NCBI GenBank assembly: GCA_027487835.1
Contig: JAIYCU010000030.1
Location: 1-64,000, forward strand
Direction: 5' to 3'
DNA length: 64,000 nucleotides
Source: Bacteroidota bacterium
GTDB lineage: Bacteria; Bacteroidota; Bacteroidia; UKL13-3
Under the pieces are notes generated by a model. That model was not told the origin of the DNA. It did not search any database and saw only the letters and a list, made by a program, of their open reading frames with translations. A program made the position numbers and the translations under genes. Positions 1 to 64,000 of this stretch are shown here, piece by piece. How positions within the stretch are numbered: the stretch's first letter is position 1; each line of letters starts with the position of its first letter.

Positions 1-221
1 AACAACCTTTTGTATGAGCACAACTGGAATTGTTCTCTGGCTTTTTTGTTCACGTGTGGTGAACGAAGAACTGTGTAAATTCTTTTGTGTGTAGGAAGCG
101 GAATTGGTCCGCTAACCACTGCACCAGTAGCTTTGACAGTTCTTACGATCTTTTCAGCTGACTTATCAACTAAATTGTGATCGAATGACTTTAATTTAAT
201 CCTTATTCTTTGGCTTACCAT
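1..221 (-). CDS. rpsJ: 30S ribosomal protein S10 (partial, C-terminus outside the window)
   Basis: The reverse strand reads [20 protein letters not shown] from an ATG at 221 and stays open to the window edge. This is the highly conserved S10 start, followed by [12 protein letters not shown], the conserved middle of the protein. S10 belongs to the 30S head and, as NusE, also takes part in transcription antitermination. It starts only 4 bp after the fusA stop, so it is the fourth gene of the str operon (rpsL-rpsG-fusA-rpsJ). No tuf gene lies between fusA and rpsJ; in this phylum tuf is usually elsewhere. About the last quarter of the protein is missing at the edge. Identity is not in doubt. Confidence 0.95.
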
Positions 222-225
222 AACT

Positions 226-2331
226 TTATGCTTTGGCGGCTTTGCCGTTTACTTTTGCTAATACTTCATCCATCACGTTTCTTGGGGCTTCAGCATAATG
301 GCTGAATTCCATTGTAGAAGTTGCTCTACCCGAAGAAAGTGTTCTTAATTGAGTTACATATCCGAACATCTCGGCTAATGGAACTTTTGCTTTTACAACT
401 TGTGCACCTGCTCTTGAATCCATTCCTTCTAATTGTCCACGACGACGGTTCAAGTCACCGATAACATCACCCATATTTTCTTCAGGTGTAATTACTTCCA
501 ATTTCATAATTGGTTCAAGTAATACTGGCTTAGCTTTACGAGCTGCTTCTTTAAAGGCAATTCTAGCAGCAATTTCAAATGAAAGTGAATCCGAGTCAAC
601 TGCGTGGAATGAACCATCAAACAATCTTACTTTTAAACTTTCTACTGCATATCCGGCTAAGACACCATTTTGCATGGCTGATTTGAATCCTTTTTCAACT
701 GAAGGGATAAATTCTTTTGGAATCGAACCACCTACAATTTCATTTACAAATTCTAAACCTACTTTGTCTTGTGCACCAGGAATCAATTCAAACTGGATAT
801 CGGCAAATTTACCTCTACCACCTGATTGCTTCTTGTATACCTCACGGTGTGAAACCGCTTGGGTGATTGTTTCTTTGTAAGAAACCTGCGGAGCACCTTG
901 GTTAATCTCAACCTTAAACTCACGTTTTAAACGGTCTACGATAATTTCTAAGTGCAACTCTCCCATTCCTGAGATTACGGTTTGACCCGAATCTTCATCT
1001 GTATGTACTTTGAAGGTAGGATCTTCTTCAGCTAATTTAGCTAAAGCCATACCTAATTTGTCTGAATCGGCTTGTGTTTTTGGTTCAACTGCTAAACCAA
1101 TTACTGGATCTGGGAAGTCCATTGCCTCAAGGACAATTGGGAATTTCTCAGCGCACAAGGTATCACCTGTTTTGATATCTTTAAAACCAACAGCTGCACC
1201 AATATCACCTGCTTGTAATGAATCGATTGGATTTTGCTTGTTAGCATGCATTTGAAAGATGCGAGAGATACGCTCTTTGTTACCACTTCTAGTATTAAGA
1301 ATGTAAGAACCAGCATCTAATTTACCTGAATAGGCACGCATGAAAGCTAATCTTCCTACAAATGGGTCAGTAGCAATCTTAAATGCAAGCGCAGTAAATG
1401 GTTCGTCAACACTTGGTTTACGCAAAACTTCTGCACCCGTATCAGGATTGATACCTGTAACACCTTCTTTATCCATTGGACTAGGAAGTAGTTCCATTAC
1501 AAGATCTAACATGGTTTGAACACCTTTGTTTTTGAAAGAAGAACCGCACAACATCGGTACAATCTTCATATCAATAACTGCTTTACGCAAGGCATCTAAT
1601 ATCTCTCTTTCTGTGATTGATGATGGATCTTCAAAGAATTTCTCCATCAATTTATCATCGTACTCAGAAACAGCTTCTAATAATTTCTCTCTCCATTCGG
1701 TAGCTTCTTCCAACATATCTTCTGGAATATCCACTACTTCATAAGTCATACCTTTATCGTGCTCATTCCAAACCATTCCGCGGAAGTTGATTAAATCAAC
1801 TACTCCTTTGAAATTATCTTCTGCACCAATTGGTAATTGTAAAGGTACTGCATGGCTGCCTAACATTTCTTTAACCTGTTTTACCACGTTTAAGAAATCA
1901 GCGCCAGAACGATCCATTTTATTTACAAATCCTAAACGAGCTACATTATAGTTGTTAGCAAGTCTCCAGTTGGTTTCTGATTGAGGTTCTACTCCATCAA
2001 CTGCTGAGAAAAGGAATACAAGACCATCTAATACACGAAGTGAACGATTTACCTCAACAGTAAAATCTACGTGTCCAGGGGTATCGATGATATTGATATG
2101 ATACTTATTATTTCTATATTTCCATTCAACTGTAGTGGCAGCAGAGGTAATGGTTATACCACGTTCTGCTTCTTGCACCATCCAGTCCATTGTTGACGCA
2201 CCGTCATGTACTTCACCAATCTTGTGATTAACACCAGAATAGTAAAGAATACGCTCTGTGGTGGTTGTTTTACCTGCATCAATGTGTGCAGCAATACCAA
2301 TGTTTCTTGTAAATTTAAGGTCGCGTGACAT
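226..2331 (-). CDS. fusA: Elongation factor G
   Basis: Translocation GTPase that moves tRNAs and mRNA through the ribosome and, with RRF, splits ribosomes. The 701-aa length is normal. GTPase motifs are intact: AHIDAGKTT (residues 15-23), the RGITI switch region (about 57-61), DTPGH (83-87) and NKMD (137-140). Domains II to V follow with the usual GELHLEI and domain V sequences. It is the third gene of the str operon, 21 bp after rpsG and 4 bp before rpsJ. A spare EF-G copy specialised for recycling (EF-G2) exists in some Bacteroidota, but operon position and close similarity to the standard protein argue for the main translocase. Confidence 0.97.
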
Positions 2332-2352
2332 TTTTTATTATCTCCGTATTAA

Positions 2353-2823
2353 TTAGCTAATTTTAAAGTGTGAGAATGCTTTATTAGCTTCTGCCATTTT
2401 ATGTGTGTCTTCGCGCTTTTTAACTGAAGCACCTTCGTTTCTTGAAGCTGCTAAAATTTCTCCGGCTAACTTATCTGCCATCGTTTTTTCGCCACGTGAA
2501 CGGCTGTATTTAATCATCCACTTCATCCCTACTGCAACCTTACGATCGGCAGGAACTTCCATTGGAATCTGAAAAGTAGCACCACCCACACGACGAGATT
2601 TAACCTCTACTGATGGCATTACATTATTAAGTGCTTTCTTCCAAACATCAATTCCGCGCTCTTGTGCTTTTGCTTCTACCTTATCTAATGCTTCGTAGAA
2701 GATATGGTATGCAGTAGATTTTTTACCACTCCACATCATGTTATTCACAAAGCGAGTTACTAAAATATCACTGAACTTAGGATCTGGTAACAGAATATGC
2801 TTCTTTGCTCTTGATTTTCTCAT
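2353..2823 (-). CDS. rpsG: 30S ribosomal protein S7
   Basis: The 156-aa protein has the standard S7 landmarks: MRKSRAKKH at the N-terminus, NNMMWSGKKSTAYHIFYEAL in the first helices, VKSRRVGGATFQIPMEV in the beta hairpin that touches mRNA and tRNA at the exit site, and a basic C-terminal end. S7 nucleates assembly of the 30S head and in many bacteria represses its own operon by binding the rpsL-rpsG spacer. That spacer is only 25 bp here, too short for the E. coli type of regulatory fold, so this control probably does not work in the same way. Second gene of the str operon. Confidence 0.97.
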   Translation of the reverse strand: MRKSRAKKHILLPDPKFSDILVTRFVNNMMWSGKKSTAYHIFYEALDKVEAKAQERGIDVWKKALNNVMPSVEVKSRRVGGATFQIPMEVPADRKVAVGMKWMIKYSRSRGEKTMADKLAGEILAASRNEGASVKKREDTHKMAEANKAFSHFKIS

Positions 2824-2848
2824 TGTATTATTTGCTAACGCTTAATAA

Positions 2849-3265
2849 TTACTTCTTTTTACCTTTTGCTTTTGGATCTACAGCTACCTGACCTGGCTTA
2901 GGACGTTTAGTACCGTATTTAGAACGACGCTGATTACGTCCGGCTACACCGGCAGTATCTAATGCACCACGTACAATGTGGTAACGTACACCTGGTAAAT
3001 CTTTCACCCTGCCACCTCTTACCAATACGATAGAGTGTTCTTGCAAGTTGTGACCTTCACCCGGAATGTATGCATTGATTTCATTACCGTTGGTTAAACG
3101 AACACGAGCAACTTTACGCATTGCTGAGTTTGGTTTCTTTGGAGTAGTTGTGTACACACGGGTACAAACACCTCTGCGTTGTGGACATGAGTCCAAAGCT
3201 GGAGATTTACTCTTTGTTGTTACATCGTTGCGGCCCTTACGAACCAATTGCTGAATAGTAGGCAT
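2849..3265 (-). CDS. rpsL: 30S ribosomal protein S12
   Basis: The 138-aa decoding-centre protein starts [12 protein letters not shown] and ends in a lysine-rich tail. The two loops that monitor codon-anticodon pairing are wild type: TPKKPNS (41-47, with Lys43 and Lys44) and GGRVKDLPG (with Lys88), so the classic streptomycin-resistance changes at Lys43 and Lys88 are absent. It is the promoter-proximal gene of the str operon, with a good promoter about 50 bp upstream. Confidence 0.97.
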
Positions 3266-3315
3266 ATCTTGCGTTTTCTACTTAATTTTTGTATACTGTC
3301 TTAAAAAAGGGACGG

Positions 3316-3346
3316 CAAAAGTAGTGATTTAAAATGAGCGGTGCAA
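3316..3346 (-). promoter_or_regulatory. Bacteroidota-type promoter of the str operon
   Basis: Read on the reverse strand, TTG (3346-3344) is followed by 20 bases and then TACTTTTG (3323-3316). This matches the Bacteroidota sigma-A consensus of TTG near -33 and TAnnTTTG near -7. Transcription would start near 3310 and leave a leader of roughly 45 nt before the rpsL ATG at 3265. It is the clearest promoter in the window. Confidence 0.7.
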
Positions 3347-3736
3347 GTGCCTGACAAAAAATATCAATAAGATATTAAATGCTGAGCGGGTTACACATGT
3401 TCTTTGAACCATCAGTCTTACCAAGAAATCCTTAGTTTTAAGGGGCTGCAAACTTATGACTCTTCTCTCACTTACACAAACATTCTTGCAAAAATATTTC
3501 TGAATTTCAGACAAATATCTATTTTCATAGAATTAAATTGCTCATTTTGTGTAATTTACACAAACTAACTCAATTAATATATTTTTACTTTTGTTATAAT
3601 CATCGCCCCATTTCCTTCTCAAAATCTGCTATTTAATACCCTCCCTCCCCCATTTTGGTTCAAACCGAAACCAAAAAAACAACTCAATCTTTTTTTCTTA
3701 CACTATTATTAAAGTGTGCTTACCTATTTTCGCTGC
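3347..3736. other. Divergent intergenic region between the str operon and uvrC
   Basis: No convincing gene lies here. It contains a TAnnTTTG-like element on the plus strand (TACTTTTG, 3586-3593) that could serve uvrC but lacks a TTG at the right distance. It also holds one copy of the iterated 10-mer GGTTCAAACC (3657-3666), set inside a longer imperfect inverted repeat TTTTGGTT / AACCAAAA (3653-3676). Confidence 0.5.
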
Positions 3737-5536
3737 ATGGCAACAGACCCTAAGGCAATCATCGCTTCTCTGCCAGAGAGCCCCGGTATCTATAAATACT
3801 ATGATGCCGCTGGGGTACTTATGTATATTGGGAAAGCCAAAAACCTTAAAAAACGCGTTAGCAGTTATTTTAATAAAATTCATTACGAAAACCGCAAAAC
3901 GGCGGTAATGGTAAGCAAAATAAACCACATAGAATTTACTCTTGTGGAATCTGAAATGGATGCCTTGCTGCTTGAAAATGCCCTGATCAAACGCTTTCAG
4001 CCTCGGTTCAACATTAGCCTAAAAGACGATAAAACCTATCCTTCGATTGTGATTAAGAAGGAAAAGTTCCCCCGAATTTTTCATACCCGAAACGTAATTA
4101 AGGATGGCAGTGAGTATTTTGGACCCTATGCCAGCGGCAATATGATGCACACCCTGCTCGACCTTATTAAAAGCACTTACCTTTTTAGAACCTGCTCCCT
4201 CCCACTTACTGATAAAAATATTAAAGCGGGTAAATTTAGGGCTTGCCTAGAATATGATATTGGCAATTGCGCCGCTCCTTGTATTGGCTTGCAAAGCGAA
4301 GAGGATTATAATGAACAGGTAAAAGCAGCTAAAAGCCTCATCAAAGGACAACTTTATGAAGCTAAAAATCAACTTAAATTGAATATGCAAGAAGCCGCCA
4401 CCAATATGAAGTTTGAAGTGGCGGCGCGTTATAAAAAGAAACTTGATAGCCTAGAGAATTATCAAAGTAAATCTACCATTGTTAATGAGATTAAGCATGA
4501 TGTAGATGTGTTCTCAATTGTGAGCGATGATAAGTTTGCCTTTGCCAATTTTATTAAAGTGAGCAATGGTATTATTTGCCAAACCCAAACTTTTGAAATC
4601 AAGAAAAAACTTGATGAACGCGACGAAGACTTACTAAACTTTGCCATTGCAGAAGTGCGCGAAGAATACAAAAGTTTGTCGAAAGAAATTATTGTTCCGT
4701 TTGAACTTGATTGGGAGGATGAAAAGGTTACCATTACAGTACCTAAGGCGGGTGAGAAGAAAAAGCTGCTCGACTTATCCCTTAAAAATGCGTTTTATTA
4801 TAAGAAAGAACGCCTGGCGCAATACGAAAAGCTGAACCCAGATTTTAAGGTGGACCGCATTATGCAAACCATGATGCAGGATTTACGACTAACCGAGCAA
4901 CCTAGGCATATTGAATGTTTTGACAATAGTAATTTACAAGGCACTAACCCTGTTAGTGCTTGTGTGGTGTTTAAAGACGGGAAACCTAGTAAAAAAGATT
5001 ACCGCCATTTTATCCCGAAAACAGTTGTGGGTCCGGATGATTTTGCCACCATGCGCGAAGTGGTTTACCGCCGCTACCATCGCTTATTAGAAGAAAATGA
5101 AGCACTTCCCAATCTCATTATTGTAGATGGTGGAAAAGGCCAATTAAGCTCGGCAGTGGAAAGCCTTAAAGCACTAAACATCTATGGCAAAGTTCCTATT
5201 ATTGGCATTGCCAAACGCCTCGAAGAACTTTATTACCCCGAGGACGAATTGCCTTTATATATTGATAAAAAATCTGAAACCTTGCGCATCATCCAACAAT
5301 TGCGAGACGAAGCGCATCGATTTGGGATTACCCATCACCGCAACCGAAGAAGCAAAAATACCATTGTTACCGAGCTGGAAGAGATTAAAGGCATCGGACC
5401 CGAAACGGCCAAACAATTGCTTACCGAATTGAAAAGTGTGAAGAAAATTAAGGAGGCTTCCTTAGACTTGCTTTCCAATATTATTGGAGAAGCAAAAGGA
5501 AAATTAGTATTTACCCATTTTAACCAAGCAGATTAA
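3737..5536 (+). CDS. uvrC: Excinuclease ABC subunit C
   Basis: UvrC makes the two incisions around a DNA lesion after UvrA/UvrB have found it. Domains in order: GIY-YIG nuclease at the N-terminus (SPGIYKYYDAAG and MYIGKAKNLKKRV), a UVR motif in the middle (FEVAARYKKKLDSL) that contacts UvrB, the RNase H-like nuclease half (ECFDNSNLQGTNPV, IIVDGGKGQL), and a C-terminal helix-hairpin-helix (IKGIGPETAKQLL). I chose the ATG at 3737 (MATDPKAI, 599 aa), because the frame also opens at an earlier GTG (3716) whose added residues are not family-like. The pabB ATG follows the stop codon directly, so the two genes are co-transcribed. Confidence 0.96.
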   Translation: MATDPKAIIASLPESPGIYKYYDAAGVLMYIGKAKNLKKRVSSYFNKIHYENRKTAVMVSKINHIEFTLVESEMDALLLENALIKRFQPRFNISLKDDKTYPSIVIKKEKFPRIFHTRNVIKDGSEYFGPYASGNMMHTLLDLIKSTYLFRTCSLPLTDKNIKAGKFRACLEYDIGNCAAPCIGLQSEEDYNEQVKAAKSLIKGQLYEAKNQLKLNMQEAATNMKFEVAARYKKKLDSLENYQSKSTIVNEIKHDVDVFSIVSDDKFAFANFIKVSNGIICQTQTFEIKKKLDERDEDLLNFAIAEVREEYKSLSKEIIVPFELDWEDEKVTITVPKAGEKKKLLDLSLKNAFYYKKERLAQYEKLNPDFKVDRIMQTMMQDLRLTEQPRHIECFDNSNLQGTNPVSACVVFKDGKPSKKDYRHFIPKTVVGPDDFATMREVVYRRYHRLLEENEALPNLIIVDGGKGQLSSAVESLKALNIYGKVPIIGIAKRLEELYYPEDELPLYIDKKSETLRIIQQLRDEAHRFGITHHRNRRSKNTIVTELEEIKGIGPETAKQLLTELKSVKKIKEASLDLLSNIIGEAKGKLVFTHFNQAD

Positions 5537-6808
5537 ATGATAAAAGCAGATGCTCTTTTTAGGCAGCAAGCGCTTACTTGGGCCAATTCTTTTGATACCG
5601 TTTGTGTATTAGACAATAATGGCGCTCAAAATGCTTTTGACTTGCATGATATTGACCTAGCCATTGCGGTGGGTAAACAAGATGATACAACAGGAGATGG
5701 ACAGCAAGATTGGCAAAAGTTTAAGGATTTTAATGATAAGCATTTTCAAAGTGCGCCAATGTTTGGGTATTTGAGCTACGACCTCAAAAACCAGCTGGAG
5801 GCGCTTGGTTCAAAGCACCCAGATGGAATTGATTTTGCACCCATGTACTTTTTTGTACCGCAACATGTTTTGCTTTTTGATAGTCATGGCCAATTAATGG
5901 TACTTAGTGAGGATGCAAATGGCATTATTTCGGCCATTAAAAGTATTCGGGTTGAACCAAGTGAAGCAGGTCCGAAGCTTTCTCTCACACAAAGAGTAGA
6001 CAAGCAAACGTATATTGATACGGTTAAGAAAATACAAGAACATATTGTGGCTGGCGATGTATATGAATTGAACTATTGCGTGGAATTTTATGCTGAAAAT
6101 GTAGCGTTGAATCCCCTATCTGTTTATCTTCAACTTAGCGAAATTTCGCCTACGCCATTTGCTTCTTTTTTTAAGCTGAACCAACACTATGTGATGTGTG
6201 CAAGCCCGGAGCGTTTTATTAAAAAAGCTGCGGATAAATTATATTCTCAACCCATTAAGGGTACCGCCCGCAGGGCAGCCAATGCAGCAGAAGATGAGCA
6301 GATAAAAGCCGACTTATTGGCCTGTGAAAAAGAACGTGCAGAAAACTTAATGATTGTAGATTTGGTGCGCAATGATTTGGCGCGCAGCAGCGAAACAGGC
6401 AGTGTAATGGTAAATGAGCTGTTTGGCATTTACAGCTTTAAACAAGTACATCAAATGATTTCAACGGTTTCTTCTACCCTGAACCCTTCTGTGCATCCTA
6501 TTGATGCCATTGCCCATGCTTTCCCGATGGGGAGTATGACGGGCGCACCGAAGGTGCGCGCTATGCAGTTGATAGAAGATTTTGAAATTACCAAGCGAGG
6601 CTTGTATAGTGGCGCCATCGGCTACCTTGCGCCCAATGGCGATTTTGATTTTAATGTGGTAATACGTACCATACAATACAACCAAAAAACTGGTTACCTC
6701 AATTTCATGGTGGGTTCGGCCATTACCTTTGATTCTATTCCAGAGAAAGAATATGATGAATGCCTCCTAAAGGCCAAAGCCATGTTACATGCTTTGAATG
6801 CCATTTGA
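5537..6808 (+). CDS. pabB: Aminodeoxychorismate synthase component I (PabB)
   Basis: Chorismate-binding enzyme of folate synthesis: with an amidotransferase partner it turns chorismate into 4-amino-4-deoxychorismate. The 423-aa protein has the C-terminal chorismate-binding core: PIKGTARR, ENLMIVDLVRNDL, GSMTGAPKVRAM and GAIGY. The lysine in PIKGT marks PabB; anthranilate synthase (TrpE) has PIAGT at this place. The N-terminal region is short and divergent. It starts immediately after the uvrC stop, with no spacer. The glutaminase (PabA) and lyase (PabC) partners are not in the window, although the folate gene folA lies at 45.8 kb. Confidence 0.88.
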   Translation: MIKADALFRQQALTWANSFDTVCVLDNNGAQNAFDLHDIDLAIAVGKQDDTTGDGQQDWQKFKDFNDKHFQSAPMFGYLSYDLKNQLEALGSKHPDGIDFAPMYFFVPQHVLLFDSHGQLMVLSEDANGIISAIKSIRVEPSEAGPKLSLTQRVDKQTYIDTVKKIQEHIVAGDVYELNYCVEFYAENVALNPLSVYLQLSEISPTPFASFFKLNQHYVMCASPERFIKKAADKLYSQPIKGTARRAANAAEDEQIKADLLACEKERAENLMIVDLVRNDLARSSETGSVMVNELFGIYSFKQVHQMISTVSSTLNPSVHPIDAIAHAFPMGSMTGAPKVRAMQLIEDFEITKRGLYSGAIGYLAPNGDFDFNVVIRTIQYNQKTGYLNFMVGSAITFDSIPEKEYDECLLKAKAMLHALNAI

Positions 6809-6827
6809 TTATTGATATATTTGACCC

Positions 6828-7484
6828 ATGAAGCAAAAGCTTTTGATTCTTTTATTAGTTGGCCTTTGGCTTAGTTTTACGCCTGCTCCTCCTGCGCTAA
6901 AAATTGCGCGACTAAAATACAATGGAGGAGGTGATTGGTATGCCAATAAAACTTCTCTTCCCAACCTTATTGCTTTTTGCAACCAAAACCTTGGACTGCA
7001 ACTTCACCCAGAAGAAGAAATAGTGGAACCTGGGAGTGCAGATATCTTTAACTATCCCTTTATTCACCTTACCGGACATGGCAATATTATCTTTAGCGAT
7101 CAAGAAGCCAAAAACCTAAGAAACTACTTGCTTGCCGGCGGCTTCCTGCATGCCGATGATAATTATGGATTGGATAAATTTTTTAGGAGGGAAATGAAAA
7201 AGGTTTTTCCTGAACTAGATTTTGTGGAACTCCCTTTCTCGCATCCTATTTATCATCAGAAATACAATTTTGCCAATGGCTTACCTAAAGTGCACGAGCA
7301 CGATAATAAGCCGCCGCAAGGCTTTGGACTTATCTATGAAGGTAGATTGGTTTGTTTTTATTCTTTTGAATGCGACCTTGGCAATGGCTGGGAAGACCAA
7401 GAAATCTATAATGATCCAGAAGCAACCCGCCTCAAAGCCTTACAAGTTGGTGCAAATATCTTGCAGTACGCCTTTATGAGGTAG
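6828..7484 (+). CDS. DUF4159 domain exported protein
   Basis: 218 aa with an N-terminal hydrophobic signal (KLLILLLVGLWLSFTPA). The body matches the DUF4159 family: KIARLKYNGGGDWYANKT, then FIHLTGHGNIIFSD, then GGFLHADDNYG and a C-terminal YEGRLVCFYSFECDLGNGWED block. The family has a glutamine-amidotransferase-like fold and is common in Bacteroidota; its function is not established. It follows pabB by 19 bp and may share its transcript. Confidence 0.8.
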   Translation: MKQKLLILLLVGLWLSFTPAPPALKIARLKYNGGGDWYANKTSLPNLIAFCNQNLGLQLHPEEEIVEPGSADIFNYPFIHLTGHGNIIFSDQEAKNLRNYLLAGGFLHADDNYGLDKFFRREMKKVFPELDFVELPFSHPIYHQKYNFANGLPKVHEHDNKPPQGFGLIYEGRLVCFYSFECDLGNGWEDQEIYNDPEATRLKALQVGANILQYAFMR

Positions 7485-7588
7485 CCCCAAACAAGCTTGT
7501 GGGTTTACCCTGGCAAAAAACAGTAACGCTTTCATTGTCATTATTTTGGGTGTTGAAAACTAAAAGTAGTCAACATTGTATATCCTGC

Positions 7589-8512
7589 ATGCTAACTATT
7601 AATTATTTTGAAAAGGTATATAATGCTTTACTTTCTGACCACACCAGAAAAAAAACAGAGAAGGTAATTCTATCGATTGCTATTGCTAGTTTTTTGGTGC
7701 ACCTAGCACTCATTTTTTTGGTAGATTATCATATTATTGATTTAACCAACAACTCAGAACTACTTAAAAATCCTATAGCGGCTATTTATACCCCATTTTC
7801 CTTTATCCTAGTATATGAGGTTTACTTGCTCATTTATTATCTCCCAAAATCGCTCACTACCTACATTGGTAAACAATATGAAATTATTTCACTAATTATC
7901 ATTCGGAGATTGTTTAAAGACCTTTCTAATCTTTCTCTGTCTCCAGATTGGTTCAATATAAAATATGATTTACAGTTCACGTACGACTTAGTGGCATCTG
8001 TCTTACTCTTTTTTTTAATTTACCTTTTTTACAAGTTTAGCAAGCAAAGACAAACAAATGGTGAGGCAGACAAAGTTGGCTCACAAAATTATATAAAACT
8101 AAAAAAGCGCCTGGCAGCATCCTTGGTAGTTGTTGTTTTTGCAGTAGCTATATACGCTTTTATCAGTTGGCTCCTAAGCGCTATCTATACTTCTCAAAAT
8201 GATGCTGTATCCTTTAAAAACATCAACAATATTTTCTTCGAACAATTTTTCACTATATTAATAGTAGTTGATGTAATTTTACTTTTGTTCTCATTTTTTC
8301 ATACAGATACCTTTTATGTTGTTTTTAGAAATTCTGGATTTATAATCTCCACCATTTTAATTCGGATCTCTTTTTCAGTTACCGGTCTTTTAAACACCTT
8401 GCTCATTCTTTCGGCCATTGTATTTGGGCTATTGATACTTATGATTTCCAAAAAATTTGAAAAACAACTGCTATTGCAAAACAAGGCAGAAGAAACACCC
8501 CCCCAATTATAA
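7589..8512 (+). CDS. Integral membrane protein of unknown function
   Basis: I do not recognise this family. From the ATG at 7589 (MLTINYFEKVYNAL) it gives 307 aa with about seven hydrophobic segments: VILSIAIASFLVHLALIFL, a helix near FSFILVYEVYLLIYYL, VASVLLFFLIYLFY, LVVVVFAVAIYAFISWLL, ILIVVDVILLLFSFF, and two near the C-terminus. The frame opens earlier, at 7499, but the extra 30 residues look like translated spacer. A cytosolic loop rich in Lys and Arg (KFSKQRQTNGEADK) separates the two halves. It may be a phosphate-starvation (PsiE)-like or other small membrane family, but there is no firm motif. Confidence 0.6.
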   Translation: MLTINYFEKVYNALLSDHTRKKTEKVILSIAIASFLVHLALIFLVDYHIIDLTNNSELLKNPIAAIYTPFSFILVYEVYLLIYYLPKSLTTYIGKQYEIISLIIIRRLFKDLSNLSLSPDWFNIKYDLQFTYDLVASVLLFFLIYLFYKFSKQRQTNGEADKVGSQNYIKLKKRLAASLVVVVFAVAIYAFISWLLSAIYTSQNDAVSFKNINNIFFEQFFTILIVVDVILLLFSFFHTDTFYVVFRNSGFIISTILIRISFSVTGLLNTLLILSAIVFGLLILMISKKFEKQLLLQNKAEETPPQL

Positions 8513-9011
8513 GTCACAAAATTCTCCTATAGTTGGCAAATGCAATGTGGGATAGATGTAATATAAAATGTGCAAAGTGCAACATTTAAATTGGTTAAAT
8601 AAGCCTCCTTTGTGTTCTTAATCAAATAGATTAAAAACATGAAAATGCCTTTTCATAAACTCAAAACACCTGAAAATTGACAAAGCAATTGTCATATTTT
8701 TTACGAAAAATAACTTTTTTTAGGGGATTCCTTCCCATTTTTTAACCCATTTTTTGCTGCTAAAAATGGATTAAACTACCATAATACAAGGAAAAATCAG
8801 TCATTAAAATTCTCAATATCAATTATTTTAATTTTTGCTGAACAGCACTCAAATTATTCATTTATGATTTTTTTTCTAAAACAATTGTATACTTGTTCTG
8901 TTGAATGATTTACAGAAAACGTTAAACAAAATAAATTGGAGGTGTAAACCAATTCAATAAACACGGAGATCCTGAAAATCCTTAAGAGTAAGACAAACCA
9001 AACAACAAACA
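8513..9011 (+). promoter_or_regulatory. Long AT-rich leader region of the rhodopsin gene
   Basis: About 500 bp with no gene. It carries three symmetric elements: an operator-like inverted repeat TGACAA-5-TTGTCA (8678-8694), a long hairpin with arms TTTAACCCATTTTT and AAAAATGGATTAAA (8742-8775, 13 of 14 pairs), and a small hairpin AATTGG/CCAATT (8934-8954) close to the start codon. No exact TAnnTTTG box was found; TATACTTG (around 8888-8895) is one base off. The size of the region and the paired elements suggest that rhodopsin expression is regulated, but which element acts is unknown. Confidence 0.4.
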
Positions 9012-9734
9012 ATGGAACATTTAAAAATTGCAAGCGACAATTACGTTGCGTTCACGTTCTTCATCGGAACAATGGCCATGATGGCCGCATCAGTTTTCTT
9101 TTTTATGGAACTAAACAATACTTCTCCAAAATGGAGAACTTCTGTGTTAGTTTCTGGCCTAATCACCTTTATTGCCGCAGTGCATTATTACTACATGAGA
9201 GGTTACAACCTTTCAACTGGAGATTCACCAACTTTCTTCCGTTATGTAGATTGGATTCTTACTGTGCCTTTGATGTGTGTTGAATTTTATTTAATCACCA
9301 AAAAAGCAGGTGCTAAAATTGCCTTACTTTGGAAATTGATTTTTGCTTCTTTAGTAATGCTAGTAACTGGTTACTTTGGCGAAACCATCGACCGTGACAG
9401 TAGTGTTATGTGGGGTGTGATTTCTGGTGCTGCTTATTTCTACATTGTGTATTTAATCTGGTTTGGAGAAGTTGCTCAATTGTCTCAAACTGCTGGTCCG
9501 GAAGTGGCAAAAGCTACTCGCGTATTAGGATGGTTTGTATTAGTTGGTTGGGCTATCTATCCATTAGGTTACATCTTAGGAACACCAGGTGGATTATTTG
9601 GAATGCAATTGGTATCTGATCCTGCTGCTGCTGCACATTCAATGGACATCGTTTACAATATTGCTGATGCCATTAACAAAATTGGATTTGGTTTAGTAAT
9701 CTATGGTTTGTCTAGAAGTGGTAATGATAATTAA
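9012..9734 (+). CDS. Green-type proton-pumping rhodopsin (proteorhodopsin family)
   Basis: Seven-helix retinal protein that pumps protons out of the cell in light. Helix C reads RYVDWILTVPLMCVE: proton acceptor Asp80, Thr84 and proton donor Glu91 form the DTE motif of proton pumps (sodium pumps have NDQ). His58 matches the conserved His75 that pairs with the acceptor in proteorhodopsin. Lys223 (ADAINKIGFG) is the retinal Schiff-base lysine. Met88 is at the spectral tuning site (105 in proteorhodopsin), which favours green absorption. Gly135 aligns with proteorhodopsin Phe152, the site that is Gly156 in xanthorhodopsin, so a carotenoid antenna is conceivable. No cleavable signal peptide is evident. 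The retinal-forming gene follows after a terminator. Confidence 0.93.
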   Translation: MEHLKIASDNYVAFTFFIGTMAMMAASVFFFMELNNTSPKWRTSVLVSGLITFIAAVHYYYMRGYNLSTGDSPTFFRYVDWILTVPLMCVEFYLITKKAGAKIALLWKLIFASLVMLVTGYFGETIDRDSSVMWGVISGAAYFYIVYLIWFGEVAQLSQTAGPEVAKATRVLGWFVLVGWAIYPLGYILGTPGGLFGMQLVSDPAAAAHSMDIVYNIADAINKIGFGLVIYGLSRSGNDN

Positions 9735-9765
9735 TTATTCGCTATAGCAAATATATTTACTTAGT

Positions 9766-9806
9766 AAAAGGGAGGTTGTGCCGTAAAGTACCACCTCCCT
9801 TTTTTT
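9766..9806 (+). terminator. Strong intrinsic terminator after the rhodopsin gene
   Basis: Stem AAAAGGGAGGTTGT (9766-9779) pairs with ACCACCTCCCTTTT (9790-9803) at 13 of 14 positions, followed by a T run to 9806. The A run before the stem makes it bidirectional on paper. It ends 31 bp before the start of the next gene, so the highly expressed rhodopsin mRNA is cut off from the cyclase-dioxygenase gene, or passes through only at a low level. Confidence 0.85.
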
Positions 9807-9837
9807 ATGAACTTAATTTAATAAGGTAAGCCACAAA

Positions 9838-11856
9838 ATGCATAAAAATTCTAGTATATCTCGGTTTGAACCAATCCCTCAAGCCTACGATTATATATTT
9901 TGTGGTCTTGGGGCTTCTGCCTCTCTGTTGATTCTTGCCTTACACCATAAAAATTTATTGGCAAATAAAAAGGTGCTGCTGATAGACCAAGCACTCAAGA
10001 ATAAAAAGGATAAAACCTTTTGCTTTTGGGCCCATCACGATGAGCCCATTGCCCTTCAACTAAAACCACTCATTTCTAAATCATGGAATGAAGTAGAAAT
10101 TTCTAATGCCCATGCTACTAATATATCTCCCCAAGCTTATTACCATGTAGATAGCATCCATTTATATGAGCAAGTTCAAGTGCTTGCCGCTACCTACCAA
10201 TGGGACAAAATTACTGGCGAAGTAAATACCGTTTCTAATGATGGTATTTCTCCTTTCTTGCTGCTAAACCAATCCAAGTTTAGTGCACAAACCATATTTG
10301 ATTCGCGCACACCGCGCCCCCTCCCTTTGCAAAAAGACCAAACCCATATTCACCAAAGTTTTGTGGGTTGGATGATAGAAACCACAGAAGAAGTTATTAA
10401 TCCTGACTTGTTTAAGTTCATGGATTTTGAAATTGACCAACAAGATTATACGCAGTTTGTATATGTTTTGCCTTTCTCCAATACCAAAGCGCTTGTAGAA
10501 CTTACCCGTTTTGGAGATACGCTTATAAAAGAGCAAGAGGCCGAGGAAATTTTAGCGCCCTATATCCAAAATGCATTTGGTTCATACAAAAAAATAGACC
10601 TTGAAATTGGCTGCATTCCAATGAGCAATGGAGCGGTTGAAAATGCCTCGGCAGAAGGTATTGTTAACTTGGGTGCTAGAAATTACCATATCAAACCCAG
10701 CACAGGCTATGCCTTTAAAAACATGTTTTACCATGCGTTAAACTTAGCAGAAACCCTGGCTCAAAATGGCGATGCAAGCGCACTCAATCATACGCATGCA
10801 AAGGTATTTTCTACCCGATTCGCATTTTACGATGGCTTATTACTCCATATCCTCCAACACCGTCCTTCCCAAGGCAAGCCAATTTTCACCAGCCTATTGC
10901 GCAAAGTACCTATTCAAAAAACCTTGAAGTTCTTAGACGAACAAACAAGTTTGGCTGAAGAAGTTTCTATCTTTTACCAACTTCCTTGGACTCCCTTCCT
11001 GAAGGCTTTGTTGCATAAAACTATGGGTAAATCTTGGTTTCATGCAGGTATACTTTGCTTACTTACCTTACTACTTTTAATCTTAGGGACCTATACTTCG
11101 GTTCAAAAAGAAATTGGATACGCACTTTTAGTAGCAGGCTTGCTGGTGGTGGGCATACCGCATGGCGCCGTTGACCACCTATTAGAAACAGGTACTTTAG
11201 ACCTTAAAAAAACACCCTTATTCATTGCAAAATATTTAGTTTGGATGGGCCTTATGGCACTTGTTTGGGTATACTCACCTATGCTTGCCCTGCTAAGCTT
11301 TTTGCTATATTCAGCTTGGCACTTTGGTGAAGCGGATGGTAAAAAATGGCGCTTTTCTCCCTCATTTTCTCTGCTTTGGGGCAGCAGTGTATTGCTTTAT
11401 ATTTTAGGTACACATGCCGCAGAAACCACTGCCATTTTAAGCAGTATGAAGGTGATAGTTTCTATTCCCAGTTTACCTTTATGGGCCTTATTACCTTGGG
11501 CCATTTGGGGGATTATAAATAAACAATTTGGTTTTATCTTAACGCTTATTTGGTTGAGCCTCTCGAGCGCCTTGCCTTTGTTGTTTTCTTTTGGCCTCTA
11601 CTTTATTGGGCAGCATAGCATCCATGGATGGAAACACATTCAAATGCATTTGAATTGGAGCCACCAGAAAATTTGGTTGCAAGCCTTGCCATTTCATGCA
11701 GGTGCCTGGTTCTTGCTGGGGCTATTTTATTGGCTTTGGCCAAGTGCAGGCATTGCGCAAGATTCATCTCCATGGGGATTATTTTTTATCTTCATTGCCT
11801 GCATAAGTTTCCCGCATGTGATTGCCATGCATGGGATGTACAAAAAAGGTAGCTAA
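9838..11856 (+). CDS. Fusion of lycopene cyclase (CrtY type) and Brp/Blh beta-carotene 15,15'-dioxygenase
   Basis: One open frame of 672 aa joins two enzymes. Residues 1 to about 390 are a CrtY-type flavoprotein lycopene cyclase: dinucleotide-binding start DYIFCGLGASASLL (18-31), DKTFCFW (58-64) and the conserved YHIKPSTGYAF. Residues from about 396 are a Brp/Blh membrane dioxygenase that cleaves beta-carotene into two retinals. It has several membrane helices and the expected histidines: PHGAVDH (His442, His447), SAWHFGEAD (His495), GQHSIHGW (His593, His596) and FPHVIAMH (His660, His665). The junction (KALLHKTMGKSW) shows no stop or frameshift. It would convert lycopene to beta-carotene to retinal and so supply the adjacent rhodopsin. 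Earlier carotenoid genes (crtE, crtB, crtI) are not in the window. Confidence 0.88.
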   Translation: MHKNSSISRFEPIPQAYDYIFCGLGASASLLILALHHKNLLANKKVLLIDQALKNKKDKTFCFWAHHDEPIALQLKPLISKSWNEVEISNAHATNISPQAYYHVDSIHLYEQVQVLAATYQWDKITGEVNTVSNDGISPFLLLNQSKFSAQTIFDSRTPRPLPLQKDQTHIHQSFVGWMIETTEEVINPDLFKFMDFEIDQQDYTQFVYVLPFSNTKALVELTRFGDTLIKEQEAEEILAPYIQNAFGSYKKIDLEIGCIPMSNGAVENASAEGIVNLGARNYHIKPSTGYAFKNMFYHALNLAETLAQNGDASALNHTHAKVFSTRFAFYDGLLLHILQHRPSQGKPIFTSLLRKVPIQKTLKFLDEQTSLAEEVSIFYQLPWTPFLKALLHKTMGKSWFHAGILCLLTLLLLILGTYTSVQKEIGYALLVAGLLVVGIPHGAVDHLLETGTLDLKKTPLFIAKYLVWMGLMALVWVYSPMLALLSFLLYSAWHFGEADGKKWRFSPSFSLLWGSSVLLYILGTHAAETTAILSSMKVIVSIPSLPLWALLPWAIWGIINKQFGFILTLIWLSLSSALPLLFSFGLYFIGQHSIHGWKHIQMHLNWSHQKIWLQALPFHAGAWFLLGLFYWLWPSAGIAQDSSPWGLFFIFIACISFPHVIAMHGMYKKGS

Positions 11857-11988
11857 ATATTTCTCACGGATAGCACAGACATGAATTTTCCTTCTATGTA
11901 AATCTGCAAAATTTCTTTTATGGAAATTGATTACTTTGCTTGCAGTATTATAAGCATTAAATACTTAAACAGCAAAACAACCTATTTT

Positions 11989-12975
11989 ATGAAAGCAGCA
12001 GTGCACACAGAATACGGACCACCAGAAGTGGTTCGAATCATGGAATTACCTAAACCTATGCCAAAGGACAATGAAATTTTGGTGCGGGTTTATGCCGCTA
12101 CAGTTAACCGCACAGATGCTGGTTTTAGAAGTGCTGTTTATGTTATCTCTAGGCTCTTTAGCGGTTTGTTTAAACCTAAACAACAAATCTTAGGCTGCGA
12201 GTTTGCTGGTGTTGTAGCTGCTTGTGGTAAATCTGTAAAAAATTTCAAAGTTGGCCATAGGGTATTTGGGTATAATGATGAAACCTTTGGTGCACATGCA
12301 GAATATTTAACCATTGCCGAAACGGATGCTGTTACACATATGCCCATTCATTTTAGCATGGAAGAAGCTGCTGCAATTGGTGAAGGTGCTCACTATGCAT
12401 TAGTTAATATTAGAGCAGCCAAAGTTCAAAAAGGCGATAAGGTTTTGGTTTATGGCGCAACTGGCGCAATAGGCTCTGCCGCCGTTCAACTCCTTAAGTA
12501 TTTTGGAGCCAAAGTAACAGCAGTTTGCAATACAAAAAATGTAAACTTAGTGAAAGGATTAGGTGCCAATATTGTAATAGATTACCAAACACAAGATTTT
12601 ACGGCTACCAAAGAAAGCTACTCTTTTATTTTTGATGCCGTAGGTAAAAGCTCCTTTGGCGCCTGCAAACCATTACTCACCCCAAACGGTATTTATGTTT
12701 CCACTGAACTTGGTAAAAGGTCGGAGAATATTTTTCTAGCCTTGATTACTCCTCTATTCAAGGGCAAAAAAGTGCTTTTTCCTATTCCAATAATGAATAA
12801 AGTAATGCTTGTGTTTTTGAAAGAGTTGGCAGAAGCCGGCTATTTTAGTCCGGTTATTGACAGGGAATACAAGTTAAGCCAAATAGTAGAAGCATACCGC
12901 TATGTAGAATCTGAACAAAAAGTTGGCAATGTAATCATCAGCATGGTTAAGGAAGAAATGAATAAAGAATCTTAA
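11989..12975 (+). CDS. Zinc-free medium-chain NAD(P)H:quinone oxidoreductase-like dehydrogenase
   Basis: 328 aa from the ATG at 11989 (MKAAVHTEYGPPEVV); an upstream in-frame ATG at 11920 would add spacer-like sequence. It has the GroES-like N-terminal domain (ILVRVYAATVNRTDAGFRS, GCEFAGVV) and a Rossmann domain with VLVYGATGAIGSAAVQLLKY. The cysteine cluster of the structural zinc is absent, so it belongs with the quinone oxidoreductase/enoyl reductase branch of the MDR superfamily rather than with zinc alcohol dehydrogenases. The substrate cannot be told. The next gene begins 7 bp after its stop. Confidence 0.8.
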   Translation: MKAAVHTEYGPPEVVRIMELPKPMPKDNEILVRVYAATVNRTDAGFRSAVYVISRLFSGLFKPKQQILGCEFAGVVAACGKSVKNFKVGHRVFGYNDETFGAHAEYLTIAETDAVTHMPIHFSMEEAAAIGEGAHYALVNIRAAKVQKGDKVLVYGATGAIGSAAVQLLKYFGAKVTAVCNTKNVNLVKGLGANIVIDYQTQDFTATKESYSFIFDAVGKSSFGACKPLLTPNGIYVSTELGKRSENIFLALITPLFKGKKVLFPIPIMNKVMLVFLKELAEAGYFSPVIDREYKLSQIVEAYRYVESEQKVGNVIISMVKEEMNKES

Positions 12976-12982
12976 AAATCCT

Positions 12983-13561
12983 GTGAATCAAATTAGCACT
13001 TTTGAATACGTCTCTATTTTAATTTCCATCATATTGGGATTAGGAATTACGCATCTATTAACTGCTTTATCAGAAATCCTTTACCATCCTAAACAATTAA
13101 AGTTTTATTGGCCACATGCTATTTGGGTATATTTTATATTATTTTTATTCATTCAAGATTGGATTATCAGTTACCAATTGAAAGATAAAAACGTTTGGTA
13201 TTTTCATGAAGTTTTATTTGTACTTCTTTATCCAATTCTGTTATTTGGCGCTGCTAAAATGTTATTGCCAACCCATTCAGGTGAGGAACAAAAAGACATG
13301 AAGTCATTTTATTTTCAGCAATACCCCGCTATTTTTGCAATCATGGGCATCAGTGCACTTATATCACTGTTATTTAATCATATTTTGTTAAGGGTTGAAC
13401 CTATTCAGCAAGTTCCCATTGGTTTTCTGTTATTATTATTAACCCTAATGGTGTTTAAACAACCCAAAAACGAAGTTTACCACAAAGGGCTTGCCCTGCT
13501 TGTGTTTTTTGGTTCAATCTTATCTATTATACTGGCTAGAGAAATTTGGGTGATTAAATGA
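12983..13561 (+). CDS. Small integral membrane protein of unknown function
   Basis: 192 aa from a GTG at 12983 (MNQISTFEYVSILISIILGL). About five to six hydrophobic segments are visible, including FEYVSILISIILGLGITHLL, AIWVYFILFLFIQDWII, VLFVLLYPILLFGA, AIFAIMGISALISLLF and GFLLLLLTLMVF, with a final helix at the C-terminus. No catalytic or binding motif stands out. It sits 7 bp after the oxidoreductase gene and is probably translated from the same mRNA. I do not recognise a named family. Confidence 0.65.
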   Translation: MNQISTFEYVSILISIILGLGITHLLTALSEILYHPKQLKFYWPHAIWVYFILFLFIQDWIISYQLKDKNVWYFHEVLFVLLYPILLFGAAKMLLPTHSGEEQKDMKSFYFQQYPAIFAIMGISALISLLFNHILLRVEPIQQVPIGFLLLLLTLMVFKQPKNEVYHKGLALLVFFGSILSIILAREIWVIK

Positions 13562-13626
13562 AAGCCATGTGCTAAAGTAAAACACCAAAAATTGCCGGTT
13601 TTTCAAAAGATTAAAGGCATCTTTAT

Positions 13627-13698
13627 TATCCTATTTCCTTGATTTATTAAATAGCAGATGCCACAAGGCAATCTGGGAATTTTGTATTGTTGCGAGGG
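13627..13698 (+). repeat. 72-bp dispersed repeat, left copy
   Basis: This 72-bp non-coding stretch, beginning TATCCTATTT and ending with GGGAATTTTGTATTG then TTGCGAGGG, recurs at 16257-16328 with equal length and about 57 of 72 identical bases counted by hand. The ends are the best conserved parts. The two copies are direct repeats and enclose the toxin-antitoxin pair, a lipoprotein gene and an outer-membrane gene. Confidence 0.7.
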
Positions 13699-13780
13699 AA
13701 AGAAACCTCAATTTTAAGCCAAAAGAAATGACTAAAAGACAATTTAATATTCATAAAAAATAAACTTATAGGTTGATATT

Positions 13781-14308
13781 ATGAAATTCAATACTATATT
13801 TGAACCCAACCTATATTCAGTAATATTTGATAATAATACTGATGAATTTGAAAAGTTTCTAAGGTTTCTAACTGATGCAACACAACTAGAAGTGTATTTT
13901 AATGAAAATCGAAATGTACTTAAGTATTACAATATTTCAATTGAAGACGCAATTGAAAAGACGCTAGATTTATCAATTGAGCTTTATGAGTATCTAAAAC
14001 TTAATAGAAATAATTTAGACAAGATATTCGAGCCTTTGAAAAGTTTTGGAGGAGAATATGCTTTACATAGAATGAAGTTTAAATCAAACTGGATAAGAGT
14101 ATATGCAATTAAAATTGAATCTAAATATTTCGTAATTACAGGTGGGGTAATAAAGCAGTCCAATAAAATGAAAGAACATATTGGTACACAAAAACAATTA
14201 GTAAACTTGAGTAAGGTTAGAGAATATCTTTTAGAACAAGGAATAGTAGATGTTGACGGATTTTTTGAATTAATAAACGAAAAAAACGATGATAAAAAAG
14301 AATTTTAA
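13781..14308 (+). CDS. Putative toxin of a HigBA-like toxin-antitoxin pair
   Basis: 175 aa. The C-terminal half resembles the RelE/HigB (Gp49-like) RNase fold in order and character: HRMKFKSNWIRVYAIKIESK, then FVITGGVIKQSNKM and a final helix. The N-terminal 90 residues are acidic and unfamiliar, making it longer than usual HigB toxins (about 100 aa). Its last 20 bp overlap the start of an XRE-family gene, the toxin-first order typical of higBA. Base composition is AT-rich, unlike the genes to its left. If it is a toxin it would cut mRNA on the ribosome. The assignment rests on context plus weak similarity. Confidence 0.5.
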   Translation: MKFNTIFEPNLYSVIFDNNTDEFEKFLRFLTDATQLEVYFNENRNVLKYYNISIEDAIEKTLDLSIELYEYLKLNRNNLDKIFEPLKSFGGEYALHRMKFKSNWIRVYAIKIESKYFVITGGVIKQSNKMKEHIGTQKQLVNLSKVREYLLEQGIVDVDGFFELINEKNDDKKEF

Positions 14309-14708
14309 AGACATAACTGATGAAGAACCTTCAAAAGTTCATGAACATATTAGCTTCCTTAAAGCGAATAAGGCTTGGGTGAAAAAATCAATGCAAATTG
14401 CAGTGGGTGTTCTAAAAGTCTTAAGAGAAAAAAATATTTCACAAAACACCTTAGCTGAGAAACTAAATGTTTCACCTCAATATGTAAATAAAATACTTAA
14501 AGGAAATGAAAATTTAACGTTAGAAACCATTACCAAAATTGAAGAAATTCTAAATATTCAATTAATAAACATAATAACTGCCCATTGTCAAACGGAAGTT
14601 ATCGTACCCCAAAATTTAAAAGTATATTCAAAGCAAACAAAACCTACACGAGTTGTCCCTGCTAAAAAAGCAGCCAAGGTTAAAACGTTGAATACGGTAA
14701 AGCAATAA
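14289..14708 (+). CDS. XRE-family helix-turn-helix antitoxin/regulator (HigA-like)
   Basis: 139 aa. Residues about 45-95 form a Cro/CI helix-turn-helix: VLREKNISQNTLAEKLNVSP followed by QYVNKILKGNENLTLETI. The C-terminal tail is Lys-rich (PAKKAAKVKTLNTVKQ). It overlaps the preceding putative toxin by 20 bp, so translation is coupled. By analogy with HigA it would bind and neutralise the toxin and repress the operon. No obvious operator was found upstream of the toxin gene. Confidence 0.7.
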   Translation: MIKKNFKDITDEEPSKVHEHISFLKANKAWVKKSMQIAVGVLKVLREKNISQNTLAEKLNVSPQYVNKILKGNENLTLETITKIEEILNIQLINIITAHCQTEVIVPQNLKVYSKQTKPTRVVPAKKAAKVKTLNTVKQ

Positions 14709-14751
14709 GAATTTTATAAATTGACAAAGTATTTTTAAGCATTGAAAGTGT

Positions 14752-15354
14752 ATGAAAAAGGCGTTTTATATTATAGGATTGCTGATGTTAATGGATTTGA
14801 TATCGGCATGCTGCAATTGTTTGGAACCTGTATTTAGCAAGTACACCCATCAATCCATATCGCTTAACAACCTTAACAATGCTGGCATTAGTCCGGTATT
14901 GACAGAGAATGACACTATTCCAAAACAAGCCTATGGCATTAGGATTAATTTAAATGCCACCGTTTTGGCTTGCGCCACTCCAAAACCTGCTTTTTTACTA
15001 GGCTCTTCTTATGCCTTTGGTTGCAGATGCGAACCTGCAAATGTTTTTTTTGCAAAAGACAGTTTAGTACAAATTCAAGTTTTTACCCTCAATGCTTTTG
15101 ACGAATTACATCCAGCAGGCGCTGAGATAACTGAGTACTTCAAACGTTTCACACATCCAAATTTCACTGAAATTTCTGATTGGGTTCAAACCAAGAACAA
15201 TACTAAATATGATGTAAGCGATATAAACAGCAGTTTTGATATATTGCTTATAACTGCCCCAAAAGAACTTACTCAACATGTTTTTAAAGTGCGCATTAGC
15301 TTATCTGATGGTAGGGTATTTGAGGCCACTACTTCTAGCCTTGTTTTGATATGA
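14752..15354 (+). CDS. Lipoprotein, possibly DUF5034-like
   Basis: 200 aa with an N-terminal hydrophobic helix ending in a lipobox (LMDLISAC), so the mature protein is likely lipid-anchored. The region after it is Cys-rich (CCNCLEP, and AFGCRCEP later). The rest is probably beta-strand rich (FDILLITAPKELTQHVFKVR). It resembles Bacteroidota hypothetical proteins that I recall as DUF5034, but I am not certain. It shares a 4-bp ATGA overlap with the next gene. One iterated 10-mer GGTTCAAACC lies inside it (15183). Confidence 0.55.
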   Translation: MKKAFYIIGLLMLMDLISACCNCLEPVFSKYTHQSISLNNLNNAGISPVLTENDTIPKQAYGIRINLNATVLACATPKPAFLLGSSYAFGCRCEPANVFFAKDSLVQIQVFTLNAFDELHPAGAEITEYFKRFTHPNFTEISDWVQTKNNTKYDVSDINSSFDILLITAPKELTQHVFKVRISLSDGRVFEATTSSLVLI

Positions 15355-16136
15355 AACGCCTTTGTTTTTTGTTGCTTGTAACTTTTATGAGCAGTTTAAA
15401 AACCCCTGCTCAAAAAACCATGGAACCTTATAAGGCCATTTGGTTAACTAAGCCAAGTGTGGGAAGAACCGTTCCCATCACCAAACTTTTAAAAGGAAAT
15501 TTGAGCGATAAACTTTTTGAATATGATGATAGGTCCGTTTATTGGCAAATACCTTCTTTATATTATTTTCCAAAGAAGCATTGGGGCGTTTCGTTTCAAC
15601 TCTTTGCAAACAGTTGGTCAACGCTTGCCACAAATAACCAAATCTTAAATACCGCCTTAGAGAATGAATTTGGTGCTCAATATTACCTTAGTTTTAGCGG
15701 GAATGAACCCGAAAATGGAAATCCAATTACAGGGAAATTTGGAGGCGCCATGATTGGCGTAAACTATCGCATAGAAAAGAACCGCTTTTTATTGCAACCA
15801 CAGTTTGGTTTTGGTGTTAATTCATATTTTGTAAATTGGAAAGAAGTATTGCTCAAAGAGAAGAATACCAATACGCTTTTAAGGATTAAGTATGACCCAA
15901 AAGATAAGGTAAAAGATCATTTCTTATTAAATGCAAGCATGGCTTTAGGCTATAAACTAAATAGGCATTTTTATTTGAACCTAGACCTCATGGGAAGCTA
16001 TTTTAGAACCCAGAATTCTATCACAAAAACCACCACCAATATGGTTACTGAAGTAGCGCAATCTGAGCAGTTGAATTATAATGGCCATATCTTTTCCTTT
16101 AGTTATGGGGTAGGGATTTTTGTGGTGTTGCAGTGA
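15351..16136 (+). CDS. Outer-membrane beta-barrel-like protein
   Basis: 261 aa with a signal peptide (RLCFLLLVTFMSSLKTPAQ) and alternating hydrophobic strands typical of small barrels: WGVSFQLFANSWS, FGGAMIGVNYRIEKNRFLLQ, HFLLNASMALGYKLNRHFYL, and a final strand ending in FSYGVGIFVVLQ. It overlaps the lipoprotein gene by 4 bp and may form an envelope pair with it. No specific family was recognised. Confidence 0.55.
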   Translation: MKRLCFLLLVTFMSSLKTPAQKTMEPYKAIWLTKPSVGRTVPITKLLKGNLSDKLFEYDDRSVYWQIPSLYYFPKKHWGVSFQLFANSWSTLATNNQILNTALENEFGAQYYLSFSGNEPENGNPITGKFGGAMIGVNYRIEKNRFLLQPQFGFGVNSYFVNWKEVLLKEKNTNTLLRIKYDPKDKVKDHFLLNASMALGYKLNRHFYLNLDLMGSYFRTQNSITKTTTNMVTEVAQSEQLNYNGHIFSFSYGVGIFVVLQ

Positions 16137-16256
16137 GTTGGTGGTTAGTGGTTGGCGGTTGGGAAATTTGGTTCTATGAGGAGATTGCAACGCTCCAACA
16201 GCATGATACCAAGCTTTGTGTGACTTGGCTTATAAGATCAACCTGAGAACAATTCT

Positions 16257-16328
16257 TATCCTATTTCTATGATTTATTAAACGACAAATGACATTGATCT
16301 ATATGGGAATTTTGTATTGTTGTGAGGG
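16257..16328 (+). repeat. 72-bp dispersed repeat, right copy
   Basis: Direct repeat of 13627-13698, same length, about 79% identical by hand count. The most conserved blocks are TATCCTATTT, GATTTATTAAA and GGGAATTTTGTATTGTTG. It lies in the 413-bp non-coding stretch 16137-16549, which otherwise holds only the hairpin at 16430-16453 and a G-rich GGTTGG-like run just after the preceding stop codon. Confidence 0.7.
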
Positions 16329-16429
16329 TAAGATATTACATTGTTCAATCATCTATATTTTTCATGAATTCAATTTTATAGAATAATAATGGATTGAAGA
16401 GAAAGGTAATTAAAGTTATAAATAAAAAA

Positions 16430-16453
16430 AAGGAACCCATAATGAGTTCCCTT
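16430..16453. terminator. Terminator-like hairpin in the 16137-16549 gap
   Basis: AAGGAAC (16430-16436) pairs with GTTCCCTT (16446-16453) with one bulge, and a run of eight A lies just to the left (16424-16431). It would be a proper rho-independent terminator for leftward transcription, yet no leftward gene ends here. For rightward transcription the following bases are only moderately T-rich. It may be a relic or serve a transcript not seen. Confidence 0.35.
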
Positions 16454-16549
16454 AATCTTTTACTTGATTACGTTTCTTCAAAAGAAAGAGGCTTTACCAA
16501 GTCTATCTAACACAAATTTAAAAAGAAATTAAACCATTCCCAAATTAAT

Positions 16550-17227
16550 ATGGAAATTGAACTTCGAGGGAAATATTTATCAACTCCAAGATACAACAGA
16601 TATCTATTAGCAACAGACAATAAAAGTAAAAGAGCTAAACGGCTTTACACTGCAAATATTCGTTTGGCTCAAGCATTTCACCCCATTTTAAGTCAATTCG
16701 AAGTTGTCTTGAGAAATTCTCTTAACACCGTATTAACTGACCATTTTAATGACACAGATTGGATTATTAATCAGAAAAATGGATTTATGAAAGATAATTC
16801 ATTAAGAAGTTCTCATTTCTTTTTGAAAACATGCATACAAAAGACAGAAAATAAATTAACGAGACGTTCAATTCCAATAACCAGTGGCAAAATAATTTCT
16901 GACCAAACATTTGGATTTTGGCTATCATTTTTCCTATCTCATCATTACTCCTTGGTTAGCGGCCAACCAATCCACATTTTCCCAAACAAACCAGCTAGCG
17001 AAAACAGGGCTGGAATATATAATAAACTAGATTTAATAAGAGACTTCAGAAATAGAGTTAATCATTGTGAACCAATTTGTTTTGTTGGGCACAATATTGA
17101 CAGCAATTATGCTTTACAAATACAAACTACAATTTATCATCTAATTAAATGGATAGATCCGAAGCTAATTCCTTTCTTCAAAGACATTGATAACATTCAA
17201 AATAAAACAACAAAAATATCGCTATAA
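16550..17227 (+). CDS. Abi-like HEPN-domain protein (AbiD/AbiF family)
   Basis: 225 aa resembling the Abi_2 family of phage abortive-infection proteins. Visible signatures: FEVVLRNSLNTVLTDHF in the N-terminal third, SDQTFGFWLSFFL in the middle, and LDLIRDFRNRVNHCEPI in the C-terminal third. RNRVNH (167-172) fits the HEPN RNase motif RxxxxH, so an RNA-cutting effector is likely. There is no partner gene next to it. It lies just left of the phosphorothioation island and adds to the local defence cluster. Confidence 0.75.
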   Translation: MEIELRGKYLSTPRYNRYLLATDNKSKRAKRLYTANIRLAQAFHPILSQFEVVLRNSLNTVLTDHFNDTDWIINQKNGFMKDNSLRSSHFFLKTCIQKTENKLTRRSIPITSGKIISDQTFGFWLSFFLSHHYSLVSGQPIHIFPNKPASENRAGIYNKLDLIRDFRNRVNHCEPICFVGHNIDSNYALQIQTTIYHLIKWIDPKLIPFFKDIDNIQNKTTKISL

Positions 17228-17432
17228 CGCCTGCGCAAACAAGACAGTAAAATCAATTGTAACAAAATCTAAAGATTTATCTAAAGGAATAGAAGTAGGT
17301 ATGAGTTTATTTAATTGTTCAATCTTTAAACCCTGGAATAACTAGTAAAACTAAGGGTCATCCGTCTATAATATAGGCTCTAAGAATACTAAACGCTTTT
17401 TAATACCCGTTACTTATACAAATTAACTGTAT

Positions 17433-18338
17433 ATGAGAGGGATTAAACAATGGCTAGGTAGAGGGTTCTTTAGACCTTCCCTTTCAGGAATGTTATATTT
17501 ATTTCTTTCTTTTAATGGACTGCATGTTCAAGCAGAATCTACGCCACGGTACCGTTCCATTGATAGTTTGATAAGGGAAGGTTTTATCAATGTAAGTTTT
17601 GTTTCGTTGGGCGCCTATCAAGGCAATTGTGTAGAGGCAAGCCTCGAAAACAGAACTGGTAATTGGATCTATGTTTGGATTGAAGCGGGCAGGCGTTTAA
17701 TTGCAGACGATAGCACCAAACAAGATATTTTTATTGTAAAAGATAACAAGGTAAAACTAGGGCCATGGGCAAAGTTAAAAACCAGGGTTTTTGGCTTTTG
17801 CTGCCAAAGTTCAGATGGCGCTCCTAAAGAAAAAATGAAGTTTAGTGAAAGCTATATGGCCCCGCCAGATTGGGTGAGGTTGGCACAATTTTTAAATGCG
17901 GCTAACTTCGAAACCAATACCATACAATCTGCAGTATGGTGCCTCTCCAACAACCACTCCATTAGCGGTGTTTATGGAGCACCTGAAGCCCTGGTTAAAG
18001 CGTTAAAAGATACGCTAAGTGCTATCAAAAAAATACCCGTTCCCTGGTATACCACAACGTATGAAACCAACGATACCAGTGTATTTACGGGCGACCCAAA
18101 AAGAATATCGGGCAAGTTTAATTATTATGTAAAACACCATGGCGACTTAGTAATTGCCATTAAAAATAAAAGCGGCAATACCGTTAAAATCCTATCTGAA
18201 TTTTTTAACCATGGAGAAGGCAGTTTTGAGTACCATTTTGACCTAAATGTAAAAGGATGGACAAAGGGTGAATACCATCTTGTAGTGTATGAAGACTACG
18301 CCACCCTACTTGCTACCAAGTCGTTTAAGATTGAGTAG
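17433..18338 (+). CDS. Exported protein of unknown function
   Basis: 301 aa. An arginine-rich N-terminus is followed by a hydrophobic stretch (GMLYLFLSFNGLHVQA), which looks like a signal peptide. The mature part begins ESTPRYRSIDSLI. It has several Cys (GNCVEAS, GFCCQSS, WCLSNN) and a C-terminal beta-rich region (FEYHFDLNVKGWTKGEYHLVVYED) that reads like an Ig-like or T9SS-associated beta-sandwich, but no clear sorting domain. I recognise no family. Codon use resembles the chromosomal genes rather than the AT-rich island to its right. Confidence 0.55.
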   Translation: MRGIKQWLGRGFFRPSLSGMLYLFLSFNGLHVQAESTPRYRSIDSLIREGFINVSFVSLGAYQGNCVEASLENRTGNWIYVWIEAGRRLIADDSTKQDIFIVKDNKVKLGPWAKLKTRVFGFCCQSSDGAPKEKMKFSESYMAPPDWVRLAQFLNAANFETNTIQSAVWCLSNNHSISGVYGAPEALVKALKDTLSAIKKIPVPWYTTTYETNDTSVFTGDPKRISGKFNYYVKHHGDLVIAIKNKSGNTVKILSEFFNHGEGSFEYHFDLNVKGWTKGEYHLVVYEDYATLLATKSFKIE

Positions 18339-18420
18339 TTTTGGAACAGGCTTCTGAAGCAATAGTCAGTTTGCTAAAAAATACCTATAAATGGGTATAG
18401 GAAAAAGCACACTTGGCATT

Positions 18421-18471
18421 TAAATTTGAATTTTAACAATTTACTTTAAACTAGTCAATTGTTAAACAATT
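18421..18471 (+). promoter_or_regulatory. Promoter element and operator-like palindrome before the rightward island operon
   Basis: A -7-like box TAAATTTG (18421-18428) fits TAnnTTTG, though no TTG lies at the usual distance. Downstream, AATTGTTAAACAATT (18457-18471) is a perfect 7-1-7 palindrome, and an extra half site AACAATT sits at 18435-18441. The palindrome would be just downstream of the transcription start, a typical repressor position, 54 bp before the dndA-like ATG. No DndB-type regulator gene is in the island, so the binding protein is unknown. Confidence 0.4.
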
Positions 18472-18525
18472 TATGTATCAATTTAAATTTACTATTAAAG
18501 TGTTCTTGGCAAAAGATGAAGAAAA

Positions 18526-19692
18526 ATGATTAAGTTTGGTTGTGTGAAAAGTCCAAATATATACTTAGACAACAACTCCACTACTCCAATGGATGAGAGG
18601 GTGTTAGAATCCATGTTGCCATTTTTCAGGTACAATTTCGGTAATTCAGCAAGTAATCACCATTTTGGAAAAACAATCAAAAAAGAAGTTGAAAATGCGC
18701 GAGAAAAAATTGGAGAAATTATAGGATCCTCACCTAATGAAATTATATTGACGTCAGGGGCAACAGAGAGCATTAATTTAGCACTTAAAGGGTTAGCATT
18801 TAATTCAGGTGAAAAACGGCATATTATTACAGTTCAAACAGAACATAAAGCTGTTTTGGACAGTTGTAAATATCTTCAAACTATTGGTTTCGAAATTGAT
18901 TATTTAGGAGTTGATTCTTTAGGAATGATAGACCTTTCATATTTAAAATCCATTATAAGAGATGACACTTTAGTTGTCTCTGTTATGTGTGCGAATAATG
19001 AAACAGGTGTAATTCAAAACATAAAAGAAATAGGTGAAATAGTCAGAAATTCAAATGCTCTTTTTATGAGTGATGCTACGCAAGCAATTGGTAAACTCAA
19101 AATAAATGCTGAAGAAAATTTTATCGACATTATGTGTTATTCTGCACATAAATTTTACGGACCTAAGGGAATAGGTGCTTTGTATTTGAACAGAAGTCGA
19201 ATTAATAAAAATATGTTAACACCGCAAATCCATGGTGGTGGACATGAAAACGGTTTAAGAAGTGGCACCTCGAATGTTCCATTAATAATAGGTTTTGCAA
19301 AAGCATGCGAAATTTCAAATTTGGAATTCCCACAAAATCAAGATGAAATAATAATTATGCGAGATTATTTAGAATCTGAATTGTTGAAAATTAAAGGAGT
19401 TCAAATTAATGGCAGCAAAATATACAGACTAAATAATACCACCAATATTTCCTTCGAAAACATTGATGCTAATGTTTTAATAGGACAGTTAAACTCAATC
19501 TCAATTTCTAATGGGTCTGCATGCAATTCATCAGTTTTTGAACCCTCACATGTCCTTATGGCAATGGGAATTTCAAAAGAAAGGGCATATGGTAGTGTAA
19601 GATTTTCTTTAGGTAAATTTAATTCTATGGATGAAATCGAAATTTCTCTTAAAATGATTCACAAAATATTGAATAATACCTACCATGCTTAA
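18526..19692 (+). CDS. dndA: DndA-like cysteine desulfurase
   Basis: 388-aa PLP enzyme of the NifS/IscS family that takes sulfur from cysteine as a protein persulfide. Key residues are present: His107 (TEHKAV), PLP lysine Lys209 in SAHKFYGPKGIG, RSGTSN (246-251), and catalytic Cys333 in NGSACNSS. It starts with the usual IYLDNNSTTP. In this setting it would give sulfur to the DndC-like protein encoded at 28397-29503. It overlaps the helicase gene by 8 bp and leads the rightward operon. Composition is AT-rich. It could instead be a housekeeping IscS, but no isc or suf genes are near. Confidence 0.85.
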   Translation: MIKFGCVKSPNIYLDNNSTTPMDERVLESMLPFFRYNFGNSASNHHFGKTIKKEVENAREKIGEIIGSSPNEIILTSGATESINLALKGLAFNSGEKRHIITVQTEHKAVLDSCKYLQTIGFEIDYLGVDSLGMIDLSYLKSIIRDDTLVVSVMCANNETGVIQNIKEIGEIVRNSNALFMSDATQAIGKLKINAEENFIDIMCYSAHKFYGPKGIGALYLNRSRINKNMLTPQIHGGGHENGLRSGTSNVPLIIGFAKACEISNLEFPQNQDEIIIMRDYLESELLKIKGVQINGSKIYRLNNTTNISFENIDANVLIGQLNSISISNGSACNSSVFEPSHVLMAMGISKERAYGSVRFSLGKFNSMDEIEISLKMIHKILNNTYHA

Positions 19693-21919
19693 AGAGGTAA
19701 ATTGGTCGGCAGATAGAAGCTATAGAACAAATAGCGATAATGAACCTATCCAATTTTATCTCGATGGATTATGTAACAGCCGAAACTTTGATCTGCTTTT
19801 GGGTTATTTTAGTTCTGCGGCAATTAATGTTTTAAGTCTCGGTTTTGCCTCATTTATTCACAATGGCGGTACCATGAGGGTAATATTTAATAATATTTTA
19901 TCCAAAAGTGATAAGGATACGTTGTCAATTGCAAATGAACCTGAGTTTGACTATAACGAATTAGACTTAAGAGATATTAAGGCATTAAGGAAAACGCTAA
20001 ATGAATACAATGAACATTTTTTTGAATGTTTAGCCTATTTAATTTCTATTAAACGAATCCAAATAAAAATAATTAAACCTAAACTAGGAAATGGAATAGC
20101 ACATTTCAAATCAGGAATTTTTTCTGATGAAAATAATACAATTGGATTTAAAGCATCATGCAATTTTACTGCTTACGGATTAATTGAAAACTTAGAGGAA
20201 TTAGATGCCTTTTTAAGTTGGGAAAATAGTCGTTCCACAAAAATGATTAATCGTCAAACAAACGATTTTAATACCATTTTCGATGAATTAGATTCTAATA
20301 TCGAGTATTTAGATGTAAGAAGTGTAGAAGTTGCAATTCAAAGTGAATTTGGGGGGAAAACTGAACAAGAACTTTTAATACAAGAAAAAGAATTACTTTT
20401 TAAAAAGGGTGAACTATTTAAGAATGTAAAACTGAAGAAAATAATTGATAGGATAAATGATAAAATTGATGAGATTTCGAGTTTACCCAGATTTCCTTAC
20501 GCAGCAGGACCAAGAGAGTATCAAAAAGTAGCTTATACCAATTGGGTTAGAAATAATCATCAAGGAATTTTTGCCATGGCCACTGGAACTGGAAAGACCA
20601 TAACTTCTTTGAATTGTCTTTTAGAAGAATATAACATTTCAGAGACCAAAACATACCATGCACTTATTTTGGTGCCAACATTAATACTGGTTGAACAATG
20701 GGAAAATGAATGCAAGCAATTTAATTTCCAAGATATTATTTTGGTTTCATCTAAAACAAATTGGGAGTATGATTTAGCAACAACCCTTTCAATTTCAAAG
20801 AGGACACCTACGTCATTTATTATTATTGCAACATATGCCTCTTTCGTAAAAAGTAAATTCCAAAATTCACTTCCAAGTCTTCCAGGTAACACATTGATTA
20901 TTGCAGATGAAGCTCATAATATTGGGTCGCCATCAATATTATTAACACTTTCTAAAATCACCTTACTGAAGCGGATTGGTTTATCTGCCACACCTAAAAG
21001 AAATTATGACGAGATTGGAAGTGATGCTATGTCTGCCTTTTTCAATGATAGACCGCCATATACCTATAGTTTCAGCATGGAACGAGCCATTGATGAAGGA
21101 ATTTTATGTAAATATTATTATTACCCACATATTGTACAATTGACAAATGAGGAATTATTAGAATACGTTGAAATTTCAAAAAAATTAGCTCGATTTTTTA
21201 ACATTAAAACTGGTGATTTTGATGGAAGTGATATAGCAGAAATGCTTTTATTGAAAAGAAAGAGAATTCTTCATAAGGCGGAAAACAAACTTGATACCAC
21301 TATTTCTATTTTAAAAAGTAAATTTAAAACAGATAAAGGATTAAGTTATTGCTTCATTTATGTTCCAGAGGGTAGCGTTTCAGAAGATTCAGAGGATGGT
21401 TTGGCAGATGATGAGAGCATTAAAATAATAAATCAGTATTCAAGAGAAATTGGAAGAATTGATGAGAAAATAAGGGTTAATCAGTTTGTCAGCGGAATGA
21501 AAGATAGGAATCAAATTTTAAATCAATTCAAATCTGGCAAAATTCATGTGTTGGCCTCAATGAAATGTTTAGATGAAGGAGTTGATATTCCAAGAGCTGA
21601 ATTTGCAATTTTTTGTTCAAGCACAGGAAACCCACGGCAGTTTATTCAAAGACGTGGAAGAATTTTAAGGAAACATCCAGAAAAGGATATTGCTATTATC
21701 CATGATTTGGTTGTTGTGCCAGATGTTTCTCAATCAAATGGAGATTCCGAAACCTTTAAATTAGAAAGGTCAATGGTTGAGAAAGAAATTGAAAGAGTTA
21801 TGTACTTTGCATCCTTAGCCATAAATCCACATGAAACTGAAGAAGTTTTTAATGCAATCTGCGAACACTATGATTTGAATATTTATACTATTGGCAACAA
21901 ACTAAAAGAAAATGACTAA
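19685..21919 (+). CDS. PLD-nuclease/SF2 helicase, phosphorothioation-system restriction type
   Basis: 744 aa. The N-terminal 200 residues look like a phospholipase D-type nuclease (FDLLLGYFSSAAINVL, and HFKSGIFSDEN with His140, Lys142 and Asp148). A superfamily 2 helicase follows: REYQ Q-motif region (277-280), Walker A ATGTGKT (299-305), DEAH (408-411), SAT (434-436), and motif VI RRGRILRKHPEKD near the C-terminus. This layout matches the DEAD/DEAH family I recall as the DNA phosphorothioation system restriction enzyme (TIGR04095). It likely cuts or unwinds DNA lacking the modification. Eight-bp overlaps on both sides show translational coupling. Confidence 0.78.
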   Translation: MLKEVNWSADRSYRTNSDNEPIQFYLDGLCNSRNFDLLLGYFSSAAINVLSLGFASFIHNGGTMRVIFNNILSKSDKDTLSIANEPEFDYNELDLRDIKALRKTLNEYNEHFFECLAYLISIKRIQIKIIKPKLGNGIAHFKSGIFSDENNTIGFKASCNFTAYGLIENLEELDAFLSWENSRSTKMINRQTNDFNTIFDELDSNIEYLDVRSVEVAIQSEFGGKTEQELLIQEKELLFKKGELFKNVKLKKIIDRINDKIDEISSLPRFPYAAGPREYQKVAYTNWVRNNHQGIFAMATGTGKTITSLNCLLEEYNISETKTYHALILVPTLILVEQWENECKQFNFQDIILVSSKTNWEYDLATTLSISKRTPTSFIIIATYASFVKSKFQNSLPSLPGNTLIIADEAHNIGSPSILLTLSKITLLKRIGLSATPKRNYDEIGSDAMSAFFNDRPPYTYSFSMERAIDEGILCKYYYYPHIVQLTNEELLEYVEISKKLARFFNIKTGDFDGSDIAEMLLLKRKRILHKAENKLDTTISILKSKFKTDKGLSYCFIYVPEGSVSEDSEDGLADDESIKIINQYSREIGRIDEKIRVNQFVSGMKDRNQILNQFKSGKIHVLASMKCLDEGVDIPRAEFAIFCSSTGNPRQFIQRRGRILRKHPEKDIAIIHDLVVVPDVSQSNGDSETFKLERSMVEKEIERVMYFASLAINPHETEEVFNAICEHYDLNIYTIGNKLKEND

Positions 21920-22130
21920 AGAAGAATTGTTAAGATCGTTTTTAGAAGACGAACTATTTGTAGAAAAAAGCTACCTTAAAGAAGGTGAATATAAAAATTA
22001 TAGATGGGCTGCACCAAGCAAGCATAAACTATTTGAGGTTTTGAAAACTTCAATAGAGGGTGAACTTTCTAATGAAAGTCCTCAAATAACGGAAAAGAAA
22101 ATTAACCAATTTCTAAATAAACAAACATGA
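21912..22130 (+). CDS. 72-aa protein of the island operon, unknown
   Basis: Small mixed-charge protein (MTKEELLRSFLEDELFVEKS, later YRWAAPSKHKLFEVLKTSIE). Overlaps of 8 bp with the helicase gene and 4 bp (ATGA) with the DndD-like gene show that it is a real part of the operon. Predicted to be mostly helical. The aromatic-basic stretch NYRWAAPSKHKLFEVL could bind nucleic acid or a partner. It is shorter than DndE (about 110-130 aa) and lacks the DndE signature. No family recognised. Confidence 0.6.
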   Translation: MTKEELLRSFLEDELFVEKSYLKEGEYKNYRWAAPSKHKLFEVLKTSIEGELSNESPQITEKKINQFLNKQT

Positions 22131-24316
22131 TTTTAGAAAGTATTGAAATAGCAAATTTCATGTGTTATGCAGGCAGTAATAAGTTTGAATTCACAGAAGG
22201 AATAAATGTAATAATTGGGGATAATGGATATGGGAAATCAAAACTATTTGATGCTTTTTATTGGGTTATGTATAATGAATGTTTTGATACCAATAAAAAG
22301 AAGTTTCAGAAATCGCCCTTTCTTAAAAAACTAATTGTTTCAGATAAGGCTATAAGCGAAACAAAGGAAGGAATAATTACGGCTTCAGTAATTTTAACAT
22401 TTAAAAACTTAGATAAAGGCAATGTTTACATTCTCGAAAGAAATTATAGTGTAAAAAAAGAGGATGATATTTTAATTGAAGATATAGATAGCAAAGAGGT
22501 TGTTTGGCAAAAAGATCTACATTACTTAACAGCAAAGGAAGTAACTGATTCAGAACAAATCTCTAGAATTAAAAAAACAATTCTACCTGACAATATAAAG
22601 CCTTACATGTGGTTTCAAGGTGAGCAGGTGGAATCCATTATTGACTTTAACAAAACAGATACATTAACTCAAGCAATAAATGTTCTTTCTAATATTACTA
22701 GATATGATCACATAAAAGAAATTTCAGAAAATCTAAAAGAATCAACAACAAAAGAATTCAATAAAAAACAACGAGATTTAAGCAGTGATAAGGATAAAAG
22801 TTCAAATTTAGAATTACAACGAAATCACATTTTAGATCGATTAAAGGAGTTACAGAAACAGGAACTACAAATACAAGATACAAAGGCTACTGCAGAGGAA
22901 AAATCAGAACAGTTACTTAATAAAATATCTGATGCTCAAAAAATAAAAGAGGTTGAAGCAAAAAGAAAAAGTATTGAAAAAAATCTGGAGGAAACCCAAG
23001 AAGAGTTTACTGAAGAACAAAAATTATTACACAAAAAGCTATTTACTAATAAATGGGTTTTAAAAGGGACAGAAAAGCTTTTTGTAGAATATAGTTCGCT
23101 ATACAATAATTATGAACAAACAAAACTTAAACAAGAATTAACCAAGCAAGCTAGAATCGAGTCGGAAAATCAAATCATGATTGAACTTCATGCTAGGCTC
23201 CCTGTTGATGTGCCGGAGCCTATTCATTTGGAGAATATGTTAAGCAATGAACATTGTTTAGTTTGTGATAGAGAAGCACCATTGGGGTCTGATGCCTACA
23301 TCAAAATAAAGGAACTTTTGGATAGGTCAAAAACCAAGGTTAAGTCAATTGAAAGTGAAGATTCAAATATTCATGATTTTGGAGCTGACCTAAGAAAATT
23401 GTATCAAAATGGACTAGGACTTAGTCATAATATAAAAAATATTGATGATGATATTACTTCTACTTTCAGGCGTTTAAGAAAGCTAGATAAAAAAAGGAAA
23501 ACACTTACAGATGATTTAAATGCAATTGAATCTGAAATCAATAGTTTAATTGTTGATACTGCATTAAACGTGCACCAAGCAAACGACCTACTTAACCAAT
23601 ATAATGCACAAAATGAACTTGCAAAAAGAGCTATAACACAGGAGAATTCCACTGCAAATGAAATTTTGAAAAGAAAGCAGGAATTACAGCAATTGGATAT
23701 TGAATTAGGCAGATTGGTTTCTGGAGAAATACCTGCTTACTTAATTGAAAAACTTAAAGTAGTAGAGGAGTTTAATACATTGGCACATTCCACACGTAGA
23801 AGAGTTTTTGATTCATTGGTTAAGATACTTGAAACAGAGGCAAATCAGCATTATCAATTAATGACACAAGGAAACATGTCGGCAAGAGGAATTATAAAGT
23901 TAAAAGAGCTTAATAGCGGCAAAAACTATATGCCAGAGTTGACAGATGAAAATGGAAATGTTTTAATGCAATTAAATACTGGAAATATTATCTTGATTAA
24001 ATTAGCAACAATCATGGCCATTATTTCTGCAAGACAAGGCTCTAGAGACACTGATTTGTACACGCTTATTACAGATGCACCAATGTCAGTTTTCGGGGAG
24101 GATTATACCATTGGATTTTGTAAAACGGTTAGCAATGTATATCGCCAAAGTATCATTATGAGCAAGGAGTTTTATAAAAACATGGAATTGAGGAATCAAC
24201 TTTTAACCAATCCAGATATAAAGCTTGGAAAGGTTTATTTAATAACTCCATCAATACCAGAAAACTCAAGAGCCAATAGAAATCAATTAAGTACAAATAT
24301 TCAAGCATTAAACTAA
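22127..24316 (+). CDS. dndD: DndD-like SMC/Rad50-family ATPase
   Basis: 729 aa. Walker A GDNGYGKS (31-38) follows a typical SMC start (ILESIEIANFMCYAG, EGINVIIG). MWFQGEQVES (161-170) lies where Rad50-type proteins have their Q-loop region. Long coiled coils run from about 195 to 350 and 400 to 540 and enclose a zinc-hook CxxC (CLVC, 377-380). The C-terminal half has a degenerate signature (NTGNIILIKLATIMA) and Walker B LYTLITDAP (644-652). DndD is the ATPase/nickase partner of phosphorothioate insertion with DndC and DndE. Start ATG overlaps the previous stop by 4 bp; the next gene starts in its own stop (TAATG). Confidence 0.8.
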   Translation: MILESIEIANFMCYAGSNKFEFTEGINVIIGDNGYGKSKLFDAFYWVMYNECFDTNKKKFQKSPFLKKLIVSDKAISETKEGIITASVILTFKNLDKGNVYILERNYSVKKEDDILIEDIDSKEVVWQKDLHYLTAKEVTDSEQISRIKKTILPDNIKPYMWFQGEQVESIIDFNKTDTLTQAINVLSNITRYDHIKEISENLKESTTKEFNKKQRDLSSDKDKSSNLELQRNHILDRLKELQKQELQIQDTKATAEEKSEQLLNKISDAQKIKEVEAKRKSIEKNLEETQEEFTEEQKLLHKKLFTNKWVLKGTEKLFVEYSSLYNNYEQTKLKQELTKQARIESENQIMIELHARLPVDVPEPIHLENMLSNEHCLVCDREAPLGSDAYIKIKELLDRSKTKVKSIESEDSNIHDFGADLRKLYQNGLGLSHNIKNIDDDITSTFRRLRKLDKKRKTLTDDLNAIESEINSLIVDTALNVHQANDLLNQYNAQNELAKRAITQENSTANEILKRKQELQQLDIELGRLVSGEIPAYLIEKLKVVEEFNTLAHSTRRRVFDSLVKILETEANQHYQLMTQGNMSARGIIKLKELNSGKNYMPELTDENGNVLMQLNTGNIILIKLATIMAIISARQGSRDTDLYTLITDAPMSVFGEDYTIGFCKTVSNVYRQSIIMSKEFYKNMELRNQLLTNPDIKLGKVYLITPSIPENSRANRNQLSTNIQALN

Positions 24317-24807
24317 TGGATTTATTAAAACGAATAAAAGATAGGGCTCCAGAATATGATAGTCAATATTATGATATGATTTTAGACTTTACCATTGAAC
24401 AAGGTGGCAAGGCAGGAACTAGCACAGAAATTGACAGATGGAAACAAGGTAAATACTTTTCTACAAGGTACGAAATGTATATGTATGCCGCTTTATTAGG
24501 CCTTAAAAATGACTATAAGGTTCCTATTACCTATGGTACAAAAAAAGATAAGTTTATTGAAATGCGAGCTTGGCAACCTCAAGATATTACAGATTATGTA
24601 ATCATGGGTGTTATAACAAAAACAGATTTCAATTTTAATGAATTTGAAAACTGGGAAGAAGAAAAAGTTGAAAAAAAGATAACCGAACTAAAAGGCATCT
24701 TAGAAGACTATGCAAACGGTGGATTTGATTTAATTCGTGCTAAAAAGGAATCTGAACCAAATTACTTTTTACAAAATGAAAATTGCTTTTTGGATTTGTT
24801 GGGATGA
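24316..24807 (+). CDS. Phosphorothioation-associated small protein (DndE-position protein)
   Basis: 163 aa, coupled to the DndD-like gene by a TAATG overlap. The central part, YFSTRYEMYMYAALLGLKND followed by YKVPITYG, recalls the small family I know as dnd system-associated protein 4; I cannot confirm this. The DndE hallmark (LSKxAKxxLxxLKRxTG with a WNxLCRWAFxLSL block) is absent. Its position right after dndD is the one held by dndE in classical clusters, so it may do the DndE job of binding nicked DNA, but this is inference. Eight bp separate its stop from the convergent PIN gene. Confidence 0.55.
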   Translation: MDLLKRIKDRAPEYDSQYYDMILDFTIEQGGKAGTSTEIDRWKQGKYFSTRYEMYMYAALLGLKNDYKVPITYGTKKDKFIEMRAWQPQDITDYVIMGVITKTDFNFNEFENWEEEKVEKKITELKGILEDYANGGFDLIRAKKESEPNYFLQNENCFLDLLG

Positions 24808-24815
24808 GCAAATTT

Positions 24816-25643
24816 TTAGAATTTATAAAAAGGTCTACTATCAACAAATTCAATATGTTGATTAATTTTTATTAAAAAATCAGACGATATATTGCTTCTA
24901 AAAAAATCAGAAAATTTTATTAGAACTTCAAATATTGAAGAATATTTGTTTCTTCTCTCCTTAACTTGTGAATATAATTTGGCGACCACTTCAAGCTCTA
25001 ATTTATTTATCGAATATCTTAATCTACTTACCATTTCAGAAAATTCGCTATTTCTAATTTCACTTTTTGGTATTTCAAAATTTTGTAAAAGCTTTTCTAA
25101 AGCACTAATTTCTGATGCGTACTCATGATATAATAGGGATAAAAATCTTTTTAAATCAGTGGTTGAAAAGCCATCGTTATGTCGATAGAGTGTAATAAGT
25201 AAGTCAACACTATCTTCTATGTAACCTATTTTATGGTGTTGTAAATAAGGTATAAACTTCTTTTGGGCAGGTGAATCATCGGTATAAAATATAACTCTTG
25301 TTCTATTAAATGTATTCAAATAAAAGGATAGCAGCATACTTTGATACTCCCCATTTTTTTTTGAATAATTAAGTAGTTCCGATACTTCTTCATCTAAATC
25401 TTTATAACTCTCATCTCTGTGAATGCAAAGTCTGAAATAGTTGAGTTTAATTTCAATTTCCTTATGCCTTTCTTTTGGATAGGGTGTAATTTTTTGAAGC
25501 TTCTTAAAAACATTTTTATTTATTTCATCATAAACCTCTTTACAAATTGAAAATTCAAGCTTTTGTAGATTTTTCAACAAGAATTCGTCTTCATCGATAT
25601 GAAGTAGATTTATAACTGTACATGCATCTATTATATATTGCAT
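24816..25643 (-). CDS. PIN-like nuclease domain protein
   Basis: 275 aa, last gene of the leftward operon. The start MQYIIDACTVINLL is a classic PIN strand-1 motif with Asp6; Glu99 (KNGEYQSMLLSFYL) and Asp122/Asp123 (VIFYTDDSPAQKKF) are at the expected later acidic sites of a metal-dependent PIN RNase. The second half (about 135-275) is helical and charged, with no family I recognise. The partner AAA ATPase gene lies 3 bp upstream, and the pair could form an activated effector, for example one that cuts RNA once phage DNA is sensed. No antitoxin-like gene is next to it. Confidence 0.7.
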   Translation of the reverse strand: MQYIIDACTVINLLHIDEDEFLLKNLQKLEFSICKEVYDEINKNVFKKLQKITPYPKERHKEIEIKLNYFRLCIHRDESYKDLDEEVSELLNYSKKNGEYQSMLLSFYLNTFNRTRVIFYTDDSPAQKKFIPYLQHHKIGYIEDSVDLLITLYRHNDGFSTTDLKRFLSLLYHEYASEISALEKLLQNFEIPKSEIRNSEFSEMVSRLRYSINKLELEVVAKLYSQVKERRNKYSSIFEVLIKFSDFFRSNISSDFLIKINQHIEFVDSRPFYKF

Positions 25644-25646
25644 AGT

Positions 25647-26762
25647 TTAATTCTTCCAGCCAATTACATCTGTTTTATTTGCTGTGTAATATTCAAAGTC
25701 AATAGGCGTTTTCCTATCGGATTCTGCTAAATCAACTAATGTTCCTAAAGCTTCATTGATACTTCTAAGCGATACATTCCCAAGATCTTTCAATATTTGA
25801 CTTAGTAAAGCTTCATTAAAGGGGAAATAAATATCACTTTCTGTTAAATCGTCTATTATATAAGCTTTTAATAATTCTGAGACATATTTCAATATTTCAG
25901 GCTCCTTTGGTAATTCGAAATTTATACGGTCTTTTATTCTTGATTTTAGAGCCTCACTAATATATTCACCTAAATCTTCTATATTAAATAAGGCTGATTG
26001 AGTTAAATTAAGAAATATCAACAAATTGTTTGGAGTATTATCTAATAATTCTCTCAAAAATGAATTGGTTTTATCTCCATTAACCTTTGTTAATATAGCA
26101 ATATCTTCAAACTCATCAATCCATAAAATAACTGAAGAGTATACTGACCCTTTATATGTTAAACAAGAAAATATAACAGATAATAACTTTGAATAATCTG
26201 TATCTGCATTTAATACTCTTTGAATTCCGTGATTTGAAAGAGCTCGGTTGTCGGCTGCGTTTGCAGAGCCATATAAATATCTTCTAAATAAATTTTCTTC
26301 AATATCATTATTAAAAAAGGCTTTAGCAACATTTTTAATGAAAACATTGTCGCCAATTAAATCTATATAATTATTAAGTTCTGTATTCAGCAAATCAAAT
26401 GATGCTCGTAAATTAGCTATATCAAGTTTATCAACAATGTTCGTATAAAAATCCTCGATCGGAGACTTCCCTTTTGGCAATGTAACAAAAATAAAATAAG
26501 GGATTTTCTCACCGGCCTCAACCGAAATTTCTGCAAGAACACTTTCTTTTCCAAAATATCTAGCCGCATGAGTTTTCCCACTTCCATACTCACCCCAATT
26601 TAAAATTAATGAGGAATTTGGCACTTTAATAGCTCTTTTAATTCTGCTATGAAATTTATCTTTAATAATAGGAAAACCTGCCCAAATTATTTCTTGCGAA
26701 CTTATTGCAGGTGTAAGCCTAAATGGATTGGACTTTAAATTAAACAATTCTTGATATGACAT
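25647..26762 (-). CDS. AAA-family ATPase of the island
   Basis: 371 aa. Walker A GEYGSGKT (57-64), Walker B VILWIDEFED (211-220), and a sensor-like stretch LLIFLNLTQSALF (247-259) are clear. The N-terminus YQELFNLKSNPFRLTPA resembles ORC/Cdc6- or ExeA/TniB-like ATPases (NPFxLTP is a common start there). It lies 3 bp from the genes on either side, between the 544-aa unknown and the PIN nuclease. A DNA-sensing or loading role for its neighbours is plausible but not shown. Confidence 0.75.
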   Translation of the reverse strand: MSYQELFNLKSNPFRLTPAISSQEIIWAGFPIIKDKFHSRIKRAIKVPNSSLILNWGEYGSGKTHAARYFGKESVLAEISVEAGEKIPYFIFVTLPKGKSPIEDFYTNIVDKLDIANLRASFDLLNTELNNYIDLIGDNVFIKNVAKAFFNNDIEENLFRRYLYGSANAADNRALSNHGIQRVLNADTDYSKLLSVIFSCLTYKGSVYSSVILWIDEFEDIAILTKVNGDKTNSFLRELLDNTPNNLLIFLNLTQSALFNIEDLGEYISEALKSRIKDRINFELPKEPEILKYVSELLKAYIIDDLTESDIYFPFNEALLSQILKDLGNVSLRSINEALGTLVDLAESDRKTPIDFEYYTANKTDVIGWKN

Positions 26763-26765
26763 ATG

Positions 26766-28400
26766 CTAACTTTTTTGAATATAACCATCTTCATATTGTG
26801 GCTGAAATTTATAAATATAATGTTCCTTCAAATTTTCTTCTAATATAGTCAAAATGGTGTGATAAGAAATTGAAAATTTGTGGTTTAAATACATTGAATA
26901 TTTTGTGTATAAAATAGCTTGTGATGAAGTAACTCTATTTGGAGCAATTGTTTTAAAACATTCAAAACTTTTATCTATGTAAAATTTAATTAAGATAATA
27001 ACTTCATTTAAAGGAAGGTGTTTCTCCCAATAGGATTGATTATTTGCATAGCTAAAGGCATGAGGGAAAAACTTACTTAAAGATAATTTGGGGTCCTCAA
27101 TAGGCTTACAATTAACATCAATCCAAGAAACAAGTTCATAAAAAAACGACTCGCCAAAAGAATTAACTGAAATGATATTACCTTCACTTAAATTAATTAA
27201 ACCTATATCAGCCATCCAATTTAATCTTGGAATAACGACATGTTCCAGGTAAACTTTTGGTGCTTTCCAAGCCTCTACTCGCTTTTTTATGGCTTTTAGT
27301 TGGGTTAAAACTTTATTATTTTTTATAAAATCTTCAAGAACTATCCGGGAATTTAATCGTTCAAGCAGTAGGGACTGAAAAGTTTCAATTAATGATTTTA
27401 TATCTTCAATTCTCTTAATGAAAATAGATTCAAAAATTATGGAAAAGTATAAATAATCCTCTTTAATGAGGATTTCAAGAAAAAACAATTTATCTAAATC
27501 ATCTAATATAAAGGGATTCAAATTCTCGCTAGTAAAGGTTTTTCTTAACTCAATATACACTCGAAGCGATTTAGAAGGAACAACTACCCTATTTACACTA
27601 ACTACTAATCCTAATTCCTTCATTAACTCATAATAAGGCTGCCCAGACTTTCCATTTAGGGATTTAATTATTCCCTTATTATTTTCCAAGTTCTCTAAAT
27701 ATTCATTAAAAGTAATCGCGAACATTTCAAATTTTTTACTTACAAAACTTTCAGGCAATCTTTGTTTCTGAGAAAAAAGTTCGAAAAAAATTTTAAGATA
27801 ACCTAACCTTCTAACTTTTGTGTTTGTATTTAAAATCCTTGGATAACCATTATCACTAATATTCTTTTCAATTTTTGGATTATAATATAATGGGTCTAAC
27901 CTCAATTTTTTACTACTTTCAATCTCATTGATAATCTTTACAACATTGTCAGTAGTAATAGATGCGAGATTTAGAAAAAAACCTCCAAAGTAATTTGGCA
28001 AACCTTTACACATTTCATCGTTATAATCTATGTCAAAATCGTATTTCTTTATCAAATCTGGCACAATACTATTTAATGTCCTCATCAACTTATAAACTGA
28101 TTTCGCTACAGAAATTATTCCATCCTTATCATTTAGACTTTCACTGTTTTGCCTAAGTTCGGTATTTTCAAAAAATGCAACATTTATACTCTCAATACCC
28201 TCAAAGTGTTCATTTTCGATAATTTCTTGAATGTTATCTAATGACCCGAATTCCTCATACCCGAAATCTTCGTTGTTATTAGATGTTATTTTAATTTTTA
28301 TAACCCAATCATTTAGTTCGAAAAAAATTATACCATAACTATCCCATCGCCATTGCGCCCTATTGGTAATGGAATGAATAACTCTTAATAAATTGCTCAT
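26766..28400 (-). CDS. Unrecognised 544-aa protein of the phosphorothioation island
   Basis: I chose the ATG at 28400 (MSNLLRVIHSITNRAQWRWD), which gives a 4-bp ATGA overlap with the DndC-like gene; the frame also opens at 28418. The N-terminal approximately 90 residues look like an alpha/beta domain (GIIFFELNDWVIKIKI). The rest is helical, with a possible winged-helix part around YYELMKELGLVVSVNRVVV. No Walker, nuclease or metal-binding motif is visible. It is very AT-rich. Tight packing between dndC-like and ATPase genes implies a core role. Function unknown. Confidence 0.65.
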   Translation of the reverse strand: MSNLLRVIHSITNRAQWRWDSYGIIFFELNDWVIKIKITSNNNEDFGYEEFGSLDNIQEIIENEHFEGIESINVAFFENTELRQNSESLNDKDGIISVAKSVYKLMRTLNSIVPDLIKKYDFDIDYNDEMCKGLPNYFGGFFLNLASITTDNVVKIINEIESSKKLRLDPLYYNPKIEKNISDNGYPRILNTNTKVRRLGYLKIFFELFSQKQRLPESFVSKKFEMFAITFNEYLENLENNKGIIKSLNGKSGQPYYELMKELGLVVSVNRVVVPSKSLRVYIELRKTFTSENLNPFILDDLDKLFFLEILIKEDYLYFSIIFESIFIKRIEDIKSLIETFQSLLLERLNSRIVLEDFIKNNKVLTQLKAIKKRVEAWKAPKVYLEHVVIPRLNWMADIGLINLSEGNIISVNSFGESFFYELVSWIDVNCKPIEDPKLSLSKFFPHAFSYANNQSYWEKHLPLNEVIILIKFYIDKSFECFKTIAPNRVTSSQAILYTKYSMYLNHKFSISYHTILTILEENLKEHYIYKFQPQYEDGYIQKS

Positions 28401-29503
28401 ATAAAACAACTTGCACATCCCTCCTCTTCCTCCTCAGCCAATATATCTAATAAGAAAGGAGATTTTACTTTATCAGGCCTTTCTGAACGTTTAATAAAAT
28501 CTTCTTTAATCTGCAAAATCCTTTCGGGCTTTGTTAATTCTGTTAATGGTTCATCTTGTATCCAAGTATATCCATCTTTTTCATATTCCATAGCTTTCGC
28601 AAATAAATCGGGATGTTGTTCATATAACCAAACCCATTCGATTTTTTGCTGATAAAAACAGAAAAAACAGCCAGAACGGCTTCTTGCATAACTTCCCTTT
28701 TTTCCATTAACCTCAAAATCAACTTCTTTATAATAAGCCGGAACACCTACTCCAGAGTCTTCTAATAATTTAAAAATATCTGCCCTTACTAAAATATCCT
28801 CATTACAAACTAATGGAAAATTTTCCTCTATTGCTAAAGGGTAATTAGTAGTTTTAATAAATTCAAAAACCGCAGAATTAAATTCTTTAATCCCTAAATC
28901 AAGTAACTGGGTTAGCTTCTGTTGTTGATTAAAAGACGCTGAAATTTTTGTGCATATTATTTCTATTGCTCTTGCCGATTTATCACCAAGAAGGTTTTCG
29001 ATATAAAGTTTTTCGACAAGAGGAATATTTGTATTTGCAAAAAATTTACTAATTACATCTTCACTCCATATGTTTTTACGAAAGGGGAAAATAGACTGTA
29101 TATTTGATTTTGTAGAAATATAACCATCTCTTTCTTCATCTCCTCGTATTCCAACATAAGAAATTACTGGATCATTGCCAACAAAATCCTCAAAAGGTTC
29201 TAATTTTAATTTCTTTGTACACCATCTGGCATTTGTAGACGGAATATACCCTTTATAAATCTTAATGAAATGATCAAAAGGTGTCGGTGCCGAACTATTA
29301 TTTGCACCAGTTAACCTTATTATTTTTTTTCCTAGAAAGTTCTCTAAATTACTAATTAATTGGTAGGTTTCATCCAACTCTTTACCCGTATCGGAGGTGT
29401 AATATTCAATATCCAAATGAGGATAATTTTGCTTCATGTAAATAGCTAAAGCTGCACTATCCTTACCTCCAGATATTCCTAATAAATGACGAACTTTACT
29501 CAT
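28397..29503 (-). CDS. dndC: DndC-like PAPS-reductase-family protein (short form)
   Basis: 368 aa; classical DndC is longer, near 500. The PP-loop SGGKDS (11-16) binds ATP to activate the DNA phosphate for sulfur transfer. Further family marks are YYTSDTGKELDETY (34-47), RWCTKKLK (93-100, Cys95) and YVGIRGDEERDGY (116-128). Two CxxC pairs, GCFFC (Cys279, Cys282) and GCASC at the extreme C-terminus (Cys363, Cys366), could hold an iron-sulfur cluster or relay a persulfide. It lies in the opposite operon from the dndA- and dndD-like genes. Overlaps: 8 bp with the ATPase before it and 4 bp with the 544-aa gene. A sulfate-assimilation CysH is unlikely given the neighbours. Confidence 0.8.
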   Translation of the reverse strand: MSKVRHLLGISGGKDSAALAIYMKQNYPHLDIEYYTSDTGKELDETYQLISNLENFLGKKIIRLTGANNSSAPTPFDHFIKIYKGYIPSTNARWCTKKLKLEPFEDFVGNDPVISYVGIRGDEERDGYISTKSNIQSIFPFRKNIWSEDVISKFFANTNIPLVEKLYIENLLGDKSARAIEIICTKISASFNQQQKLTQLLDLGIKEFNSAVFEFIKTTNYPLAIEENFPLVCNEDILVRADIFKLLEDSGVGVPAYYKEVDFEVNGKKGSYARSRSGCFFCFYQQKIEWVWLYEQHPDLFAKAMEYEKDGYTWIQDEPLTELTKPERILQIKEDFIKRSERPDKVKSPFLLDILAEEEEEGCASCFI

Positions 29504-32500
29504 GTTTTAGCATTTCTTTTAGAAGATTTGTTAATGCGGCAATATTTAAGGTTTTATCTTTCGAGAGCTTTTTCTTTAAATCCTCTTGAATTGAATTCAC
29601 CTCAGCCTTCTTATTTTTAGGTAATCTAACAATTTTTTTACTGATTCCATCAAAGAATGAATTTATCTGCAAGTCGAATACATCCTCTTTATCCTCTTTA
29701 AAATCTGATTTTGAAAGATTAGTTAAGCTATCCAATTCTAATACCATTGCCTTGAAAGCGTCGCATACCAAAATCTCTTCCCCATCTGTTATTTTATCTA
29801 GAGTTTTATTAATTAAACATTGAACCAATGAATTTATCCAAGCCTTTTTATCATCAATTTGAGAGTCTAATCTTAGTATAAAAACTTTTTGTTTTTGTAA
29901 AAGCAAGTGTCTTCTGATTTTTTTAAATCTGTTTTGTAAACTCAATTTATATTCTTCAAATGGAATTGTTTCGCCAATTACATCTGTATGAATAAAATTC
30001 TCAAATCTATTTACTAATTCATCGTAACTTGTTCTCAATTCACGAATGGCTTCCTGTAATTTTAAGATGTATTTTTGAAGGCTTTTATCTGAGTGCTGTA
30101 AATCAGAAATTGAAACTTTTAGCGCATTGGGAAAATCCTCAAAAAAGGTCTTTTCAGGGTCTTTTGAGTTAGAAATGGCAAATCTTACAGATTGGGCTTC
30201 TTTACTTAATCTATTGGTATTACGTGAATATTCTGGAAGGTCTTTATAAAAAGTCAAAAATGGCTTAATTGTTTCTATAAAATTTGAATTACTCAGTTTG
30301 TCTTTTGAATTCTGGTTTAACAAAATTCTATAGCTATTAAAAATATCCAATTTGACACCTTCAATTGCAAAACACTTTATCTCAAATTCATGCGGATTTT
30401 TACCCATTAAATCCAAAACTTCATCTGTAATAAAAGGAATATATACATTATTGTTAAACAAAGCAAAATCGTCTCTCTTTAAAAACAGAAAGGAAGGTAC
30501 CCAAAAATCAATTAACCCTTGTTTAAGTTTAAAAGGCCTTTGATTTAATAGTTCAATAAATTCAGCTACATTCCTTCTCGAAGCTTTTGCACTTTCAAGA
30601 AATTTCAATGAATAGTTCCAAAGATGGTTAAATCCGTTTTTGCTGCTTGGTTTAATTTCTGAATTGATATCCACGTTAAACAACAAAATATTATTTGTTT
30701 CCAACAAAGAAAGATAGATAGTTTTTTCAGGTGGGAACTTATCTGTTGGAAAAGCTAACTGTGGTTTATCCCAATCATTAATAAGGGCTCTAAAATAATT
30801 GCGTTTAGCAGTATGAATTGTCTTAGAAATTTTATGCTTATTAACTAATTCATTATTAAAAATAGGAGTTTTAGAATATACCTCACGGCAAATTGTCGAC
30901 AAAAAACTATTAAATGTCTTTTTGCTTTTGATATCAATTACTTCCCCTTTAAAAACCCATACCACATCTGACTTTGGGCCATTAAAGTTATTAAGAATTT
31001 TATGTGTAAGTAAGTTTTGCTGATGTAAAATAATATTGTTTAATTCTCTTACGGCAACTTTATCCTCCTCATTTTCATTAATTACTTTCTTAGTTTTCTC
31101 TATTTCAAATAAAAGATCCTTTATAGATTTTGAATTTTTATAATAACAATAAATAACGGCTTCCTCATTTTGAGCTGAAACAGATTTAACTTCTTTTAAA
31201 ATATCCTTCTCATTAAAAATCAGGTTTATAAAACCATCAATTTCACCATCTGGTATTTCTTTAATAGGATGACTCGAAATTCTATATTCAAACAAGCGAG
31301 GAGTGCCAGTTTCATACATAACTTTTTTTGCAACAATTGGCGGCAATTGATAATATTTATTTAGTAAAGTAACAACATCAGTAACATCATCTACCTTTCT
31401 ACCAGCTTCAACTAAGGCTAATTGAATATCTAATTCCGTTCCTTCAAACAATACAAATCTTTTGTGATAAGTTCTGTAAAATATGATTTTTCGTTTTTCT
31501 AATTCATCTATTATTTCATCCGGATTTTTAACCAATAAACATTTACTAGCATAGTTAATTAAAAAGGTTCTATCCAAGTTGGCGCCTGTTTGAGCAAAAA
31601 TATTAAGTAGCCCTATCGCCTTAATAACTTTAAAGTAATTTGAGGTGCTTCTATCAAAATTGGTTTCAACTTTTTCTAAACCTATTCTAATTGAATTCCA
31701 TGAGGCAATATCTGGGTTGTATATAGAATTTAGGTGAGAATGAAAGTTGAAAATTAAATAATCATACAAATCCGCTATAGTATAAAAACCATCCTTTGTT
31801 TGTTTATGTTGAAACAAACCTGTGTGGTCGGTAGATTCCAAAAATGAAAATAATGACCTTTCATTTTGCCCATATTTTTGAAGTGATAATGTTAGTAAAA
31901 ATGATGCAAAAATATCCATAGGAAATAATTTGGTTCCTATTTCCTTTATGTATTCTTCACTAAGATTAAATGCTTTTGATTTGACTAATAAGCCAATTAC
32001 ACTTGAAATATCCTTTTCGTACTTATTTTTAGCAGGAGATAATGGTAAATGCTCTGAGGCCAAAAATAGCAATTGTTCAACGGGTTCATTGAATGTTATT
32101 TCTTTAAACCTTCCCTTCACCTTTGTCCATTCTTGTTTTTGTGCTTGGCTTAATGCCAAGGAATATGCATCAAAATTTTGATGAACAGTTGTAAACAATA
32201 CAATATTGTAATCTGGATTATTAACAAATTCGGCAAGTTGTTGAATAAAATATAACTCTTTTTCTGGCTCATTTTGGGCTGCATACTCCAAAAATTTTCC
32301 AAATTCATCCAAAACAATAAATAAAATTGGATTCTTTTTACCCAAATCGTGTAACCTGCCGTAAACCTCGGAAAAGATATTCTCAACAAGGTTTGTTCTG
32401 CTGCTTACGCCAAACGTATCTGCAAAAGTTGCAATAAGTGATTTATGTTCCCCTACAATATTTACAAATTCAACGGTTGGATTAGGCAACAAGTTAACCC

Positions 32501-32720
32501 CGAAGTACTTTTTATTATTTTCCAGACATTCTTGAAATGCCCATAAAAATGAACTCTTCCCTGTACCATATGAACCAATAATATTAAAAGCCCTTATTCC
32601 CTTTTTAAAATCGTTTGAAATTTGACTTACAATTCTATTGGCGTTAGGTGTTGGGATATAGTTGATTTCCTTCCCTTTATCCCTAATAATATTTACTGAT
32701 GTTGTATATCTAGCTGCCAT
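29496..32720 (-). CDS. Large P-loop ATPase partnered with DUF4007
   Basis: 1074 aa. Walker A GSYGTGKS (49-56), Walker B PILFIVLDEF (131-140), a sensor-like IVLFTTVHQNF (173-183) and an arginine-containing KGRFKEITF (202-210) sit in the N-terminal quarter. The remaining 800 residues are helical, with coiled-coil stretches near 880-960, and match nothing I can name. The general shape recalls BREX BrxC/PglY ATPases. It overlaps DUF4007 by 11 bp and the DndC-like gene by 8 bp, so the three proteins are probably made together. It may be the motor of a restriction or DNA-scanning complex. Confidence 0.75.
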   Translation of the reverse strand: MAARYTTSVNIIRDKGKEINYIPTPNANRIVSQISNDFKKGIRAFNIIGSYGTGKSSFLWAFQECLENNKKYFGVNLLPNPTVEFVNIVGEHKSLIATFADTFGVSSRTNLVENIFSEVYGRLHDLGKKNPILFIVLDEFGKFLEYAAQNEPEKELYFIQQLAEFVNNPDYNIVLFTTVHQNFDAYSLALSQAQKQEWTKVKGRFKEITFNEPVEQLLFLASEHLPLSPAKNKYEKDISSVIGLLVKSKAFNLSEEYIKEIGTKLFPMDIFASFLLTLSLQKYGQNERSLFSFLESTDHTGLFQHKQTKDGFYTIADLYDYLIFNFHSHLNSIYNPDIASWNSIRIGLEKVETNFDRSTSNYFKVIKAIGLLNIFAQTGANLDRTFLINYASKCLLVKNPDEIIDELEKRKIIFYRTYHKRFVLFEGTELDIQLALVEAGRKVDDVTDVVTLLNKYYQLPPIVAKKVMYETGTPRLFEYRISSHPIKEIPDGEIDGFINLIFNEKDILKEVKSVSAQNEEAVIYCYYKNSKSIKDLLFEIEKTKKVINENEEDKVAVRELNNIILHQQNLLTHKILNNFNGPKSDVVWVFKGEVIDIKSKKTFNSFLSTICREVYSKTPIFNNELVNKHKISKTIHTAKRNYFRALINDWDKPQLAFPTDKFPPEKTIYLSLLETNNILLFNVDINSEIKPSSKNGFNHLWNYSLKFLESAKASRRNVAEFIELLNQRPFKLKQGLIDFWVPSFLFLKRDDFALFNNNVYIPFITDEVLDLMGKNPHEFEIKCFAIEGVKLDIFNSYRILLNQNSKDKLSNSNFIETIKPFLTFYKDLPEYSRNTNRLSKEAQSVRFAISNSKDPEKTFFEDFPNALKVSISDLQHSDKSLQKYILKLQEAIRELRTSYDELVNRFENFIHTDVIGETIPFEEYKLSLQNRFKKIRRHLLLQKQKVFILRLDSQIDDKKAWINSLVQCLINKTLDKITDGEEILVCDAFKAMVLELDSLTNLSKSDFKEDKEDVFDLQINSFFDGISKKIVRLPKNKKAEVNSIQEDLKKKLSKDKTLNIAALTNLLKEMLKHE

Positions 32721-33618
32721 AATAATTGCTTAAAATATCAAATTTGTTTGGTACAACCCTAAACTGTATTTCTTTGATACCTGCATGATCATTAAAATTA
32801 ATAGCGTATTTTTTGAAATTTGTATTTGCACAAATTGCCTCAATCTTATTAACCAAACCAGTTCTATTAATTGCAAAAACACTTCCGACAAAATTCTTTT
32901 CCTGCTCCAATGTATAAAGGCTAATTGACTTGTCAAATTCACCTTTATCTAAAATTGCATATAAAATTACCTCTTCTGGAATTTCTACTTTTTCGGTCGA
33001 TGGAATTGAGTAATAGGTTATAGTATCCTTTTCAACCTTTCTTTTCTCTTCCTGAATAATATTCAATTCCGTTAATAATCCAGAAAATGTATCTTCTTTG
33101 TCCTTAGATTGAGCATCTGTTCTAATATACATTTTGGTTAATACCTCAAAGTCACCTATAACAGTGTTTTTATTTATTGGAGAAGCCCCTAACTCCTCAG
33201 TTTTCCTTACAGTAAAAGAAATAAAATTGTCTTTTGTGAATTCAATTTTCTCTCTTCTAAATTCGTTGAAAATTAGATTGTAGATTGAGGCATTATTAAG
33301 TTTAACCAATTGATAATGTAATAACCAAAGTGAGGCCTCGTCTTCCAAATAGGGATCCTTCCCTTTATCATCTAATAAATATTCGGCAAATTCGGTTAAT
33401 TCTCCTTCCCTACCAATTATGCCGAAAGCTTTCATCCAATAATAAATTCCAGAAACCATATTCTTTCCTACTCCCAATTCTACAACAGCATCTTCATCTG
33501 TAAATTTCCTTCCGGCTTTTACAAAATCATACCCCTTTTTTAGCCATAAATGCCTACAATGAAAAGTTTCATGACCTGAAAACGTTAATTTAGATGGAGA
33601 AATAGATTTACTTATCAT
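32710..33618 (-). CDS. DUF4007 protein, first gene of the leftward island operon
   Basis: 302 aa. The N-terminus KLTFSGHETFHCRHLWLKKG is the DUF4007 signature (GHETFxxRxxWLKKG), followed by AVVELGVGKNMVSGIYYWMK. The family is, as I recall, found next to PAPS-reductase/DndC-like genes, which is the case here. The VELGVGKNMV part looks like a winged-helix DNA-reading segment. It overlaps the large ATPase gene by 11 bp. No clear promoter was found in the 235 bp before it. Likely role: target recognition or regulation for the phosphorothioation machinery; this is inference. Confidence 0.8.
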   Translation of the reverse strand: MISKSISPSKLTFSGHETFHCRHLWLKKGYDFVKAGRKFTDEDAVVELGVGKNMVSGIYYWMKAFGIIGREGELTEFAEYLLDDKGKDPYLEDEASLWLLHYQLVKLNNASIYNLIFNEFRREKIEFTKDNFISFTVRKTEELGASPINKNTVIGDFEVLTKMYIRTDAQSKDKEDTFSGLLTELNIIQEEKRKVEKDTITYYSIPSTEKVEIPEEVILYAILDKGEFDKSISLYTLEQEKNFVGSVFAINRTGLVNKIEAICANTNFKKYAINFNDHAGIKEIQFRVVPNKFDILSNYYGS

Positions 33619-33853
33619 TATTTATCAATATTGGCGAATTTAATATAATAGAGATAAAAGTAGTTTTTTATGATATTCACATTCGTGTATCAATTACTTA
33701 TTAATTGTCGCAAATCGGCTAGACATAGCATTTTAAGGGAATTTATTTTTTACCAAAAACTGGATTTTAAACAGATTTATTAAAAAGAAAAGATCTGCTT
33801 AAAATATTATTTACTTGATTTTGTAAAATTGAACGTTCCTCTTAAAGAAACAT

Positions 33854-34039
33854 TCAACGTTTAGCCTTCATCACACTAGCAAATTCGTAGAGATAAGCAT
33901 TACCCTTTTTTGTATATTTTAGGTTACCTGATTGACGCAAATGCATTAAATCACAATCTCTTATCTTTAGTATTTTTATTACTTCCTTGCTTTTAAAAAA
34001 ATCTTTGTTCATTGATGAAATTTCATTATTTACTTTCAC
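33854..34039 (-). CDS. Small HTH protein (excisionase/HTH_17-like)
   Basis: 61 aa: DFFKSKEVIKILKIRDCDLM, then HLRQSGNLKYTKKGNAYLY. This is the pattern of the short Bacteroidota helix-turn-helix proteins of the HTH_17/excisionase group (SKEVxxxLxI...L..LR..G.L.Y.K.G..Y.Y). Such proteins are common on mobile elements and at the edges of genomic islands. It is transcribed leftward, 236 bp upstream of the DUF4007 start. It might regulate the island operon or be what is left of an element. No integrase gene is visible in the window. Confidence 0.6.
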   Translation of the reverse strand: MKVNNEISSMNKDFFKSKEVIKILKIRDCDLMHLRQSGNLKYTKKGNAYLYEFASVMKAKR

Positions 34040-34231
34040 TTGAAATCAATAACACTAAACATGCTTTTAGTTTCATCCAAAAATAGTTTTTATTTTTGAG
34101 CCTCAATTAAATAAACCAAATAAAATACCAACCCCTTAACCCAATCCACCCCATGCCGTTCTGCTGCTGGCTTACCTTACCATAATAAATTGCATTTAGA
34201 TAAACCACCCAATATTTTCTAACTTCCCGTT

Positions 34232-34474
34232 ATGAACACAATTCAAACCCTTAAAACCGACTATTTGCGTTCGAACCGAAGCATAGATACCATAAAGATA
34301 TTTAACCCTAGTAGGTCGAAGTTGTTTTGGTTATACAATTACGAAGGTTGGCACTTTAGGGTGTTTGAAAGTAAGCAAGAGATGCATGAATTTTTCGCAA
34401 ATGATATCGAGCCAAAAATATCATTCAATGAAGAAGTTCAGTTAGACAATTTTCTTTTAAACTTGACCATTTAA
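34232..34474 (+). CDS. Small hypothetical protein
   Basis: 80 aa beginning MNTIQTLKTDYLRSNRSIDT, with IFNPSRSKLFWLYNYEGWHF and FRVFESKQEMHEFF. The protein has a sensible alternating pattern and an acidic end. It stands alone in a repeat-rich stretch at the right border of the island. No family is recognised and expression is uncertain. Confidence 0.45.
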   Translation: MNTIQTLKTDYLRSNRSIDTIKIFNPSRSKLFWLYNYEGWHFRVFESKQEMHEFFANDIEPKISFNEEVQLDNFLLNLTI

Positions 34475-34809
34475 AACTCATCCATCCCTTGGTTCAAACC
34501 CTAACCAATCCTCCCCACCATGCAACCACACCTTAAAAAAACACTTGGACTACATATAATTTCTTTGTTGATGCTGGCTGGAAGAGGGCTTCTGGCTTCT
34601 TGCCTCTAGCAGCTGGCTGGCATTACAGCACAAAAATGGCATAAAGTGGGATGTTTTCTAGCCAAGTTTCTTTGCGGTGAAGGCTCATGGAAACACGTGT
34701 AGCATGATTGGTAAAATCCTACATTTAAGATTTTTAATTCCAGAAGATTTTTAAATTAAAATTTGATTCTCCTTATTTGAAAACTACTATTTAATACAAC
34801 CACAGATAA
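34475..34809. other. Repeat-rich gap at the right edge of the island
   Basis: No gene seen. It contains one iterated 10-mer (GGTTCAAACC, 34491-34500) and a patch of short repeats built from GCTTCTGGC and AGCTGGCTGG (about 34571-34620). A related CTTCTGGCAGCTGGCTT string recurs at 35509-35525, next to the tandem array. Confidence 0.45.
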
Positions 34810-35114
34810 ATGCCAAAAATCTTTGAATATCTAGGAATTTTAATCTTTTTCTATTCCAACGAGCACGAACCTATTCATGTTCATGCCCGATATAATGAAT
34901 TTGAAAGCAAAGCCGAGTTTTATATTATCAATGGGGAAATTGTAGAAATAAAATTAAGTTTGTAAAGGGTTCAAATCCGTTAACAGGCAGTAAGCTAAAA
35001 GATTTCGAATTATTTCTTAAAAACTATGCTGAAAGAATAGTTGAGAAGTGGATTGATTATTTTGTTTACCATAAAGTTATAGATTTTGAAAAAATTAATG
35101 CCAGAATAAAATGA
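34810..35114 (+). pseudogene. DUF4160 gene broken by a single-base frameshift
   Basis: The ATG at 34810 opens MPKIFEYLGILIFFYSNEHE, then PIHVHARYNE, a typical DUF4160 start (short protein with HxPxHxHA), but the frame stops at 34963. Losing one A in the run near 34950-34954 explains it: the next frame continues IKFVKGSNPLTGSKLKDFEL and KWIDYFVYHKVIDFEKINAR to a TGA at 35112-35114. The intact gene would be about 100 aa and would overlap the DUF2442 start by ATGA. Either a real mutation, a sequencing error in a homopolymer, or slippage. DUF4160 and DUF2442 genes often occur as a pair that resembles a toxin-antitoxin module. Confidence 0.75.
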
Positions 35115-35395
35115 AAATAATCAAAGAATTGAGTGTAAATAACCCTGAATTAATTGAAATTGACAATGCTATTTACCTGGGCAATTATGTTATAAATATT
35201 TATTTTAATGATGGCTCTTCTAAAGAAGTTGACTTTAAACCTTTCTTATCTTCCTCCATACACCCAGCTATTAAAAACTATTTGGACGAAGCCAAATTCA
35301 AACAGTTCGATATTCGTTATGGAAACCTAAATTGGAACGATTACGATTTAATTTTCCCTATTGCAGATTTATATCAAGGAACGCTACTTAAGTAA
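35111..35395 (+). CDS. DUF2442 protein (partner of DUF4160)
   Basis: 94 aa: AIYLGNYVINIYFNDGSSKE, then VDFKPFL and NWNDYDLIFPIADLY match DUF2442, a small family with a NE0471-like N-terminal fold. Its ATG overlaps the TGA of the frameshifted DUF4160 reading frame, which supports the two once having been an operon. In DUF4160-DUF2442 pairs the second protein is thought to be the controlling partner; if the first is dead, this gene may have no target. Confidence 0.7.
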   Translation: MKIIKELSVNNPELIEIDNAIYLGNYVINIYFNDGSSKEVDFKPFLSSSIHPAIKNYLDEAKFKQFDIRYGNLNWNDYDLIFPIADLYQGTLLK

Positions 35396-35410
35396 TAAAA
35401 ATATAGGCGG

Positions 35411-35492
35411 ATTGCAATGCCTAGGAGCAATCCCTTGCCACAAATTCTTTTCAACGCAAAGGACCGCAAAGGAAGCGCGAAGGTTCGCAAAG
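35411..35492 (+). repeat. Direct repeat to the left of the tandem array
   Basis: This 82-bp stretch, with CTAGGAGCAATCCCTTG and AAGCGCGAAGGTTCGCAAAG as its best-kept parts, recurs at 36031-36112. Over the 72 bp from CTAGGAGC onward I count 65 identities. The copies are in the same orientation and bracket the 42-bp tandem array. The CGCAAAG-type words are a common intergenic repeat style in Bacteroidota. Confidence 0.75.
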
Positions 35493-35560
35493 GATATTTC
35501 TTTTAAGCTTCTGGCAGCTGGCTTTTAGCCTTTAACGGTCGCCGAGCAGAGCCGAGGCGC

Positions 35561-35938
35561 CTTATTGATGACCCGCCAAGCCTTATTGATGGCAAATTTT
35601 ATCTTATTGATGACTCGCCAAGTCTTATTGATGGCAAATTTCACCTTATTGATGACCCGCCGAGTCTTATTGATGGCAAATTTCATCTTATTGATGACCC
35701 GCCAAGCCTTATTGATGGCAAATTTTGTCTTATTGATGACCCGCCGAGCCTTATTGATGGCAAATTTTGCCTTATTGATGACCCGCCATGTCTTATTGAT
35801 GACAAATTTCACCTTATTGATGACGCGCCAAGCCTTATTGATGGCAAATTTCATCTTATTGATGACTCGCCGAGCCTTATTGATGGCAAATTTCATCTTA
35901 TTGATGACCCGCCAAGCCTTATTGATGGCAAATTTTGT
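35561..35938. repeat. Tandem array: nine 42-bp units, each made of two 21-bp halves
   Basis: The 42-bp unit consists of two 21-bp halves that both begin CTTATTGATG: one continues ACCCGCCAAGC (with variants), the other GCAAATTTTAT (with variants). Nine full units run from 35561 to 35938, with a tenth beginning at 35939 and breaking off after CTTATTG. Because 42 is a multiple of three, frames stay open on both strands (about 125 aa each), but these carry no start context or domain and look like a by-product. The units differ by a few substitutions each, so it is not a very recent expansion. Confidence 0.9.
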
Positions 35939-36030
35939 CTTATTGGAGGTCTAAAGGAGCCTGCCGAGGTGTTGCCTTAGCGTTCTCTGCGGTAAACATA
36001 GCGTTCTCTGCGGTAAAAAAATATGACTCA

Positions 36031-36112
36031 CTGCAATTCCCTAGGAGCAATCCCTTGCTACAAATGCTCCTCAACGCAAAGGGCCACAAAGAAAGCGCGA
36101 AGGTTCGCAAAG
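36031..36112 (+). repeat. Direct repeat to the right of the tandem array
   Basis: Second copy of the 35411-35492 element. Just before it (about 35980-36020) lies a doubled AGCGTTCTCTGCGGTAAA. The stretch between the array and the next gene (35939-36189) has no gene that I can support. Confidence 0.7.
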
Positions 36113-36189
36113 TTTCTATTATAGCAAACTCCTTTGGCATTCTTAACACGACACACTTTTAGCCAAAGAAAAAGCGTTTATATAACCGT

Positions 36190-36777
36190 ATGAAAACGCT
36201 TTCAATTTACGGTTTTGTGTTATTGCTTTTTGCAACCAGCCTCTTCCAACTTCAGGCGCAAACGCCCTTTTCGCTACGCCTGGCTGAAGCGGCCTTTAGT
36301 CTCACCAAACAAAAAGTAAGCTATGACCCCTCCTACTTTAAAATTCCCTACCCAAATGGAGATGTACCCGCCAACAAAGGAGTTTGCACTGATGTAGTAA
36401 TTAGGGCTTACCGCTTGCTAAAAATCGACTTACAGCAATTGGTGCACGAAGACATGAAAGCCAATTTCAAACTATATCCCAAAAATTGGGGCTTGGCTCA
36501 ACCCGACAAAAACATAGACCACCGCAGGGTGCCCAACCTAATGGTTTTCTTTAAACGCCATGGCAAAGTAAAACCCATTACTAAAAATGCTGCCGATTAT
36601 GCCCCTGGAGATATTGTTTGCTGGCATTTAGGAAATGGCATTACCCATATTGGCATTGTATCTAACATAAAATCTGCCGATGGCAAACGCTACCAAATAG
36701 TGCACAATATTGGCGCTGGACAAGTGCTGGAGGATTGTTTGCTGCTATTTAACATCATTGGGCATTATAGTTATTAG
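36190..36777 (+). CDS. DUF1287 exported amidase-like protein
   Basis: 195 aa with a signal peptide (FVLLLFATSLFQLQAQT). It matches DUF1287, an NlpC/P60-like papain fold family. Catalytic-type Cys lies in NKGVCTDVVIRAYR and His in GNGITHIGIVSN; DYAPGDIVCWHLG is also conserved. Such proteins probably act on cell-wall peptides in the periplasm. It is a single gene between the repeat region and a block of inverted repeats. Confidence 0.8.
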   Translation: MKTLSIYGFVLLLFATSLFQLQAQTPFSLRLAEAAFSLTKQKVSYDPSYFKIPYPNGDVPANKGVCTDVVIRAYRLLKIDLQQLVHEDMKANFKLYPKNWGLAQPDKNIDHRRVPNLMVFFKRHGKVKPITKNAADYAPGDIVCWHLGNGITHIGIVSNIKSADGKRYQIVHNIGAGQVLEDCLLLFNIIGHYSY

Positions 36778-36876
36778 TCCATAGTCGATAGACGATAGAC
36801 CATAGTAGAATTTTGCTTTACCTCGAACAAAAACCATCGTCTATGGACTATGGACTATGGACGATAGACCATGGAC
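36776..36876. repeat. Cluster of GTCCATAG/CTATGGAC inverted repeats
   Basis: A left arm (36776-36806) made of words such as AGTCCATAGTCGATAG and GATAGACCATAG faces a right arm (36832-36876) with CTATGGACTATGGACTATGG and GACGATAGACCATGGACC. They can fold into a large stem with a loop of about 25 bp. A related cluster lies at 46272-46328. At this place it could terminate the DUF1287 transcript. Confidence 0.65.
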
Positions 36877-36919
36877 CAAAGAACGCAGACAAAAAATAAC
36901 ATTAAGCTAAAAAAGGACT

Positions 36920-36927
36920 TACATTTG
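36920..36927 (+). promoter_or_regulatory. TAnnTTTG promoter box before the efflux region
   Basis: TACATTTG matches the Bacteroidota -7 consensus. No TTG lies at the usual distance upstream. If used, transcription would begin a few bases after 36931, at or just past the GTG chosen for the next gene, so that start may be leaderless or wrong by a few codons. Confidence 0.35.
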
Positions 36928-36931
36928 CATC

Positions 36932-37375
36932 GTGTTAATTGGTTCAACTAAAAAATCTAATTTGGCTAACATCCAAAAACAAAGCGCTAAAAATGGCTTT
37001 GCGGGTTTTTTACTGTTGGTTTGGCTCTTGTTTAGCTTCGGACAAGTTTATGCCCTTGTTGGCCAGCAAAGTTTGGTTCAAACCAAAACTTTACAAAATA
37101 AAATACTGCAACAAAGCCCTGCTAAACGCATAACCGCAGGTGAACAAGCGCCACCCTCCTACTTAGCAGAAATTTTAGACGAAGAATTTAGTGAGGAAGA
37201 AAGCGATACAGAAGATAATGACAAAGTTTTTCTAGTCCTTTTTTATAAAAATTTCCTAGCTAAGTTTATTAGCCACGAGCAAACACGTTTCATAGAAATA
37301 TGCTCGGCCATGCATCAAGTAGTTTCCCCTCCCCTATTTGTATTGCACAAAAGTTTCAAACACTTTCTGATTTAA
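36932..37375 (+). CDS. Small membrane protein upstream of the efflux operon
   Basis: 147 aa from a GTG at 36932 (the start is uncertain; no ATG is available in the N-terminal half). One hydrophobic helix (GFAGFLLLVWLLFSFGQVYA) is followed by an acidic stretch (EEFSEEESDTEDND) and a C-terminal end VVSPPLFVLHKSFKHFLI. I have the impression that short proteins of this kind often precede RND pump genes in Bacteroidota, but no role is known. It ends 102 bp before the membrane fusion protein gene. One iterated 10-mer lies inside it (37075). Confidence 0.5.
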   Translation: MLIGSTKKSNLANIQKQSAKNGFAGFLLLVWLLFSFGQVYALVGQQSLVQTKTLQNKILQQSPAKRITAGEQAPPSYLAEILDEEFSEEESDTEDNDKVFLVLFYKNFLAKFISHEQTRFIEICSAMHQVVSPPLFVLHKSFKHFLI

Positions 37376-37477
37376 TTATTGATTTCTGCCAATTGGCAGT
37401 TCTTAGGTGTATTGGCTTGACCCAAGGGTTTAAGTCCATTCTATTTATTTCAATTTATTAAATCAAAAAAAATCAAG

Positions 37478-38566
37478 ATGAGAAACTTTCAAATCATCCT
37501 ACTCAGTAGTTTAAGCATTTTATTGGCCAGCTGCGGCCACCAAGCAGCCCATACAGAAGAAGCTAAGGTATTTACAGCCACCCTTCCGGTAAAAAAAGAC
37601 ACGCTTATTTACCATGAATATGTAAGTCAGATTCGTGCCATTCAACACATAGAATTGCGTGCCTTAGAAAAAGGATACTTACAAAAAATCTTTGTAGACG
37701 AAGGTAAATTTGTAAAGAAAGGTCAGTTATTGTTTCAAATTCTACCCATAGTATATGAGGCAGAAGCTGAAAAGGCAAAAGCAGAAAAGCAGTTTGCACA
37801 AATTGAATACCTTAACACCAAGGCATTGGCCGATAGCAATATTGTTTCTAAAAACGAATTGGCATTGGCCAAAGCAAAGCTTGCCAAAGCCAGTGCAGAT
37901 TTAAACCTAGCACAAGCACACCTTAAATTTACAGAACTGCGGGCGCCATTTGATGGCATTGTGGGGCGCTTTAACGAGGTGCGTGTAGGTAGTTTATTAG
38001 ATGAAGGGGAGCTGTTAACTACCCTTTCAGACAATAGCAAAATGTGGGTATACTTTAATGTACCAGAGTCGGAATACATCCATTACAAAACCCACCAAGG
38101 CAATAATGAGCATTTAAAAGTAAAGCTTCAGTTGGCAGACAATGAGATGTTTGAAGAGATGGGCCAAATAGAAACCATAGAAGCCGACTTTAACAACGAA
38201 ACTGGAAACATTGCCTTTAGGGCCACTTTTAACAACCCAAAAGGAATTTTAAGACATGGCGAAACAGGCAATATATTTATGCCTGTATTGGTGCATGATG
38301 GGGTGTTAATTCCGCAAAAAGCCAGTTATGAAATCTTAGATAAAAAGTTTGTGTTTGTAGTAGGTGAAGGAGGAATCATTAGCGCCAGAGAAATTAGCAT
38401 TGGCCAAGAAATTCCACATATCTATAGTGTGCTAACAGGTTTATCACCTACAGATACCATTTTGGTAGAAGGCTTACGCAAGGTAAAAAGTGGCGATGAA
38501 GTGGCAGTTAAACTTAAAAGCTTTAACCAAATCATCAGCGAGCTTAAGCAGTTAAAAGCTGAATAA
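37478..38566 (+). CDS. RND efflux membrane fusion lipoprotein
   Basis: 362-aa periplasmic adaptor (AcrA/HlyD family). A lipobox (ILLASCGH) predicts lipid anchoring to the inner membrane. Order: beta-barrel strand, lipoyl half (IELRALEKGYLQKIFVDEGK), an alpha-hairpin (FAQIEYLNTKALADSNIVSK), the second lipoyl half (LRAPFDGIVGRFNEVRVGSL) and barrel/membrane-proximal domains. It links the pump encoded next with the outer-membrane channel. First gene of a three-gene pump operon. Confidence 0.9.
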   Translation: MRNFQIILLSSLSILLASCGHQAAHTEEAKVFTATLPVKKDTLIYHEYVSQIRAIQHIELRALEKGYLQKIFVDEGKFVKKGQLLFQILPIVYEAEAEKAKAEKQFAQIEYLNTKALADSNIVSKNELALAKAKLAKASADLNLAQAHLKFTELRAPFDGIVGRFNEVRVGSLLDEGELLTTLSDNSKMWVYFNVPESEYIHYKTHQGNNEHLKVKLQLADNEMFEEMGQIETIEADFNNETGNIAFRATFNNPKGILRHGETGNIFMPVLVHDGVLIPQKASYEILDKKFVFVVGEGGIISAREISIGQEIPHIYSVLTGLSPTDTILVEGLRKVKSGDEVAVKLKSFNQIISELKQLKAE

Positions 38567-38594
38567 TATTTAATACCCATTAAGTTTAAATTTC

Positions 38595-41500
38595 ATGATC
38601 AGCAAATTTATACAGCGCCCCGTGTTGGCGCTATCGCTATCCATAGCCATTGTTTTTTTGGGGATATTAGCCATTAAAACCCGCCCTATCTCTCAGTTTC
38701 CAGACATTGCCCCACCAAGGGTAAATATATTTATTGCCTATCCAGGTGCCAGTGCGCAAATCTTGGTAGAATCAACCCTTATCCCCTTAGAGCGCGCCAT
38801 CAATGGAGTGCAGGGAATGTTGTATTTAACCTCAGATGCCACCAGTGCAGGCGAGGCAACCTTACAAATTGTTTTTGAACCAGGCACCGACCCTAACGCA
38901 GCCGTAGTTAACATAAAAACAAGGGTAGATGCCATTATGAATAACCTGCCCCCCTTGGTGCAAAGAGAGGGTATTATCATAACGCCCATACAGCCAAGCA
39001 TGCTCATGTATGTAAACTTGTATAGCACCCATAAAGATGCGGATGAGAAGTTCTTATACAATTATGCCAATGTGCATATTATCCCAGAGCTACAGCGCAT
39101 CAAAGGCATGGGCAGGGCGCAAATTTTGGGCAGCAGAACCTATGCCATGCGCATTTGGCTCAAACCAGATAGAATGCGCGCCTATAATGTTTCTACCGAT
39201 GAGGTAATGAAAGCCATGGAGGAGCAAAGCATTATTGGTAGGCCTGGTAGGTTGGGTCAGGCCTCCGGAAAAACAGCACAATCTTTAGAGTTTACGCTGT
39301 CTTATAAAGGAAGGTTTAACAAGCCAGAAGAATATGAAAACATCATCATTAGGGCCAATCCCAATGGCGAATCTTTGAAGTTAAAAGAAGTAGCAGAGGT
39401 GGAATTGGGCAGCGAATTTTTTGATATTTATTCTAACAAAGATGGCTATGCCTCTGCCTCTATGGTGCTCAAGCAAAACTTTGGCACCAATGCCAGTGAT
39501 GTAATAGATAGAACCAAAGAAAAGCTGAAAGAATTAGAGAAAGACTTTCCACCGGGCATGGCCTATGAAATTAATTATGATGTTTCAAAATTTGTAAATG
39601 CCTCCATTGATAAAGTAATGCATACGCTACTAGAAGCATTTATTTTGGTAGCCATTGTGGTATTTATATTTTTAGGTGACTGGCGTTCTACCCTTATTCC
39701 AATTATTGCAGTACCCGTTTCCCTCATTGGGGCCTTTGTATTTATGCAACTATTTGGCCTCACCATTAACCTTATTACCTTGTTTGCCTTGGTATTGGCC
39801 ATTGGTATTGTGGTTGATGATGCCATTGTGGTGGTGGAAGCAGTGCATACCAAAATGGAAGAAGAGCACTTACAACCCTTCCCAGCAGTGAAAAAAGTAT
39901 TGGGCGAAATTAGCGGAGCTGTAATAGCCATTACCTTAATCATGACAGCGGTATTTGTGCCCATTGCCTTTATGACCGGACCCGTGGGCGTTTTCTACCG
40001 ACAATTTTCCATTACTATGGCAAGTTCAATCATCCTTTCAGGCGTGGTAGCACTTACCTTAACACCAGTTTTATGCGCCATGATTTTAAAGAACAACCAT
40101 GGCAAACCTAAAAAATTAACACCTATCCAACGCTTTTTAAATTGGTTCAACAAAAACTTTGATACCCTAACAGGCAAGTACACCAAACTGCTTCAACTCA
40201 TTGTAAACAGACGCGTTATTACCTTTGGTTTATTGGCAGCCTTTGGGTTTGGTATATTCGGGTTGAACCAAATTCTCCCCTCAGGATTTATACCCAATGA
40301 AGACCAAGGTCAAATTTATGCCATCATACAAACACCACCAGGAAGCACCTTAGAAAGAACCAATGATGTAGCCAGAGAATTGCAAGAAATTGCCAAAGAG
40401 ATACCAGACATTCAATCTGTAACCTCCTTGGCAGGCTATGAAATTTTAACAGAAGGTCGTGGTTCAAATGCAGGTACTTGTTTAATTAATTTAAAAGATT
40501 GGAAAGACAGAACACACCCCGTAAAAGAGGTAATGGAAATATTAGAAGAAAAAACAGCAAACCTAGGGGCGGTAGTAGAGTTTTTTGAACCACCTGCTGT
40601 ACCTGGTTATGGCTCTTCTGATGGTTTCTCTTTGCGCTTACTCAATAAGAACAGCACCATAGATTACCAAGATTTTGACCAAGTAAATATTGCCTTTATG
40701 GAAGCCCTTAAAAAGCGCAAAGAAATTACAGGCTTGTTTACCTTTTATGCTGCCAATTATCCCCAATATGAGATTATCATAGACAATGAAAAAGCCATGC
40801 AAAAAGGGGTTTCTATTGGGGCTGCCATGGAAAACTTAAACATATTAATTGGCAGTACCTATGAGCAAGGCTTTACGCGTTTTAATACTTTTTATAAAGT
40901 ATATGCCCAAGCGGGACCACAATACAGGCGATTGCCCTCAGATATTTTGAACCTTTACGTTAAAAATGACAGAAATGAAATGGTGCCTTATAGTTCATTT
41001 ATAAGTTTGAAAAAAACGCAAGGCCCTAATGAGATAACAAGGTTTAACTTATATACTTCCTCTGCCATTCGCGGGATTCCAGCCAAAGACTTTACTACAG
41101 GTGATGCCATTAAGGCCATTAAAGAAGTTGCCGCAGAAAGTTTACCCAATGGCTATGATATTGCATGGGAAGGCTTATCATATGATGAAGCCAACCGAGG
41201 CAATGAAGCCGTGTATATTTTTATCGTGGTACTCATCTTTGTTTACTTGGTGCTTGCCTCACAGTATGAAAGTTTTATTATTCCATTGGCAGTAGTACTT
41301 TCTTTACCAGCGGGCATATTTGGCTCGTTTTTGCTGCTCAAGTTATTAGGATTATCCAATGATATCTATGCACAAATTGGGCTCATTATGTTGGTGGGCT
41401 TACTGGGTAAAAACGCGGTTTTGATTGTAGAATTTGCCGTACAAAAACACAACCAAGGGTCTACTATTTTAGAAGCAGCCATAGAAGGAGCCAAGGTGAG

Positions 41501-41846
41501 GTTTAGGCCTATCTTAATGACCTCCTTTGCCTTTATTGCAGGGTTAATTCCATTGGTGCGGGCTACAGGTGCAGGGGCTATTGGCAATAAAACCATAGGC
41601 TCCTCTGCCATGGGTGGAATGCTCTTGGGAACCTTGTTTGGGGTAATCATTGTGCCAGGCCTATACTATGTTTTTGCCAGCCTTGCAGCAGGCAGAAAAT
41701 TGATACAAGACGAAGACTTTAATCCGCTTACCGAAGAAATAGTAGAACACAAGGAAGAAGGCAAACTTTTTAAAAGAATTGCCAATCTCAATCAACTTTT
41801 AAAGCGCAAACAAGCAAAAAAATCAGATCATGAAGAAGATAAATAG
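38595..41846 (+). CDS. RND multidrug efflux permease (HAE1/AcrB family)
   Basis: 1083-aa trimeric proton-driven exporter, normal length. The start FIQRPVLALSLSIAIVFLGI is typical of the family. The proton relay is complete: Asp408-Asp409 in GIVVDDAIVVVEA of TM4 and Lys939 in GLLGKNAVLIVEF of TM10. Two large periplasmic loops are present. It likely exports lipophilic compounds or drugs; the substrate cannot be read from sequence. The C-terminal tail is rich in Lys and Glu. It starts 28 bp after the adaptor gene and overlaps the channel gene by 17 bp. Confidence 0.93.
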   Translation: MISKFIQRPVLALSLSIAIVFLGILAIKTRPISQFPDIAPPRVNIFIAYPGASAQILVESTLIPLERAINGVQGMLYLTSDATSAGEATLQIVFEPGTDPNAAVVNIKTRVDAIMNNLPPLVQREGIIITPIQPSMLMYVNLYSTHKDADEKFLYNYANVHIIPELQRIKGMGRAQILGSRTYAMRIWLKPDRMRAYNVSTDEVMKAMEEQSIIGRPGRLGQASGKTAQSLEFTLSYKGRFNKPEEYENIIIRANPNGESLKLKEVAEVELGSEFFDIYSNKDGYASASMVLKQNFGTNASDVIDRTKEKLKELEKDFPPGMAYEINYDVSKFVNASIDKVMHTLLEAFILVAIVVFIFLGDWRSTLIPIIAVPVSLIGAFVFMQLFGLTINLITLFALVLAIGIVVDDAIVVVEAVHTKMEEEHLQPFPAVKKVLGEISGAVIAITLIMTAVFVPIAFMTGPVGVFYRQFSITMASSIILSGVVALTLTPVLCAMILKNNHGKPKKLTPIQRFLNWFNKNFDTLTGKYTKLLQLIVNRRVITFGLLAAFGFGIFGLNQILPSGFIPNEDQGQIYAIIQTPPGSTLERTNDVARELQEIAKEIPDIQSVTSLAGYEILTEGRGSNAGTCLINLKDWKDRTHPVKEVMEILEEKTANLGAVVEFFEPPAVPGYGSSDGFSLRLLNKNSTIDYQDFDQVNIAFMEALKKRKEITGLFTFYAANYPQYEIIIDNEKAMQKGVSIGAAMENLNILIGSTYEQGFTRFNTFYKVYAQAGPQYRRLPSDILNLYVKNDRNEMVPYSSFISLKKTQGPNEITRFNLYTSSAIRGIPAKDFTTGDAIKAIKEVAAESLPNGYDIAWEGLSYDEANRGNEAVYIFIVVLIFVYLVLASQYESFIIPLAVVLSLPAGIFGSFLLLKLLGLSNDIYAQIGLIMLVGLLGKNAVLIVEFAVQKHNQGSTILEAAIEGAKVRFRPILMTSFAFIAGLIPLVRATGAGAIGNKTIGSSAMGGMLLGTLFGVIIVPGLYYVFASLAAGRKLIQDEDFNPLTEEIVEHKEEGKLFKRIANLNQLLKRKQAKKSDHEEDK

Positions 41847-43266
41847 TTATGCCTTAATAGGAATATCCTTATGGCTAATGATGAGCTGGGCTTGCCAAAC
41901 CCCCAAGCTAACTATAAAACAGACAGACAAAACAATGCCTGCAAAATTTGGCAATTACCCTACCCAAAACCAAGCAAATTATGCCGCTGTAAATTGGCGT
42001 AATTACTTTGCCGATACCTTTTTAATTGCGTTAATAGATAGCGCCTTACTGCATAATCAAGAGTTGCATATCATAACGCAAGAAATGGCCATATATAAAA
42101 ATGAAATTCGCGCCAGAAAAGGAGAATACCTGCCCTTTGTTGGACTTGGAGCAGGAAGTGGCCTAGAAAAACCGGGTAAGTTTACGCGCTTTGGCGCCCT
42201 TGAAGAACAACTTGAGGTAGCACCCGGTAGGGCTTTTCCTACACCTTTGCAAGACCATATGATAAGTGCCAATGCCACTTGGGAACTTGATATTTGGAAA
42301 AAACTAAGGAATGCAAAAAAGGCAGCCACCTTAAGATATTTGGGCAGCGTAGAGGGTAAGAACTTTTTGGCAACCCAACTAATTGCAGAAATTTCTGATG
42401 CCTATTATGAATTAATGGCGCTAGACAATATGCAGTTAATGCTTTCACAAAATATTGCCCTGCAAGCCAATGCCCTCAATGTGGTAAAGCAACAAAAAGA
42501 ATCGGCTAAAGTATCACAATTGGCTGTTAACAGGTTCGAAGCCCAATTGCTAAATACACAGAACTTGCAATTTGTCATCAAACAAAGATTGGTAGAAACA
42601 GAAAATAAAATCAACTATTTATGTGGTAGATACCCGCAGCCAATTCAAAGAAATGCCAGCCTATTTTTTGAGTTGGGGATAGACACCGCTTGGACAGGTT
42701 CACCTTCCGACCTACTAAGCAATCGGCCAGATGTGAAGCAAGCGAACTACACCTTAGAAGCAAGTAATTTGGATGTAAAGGTTGCCAAGGCAAATTTTTA
42801 TCCTTCGCTAAGCTTAAGAGCGGGTGTGGGTTTGCAAGCCTTTAACCCCAGCTTTTTGGTTCAACCCGAATCTATGTTATATAATTTAACAGGCGATTTA
42901 ATAGCGCCTTTAATTAACAGAAATGCCATTAAAGCTGCGTATAATAGTGCAAGTGCCAAACAAATTCAGGCCGTTTACAAGTATCAACAAACCTTGTTAA
43001 ATGCTTATGTAGAAGTGGTAAACCAATTGGCCAAAGCCCAGAATTATCAGCAAAGCTTTACAACCAAAAATAAGCAAGTAGAACTCCTTTTTCAATCTAT
43101 AAACATTGCTAATAACTTGTTTTATGCGGCAAGGGCAGATTACGCAGAGGTATTGTTTACCCAAAGAGAAGCCTTAGAATCTAAAATGGAGCTGATAGAA
43201 ATAAAGCTAAACCAACTGCAAGCCAAGGTAAATTTGTATCGCAGTTTGGGCGGCGGTTGGCAGTAA
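41830..43266 (+). CDS. Outer-membrane efflux channel, TolC/NodT-type lipoprotein
   Basis: 478 aa with an N-terminal lipobox-like segment (LWLMMSWACQ). It has the two repeated OEP halves: VNWRNYFADTFLIALIDSAL in the first and LLSNRPDVKQANYTLEASNL in the second, and ends NLYRSLGGGWQ, a standard NodT ending. It forms the outer-membrane exit duct of the pump encoded by the two preceding genes. Overlap with the permease gene shows co-translation. Confidence 0.92.
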   Translation: MKKINSYALIGISLWLMMSWACQTPKLTIKQTDKTMPAKFGNYPTQNQANYAAVNWRNYFADTFLIALIDSALLHNQELHIITQEMAIYKNEIRARKGEYLPFVGLGAGSGLEKPGKFTRFGALEEQLEVAPGRAFPTPLQDHMISANATWELDIWKKLRNAKKAATLRYLGSVEGKNFLATQLIAEISDAYYELMALDNMQLMLSQNIALQANALNVVKQQKESAKVSQLAVNRFEAQLLNTQNLQFVIKQRLVETENKINYLCGRYPQPIQRNASLFFELGIDTAWTGSPSDLLSNRPDVKQANYTLEASNLDVKVAKANFYPSLSLRAGVGLQAFNPSFLVQPESMLYNLTGDLIAPLINRNAIKAAYNSASAKQIQAVYKYQQTLLNAYVEVVNQLAKAQNYQQSFTTKNKQVELLFQSINIANNLFYAARADYAEVLFTQREALESKMELIEIKLNQLQAKVNLYRSLGGGWQ

Positions 43267-43311
43267 CATAACATTGTTGAAGTTTAGGAGGCGATTGAGT
43301 ACTTTCGACCC

Positions 43312-43869
43312 ATGAAAAAATCACTCAATGCCTCCCAAACTTCTCAATTATTGACCACACTAGCCCAGCGTTTCGAGCAAAATATGCAACGACATGCTGC
43401 GTTGAAATGGAGCGATGTACTTGCTTCCTTAGAGGCTCAGCCTTTAAAATTAGCTGCCATTTGGGAAATGGAAGAAAGTGGTGGCGAGCCGGATGTAATT
43501 GGCTTCGACCCGCTTTCTAAAACCTTGGCATTTTATGATTGCGCCGCTGAGAGTCCAAAAGAACGCCGCAGCCTTTGCTATGATGAGGCTGCTTTAGCTG
43601 CTCGCAAAGAAAATAAACCAAAAGGAAGTGCCCTTGGAATGGCAGAGAAAATGGGCGTTACCGTACTCACAGAAATACAATACAAACACTTACAACAGCT
43701 GCAGCCAGTTGACCTTAAAACCTCTAGCTGGTTGCTTACCCCTGCTCCCATTAGGAAATTAGGCGGTGCCATTTTTGGCGATAACCGATTTAAAACCGTT
43801 TTTGTGTATCATAATGGTGTCGAATCTTACTACGGCTCAAGAGGTTTTAGAACTTGTATAACGCTTTAA
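43312..43869 (+). CDS. DUF4256 protein
   Basis: 185-aa cytosolic protein. Conserved family parts: LAAIWEMEESGGEPDVIGFD, CAAESPKERRSLCYDEAAL, GMAEKMGVTVLTEIQYKHLQ, and the C-terminal FVYHNGVESYYGSRGFR. The family is widespread and of unknown function. Its stop overlaps the convergent photolyase gene by 4 bp. Confidence 0.85.
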   Translation: MKKSLNASQTSQLLTTLAQRFEQNMQRHAALKWSDVLASLEAQPLKLAAIWEMEESGGEPDVIGFDPLSKTLAFYDCAAESPKERRSLCYDEAALAARKENKPKGSALGMAEKMGVTVLTEIQYKHLQQLQPVDLKTSSWLLTPAPIRKLGGAIFGDNRFKTVFVYHNGVESYYGSRGFRTCITL

Positions 43870-45224
43870 TTTGCTTGCACCGTCAATGCTGCCTTATAGG
43901 TTTCTAAGCACCTATTTCTAGCAAACTCGTGCACCACAATGGGCCGAGGATAATTGGGGGTAGCCAATTCTGGCAACCACTTTTTAAGGTAAACCCCTTG
44001 AGGGTCAAATTTTGCAGTTTGTAAGGTAGGATTAAACACCCTAAAATAAGGCGCCGCATCGGTGCCACTCCCTGCTGCCCATTGCCAGCCCCCATTATTG
44101 GCAGATAGGTCGAAATCTAACAATTTGCTTGCAAAATAAGCTTCGCCCCAACGCCAATCTATGAGCAGGTGTTTGGTTAAAAAACTGGCCACAATCATGC
44201 GCACGCGGTTATGCATAAAGCCGGTGGTATTTAGCTCGCGCATGCCTGCATCTACAATGGGATACCCAGTTTTCCCTTGGCACCATTTTTCAAACTCTTC
44301 GGGATTATTGCGCCAAGCAATTTTATCGTAAGCTGGCTTAAATGCTTGGGTGGCAACAAACGGAAAGTGCCATAAAATTTGCATGTAAAACTCGCGCCAA
44401 ATCAATTCATTTAAATAGGTTTCGCTTAAAGCAATCGCCTTGGCTGCTTTTTGCCGCACGCTTATGGTGCCAAACCTAAAATGTAAACCCAAGCGAGAAG
44501 TTCCCTCAATGGCTGGAAAATCTCTTTGAGTTTTATAATTAGCAATAATACTTTGCTTAGATTCAGTAGAAGGATAATTGGCTTGTGCTATAGGTTCAAA
44601 GCCCATTTCTTTTAAGCTGGGCATGGGCAAATTACTCACCTTTAAAAAGGCCGCATAATGCGGTGCACAGGCAAAGGGCGCTAAAGCTGGCAAGGCAGGC
44701 AAGGGGTCAGGTAAGGTTTTAAAACTATCTAGGCCTAATAGCTTAGCCTTCCATTTTCTGCTATAAGGCGTAAAAACTGTATAGGGTTTGCCATCGTCTT
44801 TTAATACATCGGCATGGTTAAAAACAACTTGGTCTTTATAGGTATTAAAGTCAGCTTTATATTCGGTTGCTATCGATTGCACCGCGGCATCCCTTTGGCG
44901 GGCATAAGGTTCATAATCTTCATTGGTATAAATGGCTTCAATGTCATAGGCTTCAAACAAGCGAGTAAAAACTTCCAAGGGTTCGCCATATTCAATGTGC
45001 ATATCAGATTCCATTTGGTTCAAACCATATTTTAAAATGGCTAAGGTTTGATGGATAAATTGCACCCTAAGGTCTTTTTTGTTTTCTAATTTATCTAAAA
45101 TGGCTTTGTCAAAAATAAACAAAGGCAGCACAGGGAAGCCAGCTTGTAGCGCAAAATGCAGGGCTGCATTATCTTCCAAACGCAGGTCGCGCCTAAACCA
45201 CATCAACACCACTTTCTTTTTCAT
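43866..45224 (-). CDS. phrB: Deoxyribodipyrimidine photolyase
   Basis: 452-aa flavoprotein that repairs UV-made pyrimidine dimers with blue light. The N-terminal photolyase alpha/beta domain (VVLMWFRRDLRLEDNAALHF) binds the antenna pigment. The C-terminal FAD domain has TSRLGLHFRFGTISVR, LIWREFYMQILWHFP, DAGMRELNTTGFMHNRVRM and the DWRWGEAYFASKLLDFD / NNGGWQWAAGSGTD blocks expected of class I CPD photolyases. (6-4) photolyases have a different active-site pattern. The gene is alone; two iterated 10-mers lie in and just upstream of it (45017, 45228). Confidence 0.9.
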   Translation of the reverse strand: MKKKVVLMWFRRDLRLEDNAALHFALQAGFPVLPLFIFDKAILDKLENKKDLRVQFIHQTLAILKYGLNQMESDMHIEYGEPLEVFTRLFEAYDIEAIYTNEDYEPYARQRDAAVQSIATEYKADFNTYKDQVVFNHADVLKDDGKPYTVFTPYSRKWKAKLLGLDSFKTLPDPLPALPALAPFACAPHYAAFLKVSNLPMPSLKEMGFEPIAQANYPSTESKQSIIANYKTQRDFPAIEGTSRLGLHFRFGTISVRQKAAKAIALSETYLNELIWREFYMQILWHFPFVATQAFKPAYDKIAWRNNPEEFEKWCQGKTGYPIVDAGMRELNTTGFMHNRVRMIVASFLTKHLLIDWRWGEAYFASKLLDFDLSANNGGWQWAAGSGTDAAPYFRVFNPTLQTAKFDPQGVYLKKWLPELATPNYPRPIVVHEFARNRCLETYKAALTVQAN

Positions 45225-45280
45225 ATAGGTTCAAACCTCAAATAATTTGAAATGTTTGAATAAAAATAGTTAAAACCACT

Positions 45281-45287
45281 TACTTTG
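45281..45287 (+). promoter_or_regulatory. Promoter-like box right before the next gene
   Basis: TACTTTG (45281-45287) is one base short of TAnnTTTG, with TTTG at 45255-45258, 22 bp upstream. Transcription would begin at or very near the ATG at 45293, giving a nearly leaderless mRNA. Confidence 0.35.
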
Positions 45288-45292
45288 CCTTT

Positions 45293-45781
45293 ATGAAGCA
45301 TCCTTTGCTAGGAATAATTTTCCTATTTCTTTTTGTCGGTTTGAACCAAACCATGTTCGCTCAAAAGCCAAACAAAAATGGGTATGAAATACGGGTAGAT
45401 GCCTATAAGAAAATTAGAGATACGGCCTTGGTGCGCGTGCAACAATATAAAAACGACACCTTACTGCAAGAACTTTATTGCTTGATGATTCCTAGTTGCC
45501 GCGTAGCATACGGACTAAAACTAGGAAAGTTTACGGCCTTTAAGCGCTATTATTCGGTTGATGTTTTAACTCCACACGGACGCTATAGTAAAATTTATCC
45601 AGATGGTAATTGGGATAGAGTTTTTGACCATGGCGTATTGCTTTCGTCTGTTTATATTGATAGCCAAGGAAACAAAATGCCAGAACCTAAGTTTGACAAT
45701 GCAAGCAACGATATCACTATCATAGAAAACAATAGGCGTTGCAAACAACAAGAGAAAAGGTATTATAACATTATACAATAG
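45293..45781 (+). CDS. Small exported protein of unknown function
   Basis: 162 aa with a signal peptide (LLGIIFLFLFVGLNQTMFAQ). The middle (VDVLTPHGRYSKIYPDGNWD) has a loose likeness to MORN/YwqK-type repeats, too weak for a call. Two bases separate it from folA, so it may be cotranscribed with folate and purine genes. One iterated 10-mer (45338) encodes the GLNQ of the signal peptide. Confidence 0.5.
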   Translation: MKHPLLGIIFLFLFVGLNQTMFAQKPNKNGYEIRVDAYKKIRDTALVRVQQYKNDTLLQELYCLMIPSCRVAYGLKLGKFTAFKRYYSVDVLTPHGRYSKIYPDGNWDRVFDHGVLLSSVYIDSQGNKMPEPKFDNASNDITIIENNRRCKQQEKRYYNIIQ

Positions 45782-45782
45782 C

Positions 45783-46265
45783 ATGAACATTGCAATGATA
45801 GTGGCGGCCGACCTAGAAAATGGCATTGGGAAGAACAATGCCTTGCTTTGTCATTTGCCCAATGATTTAAAGTTTTTTAAGCAAACCACCAGCGGCTACC
45901 CCATCTTAATGGGACGGAAAACCTTTGACTCCATTGGCAAAGCATTGCCCAATAGACGCAATGTGGTGATAAGCAAAACCCTAAATAGCTTGGCAGGTTG
46001 CGAGGTATATGCAAGCATAGAATTGGCGCTGGAAGCCTTAGCGCAAGAGCCAAAAGTGTTTATTATTGGCGGTGATTCGATTTACAAGCAAGCCTTATCC
46101 TATACCAACGAAGTGATCTTAACACGCATACACCATCGGTTTGAAGCAGATGCGTTTTTCCCTGAATTGCCCGAACAAGAATGGGAATTGGTTTTTAATG
46201 CCGCGCATGAAGCTGATGAAAAGCATTTGTATGATTATAGCTTTCAGTTGTATAGAAGGCATTAG
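45783..46265 (+). CDS. folA: Dihydrofolate reductase
   Basis: 160 aa; reduces dihydrofolate to tetrahydrofolate with NADPH. Conserved parts: MNIAMIVAADLENGIGKNNA, LPNDLKFFKQTT (catalytic acid Asp), ILMGRKTFDSIGKALPNRRN, FIIGGDSIYKQAL. Length and motifs are those of the chromosomal enzyme, not of a plasmid trimethoprim-resistance type. It begins 1 bp after the previous gene's stop codon. A block of inverted repeats follows its stop. Confidence 0.95.
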   Translation: MNIAMIVAADLENGIGKNNALLCHLPNDLKFFKQTTSGYPILMGRKTFDSIGKALPNRRNVVISKTLNSLAGCEVYASIELALEALAQEPKVFIIGGDSIYKQALSYTNEVILTRIHHRFEADAFFPELPEQEWELVFNAAHEADEKHLYDYSFQLYRRH

Positions 46266-46271
46266 GTTTTG

Positions 46272-46328
46272 GGATAGTCCATGGTCGATGGTTGATAGTC
46301 TATGGTCCATGGTCTATCGACTATCGAC
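46272..46328. repeat. Second cluster of GTCCATGG/CTATCGAC repeats
   Basis: Words such as GATAGTCCATGGTCGATGG, GATAGTCTATGGTCCATGG and TCTATCGACTATCGACTG fill the gap between folA and purD. They are close relatives of the cluster at 36776-36876 and can fold on themselves, possibly ending the folA transcript. The iterated 10-mer GGTTCAAACC follows at 46341. Confidence 0.6.
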
Positions 46329-46362
46329 TGCAACAATTTCGGTTCAAACCGAAAAATGAAAC

Positions 46363-46370
46363 TATATTTG
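46363..46370 (+). promoter_or_regulatory. TAnnTTTG promoter box of purD
   Basis: TATATTTG matches the -7 consensus, 19 bp before the purD ATG. The place of the -33 TTG is taken by the iterated motif GGTTCAAACC (46341-46350), which ends 12 bp upstream of the box. Confidence 0.45.
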
Positions 46371-46388
46371 CGGCTCATTTTTGCGTTT

Positions 46389-47669
46389 ATGAATATTTTA
46401 TTACTTGGTTCTGGTGGCAGAGAACATGCATTTGCCCGCGCAATGGCGGCGAGTAAGCATTGCACTCAACTCTTTATTGCCCCTGGTAATGCTGGCACTT
46501 TGGCCCATGGAAAAAATGTGGCTTTAGCTATTAATGATTTTGAAGCCATTGGGCAGTTTTGCCTTGCAGAAAATATTGCTTTAGTGGTGGTGGGCCCAGA
46601 AGAACCTTTAGTAAAAGGCATCCGAAATTACTTTGAACAATCCAATGAATTAAAACATATTGCGTTGGTGGGGCCCGACCAAACCGGCGCGCAAATGGAA
46701 GGCAGCAAAGATTGGAGCAAGCAGTTTATGCAAAAATATAAGATTCCAACTGCCGCTTATGCCACCTTTACTGCCCATAATCTTGCGGAAGGCTTGGCAT
46801 ACATTGACCAAATGCAGGGCACTGTGGTGCTTAAAGCAGACGGACTTGCCGCAGGCAAAGGTGTATTAATCATAGATGATAAAGAAACGGCTAAGACAGA
46901 GCTTAGCGCCATGATTAGTGAGCTTAAGTTTGGCTCTGCCAGCAGCAAAGTAGTGATAGAAGAATTTTTAGAAGGAATAGAACTTTCTGTGTTTGTATTA
47001 AGCGATGGAAATGGATACAAACTGCTTCCCTCGGCCAAAGATTATAAACGCATTGGCGAAGGCGATACAGGACTAAACACGGGTGGCATGGGCGCTGTTA
47101 GCCCTGTTCCATTTGCCGATGAAAGTTTCTTGGCCAAGGTTGAATCACAAATTGTTGTCCCAACTATTGAAGGCCTTAAAGCAGAAGGCATAGTATATAA
47201 AGGTTTTATTTTTATTGGCTTGATGAACATAAAGGGCAACCCAATGGTAATAGAATATAATTGCCGCATGGGCGACCCAGAGACGGAAGTGGTATTGCCA
47301 AGAATTCAATCAGATTTGGTAGAATTGATGTTAGCCACTGCCCAAGGAAATTTGCATGAAATGGAGGTTTTAATTGACCCTAGAGCGGCTACTACCATTA
47401 TGCTGGTATCAGAAGGTTACCCTGGCGATTATGAGAAAGGCAAAGAAATTAGGGGTATAGATAGCATTACAGATTCAATTGTGTTTCATGCAGGAACCAA
47501 ATTAGAGGCACAAGGAAAAATAGTGAGCAATGGTGGCAGAGTATTGGCCATTACTAGCTTGGCAAATAACTTAGCAGAAGCCTTGGCTGTGAGCAATAAA
47601 AATGCAGCCAAAATTGAGTTTAGCAATAAGTATTTTAGGAGAGATATTGGCTACGAGTTTAATGCCTAA
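46389..47669 (+). CDS. purD: Phosphoribosylamine-glycine ligase
   Basis: 426-aa ATP-grasp enzyme of purine synthesis (makes glycinamide ribonucleotide). Start taken at 46389 (MNILLLGSGGREHAFARAMA), the family's normal N-terminus; an upstream in-frame ATG (46302) would run through the repeat cluster and the promoter. Further motifs: VVVGPEEPLVKGI, LKADGLAAGKGV, GDTGLNTGGMGAVSP and YNCRMGDPETEVVLPR. It converges on the next gene with a 4-bp overlap. Confidence 0.95.
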   Translation: MNILLLGSGGREHAFARAMAASKHCTQLFIAPGNAGTLAHGKNVALAINDFEAIGQFCLAENIALVVVGPEEPLVKGIRNYFEQSNELKHIALVGPDQTGAQMEGSKDWSKQFMQKYKIPTAAYATFTAHNLAEGLAYIDQMQGTVVLKADGLAAGKGVLIIDDKETAKTELSAMISELKFGSASSKVVIEEFLEGIELSVFVLSDGNGYKLLPSAKDYKRIGEGDTGLNTGGMGAVSPVPFADESFLAKVESQIVVPTIEGLKAEGIVYKGFIFIGLMNIKGNPMVIEYNCRMGDPETEVVLPRIQSDLVELMLATAQGNLHEMEVLIDPRAATTIMLVSEGYPGDYEKGKEIRGIDSITDSIVFHAGTKLEAQGKIVSNGGRVLAITSLANNLAEALAVSNKNAAKIEFSNKYFRRDIGYEFNA

Positions 47670-49960
47670 GGCTTAATAATCGTGTACATTTTTTCTACAT
47701 CCAATGGATAGTTATTCCATAATACTAATTCATCTGTGGTGGAATAATACACGTTATTTGGCAATTCATAAATTAAGAAACTAGCCAAGTTATACGCTTT
47801 CCCTTCGGCTTCTATGTGCACCATATGCTTAGGTGATTTTGGCTTAAAGGTGTGCGCAATTCTTCTCGTTGACATATAAATTTCTGGGTAAGGCTCAAGG
47901 TGAGAATTATAATGGTACACAATATTCCCCTTTTCATCCTTTTCTGTAATTCTTAATACCGCAAAGCCATTCATGGCAGTTTTACTGCGGGTCCAGAAAG
48001 ATATCACCACACTGTCTTGGCAGTCTATGCGTCCTTCATATAAGGTATGCTTCCCTTCGAGGTAGGTATCTTGCTCCTCTAAATTTGTGAGCGCATTAAC
48101 ACCTACATAATTATCATGCTTAAAAAATCCCAGCTTAGGGCTGCTAATAAAAAGTGATGGATCTTTGGTTTCATATAAAGGCACATTGTTCAACGAATCA
48201 TTAAAGCGCACGTAGCGTTGAATTATCGTATCTGGAATAACTTGATAAAACTGAAATTGATTGTAAGTGAACAAGGGTTGCGCATTGCCAATAAATGCCT
48301 GTTCAAAATTAGACAATGCATCAGGCGCTACCATTAAAAGAAAGGGTTTAGGACTATTAAATTTATAAAAATATTCCTTTGGCAAAACGGGGTGACTAAT
48401 AATCCCTGCAATTTCGAGTCCTTCTGAAACACTGGTTCTCGACATCATATAATTTATCATGGGCAAGCCACTGTGGTAGGTAATGGCCATGGCATTAAAT
48501 ATAGATTTTTCGGAGCCTCCAAACCCTGCCTTTTCATTGCCAATGGTAAAAAACGGTAAGGCAATCAAGGCTTGATAATGCGCGGTATCTAAGTGGTTCT
48601 TTTCAATTACAGCGGGCCATTCAGATTGCAAAAATGCCTTACCCTCGTTGTGGTGATTGACCGCTTTAAACCACTTGGCTTCAATGGCCATACCATCTAC
48701 CAGCATTAATATAGCAGGAATATAAAACACCAATTTTTTGATTTGGGTTGAGGCTAATAGTGCTTTACGATAAAAGTAAAGCAACATAAAAACAGTAAAT
48801 ACATAATAAAAAATCCACGCAAACCTACCTGGCGAGCGAAACTGTAAAAGGGGCTTTAGAAACTGAATAAAGTAATCCAAAGGCGGCATGTAAAAAGGGA
48901 ATACTGCGGCAAAAATATAGGCAAATACCCCAGTATAAATAAACAAGCTATAACCTGGAATTTCAATTAAATTGAGTGAAAAGGTTTTGGTTCGAACCCA
49001 ATTTTTAACAGTTACATAAACCACAAATGCGGCAAAAAATAAACCCATTATGCCTAGGTAGGCATCCCCTTCCGACTCATACTTACCGGCTTGTAGGGCA
49101 TTTGGTATTAGTACATCAAAAGGACTATCAGGTGTAAAGAAAATACTTCTAAAAGTAGCACGATAGTTTAGGAAGCCCCAAGGAATTTCTACACGGTCTG
49201 CCTTGGTGTCCATTTGCCACATAAACATTTTAAATAGCAAGATAGGTGCAATGCCCATCAGCAAAATGAAGGCTGTTTGCTTCCAGGTATGTTTAAGATT
49301 ATTTCGGTTCAACACAAAATGACCCAAGGCAGTAAAACCAAAAAACACCAAGGCAATGGCAAGGTAATACACATGCAAAAAGCACATCATAAAAACAAAG
49401 CCAATGCTTATAAAAACATAACTTATTTTTAACCCTTTAAGATATTGTAAGGTTAGCCACCAAAGTACTGGGATAAAGAAACTATACGCCAAACCATAAT
49501 GGCCAAATATTCTTTCGTTTTGGGGCGCCAACAAGGCAATAACAAAGGCAAAGAAAAAGGCAGCAAAAGGAGCTACCTCATAATGCCTTATTATTTTATA
49601 AAGAAAATAAACAGACAAGGGCAAAGCCAACAATAACAAGGCATTAAAAATGGCTAAGGAAGCACCTAAAGAAATGGTTTGCGGTGCGCCCAATTGCTTT
49701 AATATCAAAACCAATAAGGGTTGATTATCGGTAAAAGTGATTAAATCTTGGTAAGGAAAAGCCATCCCTTTAAAGAGAAAACCACTTTCATATTTTAGGT
49801 AATGCAAAAAGGTAAAGTAGTTTTTAATACCATCATGGGTGGCACTAAAAAAGGTGGTATCTAAATTGGCTAAACCCGAAGGGAAAACTACCCATAAGAA
49901 ACCACCAAATAATAATAAGGCAGCCAAAAAAACACCTAAAAATTCTTTTACTTTTTGCAT
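47666..49960 (-). CDS. Large membrane protein, GT-C/YfhO-like
   Basis: 764 aa. The N-terminal 430 residues carry about eleven hydrophobic helices (VFLAALLLFGGFLWVVF, FAAFFFAFVIALLAP, VFISIGFVFMMCFLHVYYL and others), and the C-terminal third is extracytoplasmic and beta-rich. An acidic residue in the first loop (ATHDGIKNYFTFLHYL) is in the place of the catalytic Asp of GT-C glycosyltransferases. It may transfer sugars from lipid carriers, but the exact family is not recognised. Convergent with purD, 4-bp overlap; 42 bp after the transglycosylase gene in the same direction. Confidence 0.6.
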   Translation of the reverse strand: MQKVKEFLGVFLAALLLFGGFLWVVFPSGLANLDTTFFSATHDGIKNYFTFLHYLKYESGFLFKGMAFPYQDLITFTDNQPLLVLILKQLGAPQTISLGASLAIFNALLLLALPLSVYFLYKIIRHYEVAPFAAFFFAFVIALLAPQNERIFGHYGLAYSFFIPVLWWLTLQYLKGLKISYVFISIGFVFMMCFLHVYYLAIALVFFGFTALGHFVLNRNNLKHTWKQTAFILLMGIAPILLFKMFMWQMDTKADRVEIPWGFLNYRATFRSIFFTPDSPFDVLIPNALQAGKYESEGDAYLGIMGLFFAAFVVYVTVKNWVRTKTFSLNLIEIPGYSLFIYTGVFAYIFAAVFPFYMPPLDYFIQFLKPLLQFRSPGRFAWIFYYVFTVFMLLYFYRKALLASTQIKKLVFYIPAILMLVDGMAIEAKWFKAVNHHNEGKAFLQSEWPAVIEKNHLDTAHYQALIALPFFTIGNEKAGFGGSEKSIFNAMAITYHSGLPMINYMMSRTSVSEGLEIAGIISHPVLPKEYFYKFNSPKPFLLMVAPDALSNFEQAFIGNAQPLFTYNQFQFYQVIPDTIIQRYVRFNDSLNNVPLYETKDPSLFISSPKLGFFKHDNYVGVNALTNLEEQDTYLEGKHTLYEGRIDCQDSVVISFWTRSKTAMNGFAVLRITEKDEKGNIVYHYNSHLEPYPEIYMSTRRIAHTFKPKSPKHMVHIEAEGKAYNLASFLIYELPNNVYYSTTDELVLWNNYPLDVEKMYTIIKP

Positions 49961-50002
49961 GTTTTGGAGCTTACATTTTACTAATAAAATTAATGCTAAT
50001 TA

Positions 50003-52024
50003 CTATTTAGGTTCTATTTCTTCTCCCTCTTCGTCTTGGTTCAAAACATCTTCGAGCAATGAATCACTTACCAAGGTATCACTCTTAATAATGTAATTAA
50101 GTGCAGGGCCATTGATGCGAATTAAATGGGTGAGCCCAAGGGTATCTTCGGGCGGCAAAACACCACGACTAATCATTTTATTGGCCACAAATCTAAAGTT
50201 CTTTTCTAGGTAAGGACGCAGCATACCATCTTTGCCAAAGCGCCACATAAACTTTTTAGGGCTAGGAATAATGGTGGCTAAAAACATGCACTCACTCAAG
50301 GTGAGTTCGGATGCTGATTTCTTAAAATAAAACTGAGAAGCTTCGCCAATCCCGTATACATTTGGTCCCCATTCTATGATGTTTAAGTATACCTCAAACA
50401 TCCTATCTTTTGAACTAATGTGGTTATTTTCTAAAATGTATACTAGCAGAATTTCCTCCAGCTTCCTAGCCATTGTTTTTTCGCGCGTTAGAAATACATT
50501 TTTCACTAATTGCATGCTAATGGTACTGGCACCGCGCTTAAATTTTCCGGTTCTAATATTTTTAGCAATGGATTGTCTAAAGGCTTCTGTTACAAAACCC
50601 CTGTGCCAATAAAAGGAAGGGTCTTCAGTGGTTAAAATGGTCTTTTGCAATATCGCAGAAATGCTCTCAAGGGGCACAAACGAAGGATTGGAAGCACCAA
50701 CTAGAATCCCACGTACTGGTCGGCCATTTTCTATAGGATGATGAATAAACTCGCGGTTTAATTTGGTTAAATCGGCTTCCCCAAATTGCAATATTTTTAG
50801 ATTATCACGTTCGAGTGTGCTCTCAAAAACCATCTCATTGGGTTTATTTTCATTGAAAATAAAATCGAGTCGGTACGAAAAACTACCCGTGGCCTTCATG
50901 CCTTTAACGTGTGCAAACAAGCCTTCGGGCAGGGCATCAACAAAAGCATTAGCTTCGGTTTTTTCTGTCTTAACCACCAAATGATAAATGGTATCAGGGC
51001 CATTTTGAAAATAGACGAAAGGCCGTATCACAATACCATTAAAAATAACTTTACTGCTACTATCAAGGGCAATATAATTGGGACCAATGCGGTAGGCATA
51101 ATCAAATTCCATATTATCAATGACCACATCTTTTGAGGCAATTTTAGGATGATTGAGCAAGAAAGAGTTTACACTTGCTTTTCCGTCGATATGCAATTCA
51201 TCGTCTTCGAGGCTAATATTGCTAATGATAAATCGGGCCGAGCTAAAACCCGTTTGGATATTGAATCGCTCAGGCAAATACGGCATTAAAATTCTACCGG
51301 TATCTGCTTTTGAGAAAATAATATCCGCTTGCTTGGCATCGGGGTTAGCGGTTCCGCTGAGGGTCCAATGCTGCGTTAGACTGTGAGAATTAACCTCCAT
51401 TTTAGAACTCACTTCCCCTTTGAGATAGGTAAGCGAAAGCACTTTAAAATCTACCCATTTTTCATTGTCAATTCCTTTAAGGGAGAAATTAGTAATATTT
51501 ACCTCAGCAGGAATTTTATTAAGCACCTTTGAAATGAGTTTAAAGGCTATTTCTGCATAGTTGGCAGGTTCATTATCGCTAAGTTCGGGCGTGCTATTAA
51601 CGGCGGCTTTTAGGCTGTCTTCGGTTTGAACCAAAAATCCATCAAAGTTTCTAATGCTGTCTCTTTTTGAGAGCTGTAAAAAACCTTCATTCAGGGTAAT
51701 TTCTGCCACGCGAATATCTCCGATAAGTGCATATAAAAAACGAATCTTAAGGGAGAATTCTTCTAGGCGCAAAAGCGTATCTCGATTGGCCGGAATTAAC
51801 TGTAATTTTTTGATACTAACCCCAGAAATGCCTGTAAAACCAGCCTCTCCAATGAGGAGTTCTGCTTGGTATTTCTGTTGGAGCTTAGCTTGAACCTTTT
51901 CAATGGCTTTTTGAAGGAAAAAACCTCGTAAAGAAAAATAAGCGATAATAGATAAAAAGAAAACGACACCGGCTATTTTTAGCAACAGTGTCATTGTCTT
52001 TTTAAATTTGGTATTTTTAAACAT
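50003..52024 (-). CDS. AsmA-like domain fused to GT51 peptidoglycan transglycosylase
   Basis: 673 aa. After one membrane helix (LLLKIAGVVFFLSIIAYFSL), residues about 40-440 look like an AsmA/DUF3971-type beta-rich domain (LLIGEAGFTGISGVSIKKLQ). Residues about 463-640 are a GT51 glycan polymerase with TTEDPSFYWHRG (Glu467), RGASTISMQLVKNVFL, RKLEEILLVYILE, and a YLNIIEWGPNVYGIGEA block. There is no transpeptidase domain. GT51 enzymes polymerise lipid II; the extra N-terminal domain may bind lipid or bridge membranes. The C-terminal tail is acidic (NQDEEGEEIEPK). Confidence 0.82.
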   Translation of the reverse strand: MFKNTKFKKTMTLLLKIAGVVFFLSIIAYFSLRGFFLQKAIEKVQAKLQQKYQAELLIGEAGFTGISGVSIKKLQLIPANRDTLLRLEEFSLKIRFLYALIGDIRVAEITLNEGFLQLSKRDSIRNFDGFLVQTEDSLKAAVNSTPELSDNEPANYAEIAFKLISKVLNKIPAEVNITNFSLKGIDNEKWVDFKVLSLTYLKGEVSSKMEVNSHSLTQHWTLSGTANPDAKQADIIFSKADTGRILMPYLPERFNIQTGFSSARFIISNISLEDDELHIDGKASVNSFLLNHPKIASKDVVIDNMEFDYAYRIGPNYIALDSSSKVIFNGIVIRPFVYFQNGPDTIYHLVVKTEKTEANAFVDALPEGLFAHVKGMKATGSFSYRLDFIFNENKPNEMVFESTLERDNLKILQFGEADLTKLNREFIHHPIENGRPVRGILVGASNPSFVPLESISAILQKTILTTEDPSFYWHRGFVTEAFRQSIAKNIRTGKFKRGASTISMQLVKNVFLTREKTMARKLEEILLVYILENNHISSKDRMFEVYLNIIEWGPNVYGIGEASQFYFKKSASELTLSECMFLATIIPSPKKFMWRFGKDGMLRPYLEKNFRFVANKMISRGVLPPEDTLGLTHLIRINGPALNYIIKSDTLVSDSLLEDVLNQDEEGEEIEPK

Positions 52025-52037
52025 GTAAGCTTAGGTC

Positions 52038-52604
52038 TTAAACTTGCATCAAATCAGCTTCTTTAAGCGCACAAAGGTCATCTACCTTTTTGATATAACT
52101 ATCCGTAGTTTTTTGAACTTGTGTTTCGGCAGTTTTGGCATCATCTTCAGGCACTCCATCTTTTTGTGCTTTTTTTATCGCTTCATTGATGTCTTTTCTG
52201 ATATTTCTTATTTGAATTTTGGCATTTTCTGCCTCAGCTTTCACTTTTTTTACAATTTCTTTTCTGCGATCTTCGGTTAAAGGAGGCAGGCTAATTCTAA
52301 TCATTGCACCATCATTTGAAGGGGCAAAGCCTAAGTTTGCGATGATGATTCCTTTCTCAATGGCCTGAATCATATTTTTTTCCCAAGGCTGAATTGCAAT
52401 GCTGCGCGCGTCTGGGGTGTTTACGTTAGCAACCTGACTTACAGGAACTAACTGGCCGTAATATTCAACTTTTACGGCATCTAACATAGACGGATGTGCC
52501 TTGCCAGCTCTGATTTTTGTGAATTCTGAAGCCGCATTATCTATGGCAGCTTCCATGTTTTTCTTTAGTTCATCGAACAAAGGTTGTAGTCTTGGATCAC
52601 TCAT
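52038..52604 (-). CDS. frr: Ribosome recycling factor
   Basis: 188 aa from the ATG at 52604 (MSDPRLQPLFDELKKNMEAA); a further ATG at 52616 adds only four residues. Conserved parts: FTKIRAGKAHPSMLDAVKVE, YYGQLVPVSQVANV, RSIAIQPWEKNMIQAIEKGI and RKEIVKKVKAEAENAKIQIR. It works with EF-G to split ribosomes after termination. It precedes the transglycosylase gene by 13 bp on the same strand. Confidence 0.96.
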   Translation of the reverse strand: MSDPRLQPLFDELKKNMEAAIDNAASEFTKIRAGKAHPSMLDAVKVEYYGQLVPVSQVANVNTPDARSIAIQPWEKNMIQAIEKGIIIANLGFAPSNDGAMIRISLPPLTEDRRKEIVKKVKAEAENAKIQIRNIRKDINEAIKKAQKDGVPEDDAKTAETQVQKTTDSYIKKVDDLCALKEADLMQV

Positions 52605-52685
52605 AATTGATGTCATTTAGGGAGCTTGCAAATTACAAACCTGAACCTGAATTTATGAAATATTTTTTAGAACGAACCTCATTTT

Positions 52686-52693
52686 TATCTTTG
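52686..52693 (+). promoter_or_regulatory. TAnnTTTG promoter box of gltX
   Basis: TATCTTTG matches the Bacteroidota -7 consensus 12 bp before the gltX ATG; the -33 TTG is not evident. Confidence 0.45.
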
Positions 52694-52704
52694 CTACCTA
52701 GATT

Positions 52705-54243
52705 ATGGATAGAAGAGTAAGAGTTAGGTTCGCACCAAGTCCGACCGGCCCCCTACATATTGGCGGGGTTAGGACAGCATTGTACAATTATTTGTTTGCC
52801 AAAAAACATGGCGGAGATTTTCTCATTCGGATAGAAGATACCGACCAAACCCGATTTGTGCAGGGTGCAGAGGAATATATTATAGAATCTTTAAAATGGG
52901 TGGGCATCCCGCCTGTAGAAGGTGTTGGTTTTGGAGATGGCAAGCATGCGCCCTATCGTCAAAGTGACCGCAAGCCAATGTATAGGCAATATGTTATGCA
53001 GCTCATTGAAAATGGCCATGCTTATTATGCCTTTGACACTGCCGAGGAATTAGAAGGCATGCGCGAGCGATTAAAGGCCAGCAATGTAGATGCAAAATAC
53101 GATGCCATTACCCGCACCACCATGAAGAACTCGCTTACCTTATCAGAAGATGAGGTGCAAAAGCGCTTAGAAAGTGGCGATGCGTATGTGGTTCGATTTA
53201 AATTGCCAAGAAAAGAAGAAGTTAAATTTCATGATGAAATCCGTGGATGGGTAAGCTTTAATACGAGTCAGTTAGACGACAAGGTATTATTTAAAAGTGA
53301 TGGCATGCCAACTTATCATTTGGCCAATGTGGTTGATGATTATTTAATGGAGATTTCCCATGTAATAAGAGGTGAAGAATGGTTGCCATCTGCCCCCTTG
53401 CATGTTCTTTTATACAGAGCCTTTGGGTGGGAAGAACAAATGCCAAAATTTGCACATTTGCCATTAATATTAAAACCAGAAGGCAATGGCAAGCTAAGCA
53501 AGCGAGATGGCGACAGATTAGGGTTTCCGGTATTTCCATTGAATTGGGTTGACCCAAATACAGGTGAAATGAGCTCTGGCTATCGGGAGGCGGGTTATTT
53601 GCCTGAGGCGGTAGTAAACTTATTGGCCATGTTGGGATGGAACCCAGGAAGTAACCAAGAAATATTTACCATGGAAGAGTTAATTGCTTCTTTCTCATTG
53701 GAAAGAGTAAGTAAATCGGGCGCCAAGTTTGACCAAAACAAGGCCAAATGGTATAATCAACAATATGTAAGGAAATTAGAAGACAGTGCCTTGTTGCCAT
53801 TTCTTCAAACAGTTTTAGCAGAAAATGGCTTGAACACAAACTTTGATGAAAACTATTGTTTAAAAGTTTGTGGTTTGGTAAAAGAGAAAATGAGTTTCAC
53901 CAAAGAAATTTGGGGCATTAGCAGTTATTTCTTTGTAGACCCTGCTAGCTATGATTTAGCAGTTATCCAAAAAAGATGGAATGAAAAAATTCCGGCCTTA
54001 TTAAAAGACATTGAACTAGGATTAGACACGCTGAGTAGCCACGAAGCCAGCGCCATAGAAGAAGTATATAACGAGAACTTAAACAAGCACGGCATCGCTG
54101 GAAAAGACTTTCTTCAATTATTTAGGGTATGTTTGACGGGAGTAGCAGGTGGACCACCCTTATTTGAAATTGCCGCTTTAATTGGTAAAGAGGCAGTAAG
54201 CAGAAGAATTGCCCATGCAATACAAGAATTTAACAACATATAA
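52705..54243 (+). CDS. gltX: Glutamyl-tRNA synthetase
   Basis: 512-aa class I synthetase that charges tRNA-Glu. HIGH-type motif PSPTGPLHIGGVRTALYN (HIG at 18-20), FLIRIEDTDQTRF, HVIRGEEWLPSAPLH and the KMSKS-type loop KLSKRDGD (263-270) are in place. The discriminating class (GluRS rather than GlnRS) fits overall length and the HIGG/IEDTD context. Four bp separate it from the lipoprotein gene that follows. Confidence 0.95.
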   Translation: MDRRVRVRFAPSPTGPLHIGGVRTALYNYLFAKKHGGDFLIRIEDTDQTRFVQGAEEYIIESLKWVGIPPVEGVGFGDGKHAPYRQSDRKPMYRQYVMQLIENGHAYYAFDTAEELEGMRERLKASNVDAKYDAITRTTMKNSLTLSEDEVQKRLESGDAYVVRFKLPRKEEVKFHDEIRGWVSFNTSQLDDKVLFKSDGMPTYHLANVVDDYLMEISHVIRGEEWLPSAPLHVLLYRAFGWEEQMPKFAHLPLILKPEGNGKLSKRDGDRLGFPVFPLNWVDPNTGEMSSGYREAGYLPEAVVNLLAMLGWNPGSNQEIFTMEELIASFSLERVSKSGAKFDQNKAKWYNQQYVRKLEDSALLPFLQTVLAENGLNTNFDENYCLKVCGLVKEKMSFTKEIWGISSYFFVDPASYDLAVIQKRWNEKIPALLKDIELGLDTLSSHEASAIEEVYNENLNKHGIAGKDFLQLFRVCLTGVAGGPPLFEIAALIGKEAVSRRIAHAIQEFNNI

Positions 54244-54247
54244 AACT

Positions 54248-54895
54248 ATGAAATTAATAAGAGTAAGTATCCTAATGGCGGTTGTAGCCTTGATTACAAG
54301 TTGTCAAATGGCAAAGTTTGATCGCGTTCCTGGCGAAGAATTAGTGAATATACCTGTTGAATTGCATGGCAAGTTTGCCCTAGCATTGGGCGAAAATAAG
54401 GCCATCTTAGGTGGCGATAGTATTTATTTGATAATTGAGAATTCAAGTTTTCAGGTAATCACTCAAGGTGCAACCATTAACAAAATACACAATCAAGATT
54501 TTAAAACAGCTAAATTCAAAGGCAAAACCCTTTTTGCCTTAAACGATGCTACCATTCCAAGTTTATGGAACATGGTGATTGTAGAAAACTTCAAGGGAAA
54601 TTTAAGGGTTTATCCATTATTAGATAGACGCACAAATCCAGAAGAGGCAGGTAAATTAGGAAATTATATTCCACAACAAATGCTAAACATTAATGCCGAC
54701 CCAATTGCACCACCGCAACAACCTATTGCAGAGAGCGGCGGTGCACCGATTAATAGTCCAAACCAAGGATTGCCAAACCGTGCCTTTTATTTTACTATGA
54801 TGGAAGAGCAATTTGAGCAGTATTTAACCAATGAAGTAATTGGCAAGGAGTTTTATCAATTTAACAAGGTAGAAGTTAAAGCTAAGAAAAAATAA
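54248..54895 (+). CDS. Lipoprotein of unknown function
   Basis: 215 aa from the ATG at 54248 ([20 protein letters not shown]), chosen because the lipobox LITSC follows a clean signal; an earlier in-frame ATG (54209) lies inside gltX. The mature part has beta-rich sequence and a Pro-rich stretch ([17 protein letters not shown]). No family recognised. It is 2 bp from the B12-binding gene. Confidence 0.6.
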
Positions 54896-54897
54896 GC

Positions 54898-55305
54898 ATG
54901 AACAGACCCATTAGAGTATTGGTAGCAAAAATTGGCTTGGATGGTCATGATAGAGGCGCGAAAGTAATTGCAACTGCCTTGCGTGATGCTGGCATGGAAG
55001 TTATATATACTGGCTTAAGACAAACCCCAGAAATGGTGGTTCAGGCTGCCTTGCAAGAAGATGTGGATGTGATTGGCGTAAGTATATTATCTGGCGCGCA
55101 CTTGAGCGTATTTAAGCGTTTAACAGAGCTATTGGTTCAAAACAACATGAAAGACGTTTTGGTTACAGGCGGCGGCATTATACCGGAAGAAGACATTGAT
55201 GAATTAAATAAAATTGGTGTGGGTAAATTGTTTACTCCGGGCACAAATACCAGCGAAATCGCTGATTATATTAAAGATTGGGTAACAAAAAACCGAAACT
55301 TTTAG
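54898..55305 (+). CDS. Stand-alone cobalamin-binding domain (methylmalonyl-CoA mutase small domain type)
   Basis: 135 aa, the size of a single B12-binding domain. The DxHxxG signature is present: Asp15, His17 and Gly20 in [13 protein letters not shown], plus [14 protein letters not shown] and [12 protein letters not shown]. In methylmalonyl-CoA mutase this domain carries the cofactor with His17 as lower ligand. No mutase catalytic half is in the window, so it either pairs with one encoded elsewhere or belongs to another acyl-CoA mutase. The following genes handle acyl-CoA and aldehydes. Confidence 0.85.
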
Positions 55306-55346
55306 GCATTTTTTTGCTTTAATAAATATTTAACCTAACAAGCGTT

Positions 55347-55376
55347 TTTGTTTTTTTGAATTAAGCACTAACCTTG
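55347..55376 (+). promoter_or_regulatory. Promoter before the enoyl-CoA hydratase gene
   Basis: TTTG (55347-55350), an 18-bp spacer and TAACCTTG (55369-55376, one base off TAnnTTTG) fit the Bacteroidota promoter form, giving a start near 55382 and a 15-nt leader. Confidence 0.45.
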
Positions 55377-55396
55377 CACGGCAAAATAAAAGAATA

Positions 55397-56188
55397 ATGA
55401 CAGCAGCAGCTATGTACCAAACAATAATTACAGAGTCGAAAGACCAGATTTTTTACATTACCATTAACAGGGAAGATAAATTGAATGCCTTAAACATTCA
55501 AACCCTTTCAGACATTAAGAATGCGGTTTTAAGCATTTACAACGACTCATCCATTAGAGGCGTTATTTTAACTGGCAAAGGAACCAAAGCATTTGCTGCA
55601 GGCGCAGATATTGCTGAGTTTGCAAACTTCACCGTAGAAGAAGGCACAAAAATGAGCGAGGAAGGTCATGGTGTATTAAGAGCCATCGACCATTGCCCAA
55701 AGCCAGTAATTGCTGCCATTAACGGATTTGCGCTTGGAGGTGGAAACGAATTAGCTATGTCTTGTCATATTAGAATTTGCGCTGAAAGAGCAAGATTTGG
55801 ACAACCAGAAGTAAACCTTGGTATTACACCAGGCTACGCTGGAACCCAAAGATTAGCGCAATTGATAGGAAAAGGTAGGGCCTTAGAATTTTTAATGACA
55901 GGAGACATGATGGATGCCCAAACTGCTTTAAACTATGGATTGGTAAACTATGTGGTTCCGCAAGACCAATTGATTGCTAAAGCAGAAGAGCTTTTAAACA
56001 AAATTAAATCTAAAGCGCCAATGGCCATTGCTTCGGTAATTCGTTGCGTTAACGCTTATTATGAAAAGCGTGCAGATGGAAACGATGTTGAAATTAACGA
56101 GTTTGGAAATTTCTTTGGCAGTGAAGACTTTATAGAAGGCACTCGGGCTTTTTTAGAAAAGCGTCCTGCTAATTTTAAAGGCAACTAA
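55397..56188 (+). CDS. Enoyl-CoA hydratase/isomerase family protein
   Basis: 263-aa crotonase-fold enzyme. The oxyanion-hole regions are clear: KAFAAGADIAEF and NGFALGGGNELAMSCHIRIC. Catalytic glutamates lie in GGGNELAM and FGQPEVNLGITPGYAGTQRL, as in true enoyl-CoA hydratases. It adds water to trans-2-enoyl-CoA in fatty-acid or butyrate-type metabolism. An in-frame ATG at 55412 would give five fewer residues and an equally good start. It is 4 bp from the aldehyde dehydrogenase gene. Confidence 0.88.
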   Translation: MTAAAMYQTIITESKDQIFYITINREDKLNALNIQTLSDIKNAVLSIYNDSSIRGVILTGKGTKAFAAGADIAEFANFTVEEGTKMSEEGHGVLRAIDHCPKPVIAAINGFALGGGNELAMSCHIRICAERARFGQPEVNLGITPGYAGTQRLAQLIGKGRALEFLMTGDMMDAQTALNYGLVNYVVPQDQLIAKAEELLNKIKSKAPMAIASVIRCVNAYYEKRADGNDVEINEFGNFFGSEDFIEGTRAFLEKRPANFKGN

Positions 56189-56192
56189 TTAA

Positions 56193-57563
56193 ATGTTATT
56201 CGAATCGCACAATCCCTATACAGAAGTTGTTTTAGAGACTTACCCGTTTGAGGATTTTGCTAGCCTAACACATAAACTTGAAAATGCCCAAAAGGCATTT
56301 AATACATGGAAAAAGAGCAGCTTTGAAGAACGAGCTGCTCTTTTTCTGCGTTTAAAGGATTTGTTAGAAAGCAAGGCAGATGAACTGGGCGCCGTGGCCG
56401 CCCTAGAAATGGGAAAGCTAGCATCACATGCCAGCGCTGAGGTATTAAAATCTGCTAGTTTATGCAGTTATTATGCAAATTCTGCTAAAGATAGCCTTGC
56501 AGTAGCCATTGAACATGCCGATGCCCAAACAGAAATTCAACTTTCGCATGAACCCTTGGGTATAATTTTGGGCATTTTCCCATGGAACTTTCCTTATTGG
56601 CAAATACTAAGAAGTGCATTACCAACCCTTATGAGTGGCAATGTAATGCTTGTTAAACCAGCACCCAATGTGCCAAAATGCAGCCTTGCCTTGCAGCAAA
56701 TTTTAGGGGAGGCAGGATTTCCATTAGGAGTAGTTCAAACTGTTTTTGCCAGCAATTCACAAGTAGAATTATTGTTGAAACATCCATTGGTTAAAGCCGT
56801 TTCGTTAACAGGAAGTGAGCGCGCAGGCAGTGCGGTAGCAGCCCTAGCAGCAGCACAAATTAAACCCGCGGTTTTAGAGCTTGGCGGTTCTGACCCACTC
56901 ATAATTTTGGAAGATGCTCCTTTATCCGACATCATAGATCAAGTGGTATTTTCAAGGTTTCAAAATAATGGTCAAAGTTGTGTAGCAGCAAAGCGCTATT
57001 TGGTTCAAACCGAAATAAAAGAAAAATTTGAAGCCTTACTGATTGAGAAAGTAAGTGCCCTAAAATTGGGTAACCCATTGGAAAAGGGAGTCGATATTGG
57101 CCCATTGGCAAGAAAAGACCTAAGGGACTTATTAGCCAATCAAGTTAAAAAGACAATTGAAGCTGGCGCAACATTATTATATCAGCAAAAGCAAATACCT
57201 GAAAAAGGATGGTTTTACCCCCCTACCGTGCTTACGCAAGTTCCCAAAGAAAGTTTGGCTTACCAAGAAGAGTTATTTGGACCCGTAGTGAGTGTTTTTT
57301 ATTTTGAAACAGATGCCGAGGCCATTGCATTAGCAAACGATACAAGGTTTGGCTTAGGTGCTAGTATTTACAGTAAAAATATAACCCGGGCGCAAGCCAT
57401 GGCAGCCGAAATAGAAAGCGGCATGGTTTATATAAACACCATTGTAAAGAGCGACGTGCGCTTTCCATTTGGCGGTATAAAAGCCAGCGGATATGGCAGA
57501 GAATTGGGTCCGCAAGGATTGAAGGCCTTTACCCAAGTTAAAACTACTTGGATAAAAAAATAA
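56193..57563 (+). CDS. Aldehyde dehydrogenase, succinate-semialdehyde dehydrogenase-like
   Basis: 456 aa, catalytic residues intact: Asn132 (FPWNFPYWQ), Glu229 (VLELGGSDPLII) and Cys263 (NNGQSCVAAKRY). The short N-terminus and overall form fit the Sad/GabD-like group that oxidises succinate semialdehyde with NAD(P). The exact substrate is not certain. It is the last gene of the acyl-CoA pair and is closed by a strong terminator. One iterated 10-mer (57002) encodes LVQT of YLVQTEI. Confidence 0.82.
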   Translation: MLFESHNPYTEVVLETYPFEDFASLTHKLENAQKAFNTWKKSSFEERAALFLRLKDLLESKADELGAVAALEMGKLASHASAEVLKSASLCSYYANSAKDSLAVAIEHADAQTEIQLSHEPLGIILGIFPWNFPYWQILRSALPTLMSGNVMLVKPAPNVPKCSLALQQILGEAGFPLGVVQTVFASNSQVELLLKHPLVKAVSLTGSERAGSAVAALAAAQIKPAVLELGGSDPLIILEDAPLSDIIDQVVFSRFQNNGQSCVAAKRYLVQTEIKEKFEALLIEKVSALKLGNPLEKGVDIGPLARKDLRDLLANQVKKTIEAGATLLYQQKQIPEKGWFYPPTVLTQVPKESLAYQEELFGPVVSVFYFETDAEAIALANDTRFGLGASIYSKNITRAQAMAAEIESGMVYINTIVKSDVRFPFGGIKASGYGRELGPQGLKAFTQVKTTWIKK

Positions 57564-57576
57564 GAATTAAACGCAT

Positions 57577-57614
57577 AAAAAAAGGGGCTGCTCAATTGAG
57601 CAGCCCCTTTTTTT
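57577..57614. terminator. Perfect bidirectional terminator between convergent genes
   Basis: A run of seven A, then the perfect palindrome GGGGCTGCTCAA / TTGAGCAGCCCC, then a run of seven T. It serves both the rightward aldehyde dehydrogenase gene and the leftward beta-helix gene, whose stop is at 57631. Confidence 0.95.
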
Positions 57615-57630
57615 ATGATTAAGTATTAAC

Positions 57631-60600
57631 TTACTTAACGCTAACCACTTTTTGGATCGACTTATACTCTCCTTGTTGCACTTGCAAGAAATACACCCCA
57701 GAGATAACATTTGAAGTTTCTGTAAATTCAATAAAGTTTGCACCCGAAATTAGAGGGGCAACTTTACTAGCTATTACTTTACCTGTAATGTCAATTAGGG
57801 TGCAAATTGCATCGCCTGATTCTGGTGTATTTACTTCAATAGAGAACTGCTCCGTAAAAGGATTAGGAAATACTTTGCTGGTGAACGATTCTACCGAAAG
57901 CATATCAACCGACACAATTGAAGAATAGTTAAAGCTACCATCCATATCTACTTGTTTTAAGCGGTAATATAAAGTGGTTTCCAATTGTAAGGCATTCTTA
58001 TCTGTAATTCCATAACGCACTTGACGGGCAGAATTACCTGCACCCTTTACAAAACCGATGTATTCAAAATCTACCCCATTGATAGAACGCTCCACTTCAA
58101 AGCCTTTATTATTGAACTCGGAAGCAGTAAGCCAAGTTAGCAATACATCATTTTCTGCTGCGCGTGCTGCGAAATAAGTTAACTGAACAGGCAATGGAGC
58201 CGTAATATCTGTACCAGTAAAAACACCCATTCCTAAATTTTGTGCTGCATTTGAGATGGTTTTTGTGCTTACATTTAATACAGAATTAGAATCCATCCTC
58301 CAAGTATTGGCAATTCTTGAAGCCAATTTAAGGTTGCTTTCTGACAATACACTTCCCAAAAGCGCTAGGTCATAATTAAGGTTTACACGATACGTATAGC
58401 CTGCACCACCTGTTGCATTTAAATCTAAATAGGCATTTAAGAATCGGGTTGAACCAAATGTAGCTGGTGGGTTTGCACCAGAATAATAGGCTCCTGTAAC
58501 AGCAGTAGGCAATGTACCAGCACTTCCCCAATTTATTACTGCTATAGGTCTTGAAGCAAAGCTTAGGGTGCTTGTACCGTTGGCAGTTGGTAAACCAGAA
58601 ACAGTTAAAGCCGGCGGTATGGTGGTAGTTGTGAATTCGTGCGAACCGATATCAATACCATAACCTAAAGTTGTGCCCCTTGTATTGCCTGCGAAATCTG
58701 TATTTAAATTTGCAATGCTAGCGCCCGCAACACCCTTACCATTGAGGTACCAGCTAAGCGGTGAACTTGCAGACACATTAAGATTTCCAGCTGCGATACT
58801 GCTAAACAAAGTTGCTGGGTTAACAATACCACTTACTTCGCTCCACGAGTTTCTATCATTTAAGGTAGAAGTTCTCCAATCAGCGATGTTTCTATCTGTA
58901 TTACCCCATAAACCAACAGTATTTGCATTTGAACTAGATAAGAAGTTATAATTAACATCTAACCAACCCGAGCCAGAAACAGTTCCTAAAACCTCATTTG
59001 CAATCGCATAACTCTTAGCATTAGCGCCACCACGTGCATTAATAAAGGCATTGTTTATAGCCTTAACACCAGATGTTGATTCGCCTGTTGTATTTGACCC
59101 TCTATGGAAGGCATAAGTAGGAATATTGCCTGTTGCCGTACCTGCAATTACTACAGTATTATTATAGTAATTAGCATCATAAGCAGCATTGATTTGCCAT
59201 AAACCATTGAACTGGATATTGTTGTTTTGAGCATTACCAAGCGTAATTTGATTATTTGTTAATTCGACATTATTAGTTACTGAAGTAATAATAATACCAT
59301 TGGCAGTTGCCATTGGGTTTACTGCATTAGAAGTACTTAGGTTACGGATATCATAAATTCTGTTTCCTCTTACTACTCCATTATTAACACTTTGCAATTG
59401 AATGCCGGCAGCATTTGTAGTAAGGTTACCAGTATTTGCTGCTTCAATCGCATAAATTAGGTTATTATTTACTTGGGCACCTGGATTGGTACTTGCGGCA
59501 ATAGTAATACCAAAAACACCCATTGTGGTTGGTGTTAGGGTTGTATTAGAAGAGGCAGAACTTAAATTGAAAATTGTATTATTTGAAACATTGGCTGCTG
59601 TGGTACCAGTTACCAAAATACCACCTAAACTTATACCTGTTTGCTGACCAATACAAGCAATATTAGCAATGGTATTATTAGTAATTTGCGTAGAAGGGTC
59701 TAAGTTGGCTGTGGTTTGAACCCAAATTCCTCTCACATTTGAATTGGAATTATGCACAATACTATTTGGAATGGTAACACTACCAATGATATTATTATTG
59801 ATATTGGCAATACCACCTGATATAAATAAGCCAATAAATTGAGTGCTACCTCCGGCACTGTTTACGGTAATTCCAGCCATGCGATTTCCGCTAATAAGCA
59901 TTGGAGAGGCAACGGTTGCATTAACGGTAATACCATTATGATTGGTAGGAGGATTTAACTCAATACCTCCCGCTACTAATGAATCTCCAATCATATTATT
60001 GGTAATATTAACCCTACCCGATGTTACAATGATTCCATTCCATTGATTACCTACCGCGGTTTGGGTGAACTTCATATTTTTAATGGTATTACCATGAATA
60101 GAAGAAAGTTGAGCAGTACCTATGGCAATTTGAATTTGGTTCCAAGCCGCCTGCACATTACTTGTCCATGCATTGCCTGCAGCATTTGCTGCGTTACCAC
60201 CAATTATATTATTACTAATCATGTGTCCACTCGAAAGCAAACCACCATTGAATCTAATTGATAGTGGATTAGCTGTAACCAAAGGCAAGTTATAGAAGAA
60301 ACTATTTCCATCCACAACCCATCCATTTCCCGAACCTGCATCTACATTTAGGTAGGCTACTGATGCGTTAGAAAGTAGGTTATTGGTAATAACGTTTTCT
60401 GCATTTAAGGTTAAACCAGTATGCACGCTATTGATTAAAGTTGCAGGAACACCCGATGGGAAACTAAACGAAGCATCATTTTTAATGATACAATTATTGA
60501 TGGTATCTTGGTTATTGCCTTGGGTAGAAATACTACCCGCAAAAGAAACCAAACCACTATTTACAACATTAAATGCAGTATTATTTGAGCCTTCGATGAT

Positions 60601-63600
60601 AAGATTAGACAATCTATTTTGTTGAGAGCCATTTACAAATAATACTACAGGTCCATTGTTTGAATTGCGAATGGTTAAATTTCTTAATGTACCGTTTGAA
60701 CTTAAATCTGGAATACCAGTAATTTTCACTCTGTCAGCACCATTCAGCCTTATTAACCCTGGATTGCTACTACCAGAGATTACTCTGCTTACAGCAGTTG
60801 CACTCGAATCTGGGCGAATCGTAATACTGAAATTTCCAGTACCTAAACCACCCGTTCCGATTTGATTGAGGGCAAAGGTACCAGGTTCTATAATATTAGA
60901 AGTGATAACCGCTGTTACATCACCCCCAATGGTATTCGTATTTAAGAATTCAAACAAACCACCTGCACCTGTAAGATTTGGATAAGTTTGACCTGCGCCC
61001 ACATAGAATTTAGAATTGGCAGGAATCACAGGTAAAATCATATAGAAATCAAGTACCTGAGGTTCGTTCAATAAAGTATTTACGTTGGTAGCGATAGCAA
61101 ATGGGCGTTGAGAGTTGAGGTTAGCACCTAAACTATCTTCAGCCATTACAAAATAGAAAATGGTATCTCCTGCTGTCACGCCTCCAACAGATGCATACTG
61201 TATTTCATAATTTAGGAATGAATTAGTTGGCAAACCTGTTTGTGCAACCGGACCCACCACTGAATAAGTTCCATTGATACCTTTTTTATAATACAACTTT
61301 GCCGCATTTAATGAGCCGCTGTATGGTATACCAATATTATCACGAATGTTAACACCAGAAAGGACATATGGACCTGTAATATTTCCTTGATTACTAATTG
61401 GGGCATAAGAAATTGCAGGTGGGAAAACATCTGCAGAAAGCGTAAAGTTACCTGCATCTGCGCCAATATCTACTGCGGTAGAACAGCTTCTGCACTCACC
61501 GTCAAAATCTTCGCTTATTAAAGCAGCAATGCTAGCATCACCAGAGGCTTCAATAGGATTAGCCGCTGAGACATGAAGGTTAACATCAAGAAGGGAACCC
61601 GTTGCATTAATAAAAAAAGGAGAGGTACTTCCACTTTGTAAATCATACCCAGAAGCACGCTTCCAGCCTGCTAATCCACCTAAAGTTGGATAATCAACAA
61701 TGTTTGTACCTGCCACAAAACCGCCATTGCCTGGGGAAAATAATATATTATGATTAGAGACCAAACTTGCTGCATTAACAGGGAGTGAAGGTACTCTTAA
61801 GGCAAAGTTTTTACCAGAAGCCAAAGTTCCATTACTTACTGCATTCACAAGGATATTATTTCTAACATCATATACTTGTGTACCTGTTGGAGTTCCTAAT
61901 AAACGAATGGCTGAAGTGATAGCGAAACCACTTGTTGGCTCACCACCAATATAAATGCTATTGTGGAAATATTCGAAATTACCAGCAATATCGGTTAAGA
62001 TACCATTTACTTCTAAAGGACTATTATAGGGTGTTCCGGCAGAATCTATCCCTAAACGAATCATATTATTGGCATAACGGGTAAATGAACCACTGTTCTG
62101 CTGAATTCCAATCAACCTGCCACCTCCTGTTGAAGCTAATTTAAAACTATGAATAAAGTTTCTAGCTACATTATTTGTTACTAGAGTTGTTGTTCCTTGG
62201 TATAAAATACCAACTAAACTATTAGATGTGAAGCTAATCCCTTCTAAAGAGTGAATTGTATTTTGAGAAATATTAATAGCGCTACCAGAACCAACATGAG
62301 ATATACCAATGATGGCTGAGCTGGTAGAAGTGTTAATGCTAGAACTATTTGTTCTAAGGGTATGTACCAAATTGCGAACTATATTATGACCACTGCCACT
62401 TGATTGCAATATTCCAATTACCTGAGCAGCTGCCGGTACTGGGTTGTTATAGGTAAGGTTCCTAACAATATTATCACTAATCATTTGATTAGGTGTAAAC
62501 GAAGAAGAATAGATTCCAACCAAAGTAGCAACAGTACTAGTACCTGTATTTAAGGATCTACTCAATAAATTTTCAACCGTATTAAATCTTATTATTGGCA
62601 AACCACTCGTGTTTAAGATACCAATAACCATGCTTGAACTTAGAGGTGTTCTTGATAAATTTTGCAACCCATTAATTTGATTATTCTCTATCAAAATATT
62701 ATTGGTTGAAGAACTCACATTAATACCCACCATAGCAGCACCAGTTGTACTAGACGTATTTGCAGTTGAATCTTCTAAATTTAAAATTAAATTACTTTTA
62801 ATTTCCAGGGTGGCGGTTTGGTTCCAAGCCCTAATTCCATTTACAATTACACTTGTACCATTTGGATGATTATTGGTAATATTTGCAATGATATTATTAT
62901 TGATGAAAGAATTTGAACCCGTTTGGCAGCTAATAGGCAAAGTAGTGCTATTACCGCTATGAATAATATTATCTACCAATAAAGTATCACCTATATAGTT
63001 ATTTTCTATTCTTGCTACTCCACCACCAAAGTTTACTTGGATTCCTGTAAAAAAGCCAGCAAAAATTTGATTATGCAAAATATTGGCAATTCTGTTTCCA
63101 GAAATCATAGTTCCTGTGCTTAGTCCTGCTGCTGCATTGATAGCCGTATAAGTAAATCCAACTCCTGCGTTTGTTATAACCCAGTTACCTGTCAAGTTCA
63201 TTTGATTTCCACCAATGATATTTCCAACAATACTATCATTGTTTGAAACATTACCTGGCGTGAAATTTATAACCGTTGGAGAAGCAGTGTGACTAAATCC
63301 ATCGTTTTGGTAGAATTGATTATTTCTAATGATTTGGCCATTACCTGTTCCAGTTCCTATAGAAATAGCATTGGAATTGAAATTATAGAAAAAACTATTC
63401 TCAATAATTAAATTCTCATTCTCTCTATTTACCCCTGTGGTACCCGAGGCGGCAAACAAAATGCCCGGTGTACCTGGAATAGCTGTATTGGTAATCTCTC
63501 TTCTAAAATGACAGGCTGAAAATCTGATATTGTCATTTCCTGTGGCAATGGAGGTTGGACTAATACGCACAACTCCGCCATTTACAGGTGCAGTGCCTGT

Positions 63601-64000
63601 ATTTCTTGATTCAAAAATTACTTGTCTAAAAGTATTGTCACTTGCGTCATTTAATAGAGTTAATGCTGGTTGACTAGTGGCAATGTTACGAATCACTAAA
63701 TTTGTATCTAAAGCAGTACCTAAAGTGTCAAATCCAAGAATAGAAACGCGGTCAGCACCATTTAATCTAATAATACCATCAGCAGAAACCACATTACCTG
63801 TTAATACAACCTGACTAGGGCCCGCAGGACGAATGGTTAAGGTATAATTAAAATTACCAACTGTACCTCCACTTACCTCAATCCATTGGTTCAAACCAAC
63901 AATGCCTGGCTCAGTTATAGTGGCACCGTTTTCGAGTAATACTAGTGTATTGCCTTGCAAGAAGCTGTTGTTTATGGCATTAAATAATCCATTGTTAGCA
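57631..64000 (-). CDS. Giant T9SS-secreted parallel beta-helix protein (N-terminus outside the window)
   Basis: More than 2120 aa; the frame stays open through the right edge (GLFNAINNSF just before 63960), so the start lies beyond 64000. The body is a run of NNxI/GNxI-rich beta-helix rungs (IRNNQFYQNDG, ISGNRIANI, VRGNRIYDI). Two large modules begin alike: a GLFNAIN-type line, then TIRPAGPSQ or TIRPDSSAT, then GLIRLNGADRV or GIIRLNGADRV. The second starts near 61015. An Ig/fibronectin-like part near the C-terminus (PLPVQLTYFAARAAENDVLL) leads to a T9SS type A sorting domain (KVFPNPFTEQFSIEV to the end, IQKVVSVK). It is exported across the outer membrane and probably surface-bound; likely adhesin or glycan-binding, not shown. 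Confidence 0.85.
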   Translation of the reverse strand, partial: ANNGLFNAINNSFLQGNTLVLLENGATITEPGIVGLNQWIEVSGGTVGNFNYTLTIRPAGPSQVVLTGNVVSADGIIRLNGADRVSILGFDTLGTALDTNLVIRNIATSQPALTLLNDASDNTFRQVIFESRNTGTAPVNGGVVRISPTSIATGNDNIRFSACHFRREITNTAIPGTPGILFAASGTTGVNRENENLIIENSFFYNFNSNAISIGTGTGNGQIIRNNQFYQNDGFSHTASPTVINFTPGNVSNNDSIVGNIIGGNQMNLTGNWVITNAGVGFTYTAINAAAGLSTGTMISGNRIANILHNQIFAGFFTGIQVNFGGGVARIENNYIGDTLLVDNIIHSGNSTTLPISCQTGSNSFINNNIIANITNNHPNGTSVIVNGIRAWNQTATLEIKSNLILNLEDSTANTSSTTGAAMVGINVSSSTNNILIENNQINGLQNLSRTPLSSSMVIGILNTSGLPIIRFNTVENLLSRSLNTGTSTVATLVGIYSSSFTPNQMISDNIVRNLTYNNPVPAAAQVIGILQSSGSGHNIVRNLVHTLRTNSSSINTSTSSAIIGISHVGSGSAINISQNTIHSLEGISFTSNSLVGILYQGTTTLVTNNVARNFIHSFKLASTGGGRLIGIQQNSGSFTRYANNMIRLGIDSAGTPYNSPLEVNGILTDIAGNFEYFHNSIYIGGEPTSGFAITSAIRLLGTPTGTQVYDVRNNILVNAVSNGTLASGKNFALRVPSLPVNAASLVSNHNILFSPGNGGFVAGTNIVDYPTLGGLAGWKRASGYDLQSGSTSPFFINATGSLLDVNLHVSAANPIEASGDASIAALISEDFDGECRSCSTAVDIGADAGNFTLSADVFPPAISYAPISNQGNITGPYVLSGVNIRDNIGIPYSGSLNAAKLYYKKGINGTYSVVGPVAQTGLPTNSFLNYEIQYASVGGVTAGDTIFYFVMAEDSLGANLNSQRPFAIATNVNTLLNEPQVLDFYMILPVIPANSKFYVGAGQTYPNLTGAGGLFEFLNTNTIGGDVTAVITSNIIEPGTFALNQIGTGGLGTGNFSITIRPDSSATAVSRVISGSSNPGLIRLNGADRVKITGIPDLSSNGTLRNLTIRNSNNGPVVLFVNGSQQNRLSNLIIEGSNNTAFNVVNSGLVSFAGSISTQGNNQDTINNCIIKNDASFSFPSGVPATLINSVHTGLTLNAENVITNNLLSNASVAYLNVDAGSGNGWVVDGNSFFYNLPLVTANPLSIRFNGGLLSSGHMISNNIIGGNAANAAGNAWTSNVQAAWNQIQIAIGTAQLSSIHGNTIKNMKFTQTAVGNQWNGIIVTSGRVNITNNMIGDSLVAGGIELNPPTNHNGITVNATVASPMLISGNRMAGITVNSAGGSTQFIGLFISGGIANINNNIIGSVTIPNSIVHNSNSNVRGIWVQTTANLDPSTQITNNTIANIACIGQQTGISLGGILVTGTTAANVSNNTIFNLSSASSNTTLTPTTMGVFGITIAASTNPGAQVNNNLIYAIEAANTGNLTTNAAGIQLQSVNNGVVRGNRIYDIRNLSTSNAVNPMATANGIIITSVTNNVELTNNQITLGNAQNNNIQFNGLWQINAAYDANYYNNTVVIAGTATGNIPTYAFHRGSNTTGESTSGVKAINNAFINARGGANAKSYAIANEVLGTVSGSGWLDVNYNFLSSSNANTVGLWGNTDRNIADWRTSTLNDRNSWSEVSGIVNPATLFSSIAAGNLNVSASSPLSWYLNGKGVAGASIANLNTDFAGNTRGTTLGYGIDIGSHEFTTTTIPPALTVSGLPTANGTSTLSFASRPIAVINWGSAGTLPTAVTGAYYSGANPPATFGSTRFLNAYLDLNATGGAGYTYRVNLNYDLALLGSVLSESNLKLASRIANTWRMDSNSVLNVSTKTISNAAQNLGMGVFTGTDITAPLPVQLTYFAARAAENDVLLTWLTASEFNNKGFEVERSINGVDFEYIGFVKGAGNSARQVRYGITDKNALQLETTLYYRLKQVDMDGSFNYSSIVSVDMLSVESFTSKVFPNPFTEQFSIEVNTPESGDAICTLIDITGKVIASKVAPLISGANFIEFTETSNVISGVYFLQVQQGEYKSIQKVVSVK

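Follow-up and report, generated by a model that had tools for sequence, protein, structure and literature searches.

The window analysed here, a 64,000-nucleotide stretch of DNA from a Bacteroidota bacterium (contig JAIYCU010000030.1), carries eleven genes between positions 18526 and 33618, with the five plus-strand and the six minus-strand genes forming two operons that converge at 24807/24816. Within both operons, neighbouring genes overlap or are separated by gaps of a few bases. Ten of the eleven are ORFs of 100 aa or more (one spurious antisense ORF was excluded), and the eleventh is a 72-aa ORF at 21912-22130; the ORF calls bear out the number of genes, the strands, the coordinates and the convergent layout of the initial annotation. 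Read from 33618 downward, the minus-strand operon encodes SspB, SspC, SspD, a 544-aa protein, an AAA+ ATPase, and a 275-aa protein. The genes are as follows.

18526..19692, plus: SspA/DndA-type cysteine desulfurase, 388 aa, predicted sulfur donor (PADLOC SspA 1.7e-150, DndA 1.2e-149)
19685..21919, plus: PbeA, PLD(HKD)-type nuclease domain fused to an SF2 helicase, 744 aa (PADLOC PbeA)
21912..22130, plus: PbeB-like small protein, 72 aa, overlapping both neighbours (position, size)
22127..24316, plus: PbeC-like ABC ATPase, coiled coil and CxxC hook, 729 aa (PADLOC PbeC 5.9e-30)
24316..24807, plus: PbeD-like protein, 163 aa (TIGR04062 below cut-off, position)
24816..25643, minus: T1 cassette gene 3, predicted PIN-fold protein with helical C-terminus, 275 aa (AlphaFold2 model, fold match)
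25647..26762, minus: T1 cassette gene 2, BrxD-like AAA+ ATPase, 371 aa (motifs, weak BrxC/BrxD match)
26766..28400, minus: T1 cassette gene 1, 544 aa, predicted FokI/BpuJI-like region and C-terminal winged helix (AlphaFold2)
28397..29503, minus: SspD, PAPS-reductase/ATP pyrophosphatase sulfurtransferase, 368 aa (PADLOC SspD 4.1e-92)
29496..32720, minus: SspC, large BrxC-like P-loop ATPase, 1074 aa (PADLOC SspC E=0, 1437 bits)
32710..33618, minus: SspB, DUF4007 DNA-recognition/nicking subunit, 302 aa (Pfam DUF4007 1.9e-75; PADLOC SspB 2.9e-107)

The cluster is AT-rich, with a GC content of about 0.28-0.35 compared with 0.36-0.43 from 35 kb onward. A Bacteroidia MAG (L034) aligns to the whole of it over 15.1 kb of unbroken DNA at 83% identity; hence, the cluster is far beyond chance. 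The window contains no tRNA and no Rfam family at its gathering score, and promoter and terminator scans of it performed no better than chance.

Modification and restriction genes

The locus had initially been described as a split Dnd system with no Ssp protein, in which a DndC-like gene lay on the operon facing dndA and dndD. The PADLOC assignments contradict this, since SspA, SspB, SspC, and SspD are all present. The supposed DndC-like gene is SspD, in the ordinary and adjacent order sspB-sspC-sspD, while the cysteine desulfurase SspA is encoded on the facing operon. The supposed DndD-like gene is PbeC-like (PADLOC PbeC 6e-30, compared with only 51 bits for the best DndD model), and the facing operon carries SspA with a Pbe-type restriction module rather than dndA and dndD. 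The identity of SspBCD thus rules out a split Dnd system; the broad idea of a defence island based on phosphorothioate (PT) was right, and the Dnd-type gene assignment was not. The DndC family has no match in the window's own genome at E 0.001, and none of the cluster's proteins qualified as a component of a DndD/E/F/G/H system, the best DndD match being the one of 51 bits on the PbeC-like protein.

C333 of SspA, which we take to be the catalytic cysteine, is at least 97% conserved in a 51-member cluster, and SspD has a conserved SGGKDS motif together with conserved C95, C279, C282, C363, and C366. By homology, PT modification by SspABCD is very likely. A search of the same genome for SspE (DUF262 + DUF1524) with the model PDLC02789 gave 0 matches at E 0.001 for this one model.

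The published systems are SspABCD-SspE, SspABCD-SspFGH, and DndCDEA-PbeABCD. With the first two our locus shares SspA to SspD, the sspB-C-D order, and the conserved motifs, but it differs from them in having no SspE match in its own genome, no SspFGH-like trio, and a Pbe-type restriction. With PbeABCD, which accompanies DndCDEA in haloarchaea and corresponds to the CxC ABC-ATPase system, it shares the order PLD-helicase, small protein, CxxC ABC ATPase, and a protein of about 160 aa. However, the available portions of the published accounts place Pbe/CxC systems with Dnd genes, beside methylases, or alone (PMC10853773, PMC6459918), whereas the copy in the window is paired with SspBCD.

PbeA was recovered by PADLOC with E=0 and 1060 bits, and it scored 417 bits against TIGR04095 (dnd_restrict_1), under the curated cut-off of 600. 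Residues H140 and K142 and those of the helicase motifs GxGKT, DExH, and QxxGR reach at least 97% conservation in a cluster of 52 members, shorter PbeA-like helicases among them. The PbeC-like ATPase has a Walker A motif at residues 31-38 and hook cysteines C377/C380 that are kept across its relatives. The interval between pbeA and pbeC is 207 bases long and holds the 72-aa ORF, which had no PADLOC match and is called PbeB-like from position and size. A small ORF lies in this gap in 32 of the 36 related loci with adjacent pbeA and pbeC. The PbeD-like protein matched TIGR04062 (dnd_assoc_4) at 9.3e-9 and 36 bits, under the cut-off of 74, and relatives of it adjoin pbeC in 32 loci of the best 80 among 420 sspD relatives; one sub-threshold match and position thus point to a PbeD-like identity.

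Published PbeB and PbeD measure 66 and 152 aa in the accessible text of PMC6459918, and PbeD has been called DndE-like in print. Given the small ORF between pbeA and pbeC, its recurrence in relatives, and sizes like those of the published PbeB and PbeD, the Pbe restriction module appears complete. In an archaeon, PbeABCD is PT-dependent and blocks viral DNA replication, according to the part of PMC6459918 available, and by homology to this system a Pbe-type restriction guided by PT is probable here too. Whether PbeA cuts DNA is disputed in the literature, since the published Pbe system is described as not cutting viral DNA (PMC6459918, PMC10853773, each available in part).

The three genes after sspD

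Directly after sspD lie the genes for the 544-aa protein, the BrxD-like AAA+ ATPase, and the PIN-fold protein (the T1 cassette). The profile searches proposed in the initial annotation against Dnd, Ssp, Pbe, and BREX families matched SspA to SspD, PbeA, and PbeC, but the family scans gave no usable match for the 544-aa and 275-aa proteins. Profiles of the trio found nothing usable among the sequences of solved structures, and PHROGs gave weak matches only (at best a clamp loader, E 0.008, for the ATPase).

For the first protein, the 544-aa start is preferred over that of a 550-aa ORF because M7 of the latter does not vary in an alignment of ten sequences, the window's and those of nine relatives. 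Its best AlphaFold2 model, built from ten sequences, had a pLDDT of 81, the other four averaging 56-65. Foldseek gave no strong match, with Nt.BspD6I at E 0.11, BpuJI at E 0.13, and a FokI-like match at E >0.1. A second-look aligner, the only source of Z scores above 10 for the FokI-like match, placed residues 196-445 on FokI (Z 10.8, rmsd 3.9, 190 aligned residues), followed by Nt.BspD6I and BpuJI; a single JetABC winged helix tied with it (Z 10.1 over 89 residues). Residues 469-550 resembled ORC/Cdc6 and other winged helices with Z of about 8-9.

For the 275-aa protein, the best AlphaFold2 model had a pLDDT of 84 (other four, means of 69-76), and residues 1-135 matched PIN/VapC structures with Z 10.6, the best Foldseek E being 0.28. 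D6, E40, D122, D123, and D147 are invariant in ten aligned sequences. Going by the model, the protein has a PIN fold with conserved acidic residues and is a predicted nuclease. The ATPase between these two has a Walker A motif at 57-64 and a Walker B motif, its W214 and D216-I221 are invariant in ten aligned sequences, and its BrxC/BrxD match is weak, under the Pfam cut-off. A weak profile match over a short stretch of this ATPase and SspC (35 columns, probability 48.5%) was taken as common ATPase resemblance.

Among plasmid records, three held relatives of the ATPase, all of them distant (21-22% identity, E 1e-5 to 1e-7), in haloarchaeal clusters beside DpdA-like transglycosylases, which serve another DNA modification. 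These clusters share with our locus a relative of the trio ATPase within a DNA-modification cluster, but they have another partner protein, no PIN gene directly adjoining the ATPase, and a modification of the base rather than the backbone. In one of them (L017), a DUF3368 gene, presumably PIN-like, lies about 5 kb from the ATPase. The 299-aa haloarchaeal neighbour of the ATPase gave no profile match to the 544-aa protein. Likewise, a cassette of similar layout (GHKL/383/248 aa) was rejected as a relative of the trio (hhalign probability <=2.3%).

The three proteins co-vary, with Spearman coefficients of 0.87-0.94, compared with 0.67-0.68 for the ATPase against SspC or SspD (the same 45 pairs, which are non-independent). 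Judged by sequence identity, locus L073 shows cassette exchange, its trio ATPase being 65% identical to the window's and its SspC 54%; L045 is the reverse, with 37% for the ATPase and 60% for SspC. Single-sequence scans are no evidence of rarity, the two of viral contigs (no relatives found) included, since such a scan of genome contigs with the 544-aa protein found none although the collection includes L034, whose protein is 76% identical.

SspB, SspC, and SspD are also homologous components of BREX type 4 (PAPS reductase, DUF4007, BrxC, PglZ, BrxL) and are common to the SspFGH systems, and three extra genes follow sspD here as SspFGH-like genes do in L116. It is nevertheless very improbable that the cluster is a divergent version of either. 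Family scans found no PglZ or BrxL among the cluster's ten larger proteins, and the trio showed no relation to the SspF/SspG/SspH-like proteins of three alphaproteobacterial plasmid loci, L114, L116, and L117 (hhalign probability <=1.1%), whose naming follows their position and FtsK annotation rather than a comparison with the FF-93 originals.

Restriction partners and the slot after sspD in related loci

An SspD profile scan with one genome per species gave 420 relatives, of which the best 80 were analysed, so that the frequencies describe the closest relatives. Bacteroidota account for 77 of these 80 loci (the placement of some of their genera is our assumption) and Deltaproteobacteria/Desulfuromonadales for two. 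L020 and L021 are apparently the same contigs as L110 and L046 and are not extra evidence. As restriction partner, Pbe (PbeA and PbeC) was found in 37 of these best 80 loci, an 800-aa protein (c10) in 11, a module of SF2 helicase, GHKL, and PLD in nine, and SspE in four, with no partner seen in 19, 12 of them truncated. The raw counts of 40 for PbeA and 38 for PbeC include weak matches to other genes, among them PbeA-like helicases in L046, L055, and L074, and clustered counts were used instead.

With PbeA and PbeC in 37 of the 80, the pairing of SspBCD with Pbe is common among the closest relatives. In the available text of Wang et al., most of 2,678 sspBCD modules are without sspE and without sspFGH, and their partners are asked for (PMC8092258); our survey answers this question for the closest relatives of this locus. 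In the initial annotation, regular occurrence of the two operons apart was to count against their joint function. This is partly the case, since in these 80 loci (best of 420) Pbe is often missing beside sspBCD and other partners are present, and pbeAC had no neighbouring dnd genes in 320 of 553 cases in the accessible part of PMC6459918.

The contents of the slot directly after sspD were classified in 81 rows, the best 80 of 420 loci plus the window:

this trio: 11 rows
GHKL-ATPase of about 745 aa, accompanied in most cases by two further genes: 12 rows
DUF262-type protein and kinase: 11 rows
DUF262-type protein and SIR2: 8 rows
DUF262-type protein and other: 2 rows
c23 family with or without deoxyribosyltransferase: 6 rows
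deoxyribosyltransferase and c29: 3 rows
174-aa protein with or without DndB-like partner: 5 rows
GHKL and 151 aa: 2 rows
c32 family: 2 rows
empty: 13 rows, one truncated
SspE directly next: 2 rows
unclassified: 4 rows

The trio thus follows sspD in 10 of the best 80 loci, one of them truncated. Its restriction partners are Pbe in six, the c10 protein in two, and SspE in one; with three different partners, the trio follows SspBCD rather than any single restriction module. Elsewhere the slot holds effector-type proteins (DUF262-type with SIR2 or kinase, deoxyribosyltransferase, DndB-like).

On a quick SspD tree with several weak branches, in which change counts are approximate, slot type changed 42 times over 77 rows (four of the 81 being unclassified), compared with a shuffled mean of 49.1 and a lowest value of 44 in 200 shuffles. 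Exchange of the slot is thus frequent but not free, since 42 lies under all 200 shuffles. The restriction module changed 13 times over 62 rows, the 19 of 81 without a recognised module being omitted (shuffled mean 22.6, lowest 19), and trio presence changed nine times (mean 10.5, lowest 8). Over the 60 rows with both labels, the slot made 34 changes, inside the shuffled range (mean 37.75, lowest 32), whereas the restriction module made 12, outside it (mean 21.7, lowest 18). By these counts, the slot retains a slight trace of shared descent, and the restriction module a far stronger one; slot contents change faster than the restriction module.

The borders of the exchange were compared in eight chosen pairs of similar loci and are sharp, with flanks of differing slots 72-91% identical. 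It is mainly in the slot that similar loci differ. L058 and L067 are 88.4% identical from upstream of sspB to four bases past sspD and 91.3% identical from a point no more than 30 bases away from the called start of sspA through the end of pbeD, and their slots hold non-aligning cassettes of 3.7 and 1.1 kb. The same pattern, with borders no more than about 10 bases from the end of sspD, was seen in L064/L075, L076/L075, L053/L067, L058/L070, L064/L079, and L059/L079, the last two comparing a filled slot with an empty one. L062 and L073 share SspBCD at 83.8% and differ in both slot and restriction module, L062 retaining a 239-base match to the start of sspE. The window and L035 are 72.3% identical over sspBCD and 69.8% over pbe, with the intervening slot replaced.

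Such exchange, for the cassettes in general and for the trio itself, would also fit an independent passenger, that is, a toxin-antitoxin-like unit or a defence unit in its own right, using the sspBCD promoter but functioning independently of PT. So would the slot that is empty in 13 of the best 80 of 420 loci (one truncated) and occupied by SspE in two more. We regard this reading as rather unlikely. The trio was found nowhere else: among 394 other genomes of the phylum, 0 had the 544-aa protein and 0 had the ATPase. The 544-aa protein was in 0 plasmid records as well, and a profile of the ATPase matched 0 of 394 other genomes from the class, with only the distant plasmid relatives. This argument against a passenger is weak, since the ten relatives came from an sspD-anchored search.

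Another possibility is that the trio belongs to the modification side, with the 544-aa protein and the ATPase redirecting or tuning the choice of site by SspBC and the PIN protein processing nicked DNA. The trio is indeed in the sspBCD operon on the same strand, and SspB is described, in the available parts of PMC10853773 and PMC12839542, as related to the FokI DNA-binding region. However, SspBCD does without the trio in 70 of the best 80 of 420 loci, in some of which SIR2, kinase, or deoxyribosyltransferase proteins with no obvious role in modification occupy the slot instead, which makes this alternative improbable.

A possible three-tier defence

The explanation we favour, and hold to be reasonably likely, is a three-tier PT defence locus, with SspA-D for modification, Pbe for restriction, and the trio as an exchangeable back-up effector. 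In the first tier, SspA to SspD would place sulfur on host DNA, the desulfurase SspA feeding SspD, while SspB and SspC would pick the site, introduce a nick in one of the strands, and power the exchange. In the second, PbeA-PbeB-PbeC-PbeD would provide the main restriction, the ABC ATPase and its small partners scanning the DNA and the PLD-helicase acting on DNA without PT, so that phage replication would be halted. In the third, the 544-aa protein would bind DNA through its FokI-like multi-winged-helix region, and the AAA+ ATPase would couple this binding to ATP. The PIN protein would cut RNA (or single-stranded DNA) once the first two tiers are breached or inhibited, stopping the cell and hence the phage. 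The gene identities, the conserved residues of catalytic type, the fold matches, the recurrence in relatives, and the exchange of cassettes are results of the present analysis. We infer the PT chemistry and the Pbe action from published systems, and the trigger and target of the trio are only our inference. The trio may sense PT, or it may instead be an independent defence passenger.

That the trio is a PT-linked back-up effector is suggested by its position, by the effector-type cassettes that otherwise occupy the slot, and by its PIN fold; we put the chances at even or slightly better. For nucleases that stand alone at Dnd loci, a role as back-up suicide effectors has been put forward (PMC10853773, in the part available). 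Our locus shares with the back-up nucleases of Dnd and BREX loci (Rakesh 2024; BREX survey 2026) a PIN or other nuclease beside a DNA-modification defence locus, but differs in having a fixed trio of recognition protein, AAA+, and PIN in one defined slot of an Ssp locus, with counted exchange. As part of the whole three-tier explanation, and held with the same confidence, the slot after sspD would be an exchange position for back-up effectors.

The locus is a combination of two known PT modules with a trio in a fast-changing slot. Neither the pairing of SspBCD with Pbe nor the trio was found described in the literature searched, which was mostly without subscription papers and included available portions of PMC8092258, PMC10853773, PMC6459918, PMC12839542, PMC12707154, and PMC11931770; one co-mention of SspBCD and PbeA was listed, for PMC8053081. 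The earlier statement that no described system has this full gene set stands, within that literature, for the SspBCD-Pbe combination and the trio, and falls for the remaining parts.

More tentatively, and with somewhat less than even confidence, we propose that Ssp loci of Bacteroidota have a dedicated slot after sspD for at least six types of cassette, mostly of two or three genes, whose effectors are wired to the PT state, and that the trio, with a putative FokI-like DNA reader, AAA+ switch, and PIN nuclease, is an undescribed member of this set. If this is true, the locus would keep one modification enzyme and swap its last line of defence. A defined slot of this kind makes it directly testable whether one DNA modification serves many interchangeable effectors, and it points to new effector families through their position alone.

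Candidate restriction partners beside sspBCD

Among the best 80 of 420 sspD relatives, 11 loci carry beside sspBCD a protein family, here called c10, which occupies the place held by Pbe or SspE in other loci. Two members in other genomes are:

L038 14457-16859, c10 protein of about 800 aa
L045 14679-17066, c10 protein of about 800 aa

The protein gives a weak match to GHKL ATPases (Pfam, 23 bits against a cut-off of 25) and matched none of the PADLOC models searched. We regard it as a candidate for a further Ssp restriction partner.

Another module adjoining sspBCD consists of an SF2 helicase with weak likeness to PbeA, an MzaB-like GHKL ATPase and a DrmC-like PLD protein, these family matches being taken from locus L021, apparently the same contig as L046. 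The module is found in loci L037, L039, L046, L055, L074, L087, L094, L105 and L110, and also in L026.

Cassettes in the slot after sspD

The position directly after sspD holds other cassettes in the loci compared:

L041 11058-15289 and relatives, GHKL ATPase (about 745-777 aa) with 383-aa and 250-aa proteins
L044 11092-13010, DUF262/GmrSD_N-type protein (NsnA-like), followed directly by a SIR2 (ThsA-like) protein

A family search with the 383-aa and 250-aa proteins of the first cassette gave no match.

Flanks of the window cluster

Three features flank the cluster in the window:

16550-17227, Abi-like gene just upstream of the cluster (PADLOC PD-T4-5, 6e-14)
17433-18338, 301-aa ORF directly upstream of sspA
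35561-35945, 9.2 tandem copies of a 42-base unit (91% matches) adjoining the right border of the island

The Abi-like gene also resembles Pfam Abi_2, below the cut-off (E 5e-4), and these matches suggest it as a possible additional defence gene of the AT-rich island. The 301-aa ORF had no match in Pfam or PADLOC and falls outside the alignment of the window with a relative, L034, as the L034 stretch compared ends there.

Possible trace of exchange and wider spread

Adjoining the Pbe-type locus L062, a 239-base stretch (14793-15031) is 81% identical to the sspE start of locus L073, and is possibly the remnant of an exchanged restriction module. On three haloarchaeal plasmids (L017-L019), a DpdA-like transglycosylase, a 299-aa protein and a BrxD-like ATPase stand in a row. 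The cassette of a DndB-like protein and a protein of about 170 aa also occurs on a Rhizobium plasmid (L114 21833-23592), where it adjoins an SspBCD-SspFGH-like locus; therefore, this cassette crosses phyla.
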